From Marinitoga lauensis (GTDB lineage Bacteria; Thermotogota; Thermotogae; Petrotogales; Petrotogaceae), in assembly GCF_004135675.1 (NCBI RefSeq), contig NZ_QHLX01000004.1, positions 124,001-188,000 on the forward strand: a DNA stretch of 64,000 nucleotides, read 5' to 3'. Position 1 is the first letter of the stretch. Each line of letters opens with the position of its first letter. The notes below the pieces were generated by a model. It saw only the letters and a program-made list of their open reading frames with translations, ran no database searches and was not told the origin of the DNA. Shown one piece after another: positions 1-64,000 of this stretch. The position numbers were made by a program, and so were the translations under genes.

Positions 1-861
1 TCTAAAAGAATCACAAAGTAAAGAGGTAATACATAAGCTACATAATAATTATATTCAAATCCTTTCATCATCTGAATTAAAGTAATAATTGCAAAATAAA
101 TTATATGAAATGCTAATAACCACTTAATAACTTTTTTTGTGGAATAGTCAAATACATTATAAAAAATCCCATAAGCCTATTGGGGCAATGTATTTCCCAA
201 AATCCATCATATATGCCCAAAAAACGTTATTATCATAAAAATATTTAAATGTTTGTGTTTGGCCAGAAATAAAAAAACCTATACCAAGTGAAAAAATACC
301 TAAATAAATAATAGACCTTCTTACAGAAGAATCCCGTTGGAGAATAAAAAAATAAAAATATAATATTATGGATATAACTAAAACAAAAAAGCTAAAAATT
401 ACTAATAATATTTTATCCAGTTCCACAAAAATTTGGTGAGTTAATAATTCTAATTCATTACCCAATAAAAATTCTCCAAAAAAACCCACATCTCTTCTTT
501 TAGATGAAACTTTTATAATTAAATATTTATTTTGAAAGTTATAAGGTATTTTAAAAATACTTTTAGGGCTAAAAAAGCTTTTTGCAAATGTGTTATATAT
601 TAAAGTTTCTCCTATTTGCATACTGGAATTATCAAAAATTCCTGTTAAATACACTGCAGGATTTTCTAACTCTATATCTGGAAGTTTATAACGCAGATAT
701 AACATTTCACCTTTATTTTCTAACGGCACTCCAGGAGTATTATATTTATGCCATTTTGTTTCGTCTTCCCATTTGTACTCCCAACCATCATATAGTTTTA
801 TATAGGTTAAAGCCATTATTGAAATACTTATATAAAACATAAAAAATATTATTTTTTTCAT
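1..861 (-). CDS. 7TMR-DISM-type membrane sensor, N-terminal part (frameshifted, runs off window start)
   Basis: The N-terminus has a signal-like hydrophobic stretch (residues 1-20). A beta-rich extracytoplasmic domain with Trp/Tyr-rich strands follows (motif LYLRYKLP near residue 55), then membrane helices at about 150-172 and 186-205. This arrangement matches the 7TMR-DISM sensors, which usually end in a GGDEF or kinase output that lies outside the window. The start at 861 has an AGGTGATGAG ribosome site. The frame stops at 157, but the next frame continues without a stop to base 1 as YNVFDYSTKKVIKW and a further membrane helix. The break therefore lies near the A6/C3 runs at 161-170; one extra or two missing bases would explain it. 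Output domain unknown. Confidence 0.6.
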
Positions 862-913
862 CTCATCACCTCAGAAAAATTATACCATATTTCTGTACTT
901 TTTTCGATTTATA

Positions 914-922
914 TGTTATAAT
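914..922 (+). promoter_or_regulatory. Extended -10 promoter element
   Basis: TGTTATAAT lies about 100 bases before the first giant envelope gene. The same nine bases, followed by the same TAAAA, recur at 10386 before the lipoprotein gene. No good -35 hexamer is visible, as expected for an extended -10 promoter. Confidence 0.45.
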
Positions 923-1022
923 TAAAATGAATACATAAATTAAATTATTATTAACTATTGAACAAAAGTAATTTTACAAAAGTCAAAATAGTATCTTTTT
1001 AAAAATCACAGGGGTGTAAAAA

Positions 1023-4000
1023 ATGGAGAATTTCAAAAAGTTTATTTCTTTATTTATGATTTTAATGATTTTTATTGTATCGTTCGCGACAGTTAAAAGT
1101 GTAACTATAAAAACTAAAAATATTGACACATGGGATTTTAATGTTTCTACTGATTATGCAATAATAACTCCAGGTATTATATTAAATGGAGATTTATTTA
1201 GTGCTATAGTAAAGAACGATACTAATCCCGCCACCATTTTCGCAGATATTACATTAAGGGTTTTGACTGGTGAGTGGGAAGGAGATTATTTAATTATCAG
1301 ATTTGGTCCTATTGAACTTAAATCAGGAGAAACATTTATTTTAAAAAATACCGAAGTTCTGGATTATCTCGATAAAGTATCTTTAAAAGAAAATAACATG
1401 ACGCATATTTCCGATTTAAAAGATACCTCTGATTTTTTAAACTTAGAGCTTGCAGAAGGAAAATACTCATTAAATATTAACATTATTGAATTAGAAAATG
1501 GAGAAGAAGTAGAAAAAGGAGCAAAAACTGCCAATATTGCAATAATAAAACCTGATCCTATTGAATTTGTAAAATTGCCAGAAGGAGATACACTTTATCC
1601 AACTATTAAATGGAGTCTCAGTAGGGTTCCATGGTATTCAGAAACCAAAAGTATATTGGAAATTGATGAAAATGGGAAAAAAATCTTTTCAAGAACATTT
1701 AAACATAACAAACCTGATCAAAATAACCTTGATTTAAATATAAAAGGTTACCCTACAGGAAATAATATTGAGGATGGTATATTTACTTATAGCATTACAG
1801 GAGAAGATAATGACCCCGTTTTCAAACGTGGAAAAACCTATACATTTAGAGTTATAATGAAAGACTCCGGAAACAATGAAATATCAAAAACGCTCGATGA
1901 AAATGTTACATTCAACATTTCTTACCCGGATATGGTTTTTCCTGTCGGCGAAATAGACAATGTTAAACCTATTTTTGAATGGTCTTTTGAATATGATTCA
2001 GAGGTCGCTTACTATTTATTAAAAATAGATGGTATTGGAAGTTATAAGGTTTATGGAGCTCAAAGTTTTGAATTACCTCAGGCTTTAGAATGGGGAAAGA
2101 ATTATAAGTGGAAAATTATCCCCTATTACGAGGATAATACTCCTTTCTTTGATGATACCGAAATAGATTGGGTAGAATTCTCAACCCCACAAAATAATCC
2201 TCCTGAAGTTTCTATACTAACCCCAACTGATGGAGATTATTTAATATATAACGAAACATATACATTTGAGGAGAAGCTATTGATAATGATCCAGAAGATG
2301 AAATAGTTAAAACATGGTGGAAAATAGAAGGTAAAACATATGAAGGTAATTCAATTACTTTCACTCCAAAGAAAAGATATATGGATACTCCTCTAAAAAT
2401 TGAATTTTTTGCAAAAGATAAATATGATCATGTTGCTCAAACAGAAGTAAACGTTTTTGTTAAACAACCGAAATTAAAAATCATCGCTCCGGCTAATAAT
2501 TCAAAATTTGCTGCAGGTGAAAGTATTGAATTTAAAGTAATATCACAGGATTTAGATGATGATATTATATGGTACGATAATGGAACAGAAATTGGAAGAG
2601 GAGATTCTTTTGAATATACTTTTAATGAAACAGGAGAACATTCAATTGAAGCCATTTCTGGCGATTATTCTGACTCTATTACTATTTTCATAGAAGCATT
2701 ACCTGTATTAACAGGCGAAGAAACTGAATTTGAAACATATATAAATGAACCTATATCCTTAAACGTTAATTATGAAAACTTAAATCCAGAAGAAATACAA
2801 TGGCTTTTGAATGGAAGAATTATTGGTAGTGGAGCTGAATTAGAGTATACTTTTGATCAACCTGGTGAATATACAATTATTGCAAAATACAAGGATTTAT
2901 ATATTGAGTTTTATATCAAAGTAAAAGCCATACCTCAAATCCGTATTATAGCGCCTTTAAATAATGCAAAAATAAAAGCGGGAGAAGAAATCACACTTAA
3001 ATCAGAAGCAAAAAATACAGAAGAAGATATTATATGGTATTTAGATGATGTGGAAATTGGAAGAGGAGAAAAGATTAATTATGTATTTTCTAATGATTTT
3101 GAAGGTATACATACATTAAAGGTTGAATCCGGCATTGCTTCAAATGAAATTACAATTGAAATTTATGTAGAAAGATCTGTAAAAATAATCAATCCAGAAA
3201 GTAAGTTACTTGTTATCGATATTAATAAAACATATTCATTTAAAGCAGAAAGAAAGAATATAGAGGAAGAGATCCAATGGTCCATAAATGATGAGTTTGT
3301 TGGCAGAGGAGATACACTCGAATATACTTTCACAAATAGTGGTGAGTTTATAGTTAAAGCAGAAGCCGGTGGATTTTCTGATGAAGTTACGGTAAAAGTC
3401 GTGGGAGAAAAATATTTAATCATAAAAAATCCACTCGATGGTGCAAAATTCGAAATAGGAGAAAATATAAAATTCAGTGTAGACGCGAAAAATGTAACAG
3501 ATGATATTATATGGTATGCTAATGGAGAAGAAATAGGTAAAGGTATTGCTATAGAATATGCTTTTAATGAAGCTGGAAGTTATGAAATTACAGCTAAAAG
3601 CGGAGAACTTGAAAATACTATAACAATAGAAATATTGTTACCAGAAAATCTCAAAATCACTTCTCCAGAAGATGGAGCTGAATTCTTTATTGGAAAAGAA
3701 GTAGAATTTGTTGCTGAAGGAGAAAACCTAAGAAGTGACATTCAATGGTTTGTAAATGATGTTTTAATAGGCAGTGGTGATTCAATTACTTATACCTTTA
3801 ATACTGCTGGAAAATATGAAATAAAAGCAAAAACAAAAACGGTTGAATCAACTATTAGAATAAAAATTCTGGAATCACAAACATTAAATATAATTTCTCC
3901 AAAAAATGGTGATATGTATAAAGTAGGTGAAACAATTAAACTAAAAGCCAACACCAAATATGATGCTGCAATAGAATGGTATGCTAATGATGATTATTTG

Positions 4001-7000
4001 GGAGAAGGTAATGAATTCGATTTTACCCAGAAGAATCTGGAAAATATGAAATAAAATCCGTTGCAGATAATCTTGAAAAAACAGTCGAAATTTATGTATA
4101 TAAACCTATAGGAAATCTGACAATTAATGGCCTTGAAAAAGATATTTTCTTTGATGATGAAACTATTGAATTAAATGCCTCTTACGATTATGATGAAGAA
4201 ATTGGGATTAAAGAAAGAAAATGGATTCTTGATGGAAAAGACATTTCTAATGAGGAAAATGTAGTATTTTCAGACCTCAAGCCAGGTCCTCACACTATAT
4301 TATTCAAAATTTGGGACAATATGAATAATTACGCTGAAGCAAAAGTAACATTTAACGTTGTGGAACGGTTAGAAATTGATATCCTTTCACCTGAGGAAGA
4401 TGCTCACTTTAATTTAAATGATTCAATAAGATTAAAAGTTGGATTATTAAAAGGAAATTGGAATCAGATAAAAGAAATCAACTGGTATTTTAATGGCAAT
4501 AAAGTTGCTAATGGGAAAGATGCCCTTGTTTCAAATGTAGGAGAAGGTGACATTGTAGTTAAGGTTGAAGTTATTGACATCCTTGATGAAGTATATACTA
4601 AAGAAATCAATATAAATATTTCTGATAAGCCAGTACTTGAAATATTAGAACCAAAAAACAATTCAACCTTTAAATATGGTGATGAGATAAAAGTTGTTGG
4701 TAATGTATACCTTACAACATTAGAGGGAAGAAAAACATTGGATACAAATGATATTATCTGGTATTTAGACGGCAGCGAAACAGGAAATGGTGGCGTTATA
4801 TTTATTGAAAGTCTGGAACCTGGTGACCATACAATTCAAGCAGAATATAAAGATTTAATCTCTGAAATAAATATAAAAGTTTTAGAACCAGCTAAAGCTG
4901 AAATATTAGAACCAGAAGAACTTACTTTCAATCCAGGTGATACATTAGTAATAAAAGGTAAAGGTGACGGAGTTTTAACATGGTATCTAGATGGAAATGA
5001 AGTTGGAAGCGGAAGTATCTTAAATTTAGATACTAAAAATATAACTTCAAAATCTCAATTAACCTTAAAAGCTATGTTTAATGATCTGGAAAGCGAAGAT
5101 TCTATAACATTATTACCAAATTCAAAACCTACAATAAGTTGGGATACTCCAGAAAATGAAGAAAAATTTGTTTCAAATGCAAATATCGCCGTTAATGTAA
5201 AAGTAGAAGATAACGAAGATGGATTATTATCATATGAATTATATGTTGATGGAACAAAACTCGGTGAAAATATTGATTCCTTATTTGCTGGTTCACTGAC
5301 CCCTGGTCCTCATACTTTAAAAGTTTTAGCAAAAGATAAATTGGGCGTTGAGGTTAATGAAACAAGAAAAATAATTATTAATCAGAAACCTAATCCAACT
5401 ATTATTTCTCCACAAAAAGGACAGGAAATAACTGCAGGAATGTCACTTATACTTGAAGCGATAGTAAAAGATGACGAACCAATAAGCGAAGATAAAATCA
5501 TCTGGATGATTGATGGAGAACAGGTTGGCAGCGGTTTGAAATTGGAATATACAAAAATATTGCCAACAGGGAACATTTTATAGATTTATATGTTGAAGAT
5601 TCAATGGGAGAATATGTACAATTATCCTCAGACATAATTGTTGTTGAAAAACCAAATATACGAATTATCCAACCTGTAGATGGTTCAATAATAAATAGCG
5701 GAAACACTCTTGTATTACAGGCAGAAGCATTCAAAGGACCAAATCTACCATACGAAGATGACAAAGTAACCTGGAAAATAGATGGAACAATTATTGGAAC
5801 AGGAAAAAGATTAGAAGTAAGCACAAATGCTTTAACCTCAGGCGAACATGCTATTACAGCTGTTGTAGAAGATGTTTCTGACACAAGTAGAATAATAGTG
5901 AACACTCCACCAAATATAAATATTACTCAACCGTTGGATGGAAGTATATTAAGCACAAAAGATCTTATTATATTCAATTCTTCAATAAATGATCTAGAAA
6001 ATAATGTAAAACCAGAAAATATTAAGTGGTTCATTAATGGAGAAGAAAAAGGTACAGGCATTTCATTTAACGCTGGAACTCTCGCAGCAGGCGACTATAG
6101 AGTTACCGCAAAAGTCACTGATGATAATGGCTTGTCAAACGAAAAGACTATTTCCATAAAAGTTATATCTCCATTAAAAGCAAATATCACATCTCCAGAA
6201 AATAATTCTGGTTTTTCACAGACAGATATAATCAGCTTAAAAGCCAATATTTCTGGTGGATTAGAACCATATAATATAGTATGGACAATAAAACAACCAA
6301 ATACTTCTGATAAAATATTAGATGGAAATAATTTAACTTTAAATGCATTTGACCTAAATCCAGGAAAAGCTTTAATCAATTTTGAAATAAAGGATTCTTT
6401 AGGAAATGTATACACTGAAACAAAAGAAATAACCATCTTTGAAAAGATAAAAGTTAAAATAGTAAAACCAGAAAATGGACAGGTATTTGTAAAAGGACAG
6501 GAAAATATAAATGCCGTAGCACAATTATTTAACTCAGAAGGGAAAAATGCAACAATTGAATGGTTACTTAATAATCAAAAAGTTGGCGAAGGAACCGTTC
6601 TAAATCTTGACACTAAAGATATACCAGAGGGAAATTATACATTAAAAGTTGTTGCCAGAACAAAAACAGAAGAAGATAGTGAATCAATAAATATTGCTAT
6701 CAGGGAAAAATTAAAAATTAAAATACTATCCACATATGATGCTATTAAATCCCATGAAGAAGTTGAATTAAAAGCTTTTGCACTTGATCCATTGGATGGA
6801 GATATTGAAAATATAGAATGGAATTCCAATTTACAGGGAACATTAGGCATTGGAAAAGATATAAAAGTTAAATTAATCCCTGGAAATCATATAATAACTG
6901 CTATCGCAAAAAACTCAAAAGGTAAAACAGCAAAAGATACTATAAATATTTTAAGTCTTGGTGAGATGAAAATATCCATTGAATCGCCAAACGATGGTGA

Positions 7001-7721
7001 TATATTTACAGGAGCTGTAAAAATACTATTTAAAGCAAAAGTAATTGATGCAGATGGTTCTGAAATTTCTCCAGAAAATATTATCTGGATCTCAAATATT
7101 GATGGTCAAATAGGCAATGGTATTGAAATAAATAAGAAATTAAGCGCTGGAAAACACGAAATAACGTTAAGTGCTATGAGTAAATATAATGGCTCAGTAA
7201 CAAAGAAAATATCCATCCAGGTATTGGAAGAAGCAAAAGCAGAACAGAAACTCGTAATAGATGTTGAAGATGGCCTTTTAGTAATTCAAAATCAACCAGT
7301 TGAACTAAGTGCATATAAAATAGGTGTAGAAGGCGATATAATCTGGACATCAGATATTGATGGTGAATTGGGGACAGGCGATACAATAGAAGCTATACTT
7401 TCAACACCTGGAGAACACGAAATAACAGCCAGTGTTGGAGATATATCAAAATCTGTAAGAGTTAAAGTAATTCCATATGAAGAAAAAAGAGAAGTTATAG
7501 CAGTTGTCATCGGATTAAAAGGGGTAGCTTCAACCAGATATAAAGATAATACAAATGATTTAAAAATCTTATCCCCTCTATATAATGGTGATACTTTAAT
7601 AATTTATAATGACACTGAAATAAAGTTAGCTTTCAAAGACGGAGCACAAAAAACTTATACTATAAATACAAACGAAGGTGTTAAGTTTGAAGATAGAAGA
7701 GAAATTACATTTAATGAGTGA
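1023..7721 (+). CDS. Giant exported protein with about 20 Ig-like repeats (three frame breaks)
   Basis: Read as one gene it gives about 2233 residues. The N-terminus is a signal peptide (residues 1-23). A ~400-residue region follows, then about 20 repeats of 75-95 residues, each with the core pattern IxWYxNGxxIGxG followed by YTFxxxGxYxIxA. These resemble Ig-like/PKD folds of surface proteins. The last ~75 residues (VIGLKGVASTRY, LYNGDTL, LAFKDGA) look like a FecR-type beta domain. Frame breaks sit near 2268-2274, at CCC 4026-4028 and at GGG 5569-5571. One added base at each joins the frames, and the joining stretches themselves encode good repeat sequence. The start has an AGGGGTG site. The next gene begins 13 bases downstream. 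Role not known; a structural or adhesive part of the outer sheath is my inference. Confidence 0.7.
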
Positions 7722-7734
7722 AGGGGGATAAAAA

Positions 7735-10298
7735 ATGAAAAATAAACTATTAATAATAATCTTTATATTAATAATTTCAATGATTACATTTTCTCAAGAA
7801 GTGATATATAAAAAACAGGTATATGAAGGACAAAATGTAAAAATTGATGTAAATTTCAAATCAGGACAAACTTTTAGTGAAGCAAAATTATTCTTTAAAG
7901 TTTATGATGAAAGAAAGTTTAATATATTAAAACTAAGAACTTTTCAAAGTTCAGCGGAAGCTGTCATTCCGGCAGCTCTGCTTACTACTACAAAATATAA
8001 TTTTTACATTCAATTAATAGATGATAAAGGTATAGTACAAAGATTCCCGAAGGATTTGGAAATTATTATCAATTTGAGGTATTACCGGACACTTTAAGCC
8101 CTAAAATAAAATTTATATCTCCTTTAAATGGACAAAGATTTTTTGATAATGAATTAATACCAATTGCTATATTATTGGATGAAAACGAAACAGGTATAGA
8201 TCCTAAAAGTATTGTTTTTAAAATAAATGATAAACCTATAGAAAATTTTAATCTCGAAGGGAATTTATTGACCTATAAACTTACCAACGCACCTTTTGGT
8301 GAATATAATATATTTGTCAAAGTTTCAGATAAAAAAGGAAATGCTTCGAAACCTGTTGAAATAAAAGTTATGATGAAAGAAAAGGGGCCACCTTTAGTAG
8401 AATTTACCTTTAATAAAAGTTATGAATTAGCCTCTGAATTTAAATTTGAAAGTGCAATATCTACATCCAATGAACTGGTGGAAACAAATATTCTTGATTC
8501 TTTAGATATGAACTTTTCTCAAAATATCAATTTAGGTGCAAATCTTAGATTCTGGGTATTTAACTTTGGATTTAGAACTACATTATCTCAGGAAAGCACC
8601 GATATAACCCAATTATTCAAAGATTTTACAGGGCAGCTTAATTATGATGTAAAAGATGCTATGAGACTATTAAATCCTATGAATATGGACGATTACTCAA
8701 ATTATGAAATACCAAGAAATATTGACGTAACTAATAACTTAAATGTTTATTTAGATCTGGCATTTTTCAAATATCAATTTTTTGATAATCTTATAAACTT
8801 TAACCCATTAACGGTAAATAATTATAATGTGAGAGGACATTATGCTAAATTAGATCTTTATCTGGCTAAAGCAGAAGTTGCAGTAGGAAACAGTGATGTT
8901 GGTATATTTGAAACATCTTATCCTCGTTATTTTGCAGGTGTTAAACTTGGAGCAAATCTATTTGAATTATTAAAAGCAAACGTTGACGTTTCTGTAATAT
9001 CAGATTATCAGGGAACACAGGATAATAGATATATAAAATCACTTTTTGAACTTCCTGATACAGTTACACCAAAACAAAATATCTTGATTGGTGCAAATAC
9101 ATCTCTGAATTTATGGCTACTTAAAATTAATGCAGATCTTGGTGTGGATTTATATATTGATGATTCTTCAAATATTATAAGCATTACAGACATGGCATCA
9201 AGTATTGCAGATATGGCTGGAGATCCAACAATAAAAGATACTGTTGAAGATTATGTCACACAAATAGAAGATGTATTTCCAAAAACATTTGATTATTTCC
9301 CAATATCAAATGGTATATTATCAGCTGTTACAGATAAATATCTTTTAGGAACTGCTATTTCTTTAAACGGTGAAATTCCAATGTTAGGTCTAAATTTATA
9401 TTATTTAAAAGCAGATAAAAATTATAAATCGCTTGGTGTTTCTGCACCATCTAATGTAATGAAATATGGAGCTAAATTTAAAAAGAAATTATGGATTCTT
9501 GATTTAAAGGGAGAATATGAACTTAAAAAAGACAATACCTCTTTAGTTGGTCTGGATGAAGTATTAGGAGTAGCATTGGGATCCCTGGATACTGCAACAT
9601 TAATTGATAAAATTAATCCTATAAATGATATTTTGGGTAATGAAAGTGCTCCTGCATCATCTACTAAAGATGACTTAAGAAATATAACCGAAAAATATAA
9701 ATTAAATGGTAGTTTAAAATTAGGTATATTAGGAACATTGGGAGGAGAGTATTCTGTTGAACATCAAACAAATAATGCTCAATTTTTGATTGATAAGAGT
9801 GCAACAACAACTATTACATCAGATGATAAAAAAGATAAAACAATCACTGCATATTCTGTCTCTTTAAAGAATTTAGGTTTTAAATTGGATAGTTTTTCAT
9901 TGAAATTATCCTTCGATGCGGGCTTAAAAAATGTTGAAGACAAAATTGATAACAATAATAATGGAGTTTTACTAACTTATGGTGCAAAAGCCAACATGAC
10001 ATTAGGACCTATAGGTCTAAATGGAGCATACAAACAAAAACAGGAAGAAGATACTACTACAATAGAAATGGGCGGTGGCTTAAAAACAAAACTTTTCCAG
10101 ATTAATTATTCAAATATAAAGAAAAACGATAATGCTACCAATGAATTATTATCTGATACCAATAAAATAAATACCAAAGTTAATTTCAAGGTTAGTATTA
10201 TATCAATGCAGGTAGGTGCCCAATTACAATTGCCTGATACATATTCTGATCAGGAAGGAAAAATAAATGCTTATATGAAATTTGCTGTTTCATTTTAA
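7735..10298 (+). CDS. Exported beta-barrel-like envelope protein (one frame break)
   Basis: About 854 residues after repair. A signal peptide ends near residue 21 (MITFSQ). Residues ~30-215 form one or two Ig-like domains (ISPLNGQRF, KVSDKKGN). The rest is long amphipathic strands rich in N, L, K, D and G, ending YMKFAVSF. A C-terminal Phe on a final strand is typical of outer-membrane barrels. The frame is lost at CCC 8046-8048; a fourth C restores FPEGFGNYYQFEVLP. A strong GGGGG ribosome site precedes the start, and the gene follows the Ig-repeat gene by 13 bases, so the two are probably co-transcribed. A terminator hairpin follows at 10311. I do not recognise a named family. Confidence 0.65.
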
Positions 10299-10310
10299 TT
10301 AATAAAAAAT

Positions 10311-10350
10311 AAAGCCATCTCATTGTTTAATGTGAGGTGGCTTTATTTTT
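10311..10350 (+). terminator. Rho-independent terminator of the Ig-repeat/barrel pair
   Basis: A 12-bp stem (AAAGCCATCTCA pairing with TGAGGTGGCTTT, one G-T pair) is followed by ATTTTTAAT. It lies 13 bases after the barrel gene and separates it from the lipoprotein gene. Confidence 0.8.
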
Positions 10351-10385
10351 AATATTTTTATCTATGTTTTAATTCGGACTATTTG

Positions 10386-10394
10386 TGTTATAAT
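10386..10394 (+). promoter_or_regulatory. Extended -10 promoter element
   Basis: TGTTATAAT, 57 bases before the lipoprotein start, is identical with its flank to the element at 914. The two envelope operons may share a promoter type. Confidence 0.45.
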
Positions 10395-10450
10395 TAAAAC
10401 AAGAAAGTATTCTAATTGTAAAAACTCATTGAAAACAAAGGAGTGATACT

Positions 10451-13400
10451 ATGAAAAAGTATATTGTTATTGGATTATTGATAATCCTAATATTATCTTT
10501 ATCCTCATGTATAAAAAGTGTAAAAGTTAAAACGAAACCCAAATTAGGTGTTCCTGTAGCAGCTACTACTATGTCTTTAAATGATTTCGTTAATTTAGAG
10601 GACAACATTAAGTCCATTTTACCAGAAGCTGAAATTATTTCATTAGATGGCACAAAAACCATTCATTATGCTACGGGTTTAACGGTTGATTTAAGTCAAT
10701 CATTTAAAAAATTTGATGCATTCAGTACTTCCGTATATCAGGAATTAACTATTCCAGAAATTGATGATATTGATCCTATATCTGTTGATATTCCATCTAT
10801 ACCCTCAATTGATCCTATTAGTGTGGATGTTCCTGATTTTAACTTTACTCCTCAAAATATCAATGTATCTGTTCCTAATATAAATCCTGCTAATGTAAAT
10901 CCAGATGTTACCGTTGGTGAGATTGATGTGGAAACTGCAGGTGTTCAATTACCAACTATTACTTTATCAATACCTGTTTTGGGTAATACTAACGATGGAA
11001 CTTCAACTAAAGCCACAATAGATGCAAATGGAACATTCTCAAAACTCACTTTCTCAACTGGTTCTCTAACATTAGATGTTTCAAATAATGATGATGGAGC
11101 CACTGTAGAAGTTGACGGAATTATTGAAAATACAGATAATACATTTTTAAGTAGTAATATTTTAACATTAAACTCAAATTCTTCTGGAATTTTATCCTTT
11201 GATTTAACTGATAAAAGTATTTCAGATAGTGCCACTATAACATTAAGAGCTACCATAACTTCAGATTCAGGTGATGGTTCTAACAATCTAATAGCAGATA
11301 AATTAAATTTTTCATCAGGAACAAAAATTAAATCTGCAGAAGGTATTAAATTCACTACAGCAAAATCAATTTCTCAAAATATAGATCCTAATATGGGAAC
11401 TACAGATTTTTCAACTATAACTATTGATGGAACATTTAATATAAATATTGATTTACCCATTGAATGGTCTAATGTAAAAACAGAATTTGAAGCTACTATT
11501 TTATATAACTATGGTTCTAAAAGTATTGTTTTAGCTAATAAGTCATTTACAACTTCAGATAATTTATCTTTTTTAAGCAAATCATTACCGCCAAATGGAA
11601 CCTTTGAATTTACTATAGATTCTACTTTTACTAATACTGATAATGAAAAAGCTAATATTGATTTTACAAAATCTCCAACAATAACTGTTATTCCTGAAAT
11701 AAGTATAAAATCAATAGATGGAATTAGCCTTAATAATACACAAAATATAGATTTACCAGACGACATAAAATCTGTAATCTTAAATGGTGGAGAAATTACA
11801 ATTTCTATAACAGATACGGAGGTAAGTTCTATTAATGCTAATTTTGAATATTTTAATGGAACAAATGTTGTGAAAAAATCATTTATTATATCAAATGGAA
11901 ATGCTATTCTTGATATGGACGGATTAACTTTGACTGGAGAAGGAACAAAAGACGCAACTATTACTATAAATAGCATTTCTCTTAATTTTGGAAGTTCTGG
12001 ATTAAGTGTAGATAATATAACTGCAAAAGTTGATTTAACTGAACCCGCAATATCTAATGTTGAATTAAAAACCACTATAAAACAATCTATTAGCATTCCA
12101 AATAATATAGAAAACGTTAAATTTAAATCAGGAAATTTAAATGCTTCTTTAAACACAGGAAGTTTTACAAATATAACAGGAGTTTTAGATACCGGATTTG
12201 AAAATATTGATTTAACAACAAAGGATGGAACTATTAATGTCGACTTAACAGGAAAAATGTTATCCGGAACAAAAGATGCAACATTGAATATTTCAGAAAT
12301 GTCTTTAGATTTTACATCTAATCCATTATCCTTTGGAAACACTTTATCTGTTTCTCCCACATTGGATAACTTAAAAATTTCCGAAGCAACAATCACGAAT
12401 AATATCAATCAAAGTGTAAATTTGCCAGATAATATAAAGAAAGTTATATTTGGTTCTGGTAGTATTGAAATTACACTGGATGATGTAAAATTCACAAGCA
12501 TAAATGGAACATTAACTTATGACTCTACTGAAACAGCATTAACTATATCTCCAGAAGGAACTGCCTTGATAGATTTAACCAATTTAGAATTAGGTTCCCT
12601 GGTGCTAATATTTCTATCGATAAAATTGGAATAAAGTCTGATTTAGGAATAAATTTAGGTGATACCATAAATGCTAATATAAATATTAAAAATCCCAAAA
12701 TAAGATATGCGAACATTTCCACGGATCAAGATCTAAATATTATAAATACACAAACTGTAAAATTCCCATCAGAAGCTAAGGATATTCTTAATTCAGTTAC
12801 TTTTACCGGAACATCAAATATTAATATTGAATGGAATAATAAACTGCCTATTGATATTAACGTTAATTTAAGTGCTCCTGAACTATCCATTAGTGACTCT
12901 TTTGTTATGAGTGGTTCTAATTCACATTTGATTTCTTTATCAAATAAAACTATTGATTTGAATAACCCTATCAATTTTAACTTTGAAGCATCTCCTACAA
13001 ATTATGACGAGATAAATAAAATTATTACAATAGATATAGATAATCCATCAAATTATCTGACGCTCGGTAGTACTTATACATTATCAGCAACTATCTCTTT
13101 AGACTATGAATTAGACGCATCTATAAAGCCATTTAATATGGAAATTATACCTCAAGATGATCCTTTAAATTTTGAGATTCCTATTTCTGATGATGTAACT
13201 TTAACATTAAATGATATCGATATACCAGGTTTTAACGCTAAAGTCATTGGAACAATTCCTGAAGGAATTGCTAACTCAAATAATTCTATAACTTTAAGAG
13301 CAACTTATACAGGAAACAATACCTCAAGCTCTACTAATACCACTATTTATTTAGATAATACAACTATAGAGAAGGATATAACAGATTTCTTAAAAGCTGT

Positions 13401-13959
13401 ATTAAAAGGTAAAGACGCATATATGGATATGATTTCAAACGACATTACAGCATCATTAAATGATCTAAGTAATTTTGTATTTGATTTCAAAATCGATTTA
13501 ACTCTACCTTTGAGTTTTGAAGTTTTAAACAATGAAAATTTACAATTATTAGAAATAAAGGGAGAAGATGATATATTAGGTAGGAGTCCTGATTCTAATA
13601 AAGCAAATCTCCCTATTGACCTTGTAATAGGTGAGCAAGGAAAACTGGTTCTACATCTAAAATATAATAATCAAACAGGTTTAACCCCTGGATTAAAAAT
13701 TATTGGAAGAAATAAATCTGGAAATATACTTTATCAAAAAATCATTGAAATTAACAATGGAGAAAATGAAACATTTATAGAATTTACAAAAACAGATATT
13801 GATAAAATCATAAATAATAATCCATACTATATTGATTTTATTGGATACATACCAACCAATAAAATGCAATATTTTAAAGATAATGGAACTTTAAAGATAA
13901 ACGCATGGGTTGAGGTTCAAACAGATGTAAATACTGAACTATTACAAGGTGGTGAGTAA
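10451..13959 (+). CDS. Very large beta-rich lipoprotein (one frame break)
   Basis: About 1169 residues after repair. The N-terminus is a lipoprotein signal with lipobox LSLSSC (Cys near residue 20), so the protein should be lipid-anchored. The body is extremely rich in N, I, S, T and D. It repeats a unit of ~110-130 residues with the pattern SISLPDNIKxVxFxSGxLxI and a later LTGKMxSGTKDATLxI, suggesting a chain of beta domains. A Pro/Ile/Asp-rich linker lies near residues 95-165 (SVDIPSIPSIDPI). The frame is lost at CCC 12597-12599; adding one C restores LGSPGANISIDKIG. The start at 10451 has an AAGGAG site. The gene ends one base before the next start. It pairs with the barrel-like gene downstream. 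Function unknown. Confidence 0.65.
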
Positions 13960-13960
13960 T

Positions 13961-15228
13961 ATGAAGAAAACTATTTCTATCTTATTTATATTAATTGTTG
14001 GTATTTTTGTTTTTTCAAATCCAACTGTAAATAAGCCCTGGAATTATTCGTTTAATCCTGCTCTATTGGATTTTGGTACCAGAAACTTTATAGATATTGG
14101 CGGAAATGTGGATTTAGATTTAATACAACCATTTTTTAATTTTGGCGATTTATTCAAAGAAGATGTTATAATAGATTTTAACGAAATATATAATAATTTA
14201 GATGGAAAAAATTTAAATATTTTATTGGATGCCAATGGAAGTGCTTATGGAAAAATTTATTTATGGTTCTTAACATATGCTAAGACTATCAATATTTCCT
14301 CAAAAACCAAAATTTCTATCCCAAATGACTTAATAAAGTTCATTTCAGAAGGTAATGTAGTTGATGGAGAATTAATTAATCTTGCAGGAAATGATGGTAT
14401 TTTTAACTCTGATATTATTTTTGAAAGTAATAATTATATTTCTTTGCAAACTAAAAATTCCATTTTCGGTATATCTTTAAGTAATTTTTATCCTATAGCC
14501 TTATTAAGAAGCAATATAAGTTTTGAAAGTATTAATGATATTGAGAATGCTAAAACAAATATAAAATACAGTATTTCTGGAAATATTTATAGCTCCATGC
14601 AATCTTTTGAAGCAATTAATACAAAACTTAATCCAAATTATACTTTTGACAACGGTGGAAAAGGCTTATATGAAGATTTTATGAATGCATTAGATAATTT
14701 TTCTGGACTTAAAATAAATGTTGGATATATAAATAAAAAAGGTAAATGGGGAGTATCTTTAAACGACATAGTTATAAAACCTGCAGAAGTAAAATATCAA
14801 TATACATTTGATGCTACTGGTGCTATTGAAATTGAAAATATGGAGGTTCTCACAGATATAGCAACACCAATAATAAAGTTATATGATGATTTTTCAAATA
14901 GAATATTTCCTGAAATTTCAGGAGATTTACCAATGAATGTATCATTCTTTTATACACTTCCTATAATATTTAACCCAACTCCACATATTCAATATTATTT
15001 TGATAGAGGATTATCATGGGTATAAACTTTGATGGAAACTTATTATTTATACCATTCTGGTTAGATTTAAGTAATAAGATTGATTACTGGTCTTTAAATA
15101 CAGGTTTTGGAATAAATTTATATATATTAGATGCAAATTTTTCTGTTGAAAGTAATGCTTTAATTTTTGAAAATATTTTTAAATTCAAAAACTTTTCCTT
15201 TAAATTAAATATTGCTGCTGGAATCTAA
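13961..15228 (+). CDS. Exported barrel-like protein, 3' end copied beyond the IS (one frame break)
   Basis: About 422 residues. A signal peptide (MKKTISILFILIVGIFVFS) is followed by NPALLDFGTRNFIDIGG, the kind of N-terminus seen in outer-membrane proteins of the PorV/DUF5723 sort. I infer only a general resemblance. Many alternating beta strands follow. I choose the ATG at 13961, with GGTGGTGAG before it, over the GTG at 13949. GGG at 15018-15020 breaks the frame. The second copy of this stretch at 17211-17631 has GGGG at the same place and reads through (LSWGINFDGNLL), so the intact reading is documented inside the window. The gene follows the lipoprotein gene by one base. Confidence 0.65.
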
Positions 15229-15280
15229 CTAAACAAACTTGCTGTTAACAAACCCGCCCGTTTAACGGCGGGTTTGTTTT
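14861..15280. repeat. Left copy of 420-bp direct repeat flanking the IS
   Basis: It runs from GCAACACCAATAATAAAG to the T tract of the terminator. It matches 17211-17631 base for base except for one G missing at 15018-15020. It abuts the left inverted repeat of the insertion sequence at 15281. Confidence 0.95.
15250..15280 (+). terminator. Terminator after the envelope lipoprotein/barrel pair
   Basis: AAACCCGCC pairs with GGCGGGTTT and is followed by GTTTT. The IS left end begins at the very next base, so the element inserted exactly behind the terminator. Confidence 0.9.
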
Positions 15281-17210
15281 CCTGAGTTTGACACTATTAT
15301 TATCAACAAAATTCTAAAAAGTAGAATTATTCAAAAAAATAGCTATTGTTAACTTTTTATAAAAAGAGAAATTAGCCACACACATCCTCCTTTTTGGCTT
15401 TTCATGCGTGTTTTAGGAGATTATTTTTTTAAATTCATCTAATTCCATCATTTTTTTCGGTTTTTCTATTTTTAATGTTTTTAATATGGCTTTTTGAAAA
15501 TCGTTTAAATTGGCTCTTAATGCAAATAATTTGTCTTTTAATCTTATTTCAGAGTATTCCATTTTTTTTATAGCTTCTCTTATTTTTTCATGAGAGTATT
15601 CAATATTATTTTTTTCCAGTTCTAATTCTAATGTTCTTTGAATTATGTAAGATATGAAACTCATTACAATATGTCCTTTTATTCTTTTCGGTGTCCAATG
15701 AAATACCGGTCTTGTTTCAAGATAATTTTTTAATGTTCTGAATGTTTCTTCTACTTTCCATAATGTATGATATTGTTCTAATATTTCTTTTGGAGATAGT
15801 TTTGTGTTTGTTATTATTCCATAGTATCCATCGTATTTTTCATCATTTTCTATTTTTTCTATGTCCAATATATAATTTTGTTTGTTCTGTTCTTTTAAAT
15901 ATTTTTTCGCTCCTCTTTTACTTTTGGAATCTATATTTCCTTCTTCTAACATTTTTTTCGCTTTTTCTATTAATCGTAGTCTATCTGCTCTGTCTTTTTT
16001 AGCTCTTTCTTCTGAATATATTATGAGTAATCTTTTATTTTCATATTCTACTTCTCTATATTTTATTTCTTTTGCTATTTCTATGAATTCTCCTTCAAAT
16101 ATATTTACTTTTTTAACTGTTTTATTGATTTTCCTACTATGAATTCATAATTAGAATTTTCTACTACTTCTATATTTTTTTTACTCATCATTCCTCTATC
16201 TGCTACTACTATTACTTTTCCTAATTGATATTCTTTTTTCATTTTTTCTATTGAATCTTTAAATGTATGCCCTTCAAATGTATTTCCTGCATATATATCA
16301 AAACTAACTGGCATTCTATCCTGATCTATTGACATCCCTAATACTACTTGCGACTCATTAAATTTCTTATCCTTTGAATATCCCATTTGTAATATTTCAT
16401 TTGTTTGTTGTGTTTCAAACGCTAATGTTGTTACATCGTAAAATACTAAATCTACCGTTGTATTAAACAAACTTATCCTTTGATTATACATATGTTTTTC
16501 TATCGACTCTTTATTATCTGCTAATATATCCAATGTTCTGTATAACCAGTGCAACATTACATCTTTTTCTTCCAGGTCTTTTTCTTTTTTAACTTCCACT
16601 TTGTTATATCCAAAATACTCTAAATTATTAAATATTCCCAATTTACTCTTCGGTTCTACTATTCTATTCATCACCATTATTTTTAACATTTCTTCTGCAT
16701 TGTATTTTATTTCTTTATCCAGTCTTTCAAAATATCTTTTCATCTCATATCTTTCAAATATCTTATTTACTATTACTTTGGCTCCGTAATTTCTTCTTGC
16801 TATTTCTTCCATTAAATCATCTTCTATTTTTTCATATTCATCTATTTCAAATATTTTAAAAAGACTATCTACAAGTTTTGTTATATCTTTTTTACTATAC
16901 TTATCTATATTTCCAAAATTTATTACTGTATGCTGTTTCACTTTTCCATTTTCTCTTTTGCTTTCCATTATCCTTAAATATCTTTTTCCTTTCACTTTTG
17001 ATATTTTAGGATACATTTTAAAACATCTCCTTTCAGTGGTTGTCATATATATTATACCACCAAAAGGACTAATATATTACTAATTATAGTTAATTCTCTG
17101 TAACAAAAGTTAGCCACACAATTTTTCGACTTCCTGAAAAATACACGCCTCAAACCCGCATTCTACCGTTCCATTTCCCTTAAAATCGCCAAATTGCTGT
17201 CAAAGGCAGG
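15281..17210 (-). mobile_element. IS1634-like insertion sequence, 1930 bp
   Basis: Boundaries follow from the flanking repeat: 15281 and 17210 are the first bases not shared between the copies. At those ends the left reads CCTGAGTTTGACA and the right, on the other strand, CCTGCCTTTGACA. This is a 13-bp inverted repeat with two mismatches. Inside is one DDE transposase gene on the minus strand. Size, transposase type and the very long flanking duplication all fit the IS1634 group (IS4 superfamily). Its type element from Mycoplasma mycoides was described as creating long direct repeats of variable length. A TTAGCCACAC block occurs near both internal ends (about 15373 and 17111). Confidence 0.85.
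15413..17046 (-). CDS. IS1634-family DDE transposase (one frame break)
   Basis: About 540 residues once joined, a normal length for this family. The catalytic triad can be read: first Asp in LVFYDVTTLAFE, second Asp in VVADRGMMSK, and Glu in the YHTLWKVEETFRTLK block, which carries the Y-R-E-K type signature. The N-terminus (FKMYPKISKVKGKRYL) is typical. The frame is broken at TTTT 16120-16123. One extra base (A on the coding strand) restores KSIKTVKKVNIFEGEF. Programmed frameshifting is possible, but the break looks like the other homopolymer losses in the window. The initiator is probably an ATG in the first 15 codons; ATG 17026, just before YPKISK, is an alternative to 17046. Confidence 0.85.
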
Positions 17211-17282
17211 GCAACACCAATAATAAAGTTATATGATGATTTTTCAAATAGAATATTTCCTGAAATTTCAGGAGATTTACCA

Positions 17283-17579
17283 ATGAATGTATCATTCTTT
17301 TATACACTTCCTATAATATTTAACCCAACTCCACATATTCAATATTATTTTGATAGAGGATTATCATGGGGTATAAACTTTGATGGAAACTTATTATTTA
17401 TACCATTCTGGTTAGATTTAAGTAATAAGATTGATTACTGGTCTTTAAATACAGGTTTTGGAATAAATTTATATATATTAGATGCAAATTTTTCTGTTGA
17501 AAGTAATGCTTTAATTTTTGAAAATATTTTTAAATTCAAAAACTTTTCCTTTAAATTAAATATTGCTGCTGGAATCTAA
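17283..17579 (+). pseudogene. Duplicated 3' fragment of the barrel-like gene
   Basis: It encodes the last 98 residues of the protein at 13961-15228 (NVSFFYTLPIIFNPTP to KLNIAAGI), lying in the right copy of the IS-flanking repeat. No ribosome site or promoter of its own is visible. Its value is as an undamaged reference for the frame break at 15018. Confidence 0.85.
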
Positions 17580-17600
17580 CTAAACAAACTTGCTGTTAAC

Positions 17601-17631
17601 AAACCCGCCCGTTTAACGGCGGGTTTGTTTT
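17601..17631 (+). terminator. Second copy of the envelope operon terminator
   Basis: It has the same AAACCCGCC/GGCGGGTTT stem and T tract as at 15250-15280, carried by the right direct repeat. It should stop transcription leaving the IS region on the plus strand. Confidence 0.85.
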
Positions 17632-17656
17632 ATAAAATCATATATGATTCTTGCTG

Positions 17657-18223
17657 TTAATCCCATATTATTTTATCTTTATACAAATAGAAATATGTTT
17701 TATAATACCCATTTCTCCAGTTATAATTTTTGCCATCTGGAATAAGGTGATATGGATAATCATCAGGAGGATCCATTCTTACATTAACCTTATATTTTAA
17801 GGGTTCTGTTTTAATAAAAAATTCTAAGGGAACAAAAAATACCTCTTCAACCTCATCTCTATTGATTTTCATATCTTCTTCTTTAAAACTTTCAATATAT
17901 ATTAGAAAAGGATAGATTACAAAATTAAAAGGTGTTGCAAAATAATCAAGTTGGGCTATTTTTTTGACTTTAGAAAGATTTATACCTATTTCTTCTTCCA
18001 ATTCTCTTAATCCTGCAAGGTATTTATCTTCATTCTCCTCAATTTGACCTCCAGGCAAACTTACTTCTCCTGGTTGACTTAAATTATACGACCTTACTTC
18101 AAATAAAATATGTAATTTATTATTTATTTCAATCAAAGGAACCACAACAGAAAACTCTTTAAAATCTTCAACAAAAGAAGGTTCCTTATTATCAAATATT
18201 TTTTTTATTCGACCTATATCCAT
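17657..18223 (-). CDS. NUDIX hydrolase, CoA-diphosphatase type
   Basis: 188 residues, cytoplasmic. The Nudix box is complete: GQIEENE, seven residues, then RELEEEIGI near residues 65-87. It is preceded by LSQPGEVSLPGG, which matches the UPF0035 signature of CoA diphosphatases (the NUDT7/YeaB type that cut CoA to phosphopantetheine and 3',5'-ADP). A Mg2+-dependent pyrophosphohydrolase is certain from the box; CoA as substrate is inferred from the second motif. The start has an AGGAGG site seven bases upstream. It stands alone between the IS-associated terminator and the gdhA terminator. Confidence 0.8.
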   Translation of the reverse strand: MDIGRIKKIFDNKEPSFVEDFKEFSVVVPLIEINNKLHILFEVRSYNLSQPGEVSLPGGQIEENEDKYLAGLRELEEEIGINLSKVKKIAQLDYFATPFNFVIYPFLIYIESFKEEDMKINRDEVEEVFFVPLEFFIKTEPLKYKVNVRMDPPDDYPYHLIPDGKNYNWRNGYYKTYFYLYKDKIIWD

Positions 18224-18260
18224 ATTTTCCTCCTGAATATTTATTGTATTTATATTATAT

Positions 18261-18294
18261 CAAAAAATAAGGGCATACCGTAATGGTATGCCCT
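18261..18294 (-). terminator. gdhA terminator
   Basis: A 10-bp perfect stem AGGGCATACC/GGTATGCCCT lies between gdhA and the NUDIX gene. On the minus strand it is followed by TTATTTTTTG. Confidence 0.85.
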
Positions 18295-18311
18295 GAATTA
18301 TCCTCAATTGA

Positions 18312-19589
18312 TCATGGATAAATTCCTCTTAATCTTGTTGCTGTTGCAACTCTTTCAATAGCAATAATATAAGCTGCTGATCTCATATCTGTGTTGTATT
18401 TTTCCATTGTTCTAATTGTTGACCAGAATGCATCTTTCATTTTTCTGTGTAATGCATTTCTTACATCTTCTAATTCCCAGAAGTAGTATTGTAATCCCTG
18501 TACCCATTCAAAATAAGATACTGTAACACCACCTGAATTAGCTAAGAAATCTGGAACAATTAAAACACCTTTTTCGTTTAAAATTTCATCTGCTTCTGGT
18601 GTAATAGGACCATTAGCACCTTCTACAATCAATTTTGCTCTTACATCTTTTGCATTCTTTTCTGTAATGACATTTTCAATAGCTGCTGGAATCAATATAT
18701 CAACATCTAATGTTAATAATTCATCATTTGTTATGTGCTTGAAGTTACCATCTTTGTAATCAATTAATCTTGCTTTTCTTGCAGAAATGTAATCCATAAT
18801 ATCTCTAATTTCTTCTGGTGTAAATCCATCTTCCTTATAAACTCCTGTTGAGCTATCAGAAAATGCTACAACTTTCATTCCTAATTCTTCTGCTGTCAAT
18901 AATGCTGCATAAGAACCAACATTACCAAAGCCATGAATTGCAACTGTTAATTGGTTATTTGGTTTATTAATTTTTCCTTTATCTCTTAAATAATTTGTTG
19001 CTTCTTCAACACAAACTCTAACTCCTCTACCTGTAGCTTCAGTTCTTCCCTTTGAACCACCAATATCTAAAGGTTTACCCGTTACTATACCAAGAACTGA
19101 ATGTCCAACATTCATAGAATATGTATCCATGTACCATGCCATTATTTGTGGATTTGTATTTACATCTGGTGCAGGAATATCTCTATCTTCACCTATAATA
19201 ACCTGAATTTCAGAAAAGAATCTTCTTGATAATCTTTCTAATTCGCCATCTGATAATTCTTTAGGGTCTACAGTAACGCCACCTTTACCTCCACCATATG
19301 GGATATCAGCAACAGCAGATTTCCATGTCATCCAGAAAGCTAATGCTCTAACTTCATCGAGTGTAACATTTGGATGGTATCTAATTCCACCCTTAGCAGG
19401 TCCTCTGGCAATATTGTGTTGAACTCTATGGCCTGTAAATACTCTTATTGAACCGTCATCCATTTTTACTGGAAAATTAACTGTTAACTCTCTTTTTGGT
19501 TTTGATAATACAGCTTGTAAATTTGGGTCTAAATCCATTACTTTACATGCTTTGTCAAATTGTCTCAATGCATTTTCAAATAAGCTCAT
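18312..19589 (-). CDS. gdhA: Glutamate dehydrogenase, hexameric NAD(P) type
   Basis: 425 residues, the normal length of bacterial and archaeal GDH. It interconverts glutamate and 2-oxoglutarate plus ammonia. The Glu/Leu dehydrogenase substrate domain shows GPAKGGIRYHP (Lys near 66) and PYGGGKGG (catalytic Lys near 102). The Rossmann domain has AIHGFGNVGS near residue 215, followed by the family motif VEGANGP. It closely resembles the thermophile enzymes. The start is supported by GAGGAGGG. It is monocistronic, with its own terminator. In Thermotogales this enzyme links amino-acid metabolism to nitrogen assimilation; the cofactor cannot be decided from sequence here. Confidence 0.95.
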   Translation of the reverse strand: MSLFENALRQFDKACKVMDLDPNLQAVLSKPKRELTVNFPVKMDDGSIRVFTGHRVQHNIARGPAKGGIRYHPNVTLDEVRALAFWMTWKSAVADIPYGGGKGGVTVDPKELSDGELERLSRRFFSEIQVIIGEDRDIPAPDVNTNPQIMAWYMDTYSMNVGHSVLGIVTGKPLDIGGSKGRTEATGRGVRVCVEEATNYLRDKGKINKPNNQLTVAIHGFGNVGSYAALLTAEELGMKVVAFSDSSTGVYKEDGFTPEEIRDIMDYISARKARLIDYKDGNFKHITNDELLTLDVDILIPAAIENVITEKNAKDVRAKLIVEGANGPITPEADEILNEKGVLIVPDFLANSGGVTVSYFEWVQGLQYYFWELEDVRNALHRKMKDAFWSTIRTMEKYNTDMRSAAYIIAIERVATATRLRGIYP

Positions 19590-19920
19590 ATCAGCACCCT
19601 CCTCAAATAAAATAGCTTCATTTTAATTTTAAAATTTTTTACCAAATAAAACAACCTTGGTAACAGTAACTTCTGGGCATATATTAGTATTTATTTCAGA
19701 TTAGATATAAAAATCTCTTTGGATTATATAATATGAAAAATTTTTCACGAAAATTTTTTCTTATTGACATCGATAATTTTTTAACTTAAAATCCAATAAA
19801 AATTGAAGAAAATATAAAATTATTGATTATGAATTAATATAAACAAAAATAACTTGTTTTGTAATTTAAAAATTTATTTGATATAATGAAAGTGATAAAA
19901 TTCCAAAAGGAGGAATAAAA
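19590..19920. other. 331-bp divergent intergenic region between gdhA and ackA
   Basis: It holds no gene. It contains the gdhA leader and promoter (minus) and the ackA promoter (plus, see 19859). It is AT-rich; no riboswitch-like structure is evident. Confidence 0.6.
19859..19887 (+). promoter_or_regulatory. ackA promoter
   Basis: TTGTAA, 17-bp spacer, TATAAT, with TG one base before the -10 (TGATATAAT). It lies about 33 bases before the start codon. Confidence 0.65.
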
Positions 19921-21141
19921 ATGAAAGTACTTGTTATCAACTCTGGTAGTTCTTCAATTAAATACCAGCTATTAGACATGACATCTGAAAGAGTATTATC
20001 AAAAGGATTAGTTGAAAGAATTGGGATTAGCGGTTCAAGAATTGTTCATAGAGTAAATGGAGAAAAACATATTTTAGATCATGAAATTCCAGATCATGAA
20101 GTAGGTTTAAAACTCGTATTAGATTTATTAACAGACGAAAAATATGGAGTATTGAAAGATTTAAAAGAAATAGAAGCTGTAGGGCATAGAGTTGTTCATG
20201 GTGGAGAAAGGTTTGCTTCTTCAGTTAAAATCACAGATGAAGTATTAAAAACTATAGAAGCTTTATCTTTCTTAGCTCCCTTACATAACCCTGCAAATAT
20301 AATGGGAATCAAATCTGCAATGAAATTATTACCAGGTGTTCCTCAAGTAGGAGTTTTTGATACCGCATTTCATCAAAAAATGCCTGCAAAAGCTTATTTA
20401 TACGCTATACCATACGAATATTATGAAAAATATAAAATTAGAAGATATGGATTCCACGGAACAAGTCATAGATACGTATCAAAAAGAGCTGCTGAAATTT
20501 TGGGAAAACCATATGATCAATTAAAAATAATTACTGTACACGTTGGTAATGGTGCTTCTGTTGCCGCAGTGAAAAATGGAGTTTCTGTAGATACATCTAT
20601 GGGATTCACTCCTTTAGAAGGATTAGTAATGGGAACAAGAAGTGGAGATATTGATCCTGCAATTGTAGAATTTTTAGAAAAGGAAGAGGGTTTATCAGCA
20701 AAAGAAGTAGTTAATATTTTAAATAAGAAAAGTGGAGTATTGGGATTAACTAAAGGATTTAGTAGTGATATGAGAGATATTGAAGATAATGCTATTGAAG
20801 GAGATCCTGTATGTAGATTAGCATTTGATATATATGAATATAGAATAGCAAAATACATCGGAGCATATGCTGCAGCTATGAATGGTGTAGATGCTATAGT
20901 ATTTACAGCTGGTGTTGGAGAAAATTCACCAATCATGAGAGAGGAAATTATTGAAAATTATCTTGGATATTTAGGTATTTCAGTAGATAAAGAAGCTAAT
21001 AAAGTTAGAGGAGAAGAAAAAATAATCTCAACTCCAGACTCAAAAACAATTGCAATGGTTGTTCCTACAAATGAAGAATTAATGATTGCAAGAGATACAA
21101 AAGAAATTATTGAAAAAGGATTAGATGAATTAAAAATATAA
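19921..21141 (+). CDS. ackA: Acetate kinase
   Basis: 406 residues, standard length. It converts acetyl phosphate plus ADP to acetate plus ATP, the energy-conserving last step of sugar fermentation. The ASKHA-fold signatures are present: VINSGSSSIKYQLL at the N-terminus, RYGFHGTSHRYVS near residue 175, VHVGNGASVAA near 205 and VFTAGVGENSP near 325. The start has an AAGGAGG site. It is single-gene here; no phosphotransacetylase is adjacent. The stop codon lies inside a long perfect palindrome (21139-21178). Confidence 0.97.
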   Translation: MKVLVINSGSSSIKYQLLDMTSERVLSKGLVERIGISGSRIVHRVNGEKHILDHEIPDHEVGLKLVLDLLTDEKYGVLKDLKEIEAVGHRVVHGGERFASSVKITDEVLKTIEALSFLAPLHNPANIMGIKSAMKLLPGVPQVGVFDTAFHQKMPAKAYLYAIPYEYYEKYKIRRYGFHGTSHRYVSKRAAEILGKPYDQLKIITVHVGNGASVAAVKNGVSVDTSMGFTPLEGLVMGTRSGDIDPAIVEFLEKEEGLSAKEVVNILNKKSGVLGLTKGFSSDMRDIEDNAIEGDPVCRLAFDIYEYRIAKYIGAYAAAMNGVDAIVFTAGVGENSPIMREEIIENYLGYLGISVDKEANKVRGEEKIISTPDSKTIAMVVPTNEELMIARDTKEIIEKGLDELKI

Positions 21142-21178
21142 ACTATAGCGGAAGGCTTTAGCCTTCCGCTATAGTTTA
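21139..21178 (+). terminator. Long perfect palindrome over the ackA stop codon
   Basis: A 19-bp arm (TAAACTATAGCGGAAGGCT) pairs perfectly with its complement across a TT loop. The arm begins at the TAA stop. The U tract is poor, so termination strength is uncertain; the hairpin may mainly protect the mRNA end. Confidence 0.7.
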
Positions 21179-21244
21179 TAGACGAGAATAAATATTTTAT
21201 TATAAAAAAATAACCTTAAACCTTTCGCTCCACAAAATGTTTAG

Positions 21245-21290
21245 GATTCGCTCATATTATTTTTTCTTATTTTATTTTGACGACAGTCTG
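21245..21290 (+). repeat. Intergenic repeat, short copy
   Basis: AGGATTCGCTCATATTATTT, a CTTATTTTATTTTG stretch and GACAGTCTG form about 45 bp that recur almost identically at 35807-35852. In both places the block lies just before a hairpin. Confidence 0.7.
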
Positions 21291-21293
21291 TAT

Positions 21294-21323
21294 CGGAAGG
21301 CTAAAGCCTTCCGTTGTTTTTTT
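21294..21323 (+). terminator. Terminator hairpin before the MacB-like operon
   Basis: CGGAAGGCT AA AGCCTTCCG is followed by TTGTTTTTTT. Its core is the reverse complement of the core of the palindrome at 21139-21178, so the two could also pair with each other. Confidence 0.75.
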
Positions 21324-21396
21324 AATAAACCCTTTTTCTTTGTGAAAAGTTTAGGTGTATAATATAATTAAGAGGGATTCTATTGGGGGTGAAAAA

Positions 21397-22077
21397 ATGA
21401 TAAAAACTATTAATTTAAAAAAAACTTATAAAAATGAAGGTGTTGAAGTTCATGCATTAAAAGGAATAAATCTTGAAATTAAAGATGGTGAAATGGTTTC
21501 AATATTAGGACCTTCCGGATCTGGAAAATCCACACTTTTGAATTGTTTGTCTGGAATAGATAAGCCAACAGAAGGTAAAGTGATTATTGATAATATTGAT
21601 ATTACTACATTGAAAGACGATGATCTAACAACATTCAGAGCTAAAAATATGGGGTTTATTTTTCAATTTTTTAATTTAATACCCGTTTTAAATGCTGTCG
21701 AAAATGTAGAATTACCCTTGCTGGTCCTTGGGTATAACGAAAAAGAAGCCAGAGGAATGGCAGAAGAAATGTTAATTGAAGTTGGATTAAAGGATAGAAT
21801 GAAAAATTTCCCAAATATGCTCAGCGGTGGCGAGGCACAAAGAGTAGCTATTGCGAGAGCACTTGTGACAAAACCCAAAATTGTCTGGGCGGACGAGCCA
21901 ACTGGTGCTCTTGATACCAAAACAGGTATAAGCATAATGAATTTAATCAGAGAATTAAATGAAAAAAATAATCAAACCTTTGTAATTGTTACTCATGATC
22001 CACGAATAACCGAATATACCCGGAGAATTTTAAAAATGGATAGTGGCATTTTAACAGAACATGAAAATTTGGGGTGA
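21397..22077 (+). CDS. ABC transporter ATP-binding protein, MacB/LolD type
   Basis: 226 residues. Walker A is GPSGSGKST, the signature is LSGGEAQRVAIARAL and Walker B is IVWADEPTGALD; the MacB/LolD-family Q-loop FIFQFFNLIP is visible. I take the ATG at 21397, preceded by GGGGGTG, rather than the upstream in-frame ATG. It energises the permease that follows; the gene ends about five bases before the permease start. Family members drive mechanotransmission for export of lipoproteins, macrolides or peptides. The substrate here is not known. Confidence 0.88.
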   Translation: MIKTINLKKTYKNEGVEVHALKGINLEIKDGEMVSILGPSGSGKSTLLNCLSGIDKPTEGKVIIDNIDITTLKDDDLTTFRAKNMGFIFQFFNLIPVLNAVENVELPLLVLGYNEKEARGMAEEMLIEVGLKDRMKNFPNMLSGGEAQRVAIARALVTKPKIVWADEPTGALDTKTGISIMNLIRELNEKNNQTFVIVTHDPRITEYTRRILKMDSGILTEHENLG

Positions 22078-22081
22078 TACT

Positions 22082-24837
22082 ATGTTTATGTGGATTATAT
22101 TATCTATTGCATTATTTTCAATAATTTATTTTTTTATCAAAGCATCTTTTCATTCACATGTATTAAAAATTTCATTTAGAAATATTTTTAGAATAAAAAG
22201 AGAATCATTTTTAATGATTCTTGGGTCAATGATTGGAACTGCTTTTATTATAGGCTCATTAGGAATGAATGATTCATTTAAAAATTATATATATAAAAGT
22301 GTTGATTTGTATTTTGGTGAAATCGATGAAGTTATTAATTCAAAAGTGAGCATTAATTACAATGATATTGAACCTTTTATATGGGAATTAGAAAAAGAAA
22401 ATTTAATTGATGGTGTTTTACCTATTTTTTTCAAATTATATCCTGTAACTAAAAAAGGAAATATTAGAGGTTTAAAGATTTCAGAATTATCTCAAGCAAG
22501 CCTTGTAGGAATGGATTATACCTTAATTTCAAATTTTGGAGAAAATAAAGTTGAAGTTCCAACAGAATTTTTAAAATTAAAAAATAATGAAGCAATAATC
22601 ACTAAAAGATTAGCAGAAAGATTAAAAGTTAAAGAAGGAGAAGAAATAGAGATAATCACGGGAGCGTCTCCAATAAATATATTATTTCCTAAAAGGTTTA
22701 AAGTAGTTAAAATTATTGACTCAAAAGGAATATTCAATTATAGAGGGATCGATGCTAACAATGGTATCGGGACTGTATTTATTAATTTAGCTGCTGCAAG
22801 AAGTATAACAAAAATCCCCTCAAATAATTATTATCAAATTTTAATTTCAAATAGAGGCGATTACATAAAAGGAAACAAATTAACCGAAAAAGTGAAAAAT
22901 GTATATGAAAAGATGAAAACAAAAGGAGAATTTATACCGGTTAAAGACAACCAAATAAAAGCGATAGACAGAGGCGGAGTTTCTTATATATTTCTGGCAC
23001 TAAGTTTATTTGCTATTATTTCTGGTGGAGTATTAATCATCAATATGTATTCTATGTTAGTAAGTGAAAGAAAAAGAGAATTAGGTGTTTTAAGAGCTAT
23101 TGGATTTAAAAGAAAAGATATAAGAAATGTTATATTCTACGAAAGTATATTTTATACTATATTCTCAATTCCATTTGGTATAGCTACTGGATTGTTAATC
23201 TCTCGTTTTACTTTTTCAAAAGTTACCTCTCTTTTCGAATCATTATCTTCATTTGAAAATATTATCGGTGAAATTCCTTTAATAGATTCATATTATATTT
23301 CTCCCAATTCCATAATAATTGGTATTGCTGTTGGAATATTGCTCCCTTTAACAATAACATTCTGGTATTCACATTCTATTGGAAAAATAAATATAGTTAA
23401 TGCCATAAAAGACCTCGAAGAAGAAAAGAAAAAAGTAAAATTTGAAAAATATAAATATAAAATTGAAAATGGTTTTGCCATCGTAATTTTTATTATTGCC
23501 TTATTTTTAAAATAGATAGTTTTACTATCTTGGGAATTAAAAGCTTTTTAATTTTAATTTCCGCTATTATGATAATTACTTTTAATTTAAAATATATCGA
23601 AATTTTTTTGCTTAATATAATTAAATTAAAAGGTAAATTTGTCCCCATATTGAAAATAGCATTCTCCTACCCTATGAGAAATAGAAAAAAAACTGGTGCC
23701 ATTATTACTCTATATGGAATGGTTATATTTATCATAGCTATTTTAACTATTTTACCTTATATCCAACAGGAACATTTAAAAAGTTCAAAAGACACGTTAT
23801 TTGCAGGATTTGATGGAGTAGTTGTTGAAATGCCAACAAATATTTTCCCAATAAAAGTAACAAAAGAAGAATTAAGCAAAACTGATGGAATTAAGGATGT
23901 TGGGGAATTTTATTTTTTAAAGGCGCATAATAAACAAAAAGAAGATTATGCCATTGTTTTTGGCTCAAAAGAGTTCTTCACAAAAAATAAAATAAAAATA
24001 AAAAGTGCAATTGATGAATTTAAAAACTTATCTAATAAAGAAATATGGTTAAAAGCTTATAACAATCCAGAATATGCAATTATCCCGGAAAGGTTAACCG
24101 ATCCAAAATATGGTTATAATTTTGAATTAGGAAAAACTTATACAGCTTTTATTACCTCTCAATCTTTCGGCCCAAATCAAAATGAAACAATTATAGGCAC
24201 AATAACTTTTAAGATTATAGCTATAACCTCTAAAATAAGTGAATCACTTGCAATGGGACCAATTATGAGTTTAAATACCCCTGCCATAGAAAAATTAAAA
24301 AAAGAGGCTATTCATGGATATTTCTTTTCAATACTCCCGGATAAAAAAGCTGATGTAATTAATTACCTTAAAAGTAAAAATCAATTTTATATTTTCGTTG
24401 ATGATTTGCTTAATCTTGGCTTGAAAACATCTCAGGGAATGGTAAGCATATTTAATTCATTTTTATATTTTGGCCTAATGGTTGGAATAATTGGAATTGC
24501 AATTACTATGATGAAAGCTGTAAATGAAAGAAGAAGGGTTATTGGTATGTTAAAAGCTATAGGCTTTACAAAAAATATGATATTTTTATCATTTTTTATT
24601 GAATCTACAATAGTTATTTTACTTGGAATAATTATTGGCATATCTTCGGGTACATTTACAAGTTATTTAATTTTTCAGCGTCTATTTGCTGATAGTGGCG
24701 CTGCTTTTAAAATCCCTTATGGAAATCTATCATTAATGGCTTTTGCTTTCTATTTAATTTCAGTAATATTTATTTATTTACCATCAAAATCTGCTTCAAA
24801 ACTTTCTCCAAATGAAGCTATGAGATCATTGGATTAA
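22082..24837 (+). CDS. FtsX/MacB-type ABC permease, duplicated form (one frame break)
   Basis: About 918 residues after repair. There are two FtsX-like halves. The first has an N-terminal membrane anchor, a periplasmic domain (~50-290) and three helices around 300-450, with ERKRELGVLRAIGFKRKDI. The second repeats this plan with NERRRVIGMLKAIGFTKNM near the end. The frame is lost at T5 23504-23508; one more T joins ALFFKIDSFTILGIKSF. The duplicated layout is that of large ABC permeases that act as single-chain dimers. It is partnered with the ATPase immediately upstream. No substrate-specific clue is present. Confidence 0.8.
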
Positions 24838-24868
24838 AAATATGGGGATTCCCTCATATTTTTAATCC
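24831..24868. terminator. Bidirectional terminator between convergent genes
   Basis: A perfect 14-bp stem GGATTAAAAATATG/CATATTTTTAATCC contains both the permease stop codon and the stop of the histidine kinase on the other strand. Confidence 0.75.
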
Positions 24869-25818
24869 ATTTTAATAATAAATTTAGTTCCAACCATCCA
24901 TTTTGAATCAAATTCAATTTTATAATTTGCTAATTCACACAAATATTTAACAATAGCTAAACCGAGGCCAGAACCTTGAGCATATTTTTTTGCATCTGTA
25001 CCTCTAAAAAATCTCTCAAAAATTCTATTTTTTTCCTGTTCCCTTATCCCAATTCCATAATCTTCAACTACAATTTCGCTTTTTGAAATTTTTACATAAA
25101 CTCTTGAATTCTTATGAGAATATTTAATAGCATTTGATACTAAATTTCTTAAAATCGTATATATTATAAAAGGATCTCCCTGCATAAATTCTAATTTAGA
25201 ATTAAATATTACTTCTATATTTTTTTCTTTAATTTTATTTTCAAGGTCCATAATAACATCCCGGAAAATTTTTTCAGGTTCAAATAGCTCAACTTTAATC
25301 ATATAATTACCAAATTCAGCCATGGAAAGCATTGTTAATTGGTCAAGAATTCGTTCTATTCTTGATATAGCTTTTTTAGCCTTTCTTATAGGAGCTTTTA
25401 AGTTGCTTTCTCTACTTAAATCTTCTATCAAAAACAAATTTCCTTTAGCCACCGATAATGGTGTTCTCAATTCATGCGATAAAGACGTAATAAAATCTGA
25501 TTTAACCTGTTTTATAAGCTCTTTTTCTGTTTTATCTTCAATAACTATAGTTGAGTCATCTTTTAAAAAGGTTATTTTACAAAATTTACTTGATCCATGA
25601 AAAAAATATACTGTTGTTTCGATAAAATAATCTTTCTTATTGATTAGGCACGAAATAAATTCATCTATTTCATTAAAAGTAAAAACACTTATTATTTCTA
25701 TATTTTCTTTAAAGCCATGTAATTTAGCTATTTTATTTGCTCTCTTAATTTTAGAACCATCTAACTCTATAATCATTTCATTAATATAATCTAAAGTATT
25801 AAAAATCATATTAATCAC
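24862..25818 (-). CDS. phoR: PhoR-like histidine kinase without membrane segments
   Basis: 318 residues. The HisKA H-box FITSLSHELRTPLSVAKG lies near residue 115, with the N-box NLVSNAIKYS, the G-boxes VEDYGIGI and GSGLGLAIVK, and the F-box IFERFFRG. The first ~95 residues look like a small PAS-type domain. I see no transmembrane helix, unlike E. coli PhoR, so phosphate status would have to arrive through the Pst-PhoU complex. It is the last gene of the pst operon. Its ATG at 25818 overlaps the regulator stop by eight bases. The phosphate role is inferred from the operon. Confidence 0.85.
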   Translation of the reverse strand: MINMIFNTLDYINEMIIELDGSKIKRANKIAKLHGFKENIEIISVFTFNEIDEFISCLINKKDYFIETTVYFFHGSSKFCKITFLKDDSTIVIEDKTEKELIKQVKSDFITSLSHELRTPLSVAKGNLFLIEDLSRESNLKAPIRKAKKAISRIERILDQLTMLSMAEFGNYMIKVELFEPEKIFRDVIMDLENKIKEKNIEVIFNSKLEFMQGDPFIIYTILRNLVSNAIKYSHKNSRVYVKISKSEIVVEDYGIGIREQEKNRIFERFFRGTDAKKYAQGSGLGLAIVKYLCELANYKIEFDSKWMVGTKFIIKMD

Positions 25819-26488
25819 CTATTTCATCAGCAGATTTATTAAATTTATATCCCAGATTTCTAATGGTTTTAATCCAGTTTTTTCCAATTTTAGATCTAAT
25901 CATACTAATATGAACATCAACCACTCTATCTGTAATAAAATCATCTTCATACCATATTTTTTCAATTATATTATTTCTGGTAAATATCTTATCCGAATTT
26001 TTTGCAAGTAGATATAATATTTCAAATTCTTTGGCTGTTAAATCTATATTTTTCCCTTTATATTTTACAGTATAGTTATTTGAAAAAATTTCCAGATTCC
26101 CAAATTGAAGCTTTTCATCATCATTTTTTAATCTTTTTAAAAGAGCTCGAACTCGGGCTATAACCTCTCTTGGGTTAAATGGTTTCGTAATATAATCATC
26201 AGCGCCATTTTCTATTCCGTAAATTTTATCTCTATCTGTATTTTTGGCAGAAATAATTATAATTCCAGTATTTTTGTTTTTTGCCCTAATGAAAGGTAAA
26301 ATATCTACAGATTCACCATCAGGCAACATAATGTCCAGTAGAATAATATCTACATTATTATTGTTTAAAAAATTATTCATTTCATTAATTGACTCTGCCT
26401 CATAAACATAAAATTTTTCTATTTCCAAATATGTCTTTAAAATATCTCTAATATCTTTATCATCTTCAACTATCAGAATGGAAGGCAT
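25811..26488 (-). CDS. phoB: OmpR/PhoB-family response regulator
   Basis: 225 residues. The receiver domain has acidic residues EDD at 8-10, phospho-acceptor Asp near 52 (IILLDIMLPDG) and the conserved Lys in the TKPF motif. The C-terminal winged helix has LTAKEFEILYLLAKN and DVHISMIRSKIG. A strong AGGAGG site precedes the start and lies directly behind the phoU stop. Being between phoU and a kinase in a pst operon makes PhoB the natural reading. The tandem AATATTAAGA repeat before pstS (30531-30550) is a candidate binding site. Confidence 0.88.
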   Translation of the reverse strand: MPSILIVEDDKDIRDILKTYLEIEKFYVYEAESINEMNNFLNNNNVDIILLDIMLPDGESVDILPFIRAKNKNTGIIIISAKNTDRDKIYGIENGADDYITKPFNPREVIARVRALLKRLKNDDEKLQFGNLEIFSNNYTVKYKGKNIDLTAKEFEILYLLAKNSDKIFTRNNIIEKIWYEDDFITDRVVDVHISMIRSKIGKNWIKTIRNLGYKFNKSADEIGD

Positions 26489-26498
26489 ATTTTTCCTC

Positions 26499-27159
26499 CT
26501 ATATTAAATTAGTTATTTTCTCTCCTTTTTCAATATATACAATTTCTTCACATAAATTAGTTACCTGATCCGAAATTCTCTCGATATCCTTGCAATTAAA
26601 GCATAAGGGATAATAAATTTTTCATCATACTTTCCTTCTTTAAATTCTTTTAAAATATCTTTTCTAATTTCCATTTCTAAATTATCTATAATATTATCTT
26701 TTTTCCAAATTTCAATAGCTAATTCTATATTTCTTTCATTAAATGCTTTAAAACCTCTTTTAGCATTTCCAGAGATAACCCAATCATTTTTAGCATATCT
26801 TCATTCAAATATGGTGTGAAATTTATTTTCTTAAATCCAAAAACTTTTTGAGCTATATTACAGGATAAATCTCCTATCCTTTCAAGATTATTTGAAAATT
26901 TTATCATTGTAATTATATATCTTAGTTCTTTTGCCAATGGGTTATATCTTGCAATAATTTGATATACTTCATCTTCTATTTTTCTATTTATGTCATCAAT
27001 TTTGTCATCTAAATCTATTACTCTCTTTGCTAATTCTTCATCATTTTTTTCTAATGATTCTATCGACATATTGAATGAATCTAATACAAGAGATAACATT
27101 TTAGATATATCTGCTTTTAATACTAATAATTCATTTTCAAAATGATGGACACTTTGCAT
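26499..27159 (-). CDS. phoU: PhoU phosphate-signalling protein (two frame breaks)
   Basis: About 220 residues after repair, the usual PhoU length. It has two three-helix PhoU repeats. The first contains ELRYIITMIKFSNNLERIGD; the second contains CKDIERISDQVTNLCEEIVY. PhoU couples the Pst transporter to the PhoR kinase and represses the regulon when phosphate is plentiful. The frame is lost at TTTT 26758-26761 (one base restores MLKRGFKAFNERN) and again at AA 26594-26595 (one base restores ALICKDIERI). The true stop at 26499-26501 leaves just the AGGAGG site before phoB. The start is at 27159 behind GGAGG. Confidence 0.85.
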
Positions 27160-27172
27160 ATTATAACCTCCA

Positions 27173-27952
27173 TTATCCTATTCTTCCATTTAAATAGTCT
27201 TCAGTTAATTGATTTTTTGGTGATTTTATAATCTCCGATGTTAAACCTGATTCTATTAATTCTCCTTGATACATAAAATATATATAATCGGATATTCTTA
27301 TCGCCTGAGGTAAATTATGCGTTACTATAATTATAGTATAATTTTCAACCAACTCTTCAAGTAATCTTTCAATTCTTTGTGTGGCAATCGGGTCTAATGC
27401 TGATGTTGGTTCATCTAATAATATAACTTCAGGATCAACTGCGATAGCTCTTGCAATAACTAATCTTTGTTGTTGCCCACCAGATAATTCATAGGCAGAT
27501 TTGTGCAATTCATCTTTAACTTCATCCCATAAAGCCGCTTGTTTCAAAGATTTCTCCACTATATTATCTATTTTAATTTTATTTTTCATTCCATGAATCC
27601 TTAAACCAAATGCTACATTCTCATATACTGACATAGGAAATGGTACTGGTTTCTGAAAAACCATGCCAACTCTTTTTCTATATATTGTTAAATCCAACTC
27701 TTTATCATATATATTTTCATTTTCAAAAATAATTTCTCCAGAGATTTTATAAGATGTGATTTCATCATTTATTCTATTTATACTTCTTAATAATGTGGAT
27801 TTTCCACATCCTGATGGACCAATAATAGCAGAAATTTTATTTCGTTTAAAATCTATATTTATATTTTTTAAAACCTGTTTTTCACCATACCATGCATTAA
27901 AGTTATTCACTCTAATTATAACATCATTCTTAATAATAACATCATTTTGCAT
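27173..27952 (-). CDS. pstB: Phosphate ABC transporter ATP-binding protein PstB
   Basis: 259 residues. Walker A is GPSGCGKSTLLRSINR, the PstB-type Q-loop is VGMVFQKPVPFPMSVYENV, the signature is LSGGQQQRLVIARAI and Walker B is VILLDEPTSALDP. It powers high-affinity phosphate import with PstCA. The start at 27952 has AGGAGG and overlaps the pstA end by 11 bases, so translation is coupled. The N-terminus contains a small internal duplication (NDVIIKNDVII), visible as an imperfect 18-base tandem repeat in the DNA. Confidence 0.95.
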   Translation of the reverse strand: MQNDVIIKNDVIIRVNNFNAWYGEKQVLKNINIDFKRNKISAIIGPSGCGKSTLLRSINRINDEITSYKISGEIIFENENIYDKELDLTIYRKRVGMVFQKPVPFPMSVYENVAFGLRIHGMKNKIKIDNIVEKSLKQAALWDEVKDELHKSAYELSGGQQQRLVIARAIAVDPEVILLDEPTSALDPIATQRIERLLEELVENYTIIIVTHNLPQAIRISDYIYFMYQGELIESGLTSEIIKSPKNQLTEDYLNGRIG

Positions 27953-28766
27953 TTAATTTCCTCCTTATTCTAAATGCTATTAAATAAATAATAAGTATAA
28001 GCAACATCAAAAATGAAGATGTTCCTTTCGCCATCCATTGAGCATCTTTTCCATAAGCCATCGCCACATTATATATATGTGTGGATAAAGTCATTATAGG
28101 GTCTTTTATTGATTTAGGCATATGTGTTGAATAAAATACAGCAGCTGTTAATAATACAGGAGCGGTTTCTCCCATAACTCTACCAGCACCGATTAATATA
28201 GCTGTTATTATCCTGGTTCTGGCTGCTGGTATTAATACGTTATATATAACCTCAGTTTTTTTTGCTCCCAATGCATAAGCAGACTCTCTCATGGTATCTG
28301 GTACTGAGCTTAAAGCCTCTCTTGTTGCTGAAGAAATAATAGGCAATGCCATTACAGATAATGTTAATGCCCCAGAAAATAGAGATGTCCTGAGTCTAAG
28401 AGCAATTGAAAACAAAGCTAATCCAAATAATCCATACACAATGGAAGGAACTCCAGATAAAGATGTAATAGCTGTATCCAATAATCTTCCAATTTTATTA
28501 TTTCCATATTCAGACAGAAATATTCCTGTTAATACACCAAAAGGTATAGAAATTATTAATGTTGTAGTCAACAAATATATAGTTCCAATAATTGCAGGTA
28601 AAATCCCACCTTCTGTCATCATATTTTTAGGAAATTGGGTAAAGAAATCTATAGAAAAATATTTAATCCCATCAAATATAACAAATGCAAAAATAAATAC
28701 TATAGTAAAAAAGATAATATAACTAATTATTCTGAATATAAATGATATAATTTTATCCTTTTTCAT
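27942..28766 (-). CDS. pstA: Phosphate ABC transporter permease PstA
   Basis: 274 residues with six predicted membrane helices. The binding-protein-dependent permease motif near residues 160-185 (REALSSVPDTMRESAYALGA) contacts PstB, and the family sequence SGVPSIVYGLFGL is present. It forms the channel with PstC. The start ATG overlaps the pstC stop in an ATGA arrangement. Confidence 0.93.
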   Translation of the reverse strand: MKKDKIISFIFRIISYIIFFTIVFIFAFVIFDGIKYFSIDFFTQFPKNMMTEGGILPAIIGTIYLLTTTLIISIPFGVLTGIFLSEYGNNKIGRLLDTAITSLSGVPSIVYGLFGLALFSIALRLRTSLFSGALTLSVMALPIISSATREALSSVPDTMRESAYALGAKKTEVIYNVLIPAARTRIITAILIGAGRVMGETAPVLLTAAVFYSTHMPKSIKDPIMTLSTHIYNVAMAYGKDAQWMAKGTSSFLMLLILIIYLIAFRIRRKLNAK

Positions 28767-29622
28767 TTACTCCATCTCCTTGAGAGCCTTTTAGAAGTTA
28801 ATGTGAGAATAAACGATATTGTTAAAAGAGATAATCCCGATACAAATAAAGCAGAATAATGAATACTACCTATTTCAACTTCCCCCATTTCACTTGCTAT
28901 AGCTGCTGTTAAAGGTCTCACGGGATCAAAAATGGAAAAAGGAAGCATATTTGCCCACCAGCCGCCATTAAAACAACCATTGTTTCTCCAATAATTCTAT
29001 TTACAGTCAATATAATTGCATTAAAAATCCCTGATAATGCAGCCCTGGATACAATTTTAAAACCTGTAGTAAATCTTGTTGTTCCTAAAGCCAATGCTCC
29101 TTCTTTAAGATTTTTATCTATAGAGCTCATTGCTTCTTCCATTAAAGAAGCCGTGTAGGGCAAAGAAAGAATAGTTAACCCAATAGATGCAAGCAAAATA
29201 TTTTCTGAAGACCATGCTCCTATTTCAAGCATCCATGGAGAAATATATATTATTAAAAACATACCTATAATAACTGAAGGTACTCCAGATAATAAATCTA
29301 TTGCTCCTTTCATCATTTTTTTCTCAAAATTACCTGCATAATCATACATAAAAAAAGCTATAATATATCCCAAAGGGATAACAATTAAAGAAGAAAAAAT
29401 TGTTAGTAGAATTGAATTAATTAGCATTGTTAATATCCCATATGCTGGTGGGTCATAGGTAGGAAACCAGTCAAAACTTGTAAAGATTTCCATACCAACT
29501 TCTCTTAAAGCTGGTATGGATTCTCTTATAACAAATCCAAATATTAATATTAATGCAATTATCCCGGATAGAGCAACACTTTTTATAATAAATGTATTAA
29601 TTGTATTTTTTAATTCTCTCAA
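28763..29622 (-). CDS. pstC: Phosphate ABC transporter permease PstC (one frame break)
   Basis: About 286 residues after repair. It has six membrane helices, the motif EEAMSSIDKNLKEGALALG and the C-terminal FDPVRPLTAAIASEMGEV typical of PstC. The frame is broken at CCC 28954-28956 (minus-strand GGG); one more G gives MAAGGANMLPFS, exactly the expected family sequence. Two starts are possible. The GTG at 29631 sits too close to the AAGGAG site. The TTG at 29622 is spaced correctly, and I prefer it. Confidence 0.9.
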
Positions 29623-29637
29623 TCGACACACTCCTTT

Positions 29638-30462
29638 TTAGAATCCATATGCTGCTATATAACCTGCCCTTTCTGCTAATTCCTGTCCTTTTTTAGATAA
29701 CCCAAAAGTTATATATTCTTTGATAACTCCTGTTTCTGACCATCCGTTTGTTACGTCAATAAACATATATAATGGTCTTGAAATTGGATATATTGATTTT
29801 AAGACATTTAACTTTGTTGGTTCAACTCCTTCAACTTTTAAAACTTTTACAGAATTATTTACATAACCAACACCAACATAAGCAATTGCATATTTATTTT
29901 TTGATACCTGCTCAATTTCAAATTGAGTAGATTCAACCATTTTTATAGTTGGAGCCATTCTAGCACCTTTTAAAACCTTTTTTTCAAACGTCTCAAATGT
30001 TCCAGATGCTGTATTTCTCGAATATATAACTATTCTTTTTTTAGGAAGATTTGGACTTACCTGATTCCAGGTTCTTAATTTTCCGGTATAAATACCTTTT
30101 AATGTTTCTAATGATATATCATTAATTCCAAGCTTTGGATTAACTATTATAGCAATTCCATCGTATGCAATAACTATTGGTGCAAAATATTTTCCTTCTT
30201 CATTCATTTTTTTTATTTCTTTTTCTTTTAAAAATCTGCTAGCATTTGCAATATCTGTTGTACCATTAAATAATGCAGCAATTCCCGTTGATGATCCAGC
30301 TCCTTCAAGCGTTATTTCTAAATCCGGTTTTTCTTTTTTTAATTCTTCTATCCACAATTGGGCAATTGGAAAAATGGTGTTAGAACCTTTAATAACTAAT
30401 TTGGCTGAAAAAGATATGACCATAACGCTCATTAATAAAACCACTAATAATGCTTTCTTCAT
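29638..30462 (-). CDS. pstS: Phosphate-binding protein PstS
   Basis: 274 residues. A signal peptide (residues 1-18, VMVISFSA) is followed by the PBP-like domain beginning LVIKGSNTIFPIAQLW. Phosphate-contact motifs GAGSSTGIAAL (near 55) and SRNTASGTFETFE (near 150) are clear. It delivers phosphate to PstCA in the periplasm. It is the first gene of the seven-gene phosphate operon; the promoter lies at 30497-30550. Confidence 0.95.
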   Translation of the reverse strand: MKKALLVVLLMSVMVISFSAKLVIKGSNTIFPIAQLWIEELKKEKPDLEITLEGAGSSTGIAALFNGTTDIANASRFLKEKEIKKMNEEGKYFAPIVIAYDGIAIIVNPKLGINDISLETLKGIYTGKLRTWNQVSPNLPKKRIVIYSRNTASGTFETFEKKVLKGARMAPTIKMVESTQFEIEQVSKNKYAIAYVGVGYVNNSVKVLKVEGVEPTKLNVLKSIYPISRPLYMFIDVTNGWSETGVIKEYITFGLSKKGQELAERAGYIAAYGF

Positions 30463-30496
30463 ATTCTTACCTCCATTTTTTTATTTTGACATAATG

Positions 30497-30550
30497 ATTA
30501 TATAATTCTATATTTTTCTCTATATTTATAAATATTAAGAAATATTAAGA
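30497..30550 (-). promoter_or_regulatory. pst operon promoter with tandem 10-bp repeat
   Basis: On the plus strand AATATTAAGA occurs twice head to tail at 30531-30540 and 30541-30550. On the minus strand a TATAAT lies at 30502-30497, so the repeats fall just upstream of the -35 region. Direct repeats one helical turn apart there are what a PhoB-class activator binds. Binding is inferred. Confidence 0.5.
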
Positions 30551-30580
30551 AAAAGGAGGTCCCTTTATCCAGGACCTCCT
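30548..30580 (-). terminator. Terminator between the outer-membrane protein gene and pstS
   Basis: A 9-bp stem AGGAGGTCC/GGACCTCCT, read on the minus strand, is followed by TTTTTCTTAAT. Downstream of the 30632 gene. Confidence 0.8.
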
Positions 30581-30631
30581 GAGTTTGACCATATATAATA
30601 AAATATAATTATTATCAGGCGATTATACCTG

Positions 30632-31306
30632 CTACTTACTTTTAAAGAATTCTATATTACTTGAAACTCCAAATAAAATTTTTACTGTACCAAAATCATA
30701 TTTTATACCGCCATAGATACCAATATATTTAAAAAAGAATACATTATCATATTTTTGTGTTCCATATATACTTATAACTGGCAAACCATAATTTGTTCCA
30801 CTATCACCTAAAGAAATTGGAAGATTTGTTTCAAAATTCACTGCCGATCTATCATCGATCTTCATAGTAACCGCCATAAAAGGATCCAGTTCATAATTAG
30901 TAATACTTTTATCTTTTTCATAATCATAATCTTCGTTTTTAGAAAATGCAGCTCCTCCAGAAATTCTTATCTTTTCTCCTGTATATCCAAACACACCATT
31001 TAAAATATAATTATTATCGCCATAAATATACCCATAACTTAATGCAATGTTAAATGGAACTCCTGAAATATTTTTTAATCCCATTTTTAAATAGCCATTT
31101 CCTTCATTCTCTGATGCTCCTACCTCCATGAATCCAAAAAGTCCATATCTAATAGCAATATTACCATATGAAACAAGTTCTAATTGCATATTACCTTCAT
31201 CGACTATTTCAGGAGATGGATTTAATAATGGCAAAGAAAATACATTTAAAGATAAACTTAATATGCATAAAATCATTAACAAATATCTTTTTTTCACTCT
31301 TTTCAC
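30632..31306 (-). CDS. Small exported beta-barrel-like protein
   Basis: 224 residues. A signal peptide ends near residue 24 (SLNVFS). The remainder alternates short amphipathic strands with turns (YGLFGFMEVGASE, INIALSYGYI-like segments) and finishes with a strand near IKYDFGTVKILFGV. This suggests a small outer-membrane barrel. The gene follows the similar protein at 31318 by about 12 bases and may share its transcript. No named family is recognised. The terminator at 30548-30580 separates it from pstS. Confidence 0.6.
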   Translation of the reverse strand: MKRVKKRYLLMILCILSLSLNVFSLPLLNPSPEIVDEGNMQLELVSYGNIAIRYGLFGFMEVGASENEGNGYLKMGLKNISGVPFNIALSYGYIYGDNNYILNGVFGYTGEKIRISGGAAFSKNEDYDYEKDKSITNYELDPFMAVTMKIDDRSAVNFETNLPISLGDSGTNYGLPVISIYGTQKYDNVFFFKYIGIYGGIKYDFGTVKILFGVSSNIEFFKSK

Positions 31307-31317
31307 TCCTTATCGTA

Positions 31318-32174
31318 TTAAAATTTTACAGTAAATGACAAATAATAATCTGTCGTAATAAAAGGAATATTTATATCTTTAAATGGATCTTCTTCATTTA
31401 ATATAGCAGTATATATAGAGGTTAAACTGAATGAATTATATATATAATCTGTAGCATTGTATCCCTGCAAGAATTTTAAAGATCCATCAATTAGAGTTAT
31501 TCTATAGCCAAGTTCAACACCAAAAACATCCCCTGAGTAAAATCTTATACCTCCTCTTCCAATAGAATAAAGTGAATCTTCTTTTGCTTTTTTATAAACT
31601 GATCAAAATCAGGATCATCTGGATCAGGATTTACATTTACTGCAAGTAAATATCCTCCTTCAATACCTCCAAATAATTCTAAATTATCCATTATATAATA
31701 TCCTAATTGAGAAAAACCCCTTATAGTTATAGCATTTAAGCCTAAATTAAATGGTTTATCGTCAATATCATTAATTTGCATAGCTATTCCATAAAGAGAA
31801 GGTTGAAAATGTGTTTTCAGTGAAAAATTCCCAAAATTGAAATTATTATGATTATAACCATTTAAATAATAAATATATAAATATCCATTATCTGGTCTTT
31901 CATTGCCAAAATATGATGGTAAAACAAAAGGATCTATAATTCCTCCATTTAAATCTAATACTATATTTTTTTCTAAATAATACCTGAGCCCCAAATTATA
32001 TACACCAAGAATATCCAATAACGGAGCACTTGATATTTCTATGTTGGAAAACGAAAAACCAATATTCTCAAAATTCACAAAGAAACCTTTCTCATGTTGC
32101 GGAACAATATCTGATTTAACTGAAAAAACAAATGTACTAATCAAGATTAATAATACTATCATAATTTTTTTCAT
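31318..32174 (-). CDS. Exported beta-barrel-like protein (one frame break)
   Basis: About 285 residues after repair. A signal peptide (residues 1-18, LISTFVFS) is followed by amphipathic strands such as FFVNFENIGFSFSNIEI and GYYIMDNLELFGGIEGGY, ending TTDYYLSFTVKF with a terminal Phe as in outer-membrane barrels. T6 at 31588-31593 is one base short; repair gives KKAKEDSLYSIGRGGIRFY and an open frame to 31318. It lies downstream of an ABC exporter operon on the same strand with a 52-base gap. Function unknown. Confidence 0.6.
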
Positions 32175-32225
32175 ATTATCGCCTCCTTACTCTTATTATA
32201 CACCTAAAAGTATAGATATATACTC

Positions 32226-33026
32226 TTAAATTAGTATATCTTTTTTTTCGAATATCTTTTCCGCAATTATTGTAATAATAATACCCACTACTATAAATAT
32301 AACAGAATTTTCAATATATATTTTTGAATATTTTATAGTATCTCCTAAAGGTATATACTTAAATAACGTTAAATTCCTTATCCACTCATATTTTTCATCA
32401 ACATTCCCCAGCATATCACCAATATACATGATCAGGAATATTCCCATAACTGTAGAAATGGTGATAAAAGATTTTTGAAATACAACAGAAAATAATATTG
32501 TCAATGCTCCAAAAAATATTTCAATAACATATAAATATAATGTAAATCCAGCTAAAATCTCTGGATTATAATCATAATTTACATATATACTAAATAACCA
32601 TAACACCGCAACACAAAAAATAACAGCAAATAATGTATAATAGATAAATAACGCAAGCGCTTTCTTTATAAATATCTTATTTCTTGAATACGGCTTTGTT
32701 AAGATATATTCTATTGTTTTGGACTCAAATTCATCCACAAAAACATTAGCCGCTAAGGTAACTGAAAATATCGCAGCGAATATTTCAGCCATAATCATAA
32801 CCTTTGCACTAAAAAAACCTTCCGGGGTAATAAAATTCTCACTAATATTAAAAATTTTCAACATAAATTTTGGAAATGATTTAATAAATTCTTGTAATGA
32901 TGCAGCATCTTCCATAATTACATCAACAAAAGGAGCAATCATAGCAGAAAAAAATAATAATACTATTAACCAGATTAAAAAGGGTTTATAATTAAACTTC
33001 AATTCCTTTCTTAATAACATAAACAT
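32226..33026 (-). CDS. ABC-2 type permease
   Basis: 266 residues with about six hydrophobic helices. It has an N-terminal basic segment (LLRKELKFNYKPFLIW) and the EFESKTIEYILTKPYSRNKI sequence between helices two and three. That block is shared with the neighbouring permease and is typical of ABC-2 transporters of the bacitracin/Nat type. Overall it is clearly paralogous to the next gene. The pair should form a heterodimer with the ATPase at 33842. The substrate cannot be told from sequence. Confidence 0.8.
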   Translation of the reverse strand: MFMLLRKELKFNYKPFLIWLIVLLFFSAMIAPFVDVIMEDAASLQEFIKSFPKFMLKIFNISENFITPEGFFSAKVMIMAEIFAAIFSVTLAANVFVDEFESKTIEYILTKPYSRNKIFIKKALALFIYYTLFAVIFCVAVLWLFSIYVNYDYNPEILAGFTLYLYVIEIFFGALTILFSVVFQKSFITISTVMGIFLIMYIGDMLGNVDEKYEWIRNLTLFKYIPLGDTIKYSKIYIENSVIFIVVGIIITIIAEKIFEKKDILI

Positions 33027-33030
33027 CCCC

Positions 33031-33831
33031 CTAAATCATTATATCCTGCTTCTCAAATATTCTTTGAGAAAGAAAAAATAGAATGAAAGAAATAAAGATT
33101 ATTATTATTGAGCTTAAAAAATATATATTACCATTTTTTAGCGTATCTTTAATAGGAATATAATAGAAAATACTTAATTTTCTAAATAATTCTGTATTTT
33201 TAACCCCTTCAGTAATAGTATATCCAAAATACATAAAGAATAATATTCCCAATGATATAGAATTAGTTAGTTTTCTAGTTTTTACTAAAATGGAAAGTAA
33301 AGCAGCAATTGAAGCAAAGAAAATTTCAACAACCAACAAATATAGTGCAAAAGCAAATAATATATTATTATTATAATCACTTTTGACAAATTGATTGAAA
33401 AACCAGAACTCAGTTCCTAAAAAGACCAAGAATAATATTAATATATTTATTAAAATAACATAAACCTTATTAAAAAATATTTTTTTTCTGGAATAGGGTT
33501 TAATCAATAAATATTCTACTGTCTTATTATTATATTCTCCAGCAAATAATTTACTCGATAACATAGATGCATATAGACCAAAAAAAATAAACATAAATGT
33601 CATACCTTCGGTACCCAATAATCCTTCTGCTCTAAATAACGTTTCAGGATCCATATTAAACGCATCTAAAAAAGCTTTTGGCATTCTCTTTATGAAACTA
33701 ACATAAGTAGCGTTTTCATCAGATATTAAATCAGAAAGACCAATAAACATTAAATTAAAAACGGTTATAACTATTATCCATATGAATAAACTTTTAAAAT
33801 TGAATTTAAATTCTTTCTTAATTAAGTTCAT
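33031..33831 (-). CDS. ABC-2 type permease, paralogue
   Basis: 266 residues, the same length and plan as the downstream gene, with LIKKEFKFNFKSLFIWII at the start and EYNNKTVEYLLIKPYSRKKI after helix two. There are six predicted helices. It is separated by four bases from its paralogue and ten from the ATPase gene, so the three form one operon. The tandem pair probably arose by duplication. Confidence 0.8.
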   Translation of the reverse strand: MNLIKKEFKFNFKSLFIWIIVITVFNLMFIGLSDLISDENATYVSFIKRMPKAFLDAFNMDPETLFRAEGLLGTEGMTFMFIFFGLYASMLSSKLFAGEYNNKTVEYLLIKPYSRKKIFFNKVYVILINILILFLVFLGTEFWFFNQFVKSDYNNNILFAFALYLLVVEIFFASIAALLSILVKTRKLTNSISLGILFFMYFGYTITEGVKNTELFRKLSIFYYIPIKDTLKNGNIYFLSSIIIIFISFILFFLSQRIFEKQDIMI

Positions 33832-33841
33832 ATAAACACCC

Positions 33842-34701
33842 CTACTTATATAACTCTAAGAATATATCTTCCAATGCAGGGTTTTTAATTTCTATATCCG
33901 AAAACTCTGTTTTTACTAAATCGCTCAAGAACTCTTTTAATTCTAAATTTTTTATATCAAAAATATATGTATTATTTTTGGAATTTGAATATTTGTATTT
34001 TTTTAAATCCTCGATAAATTTCAAATTATACACACTTATAATTTTCCTGGATATATCTCTTAACCCTTCTATAGTCCCTGATTTTACTACAATTCCATCC
34101 TTTATCATCGCAAATGCATCACATAACTTTTCAATTTCTGATAATATATGAGATGAAAACAAAATAACTGCTCCCATTTCCTTATGTCTTTTTATTAAAC
34201 TATAGAATTTTTGTTGTATCAATGGATCCAAACCATTAGTTGGTTCGTCTAAAATCAGATACTTTGGCTTATGAACCAGTGCTTGTAATATAGCTATCTT
34301 TTTCTTATTACCAAGAGATAAGGCTTTAAATTTTTTATTCACTTCAATACCCAATAATTCAATAATTTCTTTTTCATATTCTCTGTCAATATTTTTGTAA
34401 AATGATCTATTAAAATCTAAAAACTCTGATATTTTCATATCACCATAAAAATTAACCTCACCAGGAATATATCCTATATTTTCTTTTACAAAATCAACCT
34501 CAAATGGCATCTTCTTTCCTTCAATTAAAGCTTCTCCATTATCCGGTTTTAAGAAGCCGGTTAAAATTCTAATTGTAGTAGTTTTCCCTGCACCATTAGG
34601 TCCTATTAAACCAAACATTTCTCCCTCTTTGATCTCAAATGATACATCTTCAATTCCCCTATGCTTACCATAATATTTTTTAAATTGGTAATTCTAATCA
34701 T
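33842..34701 (-). CDS. ABC exporter ATP-binding protein (one frame break)
   Basis: About 286 residues. Walker A is GPNGAGKTTTIRIL, the signature region is ALSLGNKKKIAILQAL and Walker B is YLILDEPTNGLDP; the C-terminal extension is that of BcrA/NatA-type ATPases. The frame starts internally unless one base is added to T6 34676-34681. Then MIRITNLKKYYGKHRGIEDV precedes Walker A, with the ATG at 34701 behind AGGAGGGG. The signature Leu-Ser-Leu-Gly in place of LSGG is seen in this family. First gene of the exporter operon. Confidence 0.85.
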
Positions 34702-34719
34702 TTTTCCCCTCCTAATCCA

Positions 34720-34789
34720 TTCTCAATGATAAACATAAAATTATTGAGAATATTTTAACTTTCTTTATAAACTAACATAACTTGTTAGT
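34720..34789. promoter_or_regulatory. Two inverted repeats in the exporter promoter region
   Basis: ACTAACA TAACT TGTTAGT (34771-34789) is a perfect 7-5-7 palindrome, a likely repressor site. TTCTCAAT/ATTGAGAA (34720-34727 and 34743-34750) forms a weaker hairpin in the leader. The region also serves the divergent gene at 34881. No regulator gene is adjacent. Confidence 0.4.
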
Positions 34790-34880
34790 TATAGTGTATA
34801 ATAAACATGTTACAAAAATATAAATTAATATTTTTATGATAAAATTATAATAAGAAGATAAAAAGGGAGGAGAAAATAAT

Positions 34881-35648
34881 ATGAAGAAATTTCTTATTGG
34901 ACTTATATTGTTAATTTCAATATTTTCATTTTCAGAAGATTTGATAAACCAAAAAACACATGAGGAATATTCAAAAATAGCTTCTATTTTATCGGAGGAT
35001 ATTTTAAACAACGTTAATGGCAACATTGTAGTTAATATTACCAGCGAATCTTCTTCTATGAGATATTATGAGGATTATAAAAATGAATATTCTGGATCTA
35101 ATATTGTATTTCTATCACAAAAAAGCATCCCTTTTTTGAAATATTCACCAACTGCTTTTCTATTTTTTACTTTTTCCATTTTTGATGTCATAAAAAATCT
35201 TAACTCTGATACGCTTTATTTTTCGTTAATGATTCCGCTTGGGATTGACTTTTATTTTCTTACAAATCCAATATCTTTGCTTGAAAAAAATAAATATATA
35301 GATTCCATTCTATTAAAAAATCTTGTAGAAGAAAATGTTTTAAAAAAGAAAAATATTGAAATCTTTTCAAATAAATTCAATGAATATGATTATAAAGTGA
35401 ATATTTATATTCACAACATAACTCAAAATATAATTACAAACAATTATGGTATAGCTTCTTCAAAAGAATATAATTTAGATTATGTAATAACAATGGAAAT
35501 TTTAAACAAAAATAATCAAAAAGTATTTCAAAAATCGTATTCAAAATCTGAAATAATTGATAAAAAAGAAAAATTTAATATTTTGGGATTTTTAACGGAT
35601 TTAGCCCTATTCGGAACTGGTTTAATACTATTATATAACACAAAATAA
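34881..35648 (+). CDS. Exported hypothetical protein with C-terminal membrane helix
   Basis: 255 residues. A signal peptide (LIGLILLISIFSFS) comes first. A mixed domain follows, with hydrophobic stretches near 85-125 (FLFFTFSIFDVIK) and a final helix FLTDLALFGTGLILLY. The central part NIEIFSNKFNEYDYKVNIYI is polar. The start has GGGAGGAG. No family recognised. It is transcribed divergently from the ABC exporter operon and shares its control region. Confidence 0.6.
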   Translation: MKKFLIGLILLISIFSFSEDLINQKTHEEYSKIASILSEDILNNVNGNIVVNITSESSSMRYYEDYKNEYSGSNIVFLSQKSIPFLKYSPTAFLFFTFSIFDVIKNLNSDTLYFSLMIPLGIDFYFLTNPISLLEKNKYIDSILLKNLVEENVLKKKNIEIFSNKFNEYDYKVNIYIHNITQNIITNNYGIASSKEYNLDYVITMEILNKNNQKVFQKSYSKSEIIDKKEKFNILGFLTDLALFGTGLILLYNTK

Positions 35649-35662
35649 AACACTCAAATAAT

Positions 35663-35820
35663 ATTCGCTCATCCGGTGAAAATTCTTATTCCTCAAAAAT
35701 GTTCATTCCCACCGGTCGCTCAAACTCACATCCTTGTTCGGTTTCGCTCAATTTTGCATCCGTGCAAAATTGACCGGTTCCATTCACATTTTTTCGGGAA
35801 TTTTCAAGGATTCGCTCATA
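35663..35820. repeat. Structured intergenic element, large imperfect inverted repeat
   Basis: The left arm (TCCGGTGAAAATTC, CAAAAATGTTCATTCC, ACCGGTC) matches the complement of the right arm (TCCTTGAAAATTC, GAAAAAATGTGAATGG, ACCGGTC). An internal perfect hairpin CAATTTTGCA/TGCAAAATTG lies at about 35749-35772. TTCGCTC recurs several times. It is richer in G+C than its surroundings. There is no open frame. It could be a mobile non-coding repeat or a structured RNA. Confidence 0.6.
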
Positions 35821-35875
35821 TTATTTTTCTTATTTTATTTTGTTGACAGTCTGACAGGAGTGCTTTTGCACTCCT
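35807..35875 (+). repeat. Intergenic repeat tail and hairpin, second copy
   Basis: The ~45-bp block GGATTCGCTCATATTATTTT ... GACAGTCTG matches 21245-21290. It is followed by ACAGGAGTGC TTTT GCACTCCTGT, a 10-bp perfect stem just before the end of the convergent amylase gene. Confidence 0.7.
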
Positions 35876-35876
35876 G

Positions 35877-38378
35877 TTAGTTTATAGTAATAAAAATATC
35901 ATCCATAATTTTAGGATCGGTTGGCTTTCCACCACCAAAAACCCATTGTCCTCCTTCAGGACTTAATGGTCTCAATACCGATTCAATTCCATCATAATCA
36001 TATGTTGTTATATAAACATTCCATCCTTTTAAATTATCAGTTTCAAATACAGATAATGGAATAGTGAAACTCACTGTTGCTAATTGTTTATTAACTTTTA
36101 TAGTAGGAACTGGTGTTATAGGTTTCCCCATTGTATCTTCATTAGCTCCTTCACTACTATGGGCAGAAACTACCCAACCAGTTAAATATAACTCATAATC
36201 CCAATCCAATCCTTCTGGCATCTTTGCATTTTGGTTTGGTAATACTGTAATACCTTTCTTATCTGGATTATCAAAAAATATTTGAAAAGTCACATGATCA
36301 AAACCATTTGCAGGTGACCAGCTATCTGTTATTTCTTTCATTATTAAATCCACCTTTAATTGAGTCCCAATCTGTTGTATTCTTACTGCTTTTATATCTT
36401 CCTGATTCTTAAATGTCGTATCCAAAGGATATCTATATGTACCAAATGGTCCTTTATCATCACCTAAAGCATCTTCAACATAAGCAAGTTCTTTAGATGG
36501 AATATCAATAATAATATCATAGGTTTTTGAGTAGTTATTAAAAATTGGTGTTTTTCCATATACTTTTGCAAAAATTTTATGCTTTCCAGGGGTAAATGAT
36601 GCTATTTTTACTGGAATCTCCCAGTTTTCATTTTCTTTCATATTTAATTTAATTGCAGCATATGGTTTTTCTTCACCATCAATTATTAATTTTATACTTT
36701 TCGCATTTGAAGCTATCCCTTTTATTGAAAAATCTGTTTTAAATTTTTCACTATTTTTTAAATTTAATATATTCACAGAAACTTTTTTTGTTTTAAGTTT
36801 TTTCGTATTATCTGTAAACTTATAAATAGCTACAGATTTTCCATTCAGAAGAACATTTAAAACACCTTCATATGTAATGTCCTTCCCAAGCATATTCAAT
36901 GCAAAAATATTTTTAAGTACTTTGCCTTTTTCTATTTTAAGATCTATTCCTGTTGCATATTTTCTTTTTGCATTTGTATTTAGCATAACAAGATATTCAT
37001 CTTTTTCATAACTCACTGTATATGCTAATACTCCAGGCCCTAATTCATCAACAAAAACAACATCAACATTACCATATCTAAAGGCTTTATTATCTTTTCT
37101 TAACTTTATTAATTCCTGAATGAATTTATATAGATCACTATTTTTATCAAAATGATCCGTCCCATTTGAAGCAAATCCCTCTTTAAACATTGTTGCTCTT
37201 GTCTCTACAAAACCCTGTTCTGTACCATAATAAATCGTTGGTATTCCCGGAATAGTAAATATTAAAGTTAACGCTTGCTTTAAATCATTCTTAGTTGCAC
37301 CTTTTAAAAATCTATCCATATCATGGTTATCAACAAAAGTCACCAATCGCTTTGCATCATAATATTTTTGTCTTTCGTTTAGTCTGAAACCAAGATAAGA
37401 TGTCGGTTTTCCTTCTTTAAAAACACGTTTTATATCTGTTAAAAGAGGAAAATCAAGCATAGAATTATAACCATCATCAAAATACTCTTTTAAGGTTTTT
37501 TCACCAATATTATCAAAAGGTTTTGGAGTAATCCATGCTTCACCAAAAACTATAAAATTATTCTTCCCATATTTTTTAGCCGTTGAATAAATTCCATCAT
37601 CATCATTTAAAAATTTCTTCCAGAATTCATGAGGTACATAAATTGCTGTATCTATCCTAAAACCATCTATACCAACTTCTTTAATCCAGAAATTATATGA
37701 ATCTTTTAATGCATCTATAACTATAGGATTTTCTGTATTTAAGTCATCAAGATTTGCAAACTCCGTATTTTGTTTATCTGGATTTTTTATTTCTGACGGA
37801 TAATGATATATTTCTAGTTTTCGTTGTTCCGGATCATTATAATCATTCATATTAAATGGATATTGTGTTGGTTTATTTGTGGGAATACTTTTATCATTTA
37901 AATAATACTTTCCATCTTTATAAATAAAAAAATTACCCACATGATTAGCGACTATATCTTGAATCACATAAATTCCTCTTTTATGGGCCTCCGTTATTAA
38001 CTTTTTATATAGCTCTATATCTCCAAAATGCTCGTCTATCTTTTTGAAATCTCTTGCCCAGTAACCATGATAGCCTCCATAATTCACATAACCATCCCAC
38101 CATTGATTAGCTATTGGAGGAGTTATCCATATCGCTGTTACGCCTAAATCTTTTATATAATCCAACTTAGAAATAATACCTTTTAAATCACCACCATTAT
38201 ATTTCGAATTTACTGGACCTGCTTCAATACTATTTTCCGTTAAAACATCATTGCTATAATCACCATTAGAAAACCTATCAATCATTAAAAAGTAAATTAC
38301 CTGATCTTCCCAGTTTATATTATTTGCAAAATATCCTACAGAAACAAACAGAAATAGCAACAATAGTATCTTTCTCAT
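35877..38378 (-). CDS. Secreted GH13 alpha-amylase with glucodextranase-like C-terminal module
   Basis: About 833 residues. A signal peptide (residues 1-18) is followed by a GH13 barrel. Region I is DIVANH, region II GFRIDTA (nucleophile Asp near 243), region III FGEAW (acid Glu near 280) and region IV FVDNHDMDRF. After a beta C-domain (~430-520) and an Ig-like stretch comes a ~220-residue module beginning DALGDDKGPFGTYRYP. It resembles the DOMON-like C-terminal domain of glucodextranase and pullulanases and may bind the cell surface or glycan. It hydrolyses alpha-1,4-glucans outside the cell. The ATG at 38378 behind AAGGGG is preferred to the GTG at 38387. Confidence 0.88.
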   Translation of the reverse strand: MRKILLLLFLFVSVGYFANNINWEDQVIYFLMIDRFSNGDYSNDVLTENSIEAGPVNSKYNGGDLKGIISKLDYIKDLGVTAIWITPPIANQWWDGYVNYGGYHGYWARDFKKIDEHFGDIELYKKLITEAHKRGIYVIQDIVANHVGNFFIYKDGKYYLNDKSIPTNKPTQYPFNMNDYNDPEQRKLEIYHYPSEIKNPDKQNTEFANLDDLNTENPIVIDALKDSYNFWIKEVGIDGFRIDTAIYVPHEFWKKFLNDDDGIYSTAKKYGKNNFIVFGEAWITPKPFDNIGEKTLKEYFDDGYNSMLDFPLLTDIKRVFKEGKPTSYLGFRLNERQKYYDAKRLVTFVDNHDMDRFLKGATKNDLKQALTLIFTIPGIPTIYYGTEQGFVETRATMFKEGFASNGTDHFDKNSDLYKFIQELIKLRKDNKAFRYGNVDVVFVDELGPGVLAYTVSYEKDEYLVMLNTNAKRKYATGIDLKIEKGKVLKNIFALNMLGKDITYEGVLNVLLNGKSVAIYKFTDNTKKLKTKKVSVNILNLKNSEKFKTDFSIKGIASNAKSIKLIIDGEEKPYAAIKLNMKENENWEIPVKIASFTPGKHKIFAKVYGKTPIFNNYSKTYDIIIDIPSKELAYVEDALGDDKGPFGTYRYPLDTTFKNQEDIKAVRIQQIGTQLKVDLIMKEITDSWSPANGFDHVTFQIFFDNPDKKGITVLPNQNAKMPEGLDWDYELYLTGWVVSAHSSEGANEDTMGKPITPVPTIKVNKQLATVSFTIPLSVFETDNLKGWNVYITTYDYDGIESVLRPLSPEGGQWVFGGGKPTDPKIMDDIFITIN

Positions 38379-38610
38379 TTTATACACCCCTTATTTATAT
38401 TTTTTACTTATTTAGTATACCAAAATATATTTACTTTCAAATTAAAGATTTCAGTAATTAAAGAGATATTTTATCTCTTAATAAGCTTTAATTCTATCTA
38501 AAAAAGCAAAATAGATAATAATAAGTTACTATTTTTTCTTAATATATTTAGATTAAATAGATAGAAAAAGAATGTTTTTGATTTCTTAAATAAAAAAATC
38601 TTTTCTTAAC

Positions 38611-38638
38611 TTGACAAATAGAAAAAATAATATATAAT
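38611..38638 (+). promoter_or_regulatory. tRNA operon promoter
   Basis: A consensus TTGACA at 38611 and TATAAT at 38633 with a 16-bp spacer lie 18 bases before tRNA-Lys. Confidence 0.8.
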
Positions 38639-38656
38639 AATACACGGATTGAGCGT

Positions 38657-38732
38657 GACCCGCTAGCTCAGGCGGTAGAGCACTTGACTTTTAATCAAGG
38701 GGCCCTGGGTTCGAGTCCCAGGCGGGTCACCA
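38657..38732 (+). tRNA. tRNA-Lys (anticodon TTT)
   Basis: 76 nt. Acceptor GACCCGC pairs with GCGGGTC, discriminator A, encoded CCA. D arm TAGCTCAGGCGGTAGAGCA, anticodon loop CTTTTAA, T loop GTTCGAGTCC. Confidence 0.97.
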
Positions 38733-38753
38733 GTTTTTTATATCTCTGCCATC

Positions 38754-38839
38754 GCGCGAGTGGCGGAATTGGCAGACGCGCTGGACTTAGAATCCAGTGG
38801 GATTTACCCGTGTGGGTTCAAGTCCCACCTCGCGCACCA
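38754..38839 (+). tRNA. tRNA-Leu (anticodon TAG)
   Basis: 86 nt, class II with a long variable arm. Acceptor GCGCGAG pairs with CTCGCGC, encoded ACCA. The anticodon stem CTGGA/TCCAG encloses CTTAGAA. Confidence 0.97.
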
Positions 38840-38852
38840 AATATCCATATAG

Positions 38853-38926
38853 GCGGAAATAGCTCAGTGGTAGAGCACCTGCTTGCCAAGCAGGGGTCGC
38901 GGGTTCGAATCCCGTTTTCCGCTCCA
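38853..38926 (+). tRNA. tRNA-Gly (anticodon GCC)
   Basis: 74 nt. Acceptor GCGGAAA pairs with TTTCCGC, encoded TCCA. The anticodon stem CCTGC/GCAGG encloses TTGCCAA. Confidence 0.97.
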
Positions 38927-38930
38927 TAAT

Positions 38931-38959
38931 AAAAAGAGTTCCGAACCGGAACTCTTTTT
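38931..38959. terminator. Bidirectional terminator, tRNA operon and phosphodiesterase
   Basis: A perfect 12-bp stem AAAAAGAGTTCC/GGAACTCTTTTT with A and T flanks suits either direction. It sits five bases after tRNA-Gly and three before the end of the convergent gene. Confidence 0.9.
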
Positions 38960-38962
38960 ATT

Positions 38963-39445
38963 TTATATTTCCATTATATTCACTTCTTTATCAGTTGGAT
39001 CTATTAATGCCACTGTAGCTCTTCCTGTTAACCAACCAGAGCCTTCACCCGGATTTACCACGATGGTTCCATTATCATTTCTCCTATTTACTATCTCATG
39101 AGTATGACCAAAAAATACAAAATCATATAATCCACTTTCTTCCGCAGCTTTTAAAGCATATGGCTCATGCATTATTAAAACTTTATATCCTTCGAGGTTT
39201 ATTTCACGCGGTCCTGGTAAAATTCTTTTCTGAGCTCTTTCACTCAATAAAAGTTTTTCACCATCATTATTCCCAAAAACACCGTAAAATTCTATTCCTT
39301 CTTTTATAATATATGGTAAAACAAATGGTGCTACAAAATCTCCACAATGAAAAACAGCCGTAATATTTTCCCTTTCTATGATTTTTTCTATTTCTTTCAT
39401 TTTATGCATATTATCATGCGTGTCCGATATAACCAACCACATCAT
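38963..39445 (-). CDS. YfcE/MJ0936-type metallophosphoesterase
   Basis: About 160 residues. The calcineurin-like motifs are all present in order: ISDTHDN, FHCGDF, GNNDGE, MHEPYA and GHTHEI. These bind two divalent metals, and small members of this family act as cytoplasmic phosphodiesterases. The start is the first of two adjacent ATGs (39445) behind GGAGGTGAG; the in-frame ATG at 39457 lies upstream of the ribosome site. Single gene. Natural substrate unknown. Confidence 0.85.
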   Translation of the reverse strand: MMWLVISDTHDNMHKMKEIEKIIERENITAVFHCGDFVAPFVLPYIIKEGIEFYGVFGNNDGEKLLLSERAQKRILPGPREINLEGYKVLIMHEPYALKAAEESGLYDFVFFGHTHEIVNRRNDNGTIVVNPGEGSGWLTGRATVALIDPTDKEVNIMEI

Positions 39446-39528
39446 TCTCACCTCCATTTTATTTCCTCTTAAAAATATTATAACACGCTTTACCGTTTAT
39501 TTCATTTTACTATTTTTTAATTTTTTTA

Positions 39529-39537
39529 TGTTATAAT
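39529..39537 (+). promoter_or_regulatory. Extended -10 promoter element
   Basis: TGTTATAAT, 40 bases before the MFS gene start. Confidence 0.5.
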
Positions 39538-39576
39538 TATTCAAAATTCGTTTAGCGAACTAAAGGAGGTCAAAAA

Positions 39577-40788
39577 ATGAAAAATATAAAAAGAAATTTT
39601 TATGCTTTTATATGGCATGCTATCTTCCTTGCAATAGCCAGTTCCTTTATAGAAATAAATACTGTCATTCCTTCATTAATAATTAAAGCTGGTGGCGGAG
39701 AGATTGTTTTAGGTATAGTTACTGCAATTACAGTTGGAGTCCCATTATTAGCACAACTTTTATTTGCCAGTTTTCTTGTATCTAAAAAAAGAAAAAAACC
39801 TTATTTATTAACAGGAATATATTTGAGAATTTTTTCATTACTTGCTATAGGACTTATATTAGTTTCACCTATTTCAAATACAATACTTCTAAATTTAGTT
39901 ATTCTAATTATTTCAATTTTTTCATTTAGCGGTGTTTTCGCAGGTGTTAGTTATACAGATTTATTAGGAAAATCTATTCCAAAGGATCACCAAAGAAAAT
40001 TTATGAGCTATAGACAGATTTCACGAAGTTCCTTTGCTTTGCTAAGTGCATTTTTAGCAAAATATATTTTAAACAACCTAAAATATCCTAAAAATTATTC
40101 TACCATGTTTTTAATTGCATCTTTTTCTTTATTTATTGCATCACTTGGATTCTGGGCAATTAAAGAAATAGAAATAGAAACCACAAAACAATTCCCATCT
40201 TTTATTGAAATAATTAAAAATATTCCTAAAATCCTATCCCGCGATAGAAATTTATTAAATTATGTAATATTTAGCAATTTAACAGGTTTCGGATTGATCA
40301 TCATTCCATTTTATATATTACTTGCAAAAAAATCATTTCCGGAAGCCTCCCATATGGTTGGTAATTTCTTATTATTACAAATGATTGGTATTGTTGTTGC
40401 CAGTCTTTTTTGGGGCAATATGTTACATAGAAAAGGATATAAAAAAGTATTAATATATTGTATTATTTTGGGTAGTATATTACCATTTTTAGCATTATTT
40501 TTGAGCAAAACTACACCTATATTATATTCAATTACTTTCTTAGTAACAGGCTTTACTTTAAGCGCAAGACAAATGAGTTTTGAAGGTGTTTTAATAGAAA
40601 TCAGTGATAATGAAAACAGAGCTTTATACGTCGGTATATCTGGAGCATTAAATATAGTAACTGCTCTTTTACCGCTAATAATAGGGGCTATTATTAAAAG
40701 TATTGGTTTTACCTTCGTATTAGTTTTTGTTAGTATAATGATATTTTCCAGCCTTATCTTCTTAAATAATATGAAATTGGAAAATTAA
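39577..40788 (+). CDS. Major facilitator superfamily transporter
   Basis: 403 residues with about 12 hydrophobic helices. The cytoplasmic loop between helices two and three contains the basic SKKRKKP. A long central loop (residues ~195-220, KQFPSFIEIIKNIPKIL) divides two six-helix halves. Helix-rich sequence such as GVFAGVSYTDLLGKSIP is typical of MFS efflux proteins. The start has AAAGGAGG. It is monocistronic with a terminator after it. The substrate is unknown. Confidence 0.8.
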   Translation: MKNIKRNFYAFIWHAIFLAIASSFIEINTVIPSLIIKAGGGEIVLGIVTAITVGVPLLAQLLFASFLVSKKRKKPYLLTGIYLRIFSLLAIGLILVSPISNTILLNLVILIISIFSFSGVFAGVSYTDLLGKSIPKDHQRKFMSYRQISRSSFALLSAFLAKYILNNLKYPKNYSTMFLIASFSLFIASLGFWAIKEIEIETTKQFPSFIEIIKNIPKILSRDRNLLNYVIFSNLTGFGLIIIPFYILLAKKSFPEASHMVGNFLLLQMIGIVVASLFWGNMLHRKGYKKVLIYCIILGSILPFLALFLSKTTPILYSITFLVTGFTLSARQMSFEGVLIEISDNENRALYVGISGALNIVTALLPLIIGAIIKSIGFTFVLVFVSIMIFSSLIFLNNMKLEN

Positions 40789-40808
40789 TAAAGCATTGCT
40801 TAAGAACA

Positions 40809-40845
40809 TTAGAGAATTAGAAAATTCTAATTCTCTAATTTTTTT
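40809..40845 (+). terminator. Terminator of the MFS gene
   Basis: A perfect 12-bp stem TTAGAGAATTAG/CTAATTCTCTAA is followed by TTTTTTT. Confidence 0.9.
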
Positions 40846-40967
40846 AATATTTTTTTAATAAAATCAACATATCTGTTTTATAGATATATATGTAAATTAT
40901 GATATAATATAATTGTTGGAATTAATTATAAAATTCACGTGAAATTTATAACTTTGGAGGTGTTATT

Positions 40968-42307
40968 ATGAAATATGATATTATTGTGATCGGGGTAGTG
41001 CAGCAGGTTTAATAGCTGCAATGACATCAAGAAAAATATACAAAGATAAAAAAATACTTGTAATTAAAAAATTAGAAAAAGAATTAGTTCCTTGTGGAAT
41101 CCCTTATATTTTTCATACACTTGGCACCGTAGAAAAAGATTACATGGGTATTGAAGAAAAGTTTAAATCAAATAATATTGATTTAGAAATCGATGAAGTG
41201 ATTGATGGTAATGTTGAAGAAAAAAAACTAGAAACAAAAAATGGAAAGGTATTTGAATATGACAAATTGGTTATAACAACAGGGTCTACTCCATTTGTTA
41301 TACCAATTCCTGGTCATGATTTAGAAAATGTAATGACTATACCAAAAAATTATAAATATTTAGGGAATGTACAGGAAAAACTCAAAGATGCTAACAATAT
41401 AGTTATTATTGGCGGTGGCTTCATAGGAGTTGAAGTAGCTGATGAAATTAAAAAATCCGGAAAAAATGTTACTTTAATTGAAGCTAAAGATTACTTATTA
41501 CCGGCATCATTTGATGCAGATTTTGGAAATATAGCAAAACAAGAAATTGAAAGTGATAATGTAAAAGTGTTAGTTAGTACAAAGGTAAATAAAATAGAAG
41601 GAAATGGAAAAGTAGAAAAGGTTATTTTAGAAAATGGCGAGGAAATACCTGCTGATATTGTAATAATGGCTACAGGTTATAAACCAAATACAGATTTAGC
41701 TAAAAAAATGGGTATAAAGGTTACAGAGTGGGGATATATTGAAACAGATGATTATATGAGAACATCTGCAAAAGATGTTTTTGCTGCTGGAGATTGTGTT
41801 CAACACAAAGATTATTTTACAGGAAAACCTTCAAGATTAATGTTAGCTTCTGCTGCAGTATTTGACGCAAGAATCGCTGCTTCTAATTTATATAAATTAA
41901 AATTATTGAGAACAAATAAAGGATCATTAAATGCTTATTCAACTATGATTGGTGGAAAAGCATTTGCTGCGGCCGGTATAACTGAAGCTGTTGCAAAAGC
42001 AGAAGGATTTGATATTATTGTAGGTAAGGCAGAAGTTGTTGATAGACATCCAGGAAAATTTGCTGATGCTTCAAAAATCACAATGAAATTAATCTTTTCA
42101 AAAGAATGTGGTTTATTATTAGGTGCCCAAATTGTTGGCGGAAAGAGCGTTGGAGAAATAATAAATATTATCAGTCTTGCTATTCAAAAAGAAGTTAATA
42201 TAAAAGATTTACTCACTATGCAAATCGGAACACATCCATTATTAACTGCCGCTCCAACTGTATATCCTCTTGCAGTAGCCGCAGAACAAGCTCTATCACA
42301 AATGTAA
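40968..42307 (+). CDS. FAD/NAD disulfide reductase, CoA-disulfide reductase/NADH oxidase type (one frame break)
   Basis: About 446 residues. The N-terminal FAD loop reads VIGGSAAG only if GGGG 40992-40995 gains one G; otherwise the frame ends after 15 codons. The single redox Cys is in ELVPCGIPYIFH (near residue 45), as in CoA-disulfide reductase and water-forming NADH oxidase. The NADH site is VIIGGGFIGVEVADE, the second FAD motif DVFAAGDCV, and the C-terminal dimer domain is normal. Members use NAD(P)H to reduce CoA disulfide, polysulfide or O2. GGAGG lies before ATG 40968. A paralogue is at 44634. Confidence 0.85.
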
Positions 42308-42340
42308 ATAATAATGCTCCCATTTGGGAGCATTATTATT
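42307..42340. terminator. Bidirectional terminator
   Basis: A perfect 15-bp stem AATAATAATGCTCCC/GGGAGCATTATTATT lies at the end of the disulfide reductase gene and downstream of the micropeptide on the other strand. Confidence 0.85.
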
Positions 42341-42354
42341 TATGAATACCTCCT

Positions 42355-42444
42355 TTAAAACTTATCCTTGTTTATCCAATTTTTTACTAATTGAGATATT
42401 ATAATTATACCAATAAACACTACAACAAAAAGAATCGATTCCAT
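42355..42444 (-). CDS. 29-residue single-span membrane micropeptide
   Basis: ATG 42444 is preceded by AAGGAGG with good spacing. The frame encodes MESILFVVVFIGIIIISQLV followed by KNWIN KDKF and a stop. It is one hydrophobic helix with a positively charged C-terminal tail. It follows amylase 2 by 33 bases on the same strand, upstream of a terminator. Small leaderless membrane peptides can act as regulators of transporters, as assembly factors or as toxins. No function can be assigned. It is supported by the ribosome site and composition only. Confidence 0.55.
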   Translation of the reverse strand: MESILFVVVFIGIIIISQLVKNWINKDKF

Positions 42445-42477
42445 TTTTTCCTCCTTTTTCTATAATTATCTTTTATT

Positions 42478-44309
<1,832 letters not shown>

Positions 44310-44633
44310 TTTAGCTATACTCCTTAAAATATAAATTATCCCCATTCCATCATACATTATACTATTTGTAATATAATTTTAAAAATATAGAGATTAGAAA
44401 ATATATTTTGAAAATAAGATAAAACAAACTATAATTAATAATAATTAAATATTTTAGATTTTAATAACAAAAAAGCAGTATTTATTGATTAAAATGTGCA
44501 TAGATCAGCTATGTAATACCACAAATACTGTAATATATTTTTAATTACAATGACTACAAATATATGTTATAATAAAACCGACAAAAAATATCTTATTTGA
44601 TAAAAATTAAAAAAATCACAAGGAGGAATTATT
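44310..44633. other. 324-bp divergent intergenic region
   Basis: It lies between amylase 2 (minus) and the second disulfide reductase (plus). It holds no gene. It contains TGTTATAAT at 44565-44573, the likely promoter of the plus-strand gene, and is otherwise AT-rich. Confidence 0.55.
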
Positions 44634-45977
44634 ATGAAAATCGCTATTATCGGATGTACTCACGCAGGAACAGCTGCTGCTATAAACTCATCAAAATTAT
44701 ATAAAAATGCAAAAATTACAGTATATGAAAGAAACGATACAATTTCTTTTTTATCATGCGGTATCGCATTACATGTTGAAGGAGTAGTAAAAGATCCAAA
44801 AGGATTATTTTATTCTTCTCCTGAACAATTAAGAAGTTTAGGGATTAATACAAAAATGAGACATAATGTAAAAGAAGTTGATTTTGAAAATAAAAAACTT
44901 ATAGTTGAAAATCTAGAAACAAATGAAGTCTTTTATGACTCATATGACAAACTAATTATTACTACTGGCTCATGGCCAATAATTCCAAAAATTGAAGGAA
45001 TTCACATGGACAATATATTGTTATCAAAAAATTTTTATCATGCAGAGGAAATAATTAAAAAAATGGATGATGTAAAAAATGTTGTTGTCATTGGTGCAGG
45101 ATACATCGGAGTAGAATTAGTTGAAGCATTTAGAGAACATGGTAAAAATGTTACTCTAATAGATATTGAAGATAGAATATTAAGCAGATATTTAGATAAA
45201 GAATTTACAGATATTGCAGAAAATGCATTAAAAGCACACGGGATCAAACTAGCTTTAGGTGAAAGGGTTATTAAATTTGAAGGTAAAAATAATAAAGTTA
45301 AAAAGGTTATTACAACTAAAAACGAACATGCAGCGGATTTAGTAATTCTATCTATGGGTTTTAGACCAAATACAGATTTATTTAAAGGTAAATTAAAAAT
45401 GTTAGAGAATGGTGCAATTATAGTTGATGAGTATATGAAAACAAGCGAAAAAGATGTATTTGCAGCAGGAGATTCCTGTGCAGTGTATTATAATCCATTA
45501 AAAAAATATGAATATATCCCATTAGCTACAAATGCTGTAAGAATGGGAACAATTGCAGCATATAATTTAACAGAAAAAAGGTTAAAGCATTTAGGAACTC
45601 AAGGCACATCTGGAATTAAAATATATGGTAATAATATAGCTGCTACAGGACTAACAGAATCTATAGCGAAATCTCAAGGGTTAGATGTTGAATCAATAAT
45701 AATTACAGAAAATCATAGGCCAGAATTCATGCCAACATTTGAAAAATTAATTTTCAAAGTTATATATAAAAAGAAAAATGGAAAAATAGTAGGGGCTCAA
45801 ATATGCTCAAAAGCAGATTTAACCCAATCAATAAATACGATGTCAGTTATAATACAAAATAAAATGAAAATGAAAGAATTAGCATTTATTGATTTCTTCT
45901 TCCAACCACATTTTAATAAGCCGTGGAATTTTTTAAATACTGTAGGCTTAGAATATATCCAGAAAAAGATGGCTTGA
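44634..45977 (+). CDS. NADH oxidase/CoA-disulfide-reductase family flavoprotein
   Basis: 447 residues, unbroken. The N-terminal FAD loop is IAIIGCTHAGTAAA. The catalytic Cys is in ISFLSCGIALHVEG (near 44), the pattern of water-forming NADH oxidase and NADH peroxidase. The NAD site is VVVIGAGYIGVELVE, the second FAD motif DVFAAGDSCAV, and the C-terminal dimerisation domain is present. Likely cytoplasmic, removing O2 or peroxide with NADH. It differs from the paralogue at 40968 in the Cys context (SCGIAL against PCGIPY), so the two may use different acceptors. AAGGAGG precedes the start. Confidence 0.85.
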   Translation: MKIAIIGCTHAGTAAAINSSKLYKNAKITVYERNDTISFLSCGIALHVEGVVKDPKGLFYSSPEQLRSLGINTKMRHNVKEVDFENKKLIVENLETNEVFYDSYDKLIITTGSWPIIPKIEGIHMDNILLSKNFYHAEEIIKKMDDVKNVVVIGAGYIGVELVEAFREHGKNVTLIDIEDRILSRYLDKEFTDIAENALKAHGIKLALGERVIKFEGKNNKVKKVITTKNEHAADLVILSMGFRPNTDLFKGKLKMLENGAIIVDEYMKTSEKDVFAAGDSCAVYYNPLKKYEYIPLATNAVRMGTIAAYNLTEKRLKHLGTQGTSGIKIYGNNIAATGLTESIAKSQGLDVESIIITENHRPEFMPTFEKLIFKVIYKKKNGKIVGAQICSKADLTQSINTMSVIIQNKMKMKELAFIDFFFQPHFNKPWNFLNTVGLEYIQKKMA

Positions 45978-45991
45978 TGCCATCTTTTTCT
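45961..45991 (+). terminator. Terminator over the flavoprotein stop codon
   Basis: A perfect 13-bp stem AGAAAAAGATGGC/GCCATCTTTTTCT has the TGA stop in its loop. Confidence 0.85.
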
Positions 45992-45994
45992 GTG

Positions 45995-46226
45995 TTATTT
46001 AGATAATAACGTTTTAGCTTCTTCCAATGTTGGTATTTTTCCTGAAACAACAATTTTTCCATCTATGGCTACTGCAGGTGTAGCCATAATCCCTCTTAAT
46101 ATAATTTCATTTATATCTGTTACATAATTTAATTCTACTTCTTTATTCAATTCCCAATAGCCATTTGAAAATTTTGTATGTTTGTTTACATCTTGGACAT
46201 CCAGAACCTAAAACTTCAATTTTCAT
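45995..46226 (-). CDS. Mini-thioredoxin (redox-active disulfide protein 2 type), frame break
   Basis: About 76 residues. The start is MKIEVLGSGCPRC, with the CxxC active site at residues 10-13; the body has GIMATPAVAIDGKIVVSGK, the cis-Pro segment of the thioredoxin fold. The frame changes at TTT 46185-46187. Here the sequence looks one base too long (or two short); removing one A gives CPRCNKHTKFSNGYWELNK. GGAGG precedes ATG 46226. It is the last gene of an arsR-permease-thioredoxin operon, a common trio in which the small thioredoxin is thought to keep a metalloid or thiol substrate reduced. Confidence 0.75.
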
Positions 46227-46259
46227 AAAACCAACCTCCCTAAATTAAATTTCCATATA

Positions 46260-47338
46260 TTAATCCCATGATGTTGAGAAAAAAATAACGAGAATAAAAT
46301 AGGTAAAAGCCTTTTTCTTTCCCAATAATTTTGTTAAAACAATCATATTTGGTAAACTTAACGTATAGCCTGCCATAAATAAAGCTAAAGCTGGACCTTT
46401 CCCCATACCCAGTGACATTAATGACTGAATTATTGGGACTTCTGTTAAAGTTGCAAAATACATCAAAGCACCAAAAATAGATGCAAATAAATTTGAAAAA
46501 AATCTATTTCCACCTAACAAAGCTTGAACTATATCTTCTGGAAGTGAAACAGATATTATTCCTGCAATGAAAACACCTATGAATAAATAAGGTAATATTT
46601 TTTTTGTAAAATCCCACGTTTCATATATATAATTTTTTCTATGTTCTTTATCGAAAGTAAATGCAAGAGCAATAGAAATAATAGCAAATATACTCATTAC
46701 TATAGTTTTTATTAATAATGGAATTTTCAAACTTCCTGTGATTAAAAACAATAATTGGAAAATCAAAAATAGAAGAGTTTTTGACCAGGGAATTTTTTCA
46801 CTTTCTCCTAAAGAAAAACCGCCTTCACCTGTTTCTTTAAATATACTTTGCATAATAAGGCCTATTAATATAGCTGATATTATTGTTGCAAATAATCTAA
46901 AAAAGGATAAATTCCATCCTAAAACGGTTCCTGTCAAAAATATAGCTGCAATATTAATTGCAGGACCTGTAAATAAAAAAGCCATTGCCGGCCCAATCCC
47001 TGCACCTCTTTTATAAATCCCACCAAAAAGAGGAAGGATAGTACAGGAGCAGACTGCAAGAATTCCTCCAGATACTGCAGCAACAGGATAAGCAATTATC
47101 TTTTTTGCTTGAGGTCCTAATAGTTTTAATATTGCATTCTTACTAACAAAAACAGAAATAGTTCCAGCAATAAAAAATGCTGGTACTAAACATAATAACA
47201 CATGTTCTCTGGCATAATTATGAAGCATCTCAAAACCACCAATTAAAGCCTTATGAACGCGAATATCATTAAAAGGAACAAAATAGAAAGTTAAAAAAAT
47301 AACAATTATTGCAAAAAAAGTTTTGTTTCCTTTTTCAA
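46260..47338 (-). CDS. ArsP/DUF318-type permease (one frame break near the start)
   Basis: About 359 residues with eight or nine membrane helices. The signature GGILAVCSCTILPLFGGI with AFLFTGPAINIAAI is that of the PF03773 permeases, which include ArsP, an exporter of trivalent organoarsenicals. The open frame has no start unless one base is added at TTTT 47321-47324. Then a TTG at 47338, behind GAGGTGGGAG, gives MKKETKTFFAIIVIF. That ribosome site overlaps the end of the arsR gene. A second-half repeat (GALMYFATLTEVPIIQSL) is typical. Substrate inferred from family and neighbours. Confidence 0.8.
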
Positions 47339-47348
47339 AGCTCCCACC

Positions 47349-47680
47349 TCATTCTTTTATAGTACATTTACCATCAATTATAGATACTTTTTCTGATCTT
47401 TTAATATCATTTTCAAATTCGTTTTTTAAATCATCTAATAAAACTTTTAAAAATGAGTATTTATCTAAAAATTTATTGTTGATTTTATATGTTGTAAATA
47501 ACATTTCTTTTGAGGAATGAGTAAATTTATCAATCTCATTTTTGAAATATGTCTCGAAACAGTTGATTGAGGTAATTGCAGTATAGCTGTTAATTCACAT
47601 ACACATCGAGGTTTTAAGTTTAATAGGTTTAAAATTCTTAAACGTGTTTTATCAGCTAAAATTTTCATTAATTCTTCCAT
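47349..47680 (-). CDS. ArsR-family metalloregulator (one frame break)
   Basis: About 110 residues. The winged helix carries LADKTRLRILNLL, then KPRCVCELTAIL with the CxC metal- or metalloid-binding motif at the alpha-3 helix, and LPQSTVSRHISKM as recognition helix. The frame is lost near 47530-47536; adding one base extends the reading to KFTHSSKEMLFTTYKI and a TGA at 47349, giving a normal ArsR length. It should repress its operon until As(III) or a similar thiophilic ligand binds the Cys pair. A perfect 16-bp palindrome lies right before it (47700). Confidence 0.82.
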
Positions 47681-47699
47681 GAGGCACCTCCATTTTTTA

Positions 47700-47715
47700 A
47701 TCCGGATATCCGGAT
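47700..47715. promoter_or_regulatory. Operator palindrome of the arsR operon
   Basis: ATCCGGATATCCGGAT is a perfect 16-bp palindrome and unusually GC-containing here. On the minus strand it follows a TATAAT (47725-47720), so it covers the transcription start and precedes the GGAGG of arsR. This is the classical position for autorepression. Confidence 0.65.
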
Positions 47716-47898
47716 ATATTATAGTAATTTTAAGTTAAAATAAAAATAGCATAATGTGAAAATTATATCACAAAAACAAACACAGATATTTTGTTAATTT
47801 TTATTTAATAAAAGATATATAATTAATAGGAATATAATTAAAATTATGTAATAAAAATTTATTTGCAGCAGAGGATATTTTTCATATATTAAGATATT

Positions 47899-47928
47899 TT
47901 GACAAAATAATGTTTAATATGATATAAT
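47899..47928 (+). promoter_or_regulatory. Promoter of the NhaC-family gene
   Basis: TTGACA at 47899 and TATAAT at 47923 with an 18-bp spacer; TG precedes the -10. Confidence 0.65.
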
Positions 47929-47957
47929 AATTAAAAATCTATTAAAGGAGGGAGTTT

Positions 47958-49639
47958 ATGAAAAAGAAGCTTATTGTACTTTTTATCATGGCGGTTTTTT
48001 TGTTAACAGCTGCAATAGCTTTTGCAGCAGGGGAGATAGTGCAGAAGTGAATTATGGTTTTTGGTCTGTTATTCCTCCATTATTAGCTATCATTTTAGCA
48101 TTTGTTACAAAAGAAGTTATATTATCATTGTTATTAGGTGTTTTTTCGGGTGCTCTTATTAATGTTTTCGCTACATCAAGTTCAGGTTTCTTTATGAAAC
48201 TTGTAGAAAGTTATACAAAAACATTAGAGTATCCAGTAAACGCTTTGGCTGATGGTTGGCATGCAGGTATTATTATATTCACATTAACAATAGGTGGTAT
48301 GGTTGGCGTTATTGCAAAAATGGGTGGAACAAGAGCTATAGCTAATGCTCTTGCTAAAAAAGCAAAAACAGCCAGAAGTGCCCAGGTAGCTACAGCATTA
48401 ATGGGTGTTGTTGTATTCTTTGATGATTACGCTAATACATTAATAGTTGGTCCTACAATGAGACCTTTAACAGATAAATTAAAGGTTTCAAGGGAAAAGT
48501 TATCTTATATCGTTGACTCAACTGCTGCACCAGTTGCAACAATGGCAGCAATTTCAACATGGATAGGTTATGAATTAGGTTTAATCGGAGATGCTTTTAA
48601 ATCATTAGGTGTAGAAGTAAATCCATATAATGTATTCTTCCAATCAATTCCATATAGAATGTATGGTTTATTTGCATTATTTATGGTATTCATGGTTGGT
48701 ATTATGATGAGAGATTTTGGACCAATGTATGAAGCAGAAAAAAGAGCAAGATTAACAGGAAAGGTTTTAGCTGATGGTGCAGAACCAATGTTATCAACAG
48801 ATTTTGAAAAAGACCTTGAAAAAGATAATATCCCATTAAAAGTTTCAAATGCATTAGTCCCTATCTTAACTTTGGTTATTTTTGCATTTGTAGGATTATG
48901 GTATTCAGGTGGAGGAATGGATAATCCATTTACATGGGATGGCATTAGAGATGCTTTCGGTAATGCAGATGCTTCTGCAGCATTAATATGGGCTTCAGTA
49001 TTAGCAAGTATCGTTGCTGTTGTTATGGCGGTATCTCAAGGAATAATGACATTGAGAAAAGCTCTTGAAGCATGGGTTGAAGGTGCAAAATCATTGGTTA
49101 TCACTACAATTATTTTGATTTTGGCATGGTCTATAGGTTCAATAGCTTCTGATCTTGGAACTGCTGAATACTTGGTGCAGGTTGTATCCTCATCATTACC
49201 TGGTTGGTCAATTCCTGTATTAGTATTTGTTATGTCTTCTATTGTTGCTTTCGCAACAGGCACATCATGGGGTACAATGGCTATTATGTTACCTTTAGCT
49301 GTTCCTCTTGCAGCAGCATATACAAATAATGAACCTTCAACATTGGTATTTGCAACCTTGGGTGCTGTTTTAACAGGTTCAACATTTGGTGATCACTGTT
49401 CTCCAATTTCAGATACAACTATTATGTCATCAATGGCATCATCTGCAGACCACATTGATCACGTTAAAACACAATTACCATATGCACTTACTGCTGCATT
49501 AATTGCCGCAATTGTTGGTTATATTCCAGTTGGTTTAGGATTACCTGTATGGATTTCATTAATCTTAGGTTTTGCATCAATCTGGGCAGTTTTAAGATTC
49601 TACGGAAAATCAACAGATCCAAAAGACTTAAAAGCTTAA
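47958..49639 (+). CDS. NhaC-family Na+/H+ antiporter (one frame break)
   Basis: About 560 residues and 12-13 helices. Family marks include the motifs FFDDYANTLIVGP, STAAPVATMAAISTWIGYE and FGDHCSPISDTTIMSS. The first 28 residues (MKKKLIVLFIMAVFLLTAAI then AFAAG) look like a signal or extra helix. They join the main frame only if GGGG 48030-48033 gains one base (AAGGDSAEVNYGFW). The start at 47958 has AAGGAGGGAG. It exchanges Na+ for H+, or a related amino-acid or organic substrate, at the inner membrane, and is relevant to a marine or saline habitat. Single gene with a terminator. Confidence 0.88.
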
Positions 49640-49646
49640 TAACAAT

Positions 49647-49678
49647 AAAAAAGGAATGGCTTCAGCCATTCCTTTTTT
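49647..49678. terminator. Bidirectional terminator
   Basis: A perfect 14-bp stem AAAAAAGGAATGGC/GCCATTCCTTTTTT lies between the antiporter and the convergent ABC permease. Confidence 0.9.
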
Positions 49679-49682
49679 ATTA

Positions 49683-50418
49683 TCATCCCCAACACTAATA
49701 TACCTTTCCAATGATTTTTTGAAAATTATATTTGCTAATAAAAATAATAAAATAGCAAATATAAAATATTTTATCATAAATACTTTTTTTATTAAGCTTT
49801 CTACTGGAACATTTGCGAAAAGACTTACCGGAATTACTATAAAAACATATTTCCAGAAAGACGTATAAATATTTTTAGGTAAATATGCATATGAAAAAAG
49901 GGTATTAATAGTATCTTCAAGTAATTTTACATTTACAAAAATAAAATTCAACGAAGTAATTATTAATTGAAAAGAATATCTTATCAGAACCATGATAATG
50001 ATGTTTAAAATATATATTATAAAATCTGATATATGCCAATTATAAACATTTAATATAATATATAAATTAGGTATTAGGGTAATTAAATATAAAGAGTCCA
50101 TATTTATTATAGATAAAATCCATCCAACATTCCTGGGCATTAAAATATAATTATCTAATTTTCCCTCTATGATTAAATTACTTAAATTGAGAAGCGATGA
50201 GCCAAAAAAAGTATAATATATTGTTTCTACAATAAAAGCAGTTCCGATTAATAATAACATTTTTTCATTTGATATATTAATATTGAAATTACTCTTTATT
50301 ACTGAAAAGAACATTATTGTTATTAATAATTCATAAATCCCCATAAAATCATTAATATAGTATCTTTTAAAAATAACATTCTAATTTTTATCCCATTAAT
50401 AAAACTTTGTACAAACAT
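49683..50418 (-). CDS. ABC-2 type permease, DUF990-like (two frame breaks)
   Basis: About 245 residues after repair, almost the length of its neighbour (246). It has six hydrophobic helices. Two runs are one base short. CCCC 50339-50342 joins the N-terminus (MFVQSFINGIKIRMLFLKD) to the main frame. CCCC 49687-49690 gives the ending ERYISVGG with a TGA at 49683. Without the second correction the frame runs into the terminator. The gene upstream ends KYETAGG, the same family ending. Last gene of an ABC exporter operon; start three bases after its neighbour. Confidence 0.78.
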
Positions 50419-50420
50419 TA

Positions 50421-51161
50421 TCAACCACCTGCTGTTTCATATTTTGAGATTGCATAATTGTAAACCATATTTGAGATAATAAATATTATTAATATCCAGA
50501 ATAATAATTTTAAAAAATTGCCAATATCTATTACACCATTTGCAAATGCCTCACCAGGAAAATTCACTATATAATTAAATGGTAAAAATTCCAAAACCAT
50601 TTTAATTTTATTCGGAAAAAATTTAATAGGAATTATACCGCCAGAAATTATTCTAAATAAACTATATGACCAGAACGAAAGAGAATCTCCTTTTTTTAAC
50701 CAAAAAGCACTTAAACTAAATAAAATTGAAATTAAAGAAGATAGAATAAGAGAAAATGGAAAAATTACTAATAAAACCACTAAATTTTTAAGAGGTATAT
50801 TGAAAATAATCGAAAATATAAAAATAAAAGGCAAAGTTAAAAATATGTTGTATAATGGGTATACAATTTCTACAATGGAAAAATAGAGAATTTTATTTAT
50901 AGGCATTAGAATTAAATTATCAAATTCACCATTTCTAATCAAATTAAAAAAACCGGGCTTTATTACCGGAATTATATGAGATAAGAAAAATGAAAGAGAA
51001 AAATAATATCTGATTATCCTATCCTTCTCTCCTATTCCGGATTGTAAAAAGAGATATAAAAAGAAGAAATTAATGATATTTTGAAAAATATATAAATACC
51101 AATTAAGTTTGTATGCTTTTAATTTTTTCATCAATAATCTACTATATTCTAAATATTCCAT
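50421..51161 (-). CDS. ABC-2 type permease, DUF990-like
   Basis: 246 residues with six predicted helices. The segment NLIRNGEFDNLILMPINKI between helices two and three is matched in the downstream paralogue by NLIIEGKLDNYILMPRN. Such LLRP-type loops and the C-terminal AGG are features of the DUF990/PF06182 exporters. The ATG overlaps the ATPase stop by one base (TAATG). It probably pairs with the gene at 49683 as a heterodimer. Substrate unknown. Confidence 0.78.
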   Translation of the reverse strand: MEYLEYSRLLMKKLKAYKLNWYLYIFQNIINFFFLYLFLQSGIGEKDRIIRYYFSLSFFLSHIIPVIKPGFFNLIRNGEFDNLILMPINKILYFSIVEIVYPLYNIFLTLPFIFIFSIIFNIPLKNLVVLLVIFPFSLILSSLISILFSLSAFWLKKGDSLSFWSYSLFRIISGGIIPIKFFPNKIKMVLEFLPFNYIVNFPGEAFANGVIDIGNFLKLLFWILIIFIISNMVYNYAISKYETAGG

Positions 51162-51985
51162 TATACTAACTCCCTTAATATATCTTCAATTGTAATATCA
51201 TTTATTTGAATTGATTTTATATTTTTTAAAGAAATATCTGGAACTTTGAATTTATTTATTATTTCTGATTTTGTTGTTCCATCAGAAAATACATAATCAA
51301 CTTTTTTTAGTTCTTTAAAGTGTTCTATTTCACTTTCCTTGAACCTTCTCAAAATTTTACCTTTATCAAATATTATTAATTCATCTACAATCTCAGATAA
51401 TATATTTATTTCATGGGTTACTATAAAAATAGTTTTTCTCTCTTTCTTCTGCATTTTTAGAAATTCTATTAATTTATTTTTTGAATCAACATCTATTCCA
51501 ATAAAAGGTTCATCTAAAATAATTAATTTTGGAGAATGAATTAATTTAGCCAGAACTTCGCATTTTACCCTTTCACCAAAAGATAATAATCTAACAGGTT
51601 GATGAATTTTGTCTTTAATATCTAACATTTTTCCAAAATATTCGACTTTATTCATAAAATCCTTTTTATTTATTTTATAAACCTTCGCTAAAAATTTATA
51701 GAAATCAATAGCGGGTAAAGAATAATCAAGAATTCCTTTTTGAGGATTAACAAAAGAAATTTGTTTTAAGAATTCTTTGTTTTTTTTATGAGGAATATAG
51801 TTAAATACTTTTACTTTTCCATTTGTTGGTTTTATAATTCCAGCCATCACTTTTAGGAAAGAGCTTTTACCAGAACCATTTTTCCCAACAATACCTATTG
51901 TTTTGTTATCAGGTATAGATAGATTAATCTCTGACAAGATGGTTTTATCTTTTATCTTCAAAGTAACCTCAGAAAACTCAATCAA
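51161..51985 (-). CDS. ABC exporter ATP-binding protein
   Basis: 274 residues. Walker A is GKNGSGKSSFLKVMAG, the signature LLSFGERVKCEVLAKL and Walker B LIILDEPFIGIDVD. The Phe in the LSFGE signature and the short Q-loop region (SFVNPQKGILDYS) are those of exporter-type ATPases paired with DUF990 permeases. The start is a TTG at 51985 with AGGAG nine bases upstream; no better ATG is in frame. First gene of a three-gene operon that lies just beyond the small peptide gene. Confidence 0.82.
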   Translation of the reverse strand: MIEFSEVTLKIKDKTILSEINLSIPDNKTIGIVGKNGSGKSSFLKVMAGIIKPTNGKVKVFNYIPHKKNKEFLKQISFVNPQKGILDYSLPAIDFYKFLAKVYKINKKDFMNKVEYFGKMLDIKDKIHQPVRLLSFGERVKCEVLAKLIHSPKLIILDEPFIGIDVDSKNKLIEFLKMQKKERKTIFIVTHEINILSEIVDELIIFDKGKILRRFKESEIEHFKELKKVDYVFSDGTTKSEIINKFKVPDISLKNIKSIQINDITIEDILRELV

Positions 51986-52297
51986 TATTCATCACTCCTA
52001 CAGATTTAACCTTTTTCATTTTTTAAGAGGCATAAATTTTTCTTTTTATAAATGTTGAATATTGAGATTTTAATATTTTTTCAAGACTATCATTAAAAAT
52101 GATATCAAAATTTTCTCACTTTTTCAATTTTAATTTCAATTCTCAAAATAATTTAATTTATTTACATGAAAGATACAGTAACTGAAATCTCATTTTTTTA
52201 ATATTTTTATATCGATTTTATACTATAAAGGCCATCTGCTTGGATTAGAGCAGATGGCCTTTAGTAATTATTACACATTGTTTATAAAAAATAAATT
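51986..52297. other. 312-bp intergenic region between peptide gene and second ABC operon
   Basis: It holds the hairpin at 52226-52263 and the leader of the ATPase gene. I see no open frame longer than about 11 codons with a ribosome site. Confidence 0.5.
52226..52263 (-). terminator. Strong hairpin after the peptide gene
   Basis: A perfect 14-bp stem TAAAGGCCATCTGC/GCAGATGGCCTTTA lies 35 bases past the peptide stop. The U tract is weak, so it may be a processing or stabilising hairpin instead of a terminator. Confidence 0.6.
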
Positions 52298-52420
52298 TTA
52301 AGGTACTAAATTAATTTTTCCACCAATTGGACTATAAAATTTACAGAATTTACAGAAATTAGGCTCTTCGATATCGTAGCAACCAATTTCTAATATTCTT
52401 ATTTTTCTTTTCTTTTTCAT
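52298..52420 (-). CDS. 40-residue Cys-containing peptide, possible RiPP or signalling peptide
   Basis: ATG 52420 is preceded by GGAGGCAAGACT. The product is MKKKRKIRILEIGCYDIEEP then NFCKFCKFYSPIGGKINLVP. The N-terminal half is basic and amphipathic; Cys residues are at 14, 23 and 26, with a GG at 34-35. It follows an ABC ATPase and permease by 16 bases on the same strand, and a second ABC exporter operon lies beyond. Short Cys peptides next to ABC exporters are known in Thermotoga (the TM1316 locus) and among RiPP precursors. No modifying enzyme is recognisable here. Coding status is supported by the ribosome site, the spacing and the composition. Confidence 0.6.
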   Translation of the reverse strand: MKKKRKIRILEIGCYDIEEPNFCKFCKFYSPIGGKINLVP

Positions 52421-52436
52421 AGTCTTGCCTCCTTAT

Positions 52437-53183
52437 TCAAAGTATTTTTTCTAAAATATACATACTTTTTAATTTTTTATTTATATAAAATATCAATAAA
52501 AATGAAAGAACTATAATTAAACTATAAGATTGCCATAAAGGAAAAATCATATATCTTTTATTTAGTTCTGTTCTTATTATATTTAATATATGAACAATTG
52601 GATTTATGTATAATAAACTTTTTATTATTATATTGTTGCTTTTTATTTGATAATAAACAGGGGATATTATCATTAAAATATAACTAACAAGTGGCATCAA
52701 CCCCATTAATGCATAATAATTTCTTACCTTTAAACCTATTGCAATTGATATTAAAATAACCAAAAAATTTCCTAGCAACAGAGGCACTAATGTTTTGAAA
52801 ATTATTTCCATTATATTATCTGCTATAAATAAATATGATATAAAAAATATTGGCATTGTTAATAAAAAATAGGTTATTCCCAGTGAAAATATTATTATTG
52901 TTTTTGAAACTGAAAAAGTTGTATATAATTCAATAACTTCAGCTTGCATTAAATTTGAGACTCTTAAAGACAATATTCCAAAATATGCACCTATCATCAT
53001 TGAGATCATAAATCCGCTAACCAAATAATCCATATTTGTGCTTTTATTCAATAAAACAATTATTAAATAGGAAAATGGAATTAAAAACATACTTACAAAT
53101 ATTTGAAATTTAAACATTCTCATTCCTTTAAATTCTAATTCTACTCCTGTTTTTATTTTATTCCATATTTTTAACAAGTTCAT
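52437..53183 (-). CDS. ABC-2 type permease of the peptide-linked exporter
   Basis: 248 residues from ATG 53183, which has AAGGAG; an earlier in-frame ATG at 53213 lacks one. It has six hydrophobic helices, with FSVSKTIIIFSLGITYFLL and a PLVSYILMIISPVYY stretch before helix five, as in ABC-2 drug and peptide exporters. The start lies 26 bases inside the ATPase gene, so translation is coupled. The 40-residue peptide gene follows directly, which makes the peptide the obvious candidate cargo, though the pair could also confer immunity. Confidence 0.78.
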   Translation of the reverse strand: MNLLKIWNKIKTGVELEFKGMRMFKFQIFVSMFLIPFSYLIIVLLNKSTNMDYLVSGFMISMMIGAYFGILSLRVSNLMQAEVIELYTTFSVSKTIIIFSLGITYFLLTMPIFFISYLFIADNIMEIIFKTLVPLLLGNFLVILISIAIGLKVRNYYALMGLMPLVSYILMIISPVYYQIKSNNIIIKSLLYINPIVHILNIIRTELNKRYMIFPLWQSYSLIIVLSFLLIFYINKKLKSMYILEKIL

Positions 53184-54048
53184 ACACTCCTTTTTCAAAG
53201 GATGGATATTCAATATTTAAATATTGAATATCATTATATTCTTTTATTTTTTCAATAATACTCAAAGCTTCTGATAATTCGGAAAAAAACAATGAATAAT
53301 TGTTCCCTTTGGACATGTGAATAATATTTTTATCTTTTATTATTTTTTCTAACTTTTTTGGATTTACTACTGATATATTTAATTCAACAGGAGTTTTGAC
53401 TTTTCTATTTATTTCCTCAATTTTTCCATTATATATAATTTCACCATTTGTAATTATAATTACTTTATCAGCCAAAATTTTTATTTCATTCATATCATGG
53501 CTAGATAATAATATACCTTTATTCTTCTTATATTTCTTTATTAAATTCCAGATCCTTTCTTTATTTATTATATCAACCATTGATGTTGGCTCATCTAATA
53601 TTACTATATCAGGATCTTGAGAAAATGCTAATGCTATCATTATTAATTTTTTTTGTCCTCCTGAAAGAGTATAATTATATTGTTTTCTTATACTTGTTAA
53701 TCCTGTTTCTTGAAGGATGTTTTCTGTCTTATTATTAATATCTTTTGAATTTAATCCTTCAAATTTCAAAGGAATCTTTATACTTTCTTCAACAGTAAGA
53801 GAAGGAAAAAAAACAGGCATTTGCGGAACATAAGAAATTTTCTTCACTTTATCATTTATAATAATATTTCCAGACGTTGGTTTTAATAATTTTAAAATCT
53901 GTCTTATTAATGTTGTTTTTCCTGCACCATTTGGACCAACCAATCCAATAATTTCATTTACATTTAATTTAAAACTTATATTTTTATTTGCTTTCACTCC
54001 ATTAGGATAAGTTTTACATATATTTTCTATTTTTAATAATTCTTTCAT
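53158..54048 (-). CDS. ABC exporter ATP-binding protein of the peptide locus
   Basis: 296 residues. Walker A is GPNGAGKTTLIRQIL, the Q-loop SYVPQMPVFFPSLT, the signature TLSGGQKKLIMIALAF and Walker B IVILDEPTSMVD; the switch His is in LLSSHDMNEI. A ~90-residue C-terminal extension is typical of drug/bacteriocin-immunity ATPases. The ATG follows a GGAGG that lies in the last codons of a broken upstream frame (54057-54235). First intact gene of the peptide locus. Confidence 0.85.
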   Translation of the reverse strand: MKELLKIENICKTYPNGVKANKNISFKLNVNEIIGLVGPNGAGKTTLIRQILKLLKPTSGNIIINDKVKKISYVPQMPVFFPSLTVEESIKIPLKFEGLNSKDINNKTENILQETGLTSIRKQYNYTLSGGQKKLIMIALAFSQDPDIVILDEPTSMVDIINKERIWNLIKKYKKNKGILLSSHDMNEIKILADKVIIITNGEIIYNGKIEEINRKVKTPVELNISVVNPKKLEKIIKDKNIIHMSKGNNYSLFFSELSEALSIIEKIKEYNDIQYLNIEYPSFEKGVYELVKNME

Positions 54049-54056
54049 TTATTTTA

Positions 54057-54235
54057 CCTCCATGGAGTAATTACTTATAACATACGCTTTTATTAATTTT
54101 TGTATATTCTTATTTAAATATTCTAAAAACTCTTTTGCTTCATTTATATTATTATCATTTATATTCATTCTAAGAGTTATTTCTCTTTTTTGATAATATT
54201 TTCTGGTACCAGAAAAAGTCTGCTAGCAGCCAAAT
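54057..54235 (-). pseudogene. C-terminal remnant of an unidentified gene
   Basis: An open stretch without a start encodes TFSGTRKYYQKREITLRMNI, then a helical NEAKEFLEYLNKN and a stop that overlaps the ATPase start. Adding one A near 54211 extends it to FYLAASRTFSGTRK, then stops. The sequence is protein-like and would have been translationally coupled to the exporter. It is either degenerate or truncated. Family unknown. Confidence 0.4.
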
Positions 54236-54609
54236 AGAAAATTTTGATTTAAATAATAGAAAAAGTATGATTAATATTACGGTTTATAAAATGTGAATTT
54301 TATAACTTTTATATTCAAAAAATCTCAATAGATTAAATTTCATTTATTCACAACAAAATTCGTTTTAATTTTTAATTCACAAGAATTTTATCAAAAAAAA
54401 CATTGATGTAAATTTAGAGTGAATTTTATTTTTCGTAAATTTAATAAATTTACTCTTTTATTATATCACTTGATATATTTTTTATTGTTAATTTTTTGTT
54501 ATATAAATATTAGTTGTATGTTTAAACTACTGAAATCAGTTTATTTTATATAACAAAAAAGCTCATCACTGAGCTTTTTAAAAAAGAAAAAATTTTAAAG
54601 TAAAATTAA
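54236..54609. other. 374-bp AT-rich region without an intact gene
   Basis: Apart from a hairpin at 54556-54579 (AAAAAGCTCA/TGAGCTTTTT) I find no gene. Short open stretches on the minus strand (for example from an ATG near 54355, reading MKFNLLRFFEYKSYK) may be decayed upstream parts of the remnant at 54057. Confidence 0.5.
54556..54579. terminator. Terminator-like hairpin
   Basis: A perfect 10-bp stem AAAAAGCTCA/TGAGCTTTTT with a TCAC loop and A/T flanks on both sides. The gene it serves is not clear. Confidence 0.55.
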
Positions 54610-54612
54610 AAA

Positions 54613-54718
54613 TTTTGCAATTAAATATGGTCTTGGTCAAAAACACGTTACTTTAGGATATTACTCTTTTGAAGATGATGAAAGAGCTTTTCTTGACTCT
54701 ATTATTGAAAAATTTTGA
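54613..54718 (+). pseudogene. Short plus-strand gene remnant with its own terminator
   Basis: The open stretch encodes FAIKYGLGQKHVTLGYYSFE then DDERAFLDSIIEKF and a TGA. There is no start or ribosome site; stops lie just upstream in frame. It ends right at a strong terminator (54717), so it is probably the 3' end of a lost gene. Family not recognised. Confidence 0.4.
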
Positions 54719-54748
54719 GACCATAAAAATTATTTATGGTCTCTTTTT
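54717..54748 (+). terminator. Terminator of the plus-strand remnant
   Basis: A perfect 11-bp stem GAGACCATAAA/TTTATGGTCTC is followed by TTTTT. Confidence 0.85.
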
Positions 54749-54793
54749 GCAAAGCAAAAATTATTTTTTCTATTTTTTATATAATAATTATTC

Positions 54794-56351
54794 CTAAAAC
54801 CCTTCGCGTAGCGAAGTGGCTTTTTCAATAATATAATCCTCAATATTTCTTTTTTCTGAATTTATGTTTATTCCTATAAGATATATTTCTTTTCCTCTGT
54901 ATTTTTCATAGTATTTCTTTTCTTTTATCTGATTTATCGCTTCTTCTGCGCTTTTGTCTAATTTCGCTTCGATTATATATACTCTTTCATTGAATTCTAA
55001 TACTACATCACTTCTTCCAAGATTTGTCATTTCTTCTGCTCTTACGTTCAATCCTGCTATTGCCAGTATTGCAAATATCAATGAGTGATAATATCTTTCT
55101 TCTTTTTCATGTAGATTATACGGTATTGCACTTATTACTTTCTTCATTTCTTCTATTAATCCTTCTATATCATTGTCATATATCTTTTCATATATTATAT
55201 TTTCTGCTTCATCTAATCCTTTTAATCCATAGTTTGCTTCTAATATTAATCTTGAGAAACTGCTTTTTACTTCTATGTTTGGATAGTCAAGTATATATTT
55301 CTTTTTTAATCCTAATTTTTTTATTCCTTTAAATGTTAGATATCCTGCCTGTGTGAAGAATATATTTGCATTTGCATCTTCTATTTCTCTTGTTGAGAAA
55401 TCCATTGCACTTACTGTTTCTTTTACTAAGTCTTCATATGTTATCTTTCTGTTTTTTATGTATTCGTATAAGAATGATGGGGATCCACTTTCAAACCAGT
55501 AATTTTTAAATTCTTTTTCTTCAAAGAATTTTAATATTGAGAATGGATTATATACATAATGTTCTCCATCAAATGAAAAGCCATTATAATATTCTTTTAA
55601 TCCTTTTAATAATTCTTCTTCACTTATTCCCATTTCTTCTGATGTTTCTTTTATATGGTCGCTAAAATACGTTTCCAATTCTTCCTGTGTATATCCTAAC
55701 ATCTGTGAGTATTTTTTGTTTAATGATATATCGTTTAAATTGTTTAATGCAGAGAATACTCCTGTTTTTGTGAATTTCGTTATTCCTGTTAAGAATACAA
55801 ACTTTATATATTCGTCTTTTGTTTTTATTTTTTATAAAACTCCCTTAGAAATCTTCTTACTTTCTCTGCTTCTTCTTTATTGTTTAGAGGTTCTAATATT
55901 GGCGCTTCATATTCATCTATTAATATTACCACTCTTTCTTTATGTTTTTTGCTTAATCCAGTTATTAAGTTTCCAAACATCGTTGGTAAATCATCTGTTG
56001 TTGGTTCTATTTCCTGTTCTTTATATAATTCATTAATTTTATCATATAATGATTTAATAAATTCTTCATATGAGCTCAGATTATTATCAGACATATCCAG
56101 TTTTATTATAGGATACTCTTTAAATTCCCATCTATCATATATATATGTATCCTTAAATAATTCTTTTTCTCCTTTGAATATATAATATAATGTTGATACT
56201 GTTAAGCTCTTTCCAAATCTTCTTGGCGTGATAGAAAATAAAATTTTCCACTTGTCATTAAATCATACAGATATTTTGTTTTGTCTACATATATATAATT
56301 TTCGGTTATTAACTCTTTATAATCCTGTACCCCTATTGGCAATTTTTTCAT
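54794..56351 (-). CDS. AAA-ATPase-like protein with C-terminal PDDEXK nuclease domain (two frame breaks)
   Basis: About 519 residues after repair. The N-terminal PF09820-type ATPase starts MKKLPIGVQDYKELI. Its Walker A reads LSRPRRFGKSLTVSTL once GG 56225-56226 gains a base. Walker B is VVILIDEYEAP. T6 55828-55833 also lacks one base (restoring FYKKIKTKDEYIKFVF). The C-terminal PDDEXK_9 domain has GRSDVVLEF then YIIEAKLD, the D-ExK core. GGAGG precedes ATG 56351. This family is spread in many copies through anaerobes, and its role (defence, mobile element or regulation) is unsettled. Confidence 0.85.
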
Positions 56352-56383
56352 CGTTTCCACCTCCTCCTGCCACAATTATATCA

Positions 56384-56415
56384 TAACAAAAATGGAGTTC
56401 ATTGAACTCCATTTT
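56384..56415 (-). terminator. Terminator after the acidic hypothetical gene
   Basis: A 13-bp perfect arm AAAATGGAGTTCA/TGAACTCCATTTT with a single-base centre; on the minus strand TTTTTGTTATG follows. Confidence 0.8.
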
Positions 56416-56416
56416 G

Positions 56417-56913
56417 TTAGAATATCTTTAATCTGAAACTTTGAATATCCTCATCTGTACTTTCATATTCTTCTTCATCAACTTTTTTATATTCCCAATC
56501 AAACAGGGTTAAGAATATTTTCCCTTCTCTGCATTCTGTAAATAATGATGGAACTGTATCTTCTTCATTATCAACACTCATTGCTTCAACTATAAACGAA
56601 TATGCTTTTGCCTCTGTAATATCTGCTACTTCTTTTAATAAAACTTCAGCATCTTCAAATTCTTTTTCACTTCCAAAAGAAAATGGAAATGGAATTGGAA
56701 TATCTTCCACATCATTATCATATTCTCCCAGCATTTCTTTTAAATCATCTGCGTAGTCTGCATCATATTCTGCCACTTTTTCTACTAACTTTTTCATTTT
56801 TTCATCATTTAATGATGCCATATCATTACAGTTGGATGGATGTGGTCACCATGAAAAATACCATCATTAGCTCCCTCAATAGCTGCTTCATGATAATTTC
56901 TACATTCTGCCAT
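56417..56913 (-). CDS. Acidic hypothetical protein (one frame break)
   Basis: About 165 residues after repair. MAECRNYHEAAIEGANDGIF then HGDHIHPTVM (ATG 56913, GAGGTGAG upstream) joins the main frame near 56820-56826, where one base is missing (likely VMDMASLNDEKMKKLVEKV). The rest is strongly acidic with helices (EYDADYADDLKEMLGEYD) and two beta-like stretches (AYSFIVEAM, KIFLTLFDWEYK). No signal peptide, so cytoplasmic. No family recognised. It follows nrdJ by about 70 bases on the same strand. Confidence 0.55.
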
Positions 56914-56981
56914 GTTTCTCACCTCAAATGTTATTTATATAATTGATTATATAATAAATTATTTAAATTTAATATATTTTA

Positions 56982-59492
56982 TTATGAACATTTTGACCAG
57001 CCACATGTTTTACAGGAAATACATCCTTCTATCATTAATAGTGAGTTTTTACTTAAACAGGTGGGACAATATGTATTTCCTTCATTATCAATATAATATC
57101 CTTTTGTATATTCTAATTTATTGGCATGAACAAACTTTTCAACCTCTTCCTTACTTAAAGGTTTTCCTACGTGAAATACCTCTATATCTTTTTCTTCCAT
57201 AAATCTTTAAAATCTTCAAGAGCACTTTTGATTTCTTTCGATATACCCTTACAATATGAACCTTTTACTTTGGATAATTGTTCCAAGATTTCATCTACTG
57301 AAACACCTGATCTTAATGCAATAGATGATAATCTACCAATTATTTCCGCCGTTTCTGTTCCATCTGATAAGAAGATTTCTATGGCTTCTCCATTATCATC
57401 AAATGATACTGTAATATAAACAGTTCCTTCAGGAATTTTAAATTTTCTGGTTACGCTTTTTAAAGTTTCTTTTCTTGGCCTTGCCCTTAATTTATGTTTT
57501 TCGTCTAATACAAAGAATGTAACCTTTTTATCTTCTTTTTTAGCTTTTGTTAGTACCTGAGTTTCTAACGATCCATCTCTGTAAATGGTGATACCTTTTA
57601 GATTTAATTCCATAGCTTTTTTATATATTCCTTTTATATCTTCAACTGTAGCTTCTTTAGGTAAATTTATTGTTTTAGAGCATGAAGCATCTAAATAACT
57701 CTGGATAACATTTTGAGCTAAAAGATGATCCATTCCAGATATATCCATTGCAGTTACAAAAACCTCTTTAATTTCTTCTGAAATACCTTCAATGGTTTGA
57801 ATCGAGCCTTTTTCAATAATTTCTGCTTCTAATTCACTATTTAAAGAACCATCTAATTTTTCTTTTAAAATATTATTTATATATGTTAATGGTACTCTAT
57901 TACCTTCTTTATCAGTCATATATCTAATGTATGCAAGCATAAAGTTTGGTTCAATACCACTTGACGTATCAGCAATATTTGAAATAGAACCAGTTGGAGC
58001 TACAGTATTTACCTGAACATTTCTTTTATATTCTTTTGCTTCACCAAAAAAATGTTCTTTTATTAATTGATTCCATTTTTTTATGTTTTCTGAATAATCG
58101 TCTTCTAACATTGGAAATGGGATAAATCCATCTTTATATCTGGATTTCGTAAATAATGGGAAATTACCTCTTTCTTTTGCAAACTCTGTGCTGGCAAGAT
58201 GAGAATAATATGCAAATTGTGCCATTGTTTCTGCCATAAATCGTCTACCTTCTTCAGAGTTATATGGCAGGCCTTTTTTATACAATGCATCAGCTAACCC
58301 CATAACTCCAAGACCTATAAACCGTTGTTCTTTTGAAACTTTATCTATTTTTTCTAATGGATAAACGTTAATATCAATAACATCATCCAAAATCTTGCAG
58401 TCCAATATATTAATTCTTTAAATAATTCATTTGTTTCTGAATCTGGATTTCCCAATTCTATGAAATCATTTACTTTTGATAAGTCAATAGAGCCCAAATT
58501 ACAACTTCCATACGGCGGCAAAGGTTCTTCCGCACAGGGATTAGTAGCACTGACTGGTGTTTCATCACCCAAGGCATAATATTTATTATGCCTTCCAAGA
58601 AAAAGCATTCCAGGATCTCCTGATTTCCATGCATTATTAGCCATTAAATCAAATAATTCTCTTGCCTTTATTGTTTTTTTTATATTTGAATTTGGATGAG
58701 ATAATTCTATTTCCTCATCATTTTCTAATTTTTGCAAAAACTCCTCAGGATTATCAAAATTAACTGATATATTGAAATAATTTAAAACAGATTTCCCATC
58801 ATTATCTTTTTTAGAATTAATAAAATCTATTATATCAGGATGATCATATCTCAAAACAGCCATTTGAGCTCCACGTCTTGCCCCACCCTGTTCTATTGTA
58901 GAAGCGGTAGTATTAAAAACATGCATAAAACTAATTGGCCCTGATGATTTTCCACCTGTTCCTGCAATAGAACTTTCTTTTGGCCTTAATACAGAAAAAT
59001 CATATCCTACTCCCCACCATATTTTTGTATTAAGGCAGCATCTTTAACTGCATCAAAAATACCTTCCATTGAATCTTCAAGCGGAACAACAAAACAGGCG
59101 GAAAGCATATTATGTCTTGACCTTGAATTGTATATATTTTTATAATCTTCAAAAGTCATATCTTCAAGATTTTTTTTGAAGATTTCCTGGTCTAATGTTT
59201 TTCCAGCATTAAATAATGTGGGACTATTAGGGAGAAAGACACGACTTTTTAATAATTTAAAATAAATATTTTCCACTTTTCGGATTTTTTCTATATCTTC
59301 TGTATAAAGTGTTTCTGCACTTGCAATATATCTTGATACCCTTCTTGCAATATCTTCCCATGTGTGTTCTAAATAATTTCCTTCACCATCCTTTAATAAA
59401 TATCTGTCTCTTAAAATTCTTTCGGCATTATCTGAAGGTTTAATATCAGAAAAAAAATCTAAAAAATCTTCAAGATTATACAATTTTTCCAC
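56982..59492 (-). CDS. nrdJ: Adenosylcobalamin-dependent ribonucleotide reductase, class II (three frame breaks)
   Basis: About 837 residues after repair. It reduces ribonucleotides to deoxyribonucleotides using B12. Motifs include FLPNSPTLFNAGK, NTTASTIEQGGARRGAQMAV, NPCAEEPLPPYGSCNLGSID (active-site loop), ARFLDDVIDINVYPL, and the C-terminal double CxxC tail CPTCLSKNS with CISCKTCGWSKC that re-reduces the active site. Breaks: CCCC 59012-59015 (restores KYGGGVGYDFSVLRP), AAAA 58389-58392 (restores TARFLDDV) and AAA 57201-57203 (restores KDFMEEKDIEVF). The gene is essential in this kind of organism, so three true inactivating mutations are implausible. It starts at 59492 with a GGGGG-type site. 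Confidence 0.92.
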
Positions 59493-59597
59493 AACCGTAC
59501 CCCCTTAATTTCATTTCCCATGTACCATTATACCACAACATATAGTACCTTAACGAATTATTTACACTATAATTTGTGAAAATTTTTAATATTCATA

Positions 59598-59640
59598 AAA
59601 TAAAGCAAGAGTCGGTAAAAATACCGACTCTTGTTTTATT
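59598..59640 (-). terminator. Terminator of the padR-pdo-trxB operon
   Basis: A perfect 12-bp stem CAAGAGTCGGTA/TACCGACTCTTG, read on the minus strand, is followed by CTTTATTTTATG. Confidence 0.9.
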
Positions 59641-59655
59641 TATTTAATTAATTAA

Positions 59656-60609
59656 TTAATTAAAATATTCTCTCACTGCAAAGGATGCTGCGATTGCTCC
59701 ATCAGCAGCTGCAGTTATAATCTGCCTTAATTCTTTTTGTATTACATCACCTGCAGCAAATACCCCTTTTACATTTGTTTCTCTATGTTCATCAGTAATT
59801 ATATACCCATAATCATCTAAAGCGATTTTATCTTTAAATAATTGAGTTACTGGTAATAATCCAACAAAAACAAAAACTCCATCAACGTCAAAATTAGTAA
59901 CTTCACCAGTTTCTCTATTTTCAAGCACTAATTGTTGAACTTTTTTATCTCCTTTTATTTCTTTAACTACAGAATTCCATATAAATTTAATATTTTCTGT
60001 ATTGAATGCTTTATCCTGATAAATTTTATCTGCTCTGAGTTTATCTCTTCTGTGGATTATATACACTTCTTTTGCAATTTTAGAAAGATATAATGCTTCT
60101 TCTACTGCAGTATTTCCTCCACCTATTACAGCAACCTTTTGATTTTTAAAGAAATGCCCATCACAGGTTGCACAATAAGAAACACCCCTGCCAGCAAATT
60201 CTTTTTCGCCAGGTACACCTAATTTTCGTGGTGTTGCTCCTGTTGCTATAAGTACAGTTTTAGATTTTACAATGCTTCCATCATCCAATGATATTATTTT
60301 TTCATCTTTAGAAAAATCTACATTAATAACTTCTCCGTAATGAAATTCTACACCAAACTCTTTAGCATGTTCTCCCATTTTTTCTGCTAATTCTTCACCA
60401 CTAATAGATTTAAAACCTGGATAATTTTCAACGTATTCAGTAAGGTTTATTTGACCACCATCTAAATCTTTTTCTATTATTAGAGGCTTAATTCCACCTT
60501 GTACTGCATATATACCTGCAGCAACACCAGCAGGGCCACCACCAATAATTACCATATCATAATATTCTTTCAATTGCTTTTTTTTAGATGATCCAAGATC
60601 AAAAAACAT
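59656..60609 (-). CDS. trxB: Thioredoxin reductase
   Basis: 317 residues. FAD motif IIGGGPAGVAAGIYA near residue 20, active-site YCATCDGHFF (CxxC near 143), NAD(P) motif VAVIGGGNTAVEEALYLS and GVFAAGDV near the end. It passes electrons from NAD(P)H to the adjacent protein disulfide oxidoreductase, as shown for Thermotoga and Pyrococcus pairs. The gene begins two bases after the pdo stop, with the ribosome site in its last codons. A tandem AATTAATTAATT repeat surrounds its stop codon. Confidence 0.95.
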   Translation of the reverse strand: MFFDLGSSKKKQLKEYYDMVIIGGGPAGVAAGIYAVQGGIKPLIIEKDLDGGQINLTEYVENYPGFKSISGEELAEKMGEHAKEFGVEFHYGEVINVDFSKDEKIISLDDGSIVKSKTVLIATGATPRKLGVPGEKEFAGRGVSYCATCDGHFFKNQKVAVIGGGNTAVEEALYLSKIAKEVYIIHRRDKLRADKIYQDKAFNTENIKFIWNSVVKEIKGDKKVQQLVLENRETGEVTNFDVDGVFVFVGLLPVTQLFKDKIALDDYGYIITDEHRETNVKGVFAAGDVIQKELRQIITAAADGAIAASFAVREYFN

Positions 60610-60611
60610 TA

Positions 60612-61298
60612 TTATCCCTCCACAGCTTTTAATACTTCTTCAACAAAGTTTGGCTCTGGATAAGCACCAATGAATTCACCTTTTACTACCCATTCTCCAT
60701 TTTCAAATACTTCAATTACTGTATGAGGAACAGAACTTACATTATGTTTCATTGAAATTTCATAAAATTCATTTGCTTCAACCATTTCACCATTGATATT
60801 TTCATTAATCATAGCTGCTTGATGTGCTGATAAAACAGCTCTTGGACAGTATGGGCATGTTGGTGTAACGAATACTCTTAATCTCATTTTTTTGTTTATA
60901 GTTTTTAATTTATTTACTGTATCTTCTGACAATTCAACTTCACCATTTTTAGATAATAAAATTAAATCCTGTAACAACGTGCTGAATTCATGTCCAGAAG
61001 GAATACCATAGAATCTAACTCCTAAGTCTGAGCCGTTTGAAGCTAAGATTACAGTTGCTGGAGCTAATGTCTTGTCTATATTATATTCTTCAGCTATTGG
61101 TGAGTCAATATGATGTACATCTAAATCTATATTTTCTACGCCTTCTTTTAATTCTGTGTATAATTGTTTTGTAACATCACAATATTCACAATTTTCTTTT
61201 TCAAATAATATGATTCTAACTCTACCTTTCATTTCTCCTAATAAATCTCTCACTTGTTCTAATGTTTTTTCATCTAATAATTTTTCCACAAAAAACAC
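60612..61298 (-). CDS. Protein disulfide oxidoreductase, two-thioredoxin-fold glutaredoxin-like
   Basis: 228 residues. There are two thioredoxin folds in tandem. The N-terminal unit has KENCEYCDV (near 34-42) and the C-terminal unit has TPTCPYCPRA (CPYC near 150), followed by SSVPHTVI with the cis-Pro. This is the PDO architecture of thermophiles, used for cytoplasmic disulfide formation or as the thioredoxin partner of TrxB. GGAGGTG precedes the start. Co-transcribed with the PadR-type gene upstream and trxB downstream. Confidence 0.93.
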   Translation of the reverse strand: MFFVEKLLDEKTLEQVRDLLGEMKGRVRIILFEKENCEYCDVTKQLYTELKEGVENIDLDVHHIDSPIAEEYNIDKTLAPATVILASNGSDLGVRFYGIPSGHEFSTLLQDLILLSKNGEVELSEDTVNKLKTINKKMRLRVFVTPTCPYCPRAVLSAHQAAMINENINGEMVEANEFYEISMKHNVSSVPHTVIEVFENGEWVVKGEFIGAYPEPNFVEEVLKAVEG

Positions 61299-61306
61299 CT
61301 CCGGTT

Positions 61307-61665
61307 TTATATATTTTCTTTTGCCTTCATAATAAAGTTTTTTAATATTACAATTTGCTCTTCCATCTCTATAATAAAATTTTTAATTCTTTCATGCCCT
61401 TTCTTTGTAACTTTATAAATTTTTCTTGGGGACTGGAAGTTGTATCCCAATCAAATATTATCTCAGCTCTTTTTTCCAATTCAGATAAAGCTCTATATAC
61501 CCTACCTTTTTGCCCAATTCCCTCAGGAATTGTTATCCCCATTTCACAAAGCCTGTTGGATAATTCATAACCATAACTGGGTTTTTCAGCAATCAAAATA
61601 AGCAGAAGGTCACATATTAATTTTCCGCTTTTATTAAATACCTTACATTTATTAGTCGACTCCAT
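61307..61665 (-). CDS. PadR-family transcriptional regulator (one frame break)
   Basis: About 119 residues. The winged helix contains LLLILIAEKPSYGYELSNRL, and the wing region GRVYRALSELEKRAEIIFDW is typical of PadR. T5 61380-61384 lacks one base; repair replaces the early stop with ELKNFIIEMEEQIVILKNFI, the C-terminal dimerisation helix, ending at 61307. GGAGGT precedes ATG 61665; the ATG at 61689 is unlikely. It lies eight bases before pdo and probably controls the redox operon through the palindrome at 61721. Confidence 0.8.
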
Positions 61666-61720
61666 ATTCAGACCTCCAAAATACAACAAAAAAAGTCAAG
61701 TTTTTTATCCACATTCATAT

Positions 61721-61739
61721 TATATACAAAATGTATATA
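61721..61739. promoter_or_regulatory. Candidate PadR operator
   Basis: TATATAC AAAAT GTATATA is a perfect 7-5-7 palindrome of the ATAC/GTAT sort that PadR proteins bind, about 55 bases before the regulator start. Confidence 0.55.
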
Positions 61740-61799
61740 TTTGTCAACTAATAAAGGTGAAGACTTTGTTTTTATTATATTAAAATTAAGTATAAAATT

Positions 61800-61825
61800 A
61801 AAAGCCTCCGATAACGGGGCTTTTA
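61800..61825 (-). terminator. Terminator of the HD-GYP gene
   Basis: AAAAGCCtCCG pairs with CGGGGCTTTT (one bulge). On the minus strand it is followed by AATTTTATAC. Confidence 0.65.
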
Positions 61826-64000
61826 ATCGGAAAAAGCATTGTAAATGTCTTTAATATCAGCGGAATATTTTTTTAAAATTTCCAGTAATTTCGGATTAAA
61901 GTTTTCTGGTGAAGTTCTATCGTCACCATTTAGAATTATTTTCAATGTTTTTTCGTGTGAAAAGGCATCTTTATAAGGTCTTTTTGAGCGTAATGCATCA
62001 TATACATCAACAATTGATACAATCTGTGCTTCTATAGGAATTTCGTCTCCTTTTAAATTAAAAGGATAACCTCCTCCATTATATTTTTCATGATGGTATA
62101 AAGCAATTTTTAAAGCTGTTTCAAAGTACGGATCATTACCCAGAAGCCTTTTTGCATAAATTGTGTGTTTTTTCATAATTTCAAATTCTTCATCTGTTAA
62201 ACGTGTTTTTTTATTTAAAATTTCTAATGGAATAAAAATTTTCCCTATATCATGTAAAGGAGCAAATTCTCGAATTTCTAATATTTTTTCATCTGATAAA
62301 CCTAACTTTTTCGCAACAAATGAAGCTAATTCTCCAACTCTGTATATATGCTGTCCTGTGATGTCATCATGAGCTTCAGCTACTAAAGCTAATTTATTTG
62401 CAAAGTTTAAATAGGCATTTTTGATCTTATCAATATTTAATTTTTTTGAGAGAATAGATTTTGCCAGATTAATAAAAGATTGGAATATTTTTTTATCTTC
62501 ATCGTCAAAACTTTCATTACTGTTTTCCGCTATATCCAGAGAAAAATTCAAAATTATATTTTTATCTATATATGCTGTTGCAAGCATAATTTCCTTAACA
62601 TTTTTTACGGCTCGCGAAAATTTTTTTAGAGTGTTTTCGTCAAAAATAGATTCATTAAATTTTCTTAATTCATTACTTTTAAAAATTTGGATTTTTTCTT
62701 GTGTTTGTATCATATATTTTCTCTTTAATTCCAGGGATTTCAATATATTAATATCATATCCAGCTACTGAGAGAAATTGCCATCTTTCTCCTTTTCCGAT
62801 AGAAATGCTTCCATAATTGGCTTTTTTTATAATTTTCAAAGCATTTTTAAGTAAATAATCAAAATACATTTCCAAGTTTATATTTTTTTCTTCTAGATTA
62901 TATATAAGATTAATGACTTCCTCTAACTTTTTATTTGCATCAAGTAATTCTTTGTTTTTTTGTTCCAATTTTTTTTGAGATTTTATAATTTCAGTAATAT
63001 CAACCCAGAGAACCAATAATCCTTTTTCATTATTATTTAATGGAATTGATGTTTTATAATCTTTAAAATACAAAATTTTATCTTTTATAACTAATTTAAA
63101 ATTATCAACATATCCTTTTTTTTCATCAGATATTATTTCAATATCTTCAATAACAGAATCTTCTAATAGCTTTTTATTATTATTATCAAATATTTCTAAC
63201 AAATTTTTTCCAATTAAATCACTCTTTTTCATTTCGAGAAGATTGGCTAAAGCATTATTAGCAAAAATGATTTTTTGCTCTATATTTTTTATATATATTG
63301 GATTTGGCGAAAGATTAACAATTTCTTCTATAAGTTTTTTTGAATTATTCAGTTCTGTTATTTTCGCTTCTAATTCCAAAAGTGCATTTTTAAGACTTTT
63401 TGTCCTTTTGTCAACTTTTCTTTTTAATAGTTTTGAATAAAAATAGAATAAAGCAATAATTATGGAAACAGTAATAATTCCGAATACTATACTAATTTTT
63501 AACCATACCGGAATTTTTTCTCGTATAACTGGTTCAAAATATTTATCAAATGTCTTATAATAAAAAGACGTATTGTTTTCTTTTAGTTTTACTATATTTT
63601 TATCAAAAATATCAAAAATTTTTTTAAGGTTATCATCTTTTTTATACATGATAAATCCGCCAACTGGTTTGAAAATAATAGATGTTTTATTTACTTTATA
63701 ATTTTTTTCCTGATCAAGACCAAAAAATCTCGGCACAACTCCAGCATCAATCTTTTTTTGATTTAAATTTTCGAAAATATCTTTATATGAGTCAAATTCA
63801 ATAAAATCTGCCTTAATTTTAAAACTATTCAAAATATCTTTTATTCCAGCATTGCCTTCATAAAAGATATCTGTTTTCATAACTCCAATTTTTAAGCCTT
63901 TTAAATCAAGTAACGAATTAAGATGTAAATTATTTCTTGTGTATACAACAGCCCACTCAAAAAATACAGGATCTTTATTGAAGTAAAAATTTGCAGCCCT
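61823..64000 (-). CDS. Membrane sensor with periplasmic binding-type domain, PAS and HD-GYP output (runs off window end)
   Basis: At least 725 residues; the frame is open to base 64000, so the N-terminus is outside. First comes part of an SBP_bac_3-like periplasmic domain (LKGLKIGVMKTD, then AGVVPRFFG). A membrane helix (VWLKISIVFGIITVSIIIAL) and coiled coil follow, then a PAS domain (LSPNPIYIKNIEQKIIFANN), a GAF-like region and HD-GYP. The HD-GYP metal motifs are HDITGQHIYRV, HDIGKIFIP, KKHTIYAKRLL, HHEKYNGGGYP and DVYDALRS. The output most likely hydrolyses cyclic di-GMP in response to a small ligand outside the cell. Intact within the window. Confidence 0.88.
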   Translation of the reverse strand, partial: RAANFYFNKDPVFFEWAVVYTRNNLHLNSLLDLKGLKIGVMKTDIFYEGNAGIKDILNSFKIKADFIEFDSYKDIFENLNQKKIDAGVVPRFFGLDQEKNYKVNKTSIIFKPVGGFIMYKKDDNLKKIFDIFDKNIVKLKENNTSFYYKTFDKYFEPVIREKIPVWLKISIVFGIITVSIIIALFYFYSKLLKRKVDKRTKSLKNALLELEAKITELNNSKKLIEEIVNLSPNPIYIKNIEQKIIFANNALANLLEMKKSDLIGKNLLEIFDNNNKKLLEDSVIEDIEIISDEKKGYVDNFKLVIKDKILYFKDYKTSIPLNNNEKGLLVLWVDITEIIKSQKKLEQKNKELLDANKKLEEVINLIYNLEEKNINLEMYFDYLLKNALKIIKKANYGSISIGKGERWQFLSVAGYDINILKSLELKRKYMIQTQEKIQIFKSNELRKFNESIFDENTLKKFSRAVKNVKEIMLATAYIDKNIILNFSLDIAENSNESFDDEDKKIFQSFINLAKSILSKKLNIDKIKNAYLNFANKLALVAEAHDDITGQHIYRVGELASFVAKKLGLSDEKILEIREFAPLHDIGKIFIPLEILNKKTRLTDEEFEIMKKHTIYAKRLLGNDPYFETALKIALYHHEKYNGGGYPFNLKGDEIPIEAQIVSIVDVYDALRSKRPYKDAFSHEKTLKIILNGDDRTSPENFNPKLLEILKKYSADIKDIYNAFSD

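Follow-up and report, generated by a model that had tools for sequence, protein, structure and literature searches.

Sactipeptides and ranthipeptides, as the accessible parts of two papers present them, are encoded by a gene for a short Cys precursor that adjoins genes for a radical-SAM enzyme and an ABC transporter (PMC8172795, PMC8326336). The accessible part of a 2014 survey of anaerobes gives one sactipeptide cluster in the Thermotogae, for which nine genomes were examined (PMC4289311). In Bacillota, peptides are described, in the part of the source available, as signals that act through TPR receptors (PMC10075063). Literature searches, which covered few subscription journals, found, to judge by the listings, nothing related to RRNPP or TPR quorum-sensing peptides in Thermotogota, no Thermotoga paper naming two or more of TM1315, TM1314 and TM1298, and none on radical SAM peptides or RiPPs of Marinitoga.

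The Thermotoga locus used for comparison was that of genome G093 (L116, G093:C1:1333310-1336942). Its 31-aa peptide (1335354-1335449) belongs to NF033413, RiPP_TM1316, with 84.5 bits at a cut-off of 35. Directly before the peptide stands a 57-aa ORF that begins with a hydrophobic stretch, and 3' of the peptide a radical-SAM/SPASM protein, the best model of which is NF047865 (PapB ranthipeptide maturase; 135 bits at a cut-off of 340). Frames that by eye resemble ABC transporters come next. Facing the peptide is a 535-aa protein related (tblastn E 8e-24, 25% identity) to a 481-aa protein found in the Marinitoga genome G002 and described below.

The window analysed here is a stretch of 64,000 nucleotides from Marinitoga lauensis (NZ_QHLX01000004.1, positions 124,001 to 188,000). 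On its minus strand, at 52298-52420, it carries an ORF for a 40-aa Cys peptide with the translation MKKKRKIRILEIGCYDIEEPNFCKFCKFYSPIGGKINLVP; the plus-strand reading of the same interval contains stops and is not open. An earlier, sequence-only reading had pointed to this frame, to its position after an ABC pair and to its strong ribosome-binding site. The frame indeed starts 16 nt past the permease stop, with GGAGG (52428-52432, minus strand) 7 nt 5' of its ATG. The three Cys residues named in that reading lie at positions 14, 23 and 26, with the CxxC at 23-26, and the GG near the C-terminus at 33-34. No hydrophobic signal sequence is apparent by eye. The hairpin and the exporter operon said to follow the gene were also found, at 52226-52263 (16-bp stem, no strand assigned, 3' of the peptide gene) and 49628-51985, the hairpin being terminator-like on the plus strand only, that is, opposite to the direction of the peptide. 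Rfam gave no match at gathering score across 49000-57000.

Judged by frame statistics alone, the ORF is a modest find and no great rarity. Frames 25-80 aa long that have GGAGG and three or more Cys number 0.2 per shuffled window (20 shuffles) versus two in the real one, the second of which (47465-47680) resembles, by eye, the start of an ArsR-type regulator. Relatives add to this picture. Among 41 genomes searched (own included), clear ones occur in a single other genome, G002 of the same genus. It has two copies, 82-83% (the nearer) and 60% identical to the window peptide (E 3e-17 and 1e-11), which stand on either side of a matching ABC ATPase/permease pair. The window peptide is closest to the copy behind the permease. 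The nearer copy differs at 21 nucleotides, and 13 of these changes are synonymous, against an expected share of about 19% (P=2e-5). The ORF is beyond chance because it is conserved in G002 with synonymous-biased change. That it is a chance intergenic frame, as the roughly 0.2 such frames per shuffled window might suggest, is very improbable in view of two homologues, their same positional context and that bias. The peptide gene is a real gene.

The two relatives differ from the window peptide at telling positions. Its Cys14 is S or T in both, for which reason the search pattern IGCYDIxEP, proposed in the sequence-only reading, would miss them. Their third core Cys is Tyr in the window peptide, which could be a mild sign of relaxed constraint. 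In 103 Thermotogota genomes, strong peptide matches (query: the window peptide aligned with both G002 copies) and strong permease matches occur together in the same two genomes and in no other. At E up to 1 the peptide profile hit 71 of the 103, the best beyond the three strong ones reaching E 0.004 over 14 residues with a stop; such matches were excluded as relatives for their shortness and poor E-values. The permease has weak matches in 13 further genomes (E 1e-6 to 2e-3), which were excluded from the count of the same exporter. With these uncounted, conservation of the exporter without the peptide, named beforehand as the refuting case, is absent among the 103 genomes. Neither the peptide nor the permease alignment, scanned against contigs from which records of near genomes were possibly omitted, gave a relative outside the genus, and viral contigs yielded none. 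A second Cys peptide was looked for in the window's own genome, and none was found. The peptide represents a very narrow precursor-like family, present in 2 of 103 genomes, which is new and ordinary in kind.

The ABC pair before the peptide consists of an ATPase (53158-54048, minus strand), which matches PF00005, has Walker A, LSGGQ and Walker B motifs and is 79% identical to its G002 counterpart, and of a membrane protein (52437-53213, minus strand; 76% identical) whose position after the ATPase makes it permease-like. A simple hydropathy scan gave seven hydrophobic segments in this protein. At E up to 1 it matches nothing in Pfam or NCBIfam, it has no solved-structure relative by sequence, and its structure model (pLDDT 45) is unusable, so the label "exporter" follows from the neighbouring ATPase and the hydropathy. 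No C39 peptidase appears among the 25 of 36 Pfam matches listed for the ATPase. The ABC domain of the latter begins at residue 22 of 296 and thus leaves no room for one. A bacteriocin with a double-glycine leader was rejected, since there is no C39 domain and the GG is not conserved, being WG in one of the two G002 relatives. The earlier suggestion of a RiPP precursor with dedicated export survives as to the precursor-like character and the tie to the ABC pair (2 of 103 genomes); a role of the GG in leader cleavage is not supported. The second ABC operon (49628-51985) comprises an ATPase and two PF06182 permeases, one of them 25-29% identical to permeases of six compared loci, several of which have RiPP clusters. 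No tie between this operon and the peptide was found.

The ancestral order of the locus is probably still to be read in G002 (L012). There, a 481-aa TPR-like protein on the opposite strand (6054-7499) is followed by a secreted-type propeptide, a 41-aa ORF that opens with a hydrophobic stretch (7785-7910). After a palindrome (7989-8002) comes Cys peptide 1 (8055-8177), then a radical-SAM maturase in two parts, a short N-terminal piece (8262-8390) and a 218-aa SPASM piece (8387-9043), and finally the ATPase (9047-9934), the permease (9882-10658) and Cys peptide 2 (10666-10800). Beside the last, at 11045-11160 and before riboflavin genes, is what we take by eye to be an FMN-riboswitch-like sequence. 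Mapped onto a 440-aa relative, the two maturase pieces cover its residues 10-39 and 218-427. The CxxxCxxC, at about residue 102 of that relative, falls into the missing stretch, and the radical-SAM core is absent. As read, the G002 maturase should not work, because this cluster-binding stretch is missing. Its fragment matches NF038107 (2.5e-16), TIGR04280 (4.3e-15) and TIGR04463 (7e-11). The SPASM domain reaches 29.2 bits with TIGR04085 (cut-off 27), and all other NCBIfam models stay far under their curated cut-offs.

The window also retains a trace of the maturase, contrary to the statement that none is visible beside the peptide. Directly upstream of the ABC pair, at 54055-54207 on the minus strand, lies the scar of a radical-SAM/SPASM maturase, in which two ends of the G002 SPASM fragment are joined in one frame with about 145 codons lost between them. 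The first piece corresponds to residues 20-51 of that fragment (72%) and the second to residues 197-218 (82%). The scar reads as a 39-aa ORF (54049-54168) directly upstream of the ATPase. Beyond it, at 54535-54715 on the plus strand, are C-terminal stubs of the TPR-like family of about 480 aa (residues 380-402 and 443-479), divergent from the peptide operon as in G002. The expected place of the propeptide, 54169-54729, contains no minus-strand ORF of at least 30 aa, and peptide 1 is missing as well; the ATPase, the permease and peptide 2 are intact. The genes flanking the locus differ by eye between the window and G002, and the locus thus seems to occupy another place in the chromosome.

Substitutions in the scar amount to pS ~0.43 and pN ~0.17, values summed over two pieces with three codons double-counted and about 33 synonymous sites. 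Dating the maturase loss from these rates was rejected, the sites being too few. An assembly artefact is an unlikely source of the scar, for some 145 lost codons are unlike the indel-type errors suspected in this assembly. Elsewhere in the window, at 57182-59492, a ribonucleotide reductase (by eye) is split over three ORFs, which suggests assembly indel errors or a broken gene. Because genes are split in this manner, single frameshifts in this assembly are distrusted.

The palindrome TTCTGGTACCAGAA occupies 54201-54214 (no strand assigned), and a copy with one mismatch lies at 14071-14084; together they account for four matches in the window (two places, both strands) versus 0.07 expected. In G002, TTCTGGTGCCAGAA is the sole match to the pattern and precedes peptide 1. 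Across the genus, the pattern occurs at one place in G002, two in G000, one in G006 and none in the other four genomes. Since the palindrome is common to both loci and rare, the sequence upstream of the scar is likely to be what was once the peptide 1 promoter. Aligned locally with the G002 stretch, this region gave no significant score (22, reached by 49 of 300 shuffles).

The anatomy and homology of the peptide, its preserved coding frame and the scar are best explained together if the window peptide is the leftover precursor of a stripped radical-SAM/SPASM RiPP locus of TM1316 layout, a reading to which we give a probability of about 0.72. The cluster would have been stripped rather than lacking a maturase by design, because the deletion scar sits directly upstream. 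The genus as a whole also speaks for this reading: SPASM matches at E up to 0.001, a set that goes beyond peptide maturases, are present in 7 of 7 of its genomes, with 6-14 each, and among the loci listed, several adjoin, by eye, short Cys ORFs and ABC-like genes. In the intact locus, the maturase would have cross-linked Cys in the FCxFCxF[C/Y] core of the peptide, which would serve as the precursor. The basic N-terminal half of the peptide may be the leader, and the ABC pair would export the product. The window genome would then have had its TPR-like gene and maturase cut to stubs and lost the propeptide and peptide 1, while keeping the ABC pair and peptide 2. No intact cluster with this precursor family was found, nor an intact cognate maturase in either carrier genome, and it is by position that precursor and maturase are paired. 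The window peptide matters as a new precursor-like family in a locus without a maturase, and thereby as a case of cluster decay.

Three present states of such a leftover precursor may be distinguished. The first is plain decay, in which transporter and precursor are functionless and merely unbroken so far. The stubs of the TPR-like gene and maturase, the vanished propeptide and peptide 1, and the restriction of the family to 2 of 103 genomes all fit this course; the three frames that are intact in both the window genome and G002, with changes that are mostly synonymous per site, do not. Decay is quite possible, though it falls short of even odds. The second state is a change of use, of which the maturase loss would be the sign: peptide and ABC pair would now work unmodified, the peptide serving, for example, as a bacteriocin, as a signal that is exported or in metal binding. 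The frames of ATPase, permease and peptide have outlasted a maturase that is broken in both genomes, and dN/dS between window and G002 is low (peptide 0.08, ATPase 0.20, permease 0.27). However, these ratios span the whole split of both genomes and cannot be assigned to the time after the maturase loss, and the peptide has neither a visible hydrophobic signal sequence nor a conserved GG. Unmodified use is, on this evidence, somewhat unlikely.

The third state is a RiPP that still works because another radical-SAM/SPASM enzyme of the genome modifies the peptide in trans. The window's genome has other maturase-like frames, among them at least two complete-looking maturases with PF04055 and SPASM in one frame, C11:39172 (409 aa) and C7:20189 (430 aa), and the peptide frame is preserved. 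Against modification in trans, these two enzymes share only 23% and 32% identity with the lost maturase over the aligned part, the genome's 39 PF04055 matches all lie outside the window, and the window peptide has lost its third core Cys. It is an unlikely state. Among the loci of the genus that were listed, L028, L033, L034, L041, L044, L045 and L047 carry, by eye, many and varied radical-SAM/SPASM genes beside short Cys ORFs, sometimes several in a row.

The TPR-like family reduced to stubs in the window is far more widespread than the peptide. Members of about 480-600 aa are present in 59 of 103 Thermotogota genomes, and ten aligned proteins measure 473-573 aa. One TPR-like protein compared with solved structures hit designed helical toroids twice, over short stretches and below threshold. 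The family profile had four matches, with a Pumilio protein and the proteasome subunit Rpn6 as targets (E 0.008-0.03). These comparisons point to helical repeats and no further. Orphan C-terminal fragments of the family (about residues 435-480) also occur at G000:C11:46963, G000:C9:107308, G006:C32:11974 and G005:C24:5605.

A divergent secreted-type propeptide, called from hydropathy by a basic start and a hydrophobic stretch, faces 37 of 57 TPR-like members and 2 of 149 control ORFs, in a set that was chosen by the analyst, with a propeptide filter fixed after a first look and regions that are not all independent. The pairs are those of L012 (6054-7499 with 7785-7910), L116 (11311-12918 with 13105-13278) and the regions L119-L178. 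A CxxxCxxC frame lies within about 6 kb of 26 of the 57, and one member faces TM1316. In intact relatives, this arrangement suggests a possible RRNPP-like switch of TPR-like gene and divergent propeptide. Tentatively, and with less than even confidence, the Thermotogota may possess a phylum-wide RRNPP-like system, in which a TPR-like receptor of about 500 aa and a divergent propeptide switch on radical-SAM RiPP loci, including TM1316. The window would then be a stripped descendant, with receptor, signal and maturase deleted and the transporter and precursor kept, perhaps for a use that needs no maturase. Frock et al. (2013) reportedly observed stationary-phase induction of the TM1316 locus. 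A gene pair of the matching kind, in a phylum that is deep and thermophilic and with radical-SAM frames often close by, would make this induction directly testable. The observation on the TPR-like gene and its propeptide outweighs the window peptide in importance and deserves a separate study.

Set against the known systems, the window locus resembles sactipeptide and ranthipeptide loci, as far as the accessible parts of their descriptions go, in its Cys precursor and ABC genes, but it has no working maturase, and the comparison is one of genes alone. The maturase models for CefB, geopeptide, TIGR04463 and Clo7bot are matched by the G002 fragment and by an intact relative; however, the scores are far under cut-offs, and the core is absent in G002 and nearly all absent in the window. 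The RRNPP switches of Bacillota, in the available part of their description (PMC10075063), likewise place a helical-repeat protein and a small propeptide side by side, often by a biosynthetic cluster, whereas the Thermotogota pair has a somewhat longer putative receptor (473-573 aa in the ten aligned, versus 250-500 aa), a divergent order and no sequence family match, again judged from genes alone. The likeness to the TM1316 locus, raised in the sequence-only reading, extends to the layout and not to the peptide family. Neither the window peptide nor either G002 copy has an NF033413 or other NCBIfam match at E up to 1, and membership of the TM1316 peptide family was rejected for want of a match to NF033413. 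The layout itself is shared: a divergent member of the ~480-aa family, a propeptide, a Cys peptide, a radical-SAM/SPASM protein and ABC-like frames. In the window, by contrast, the maturase and the TPR-like gene are stubs, and the permease is of another kind.
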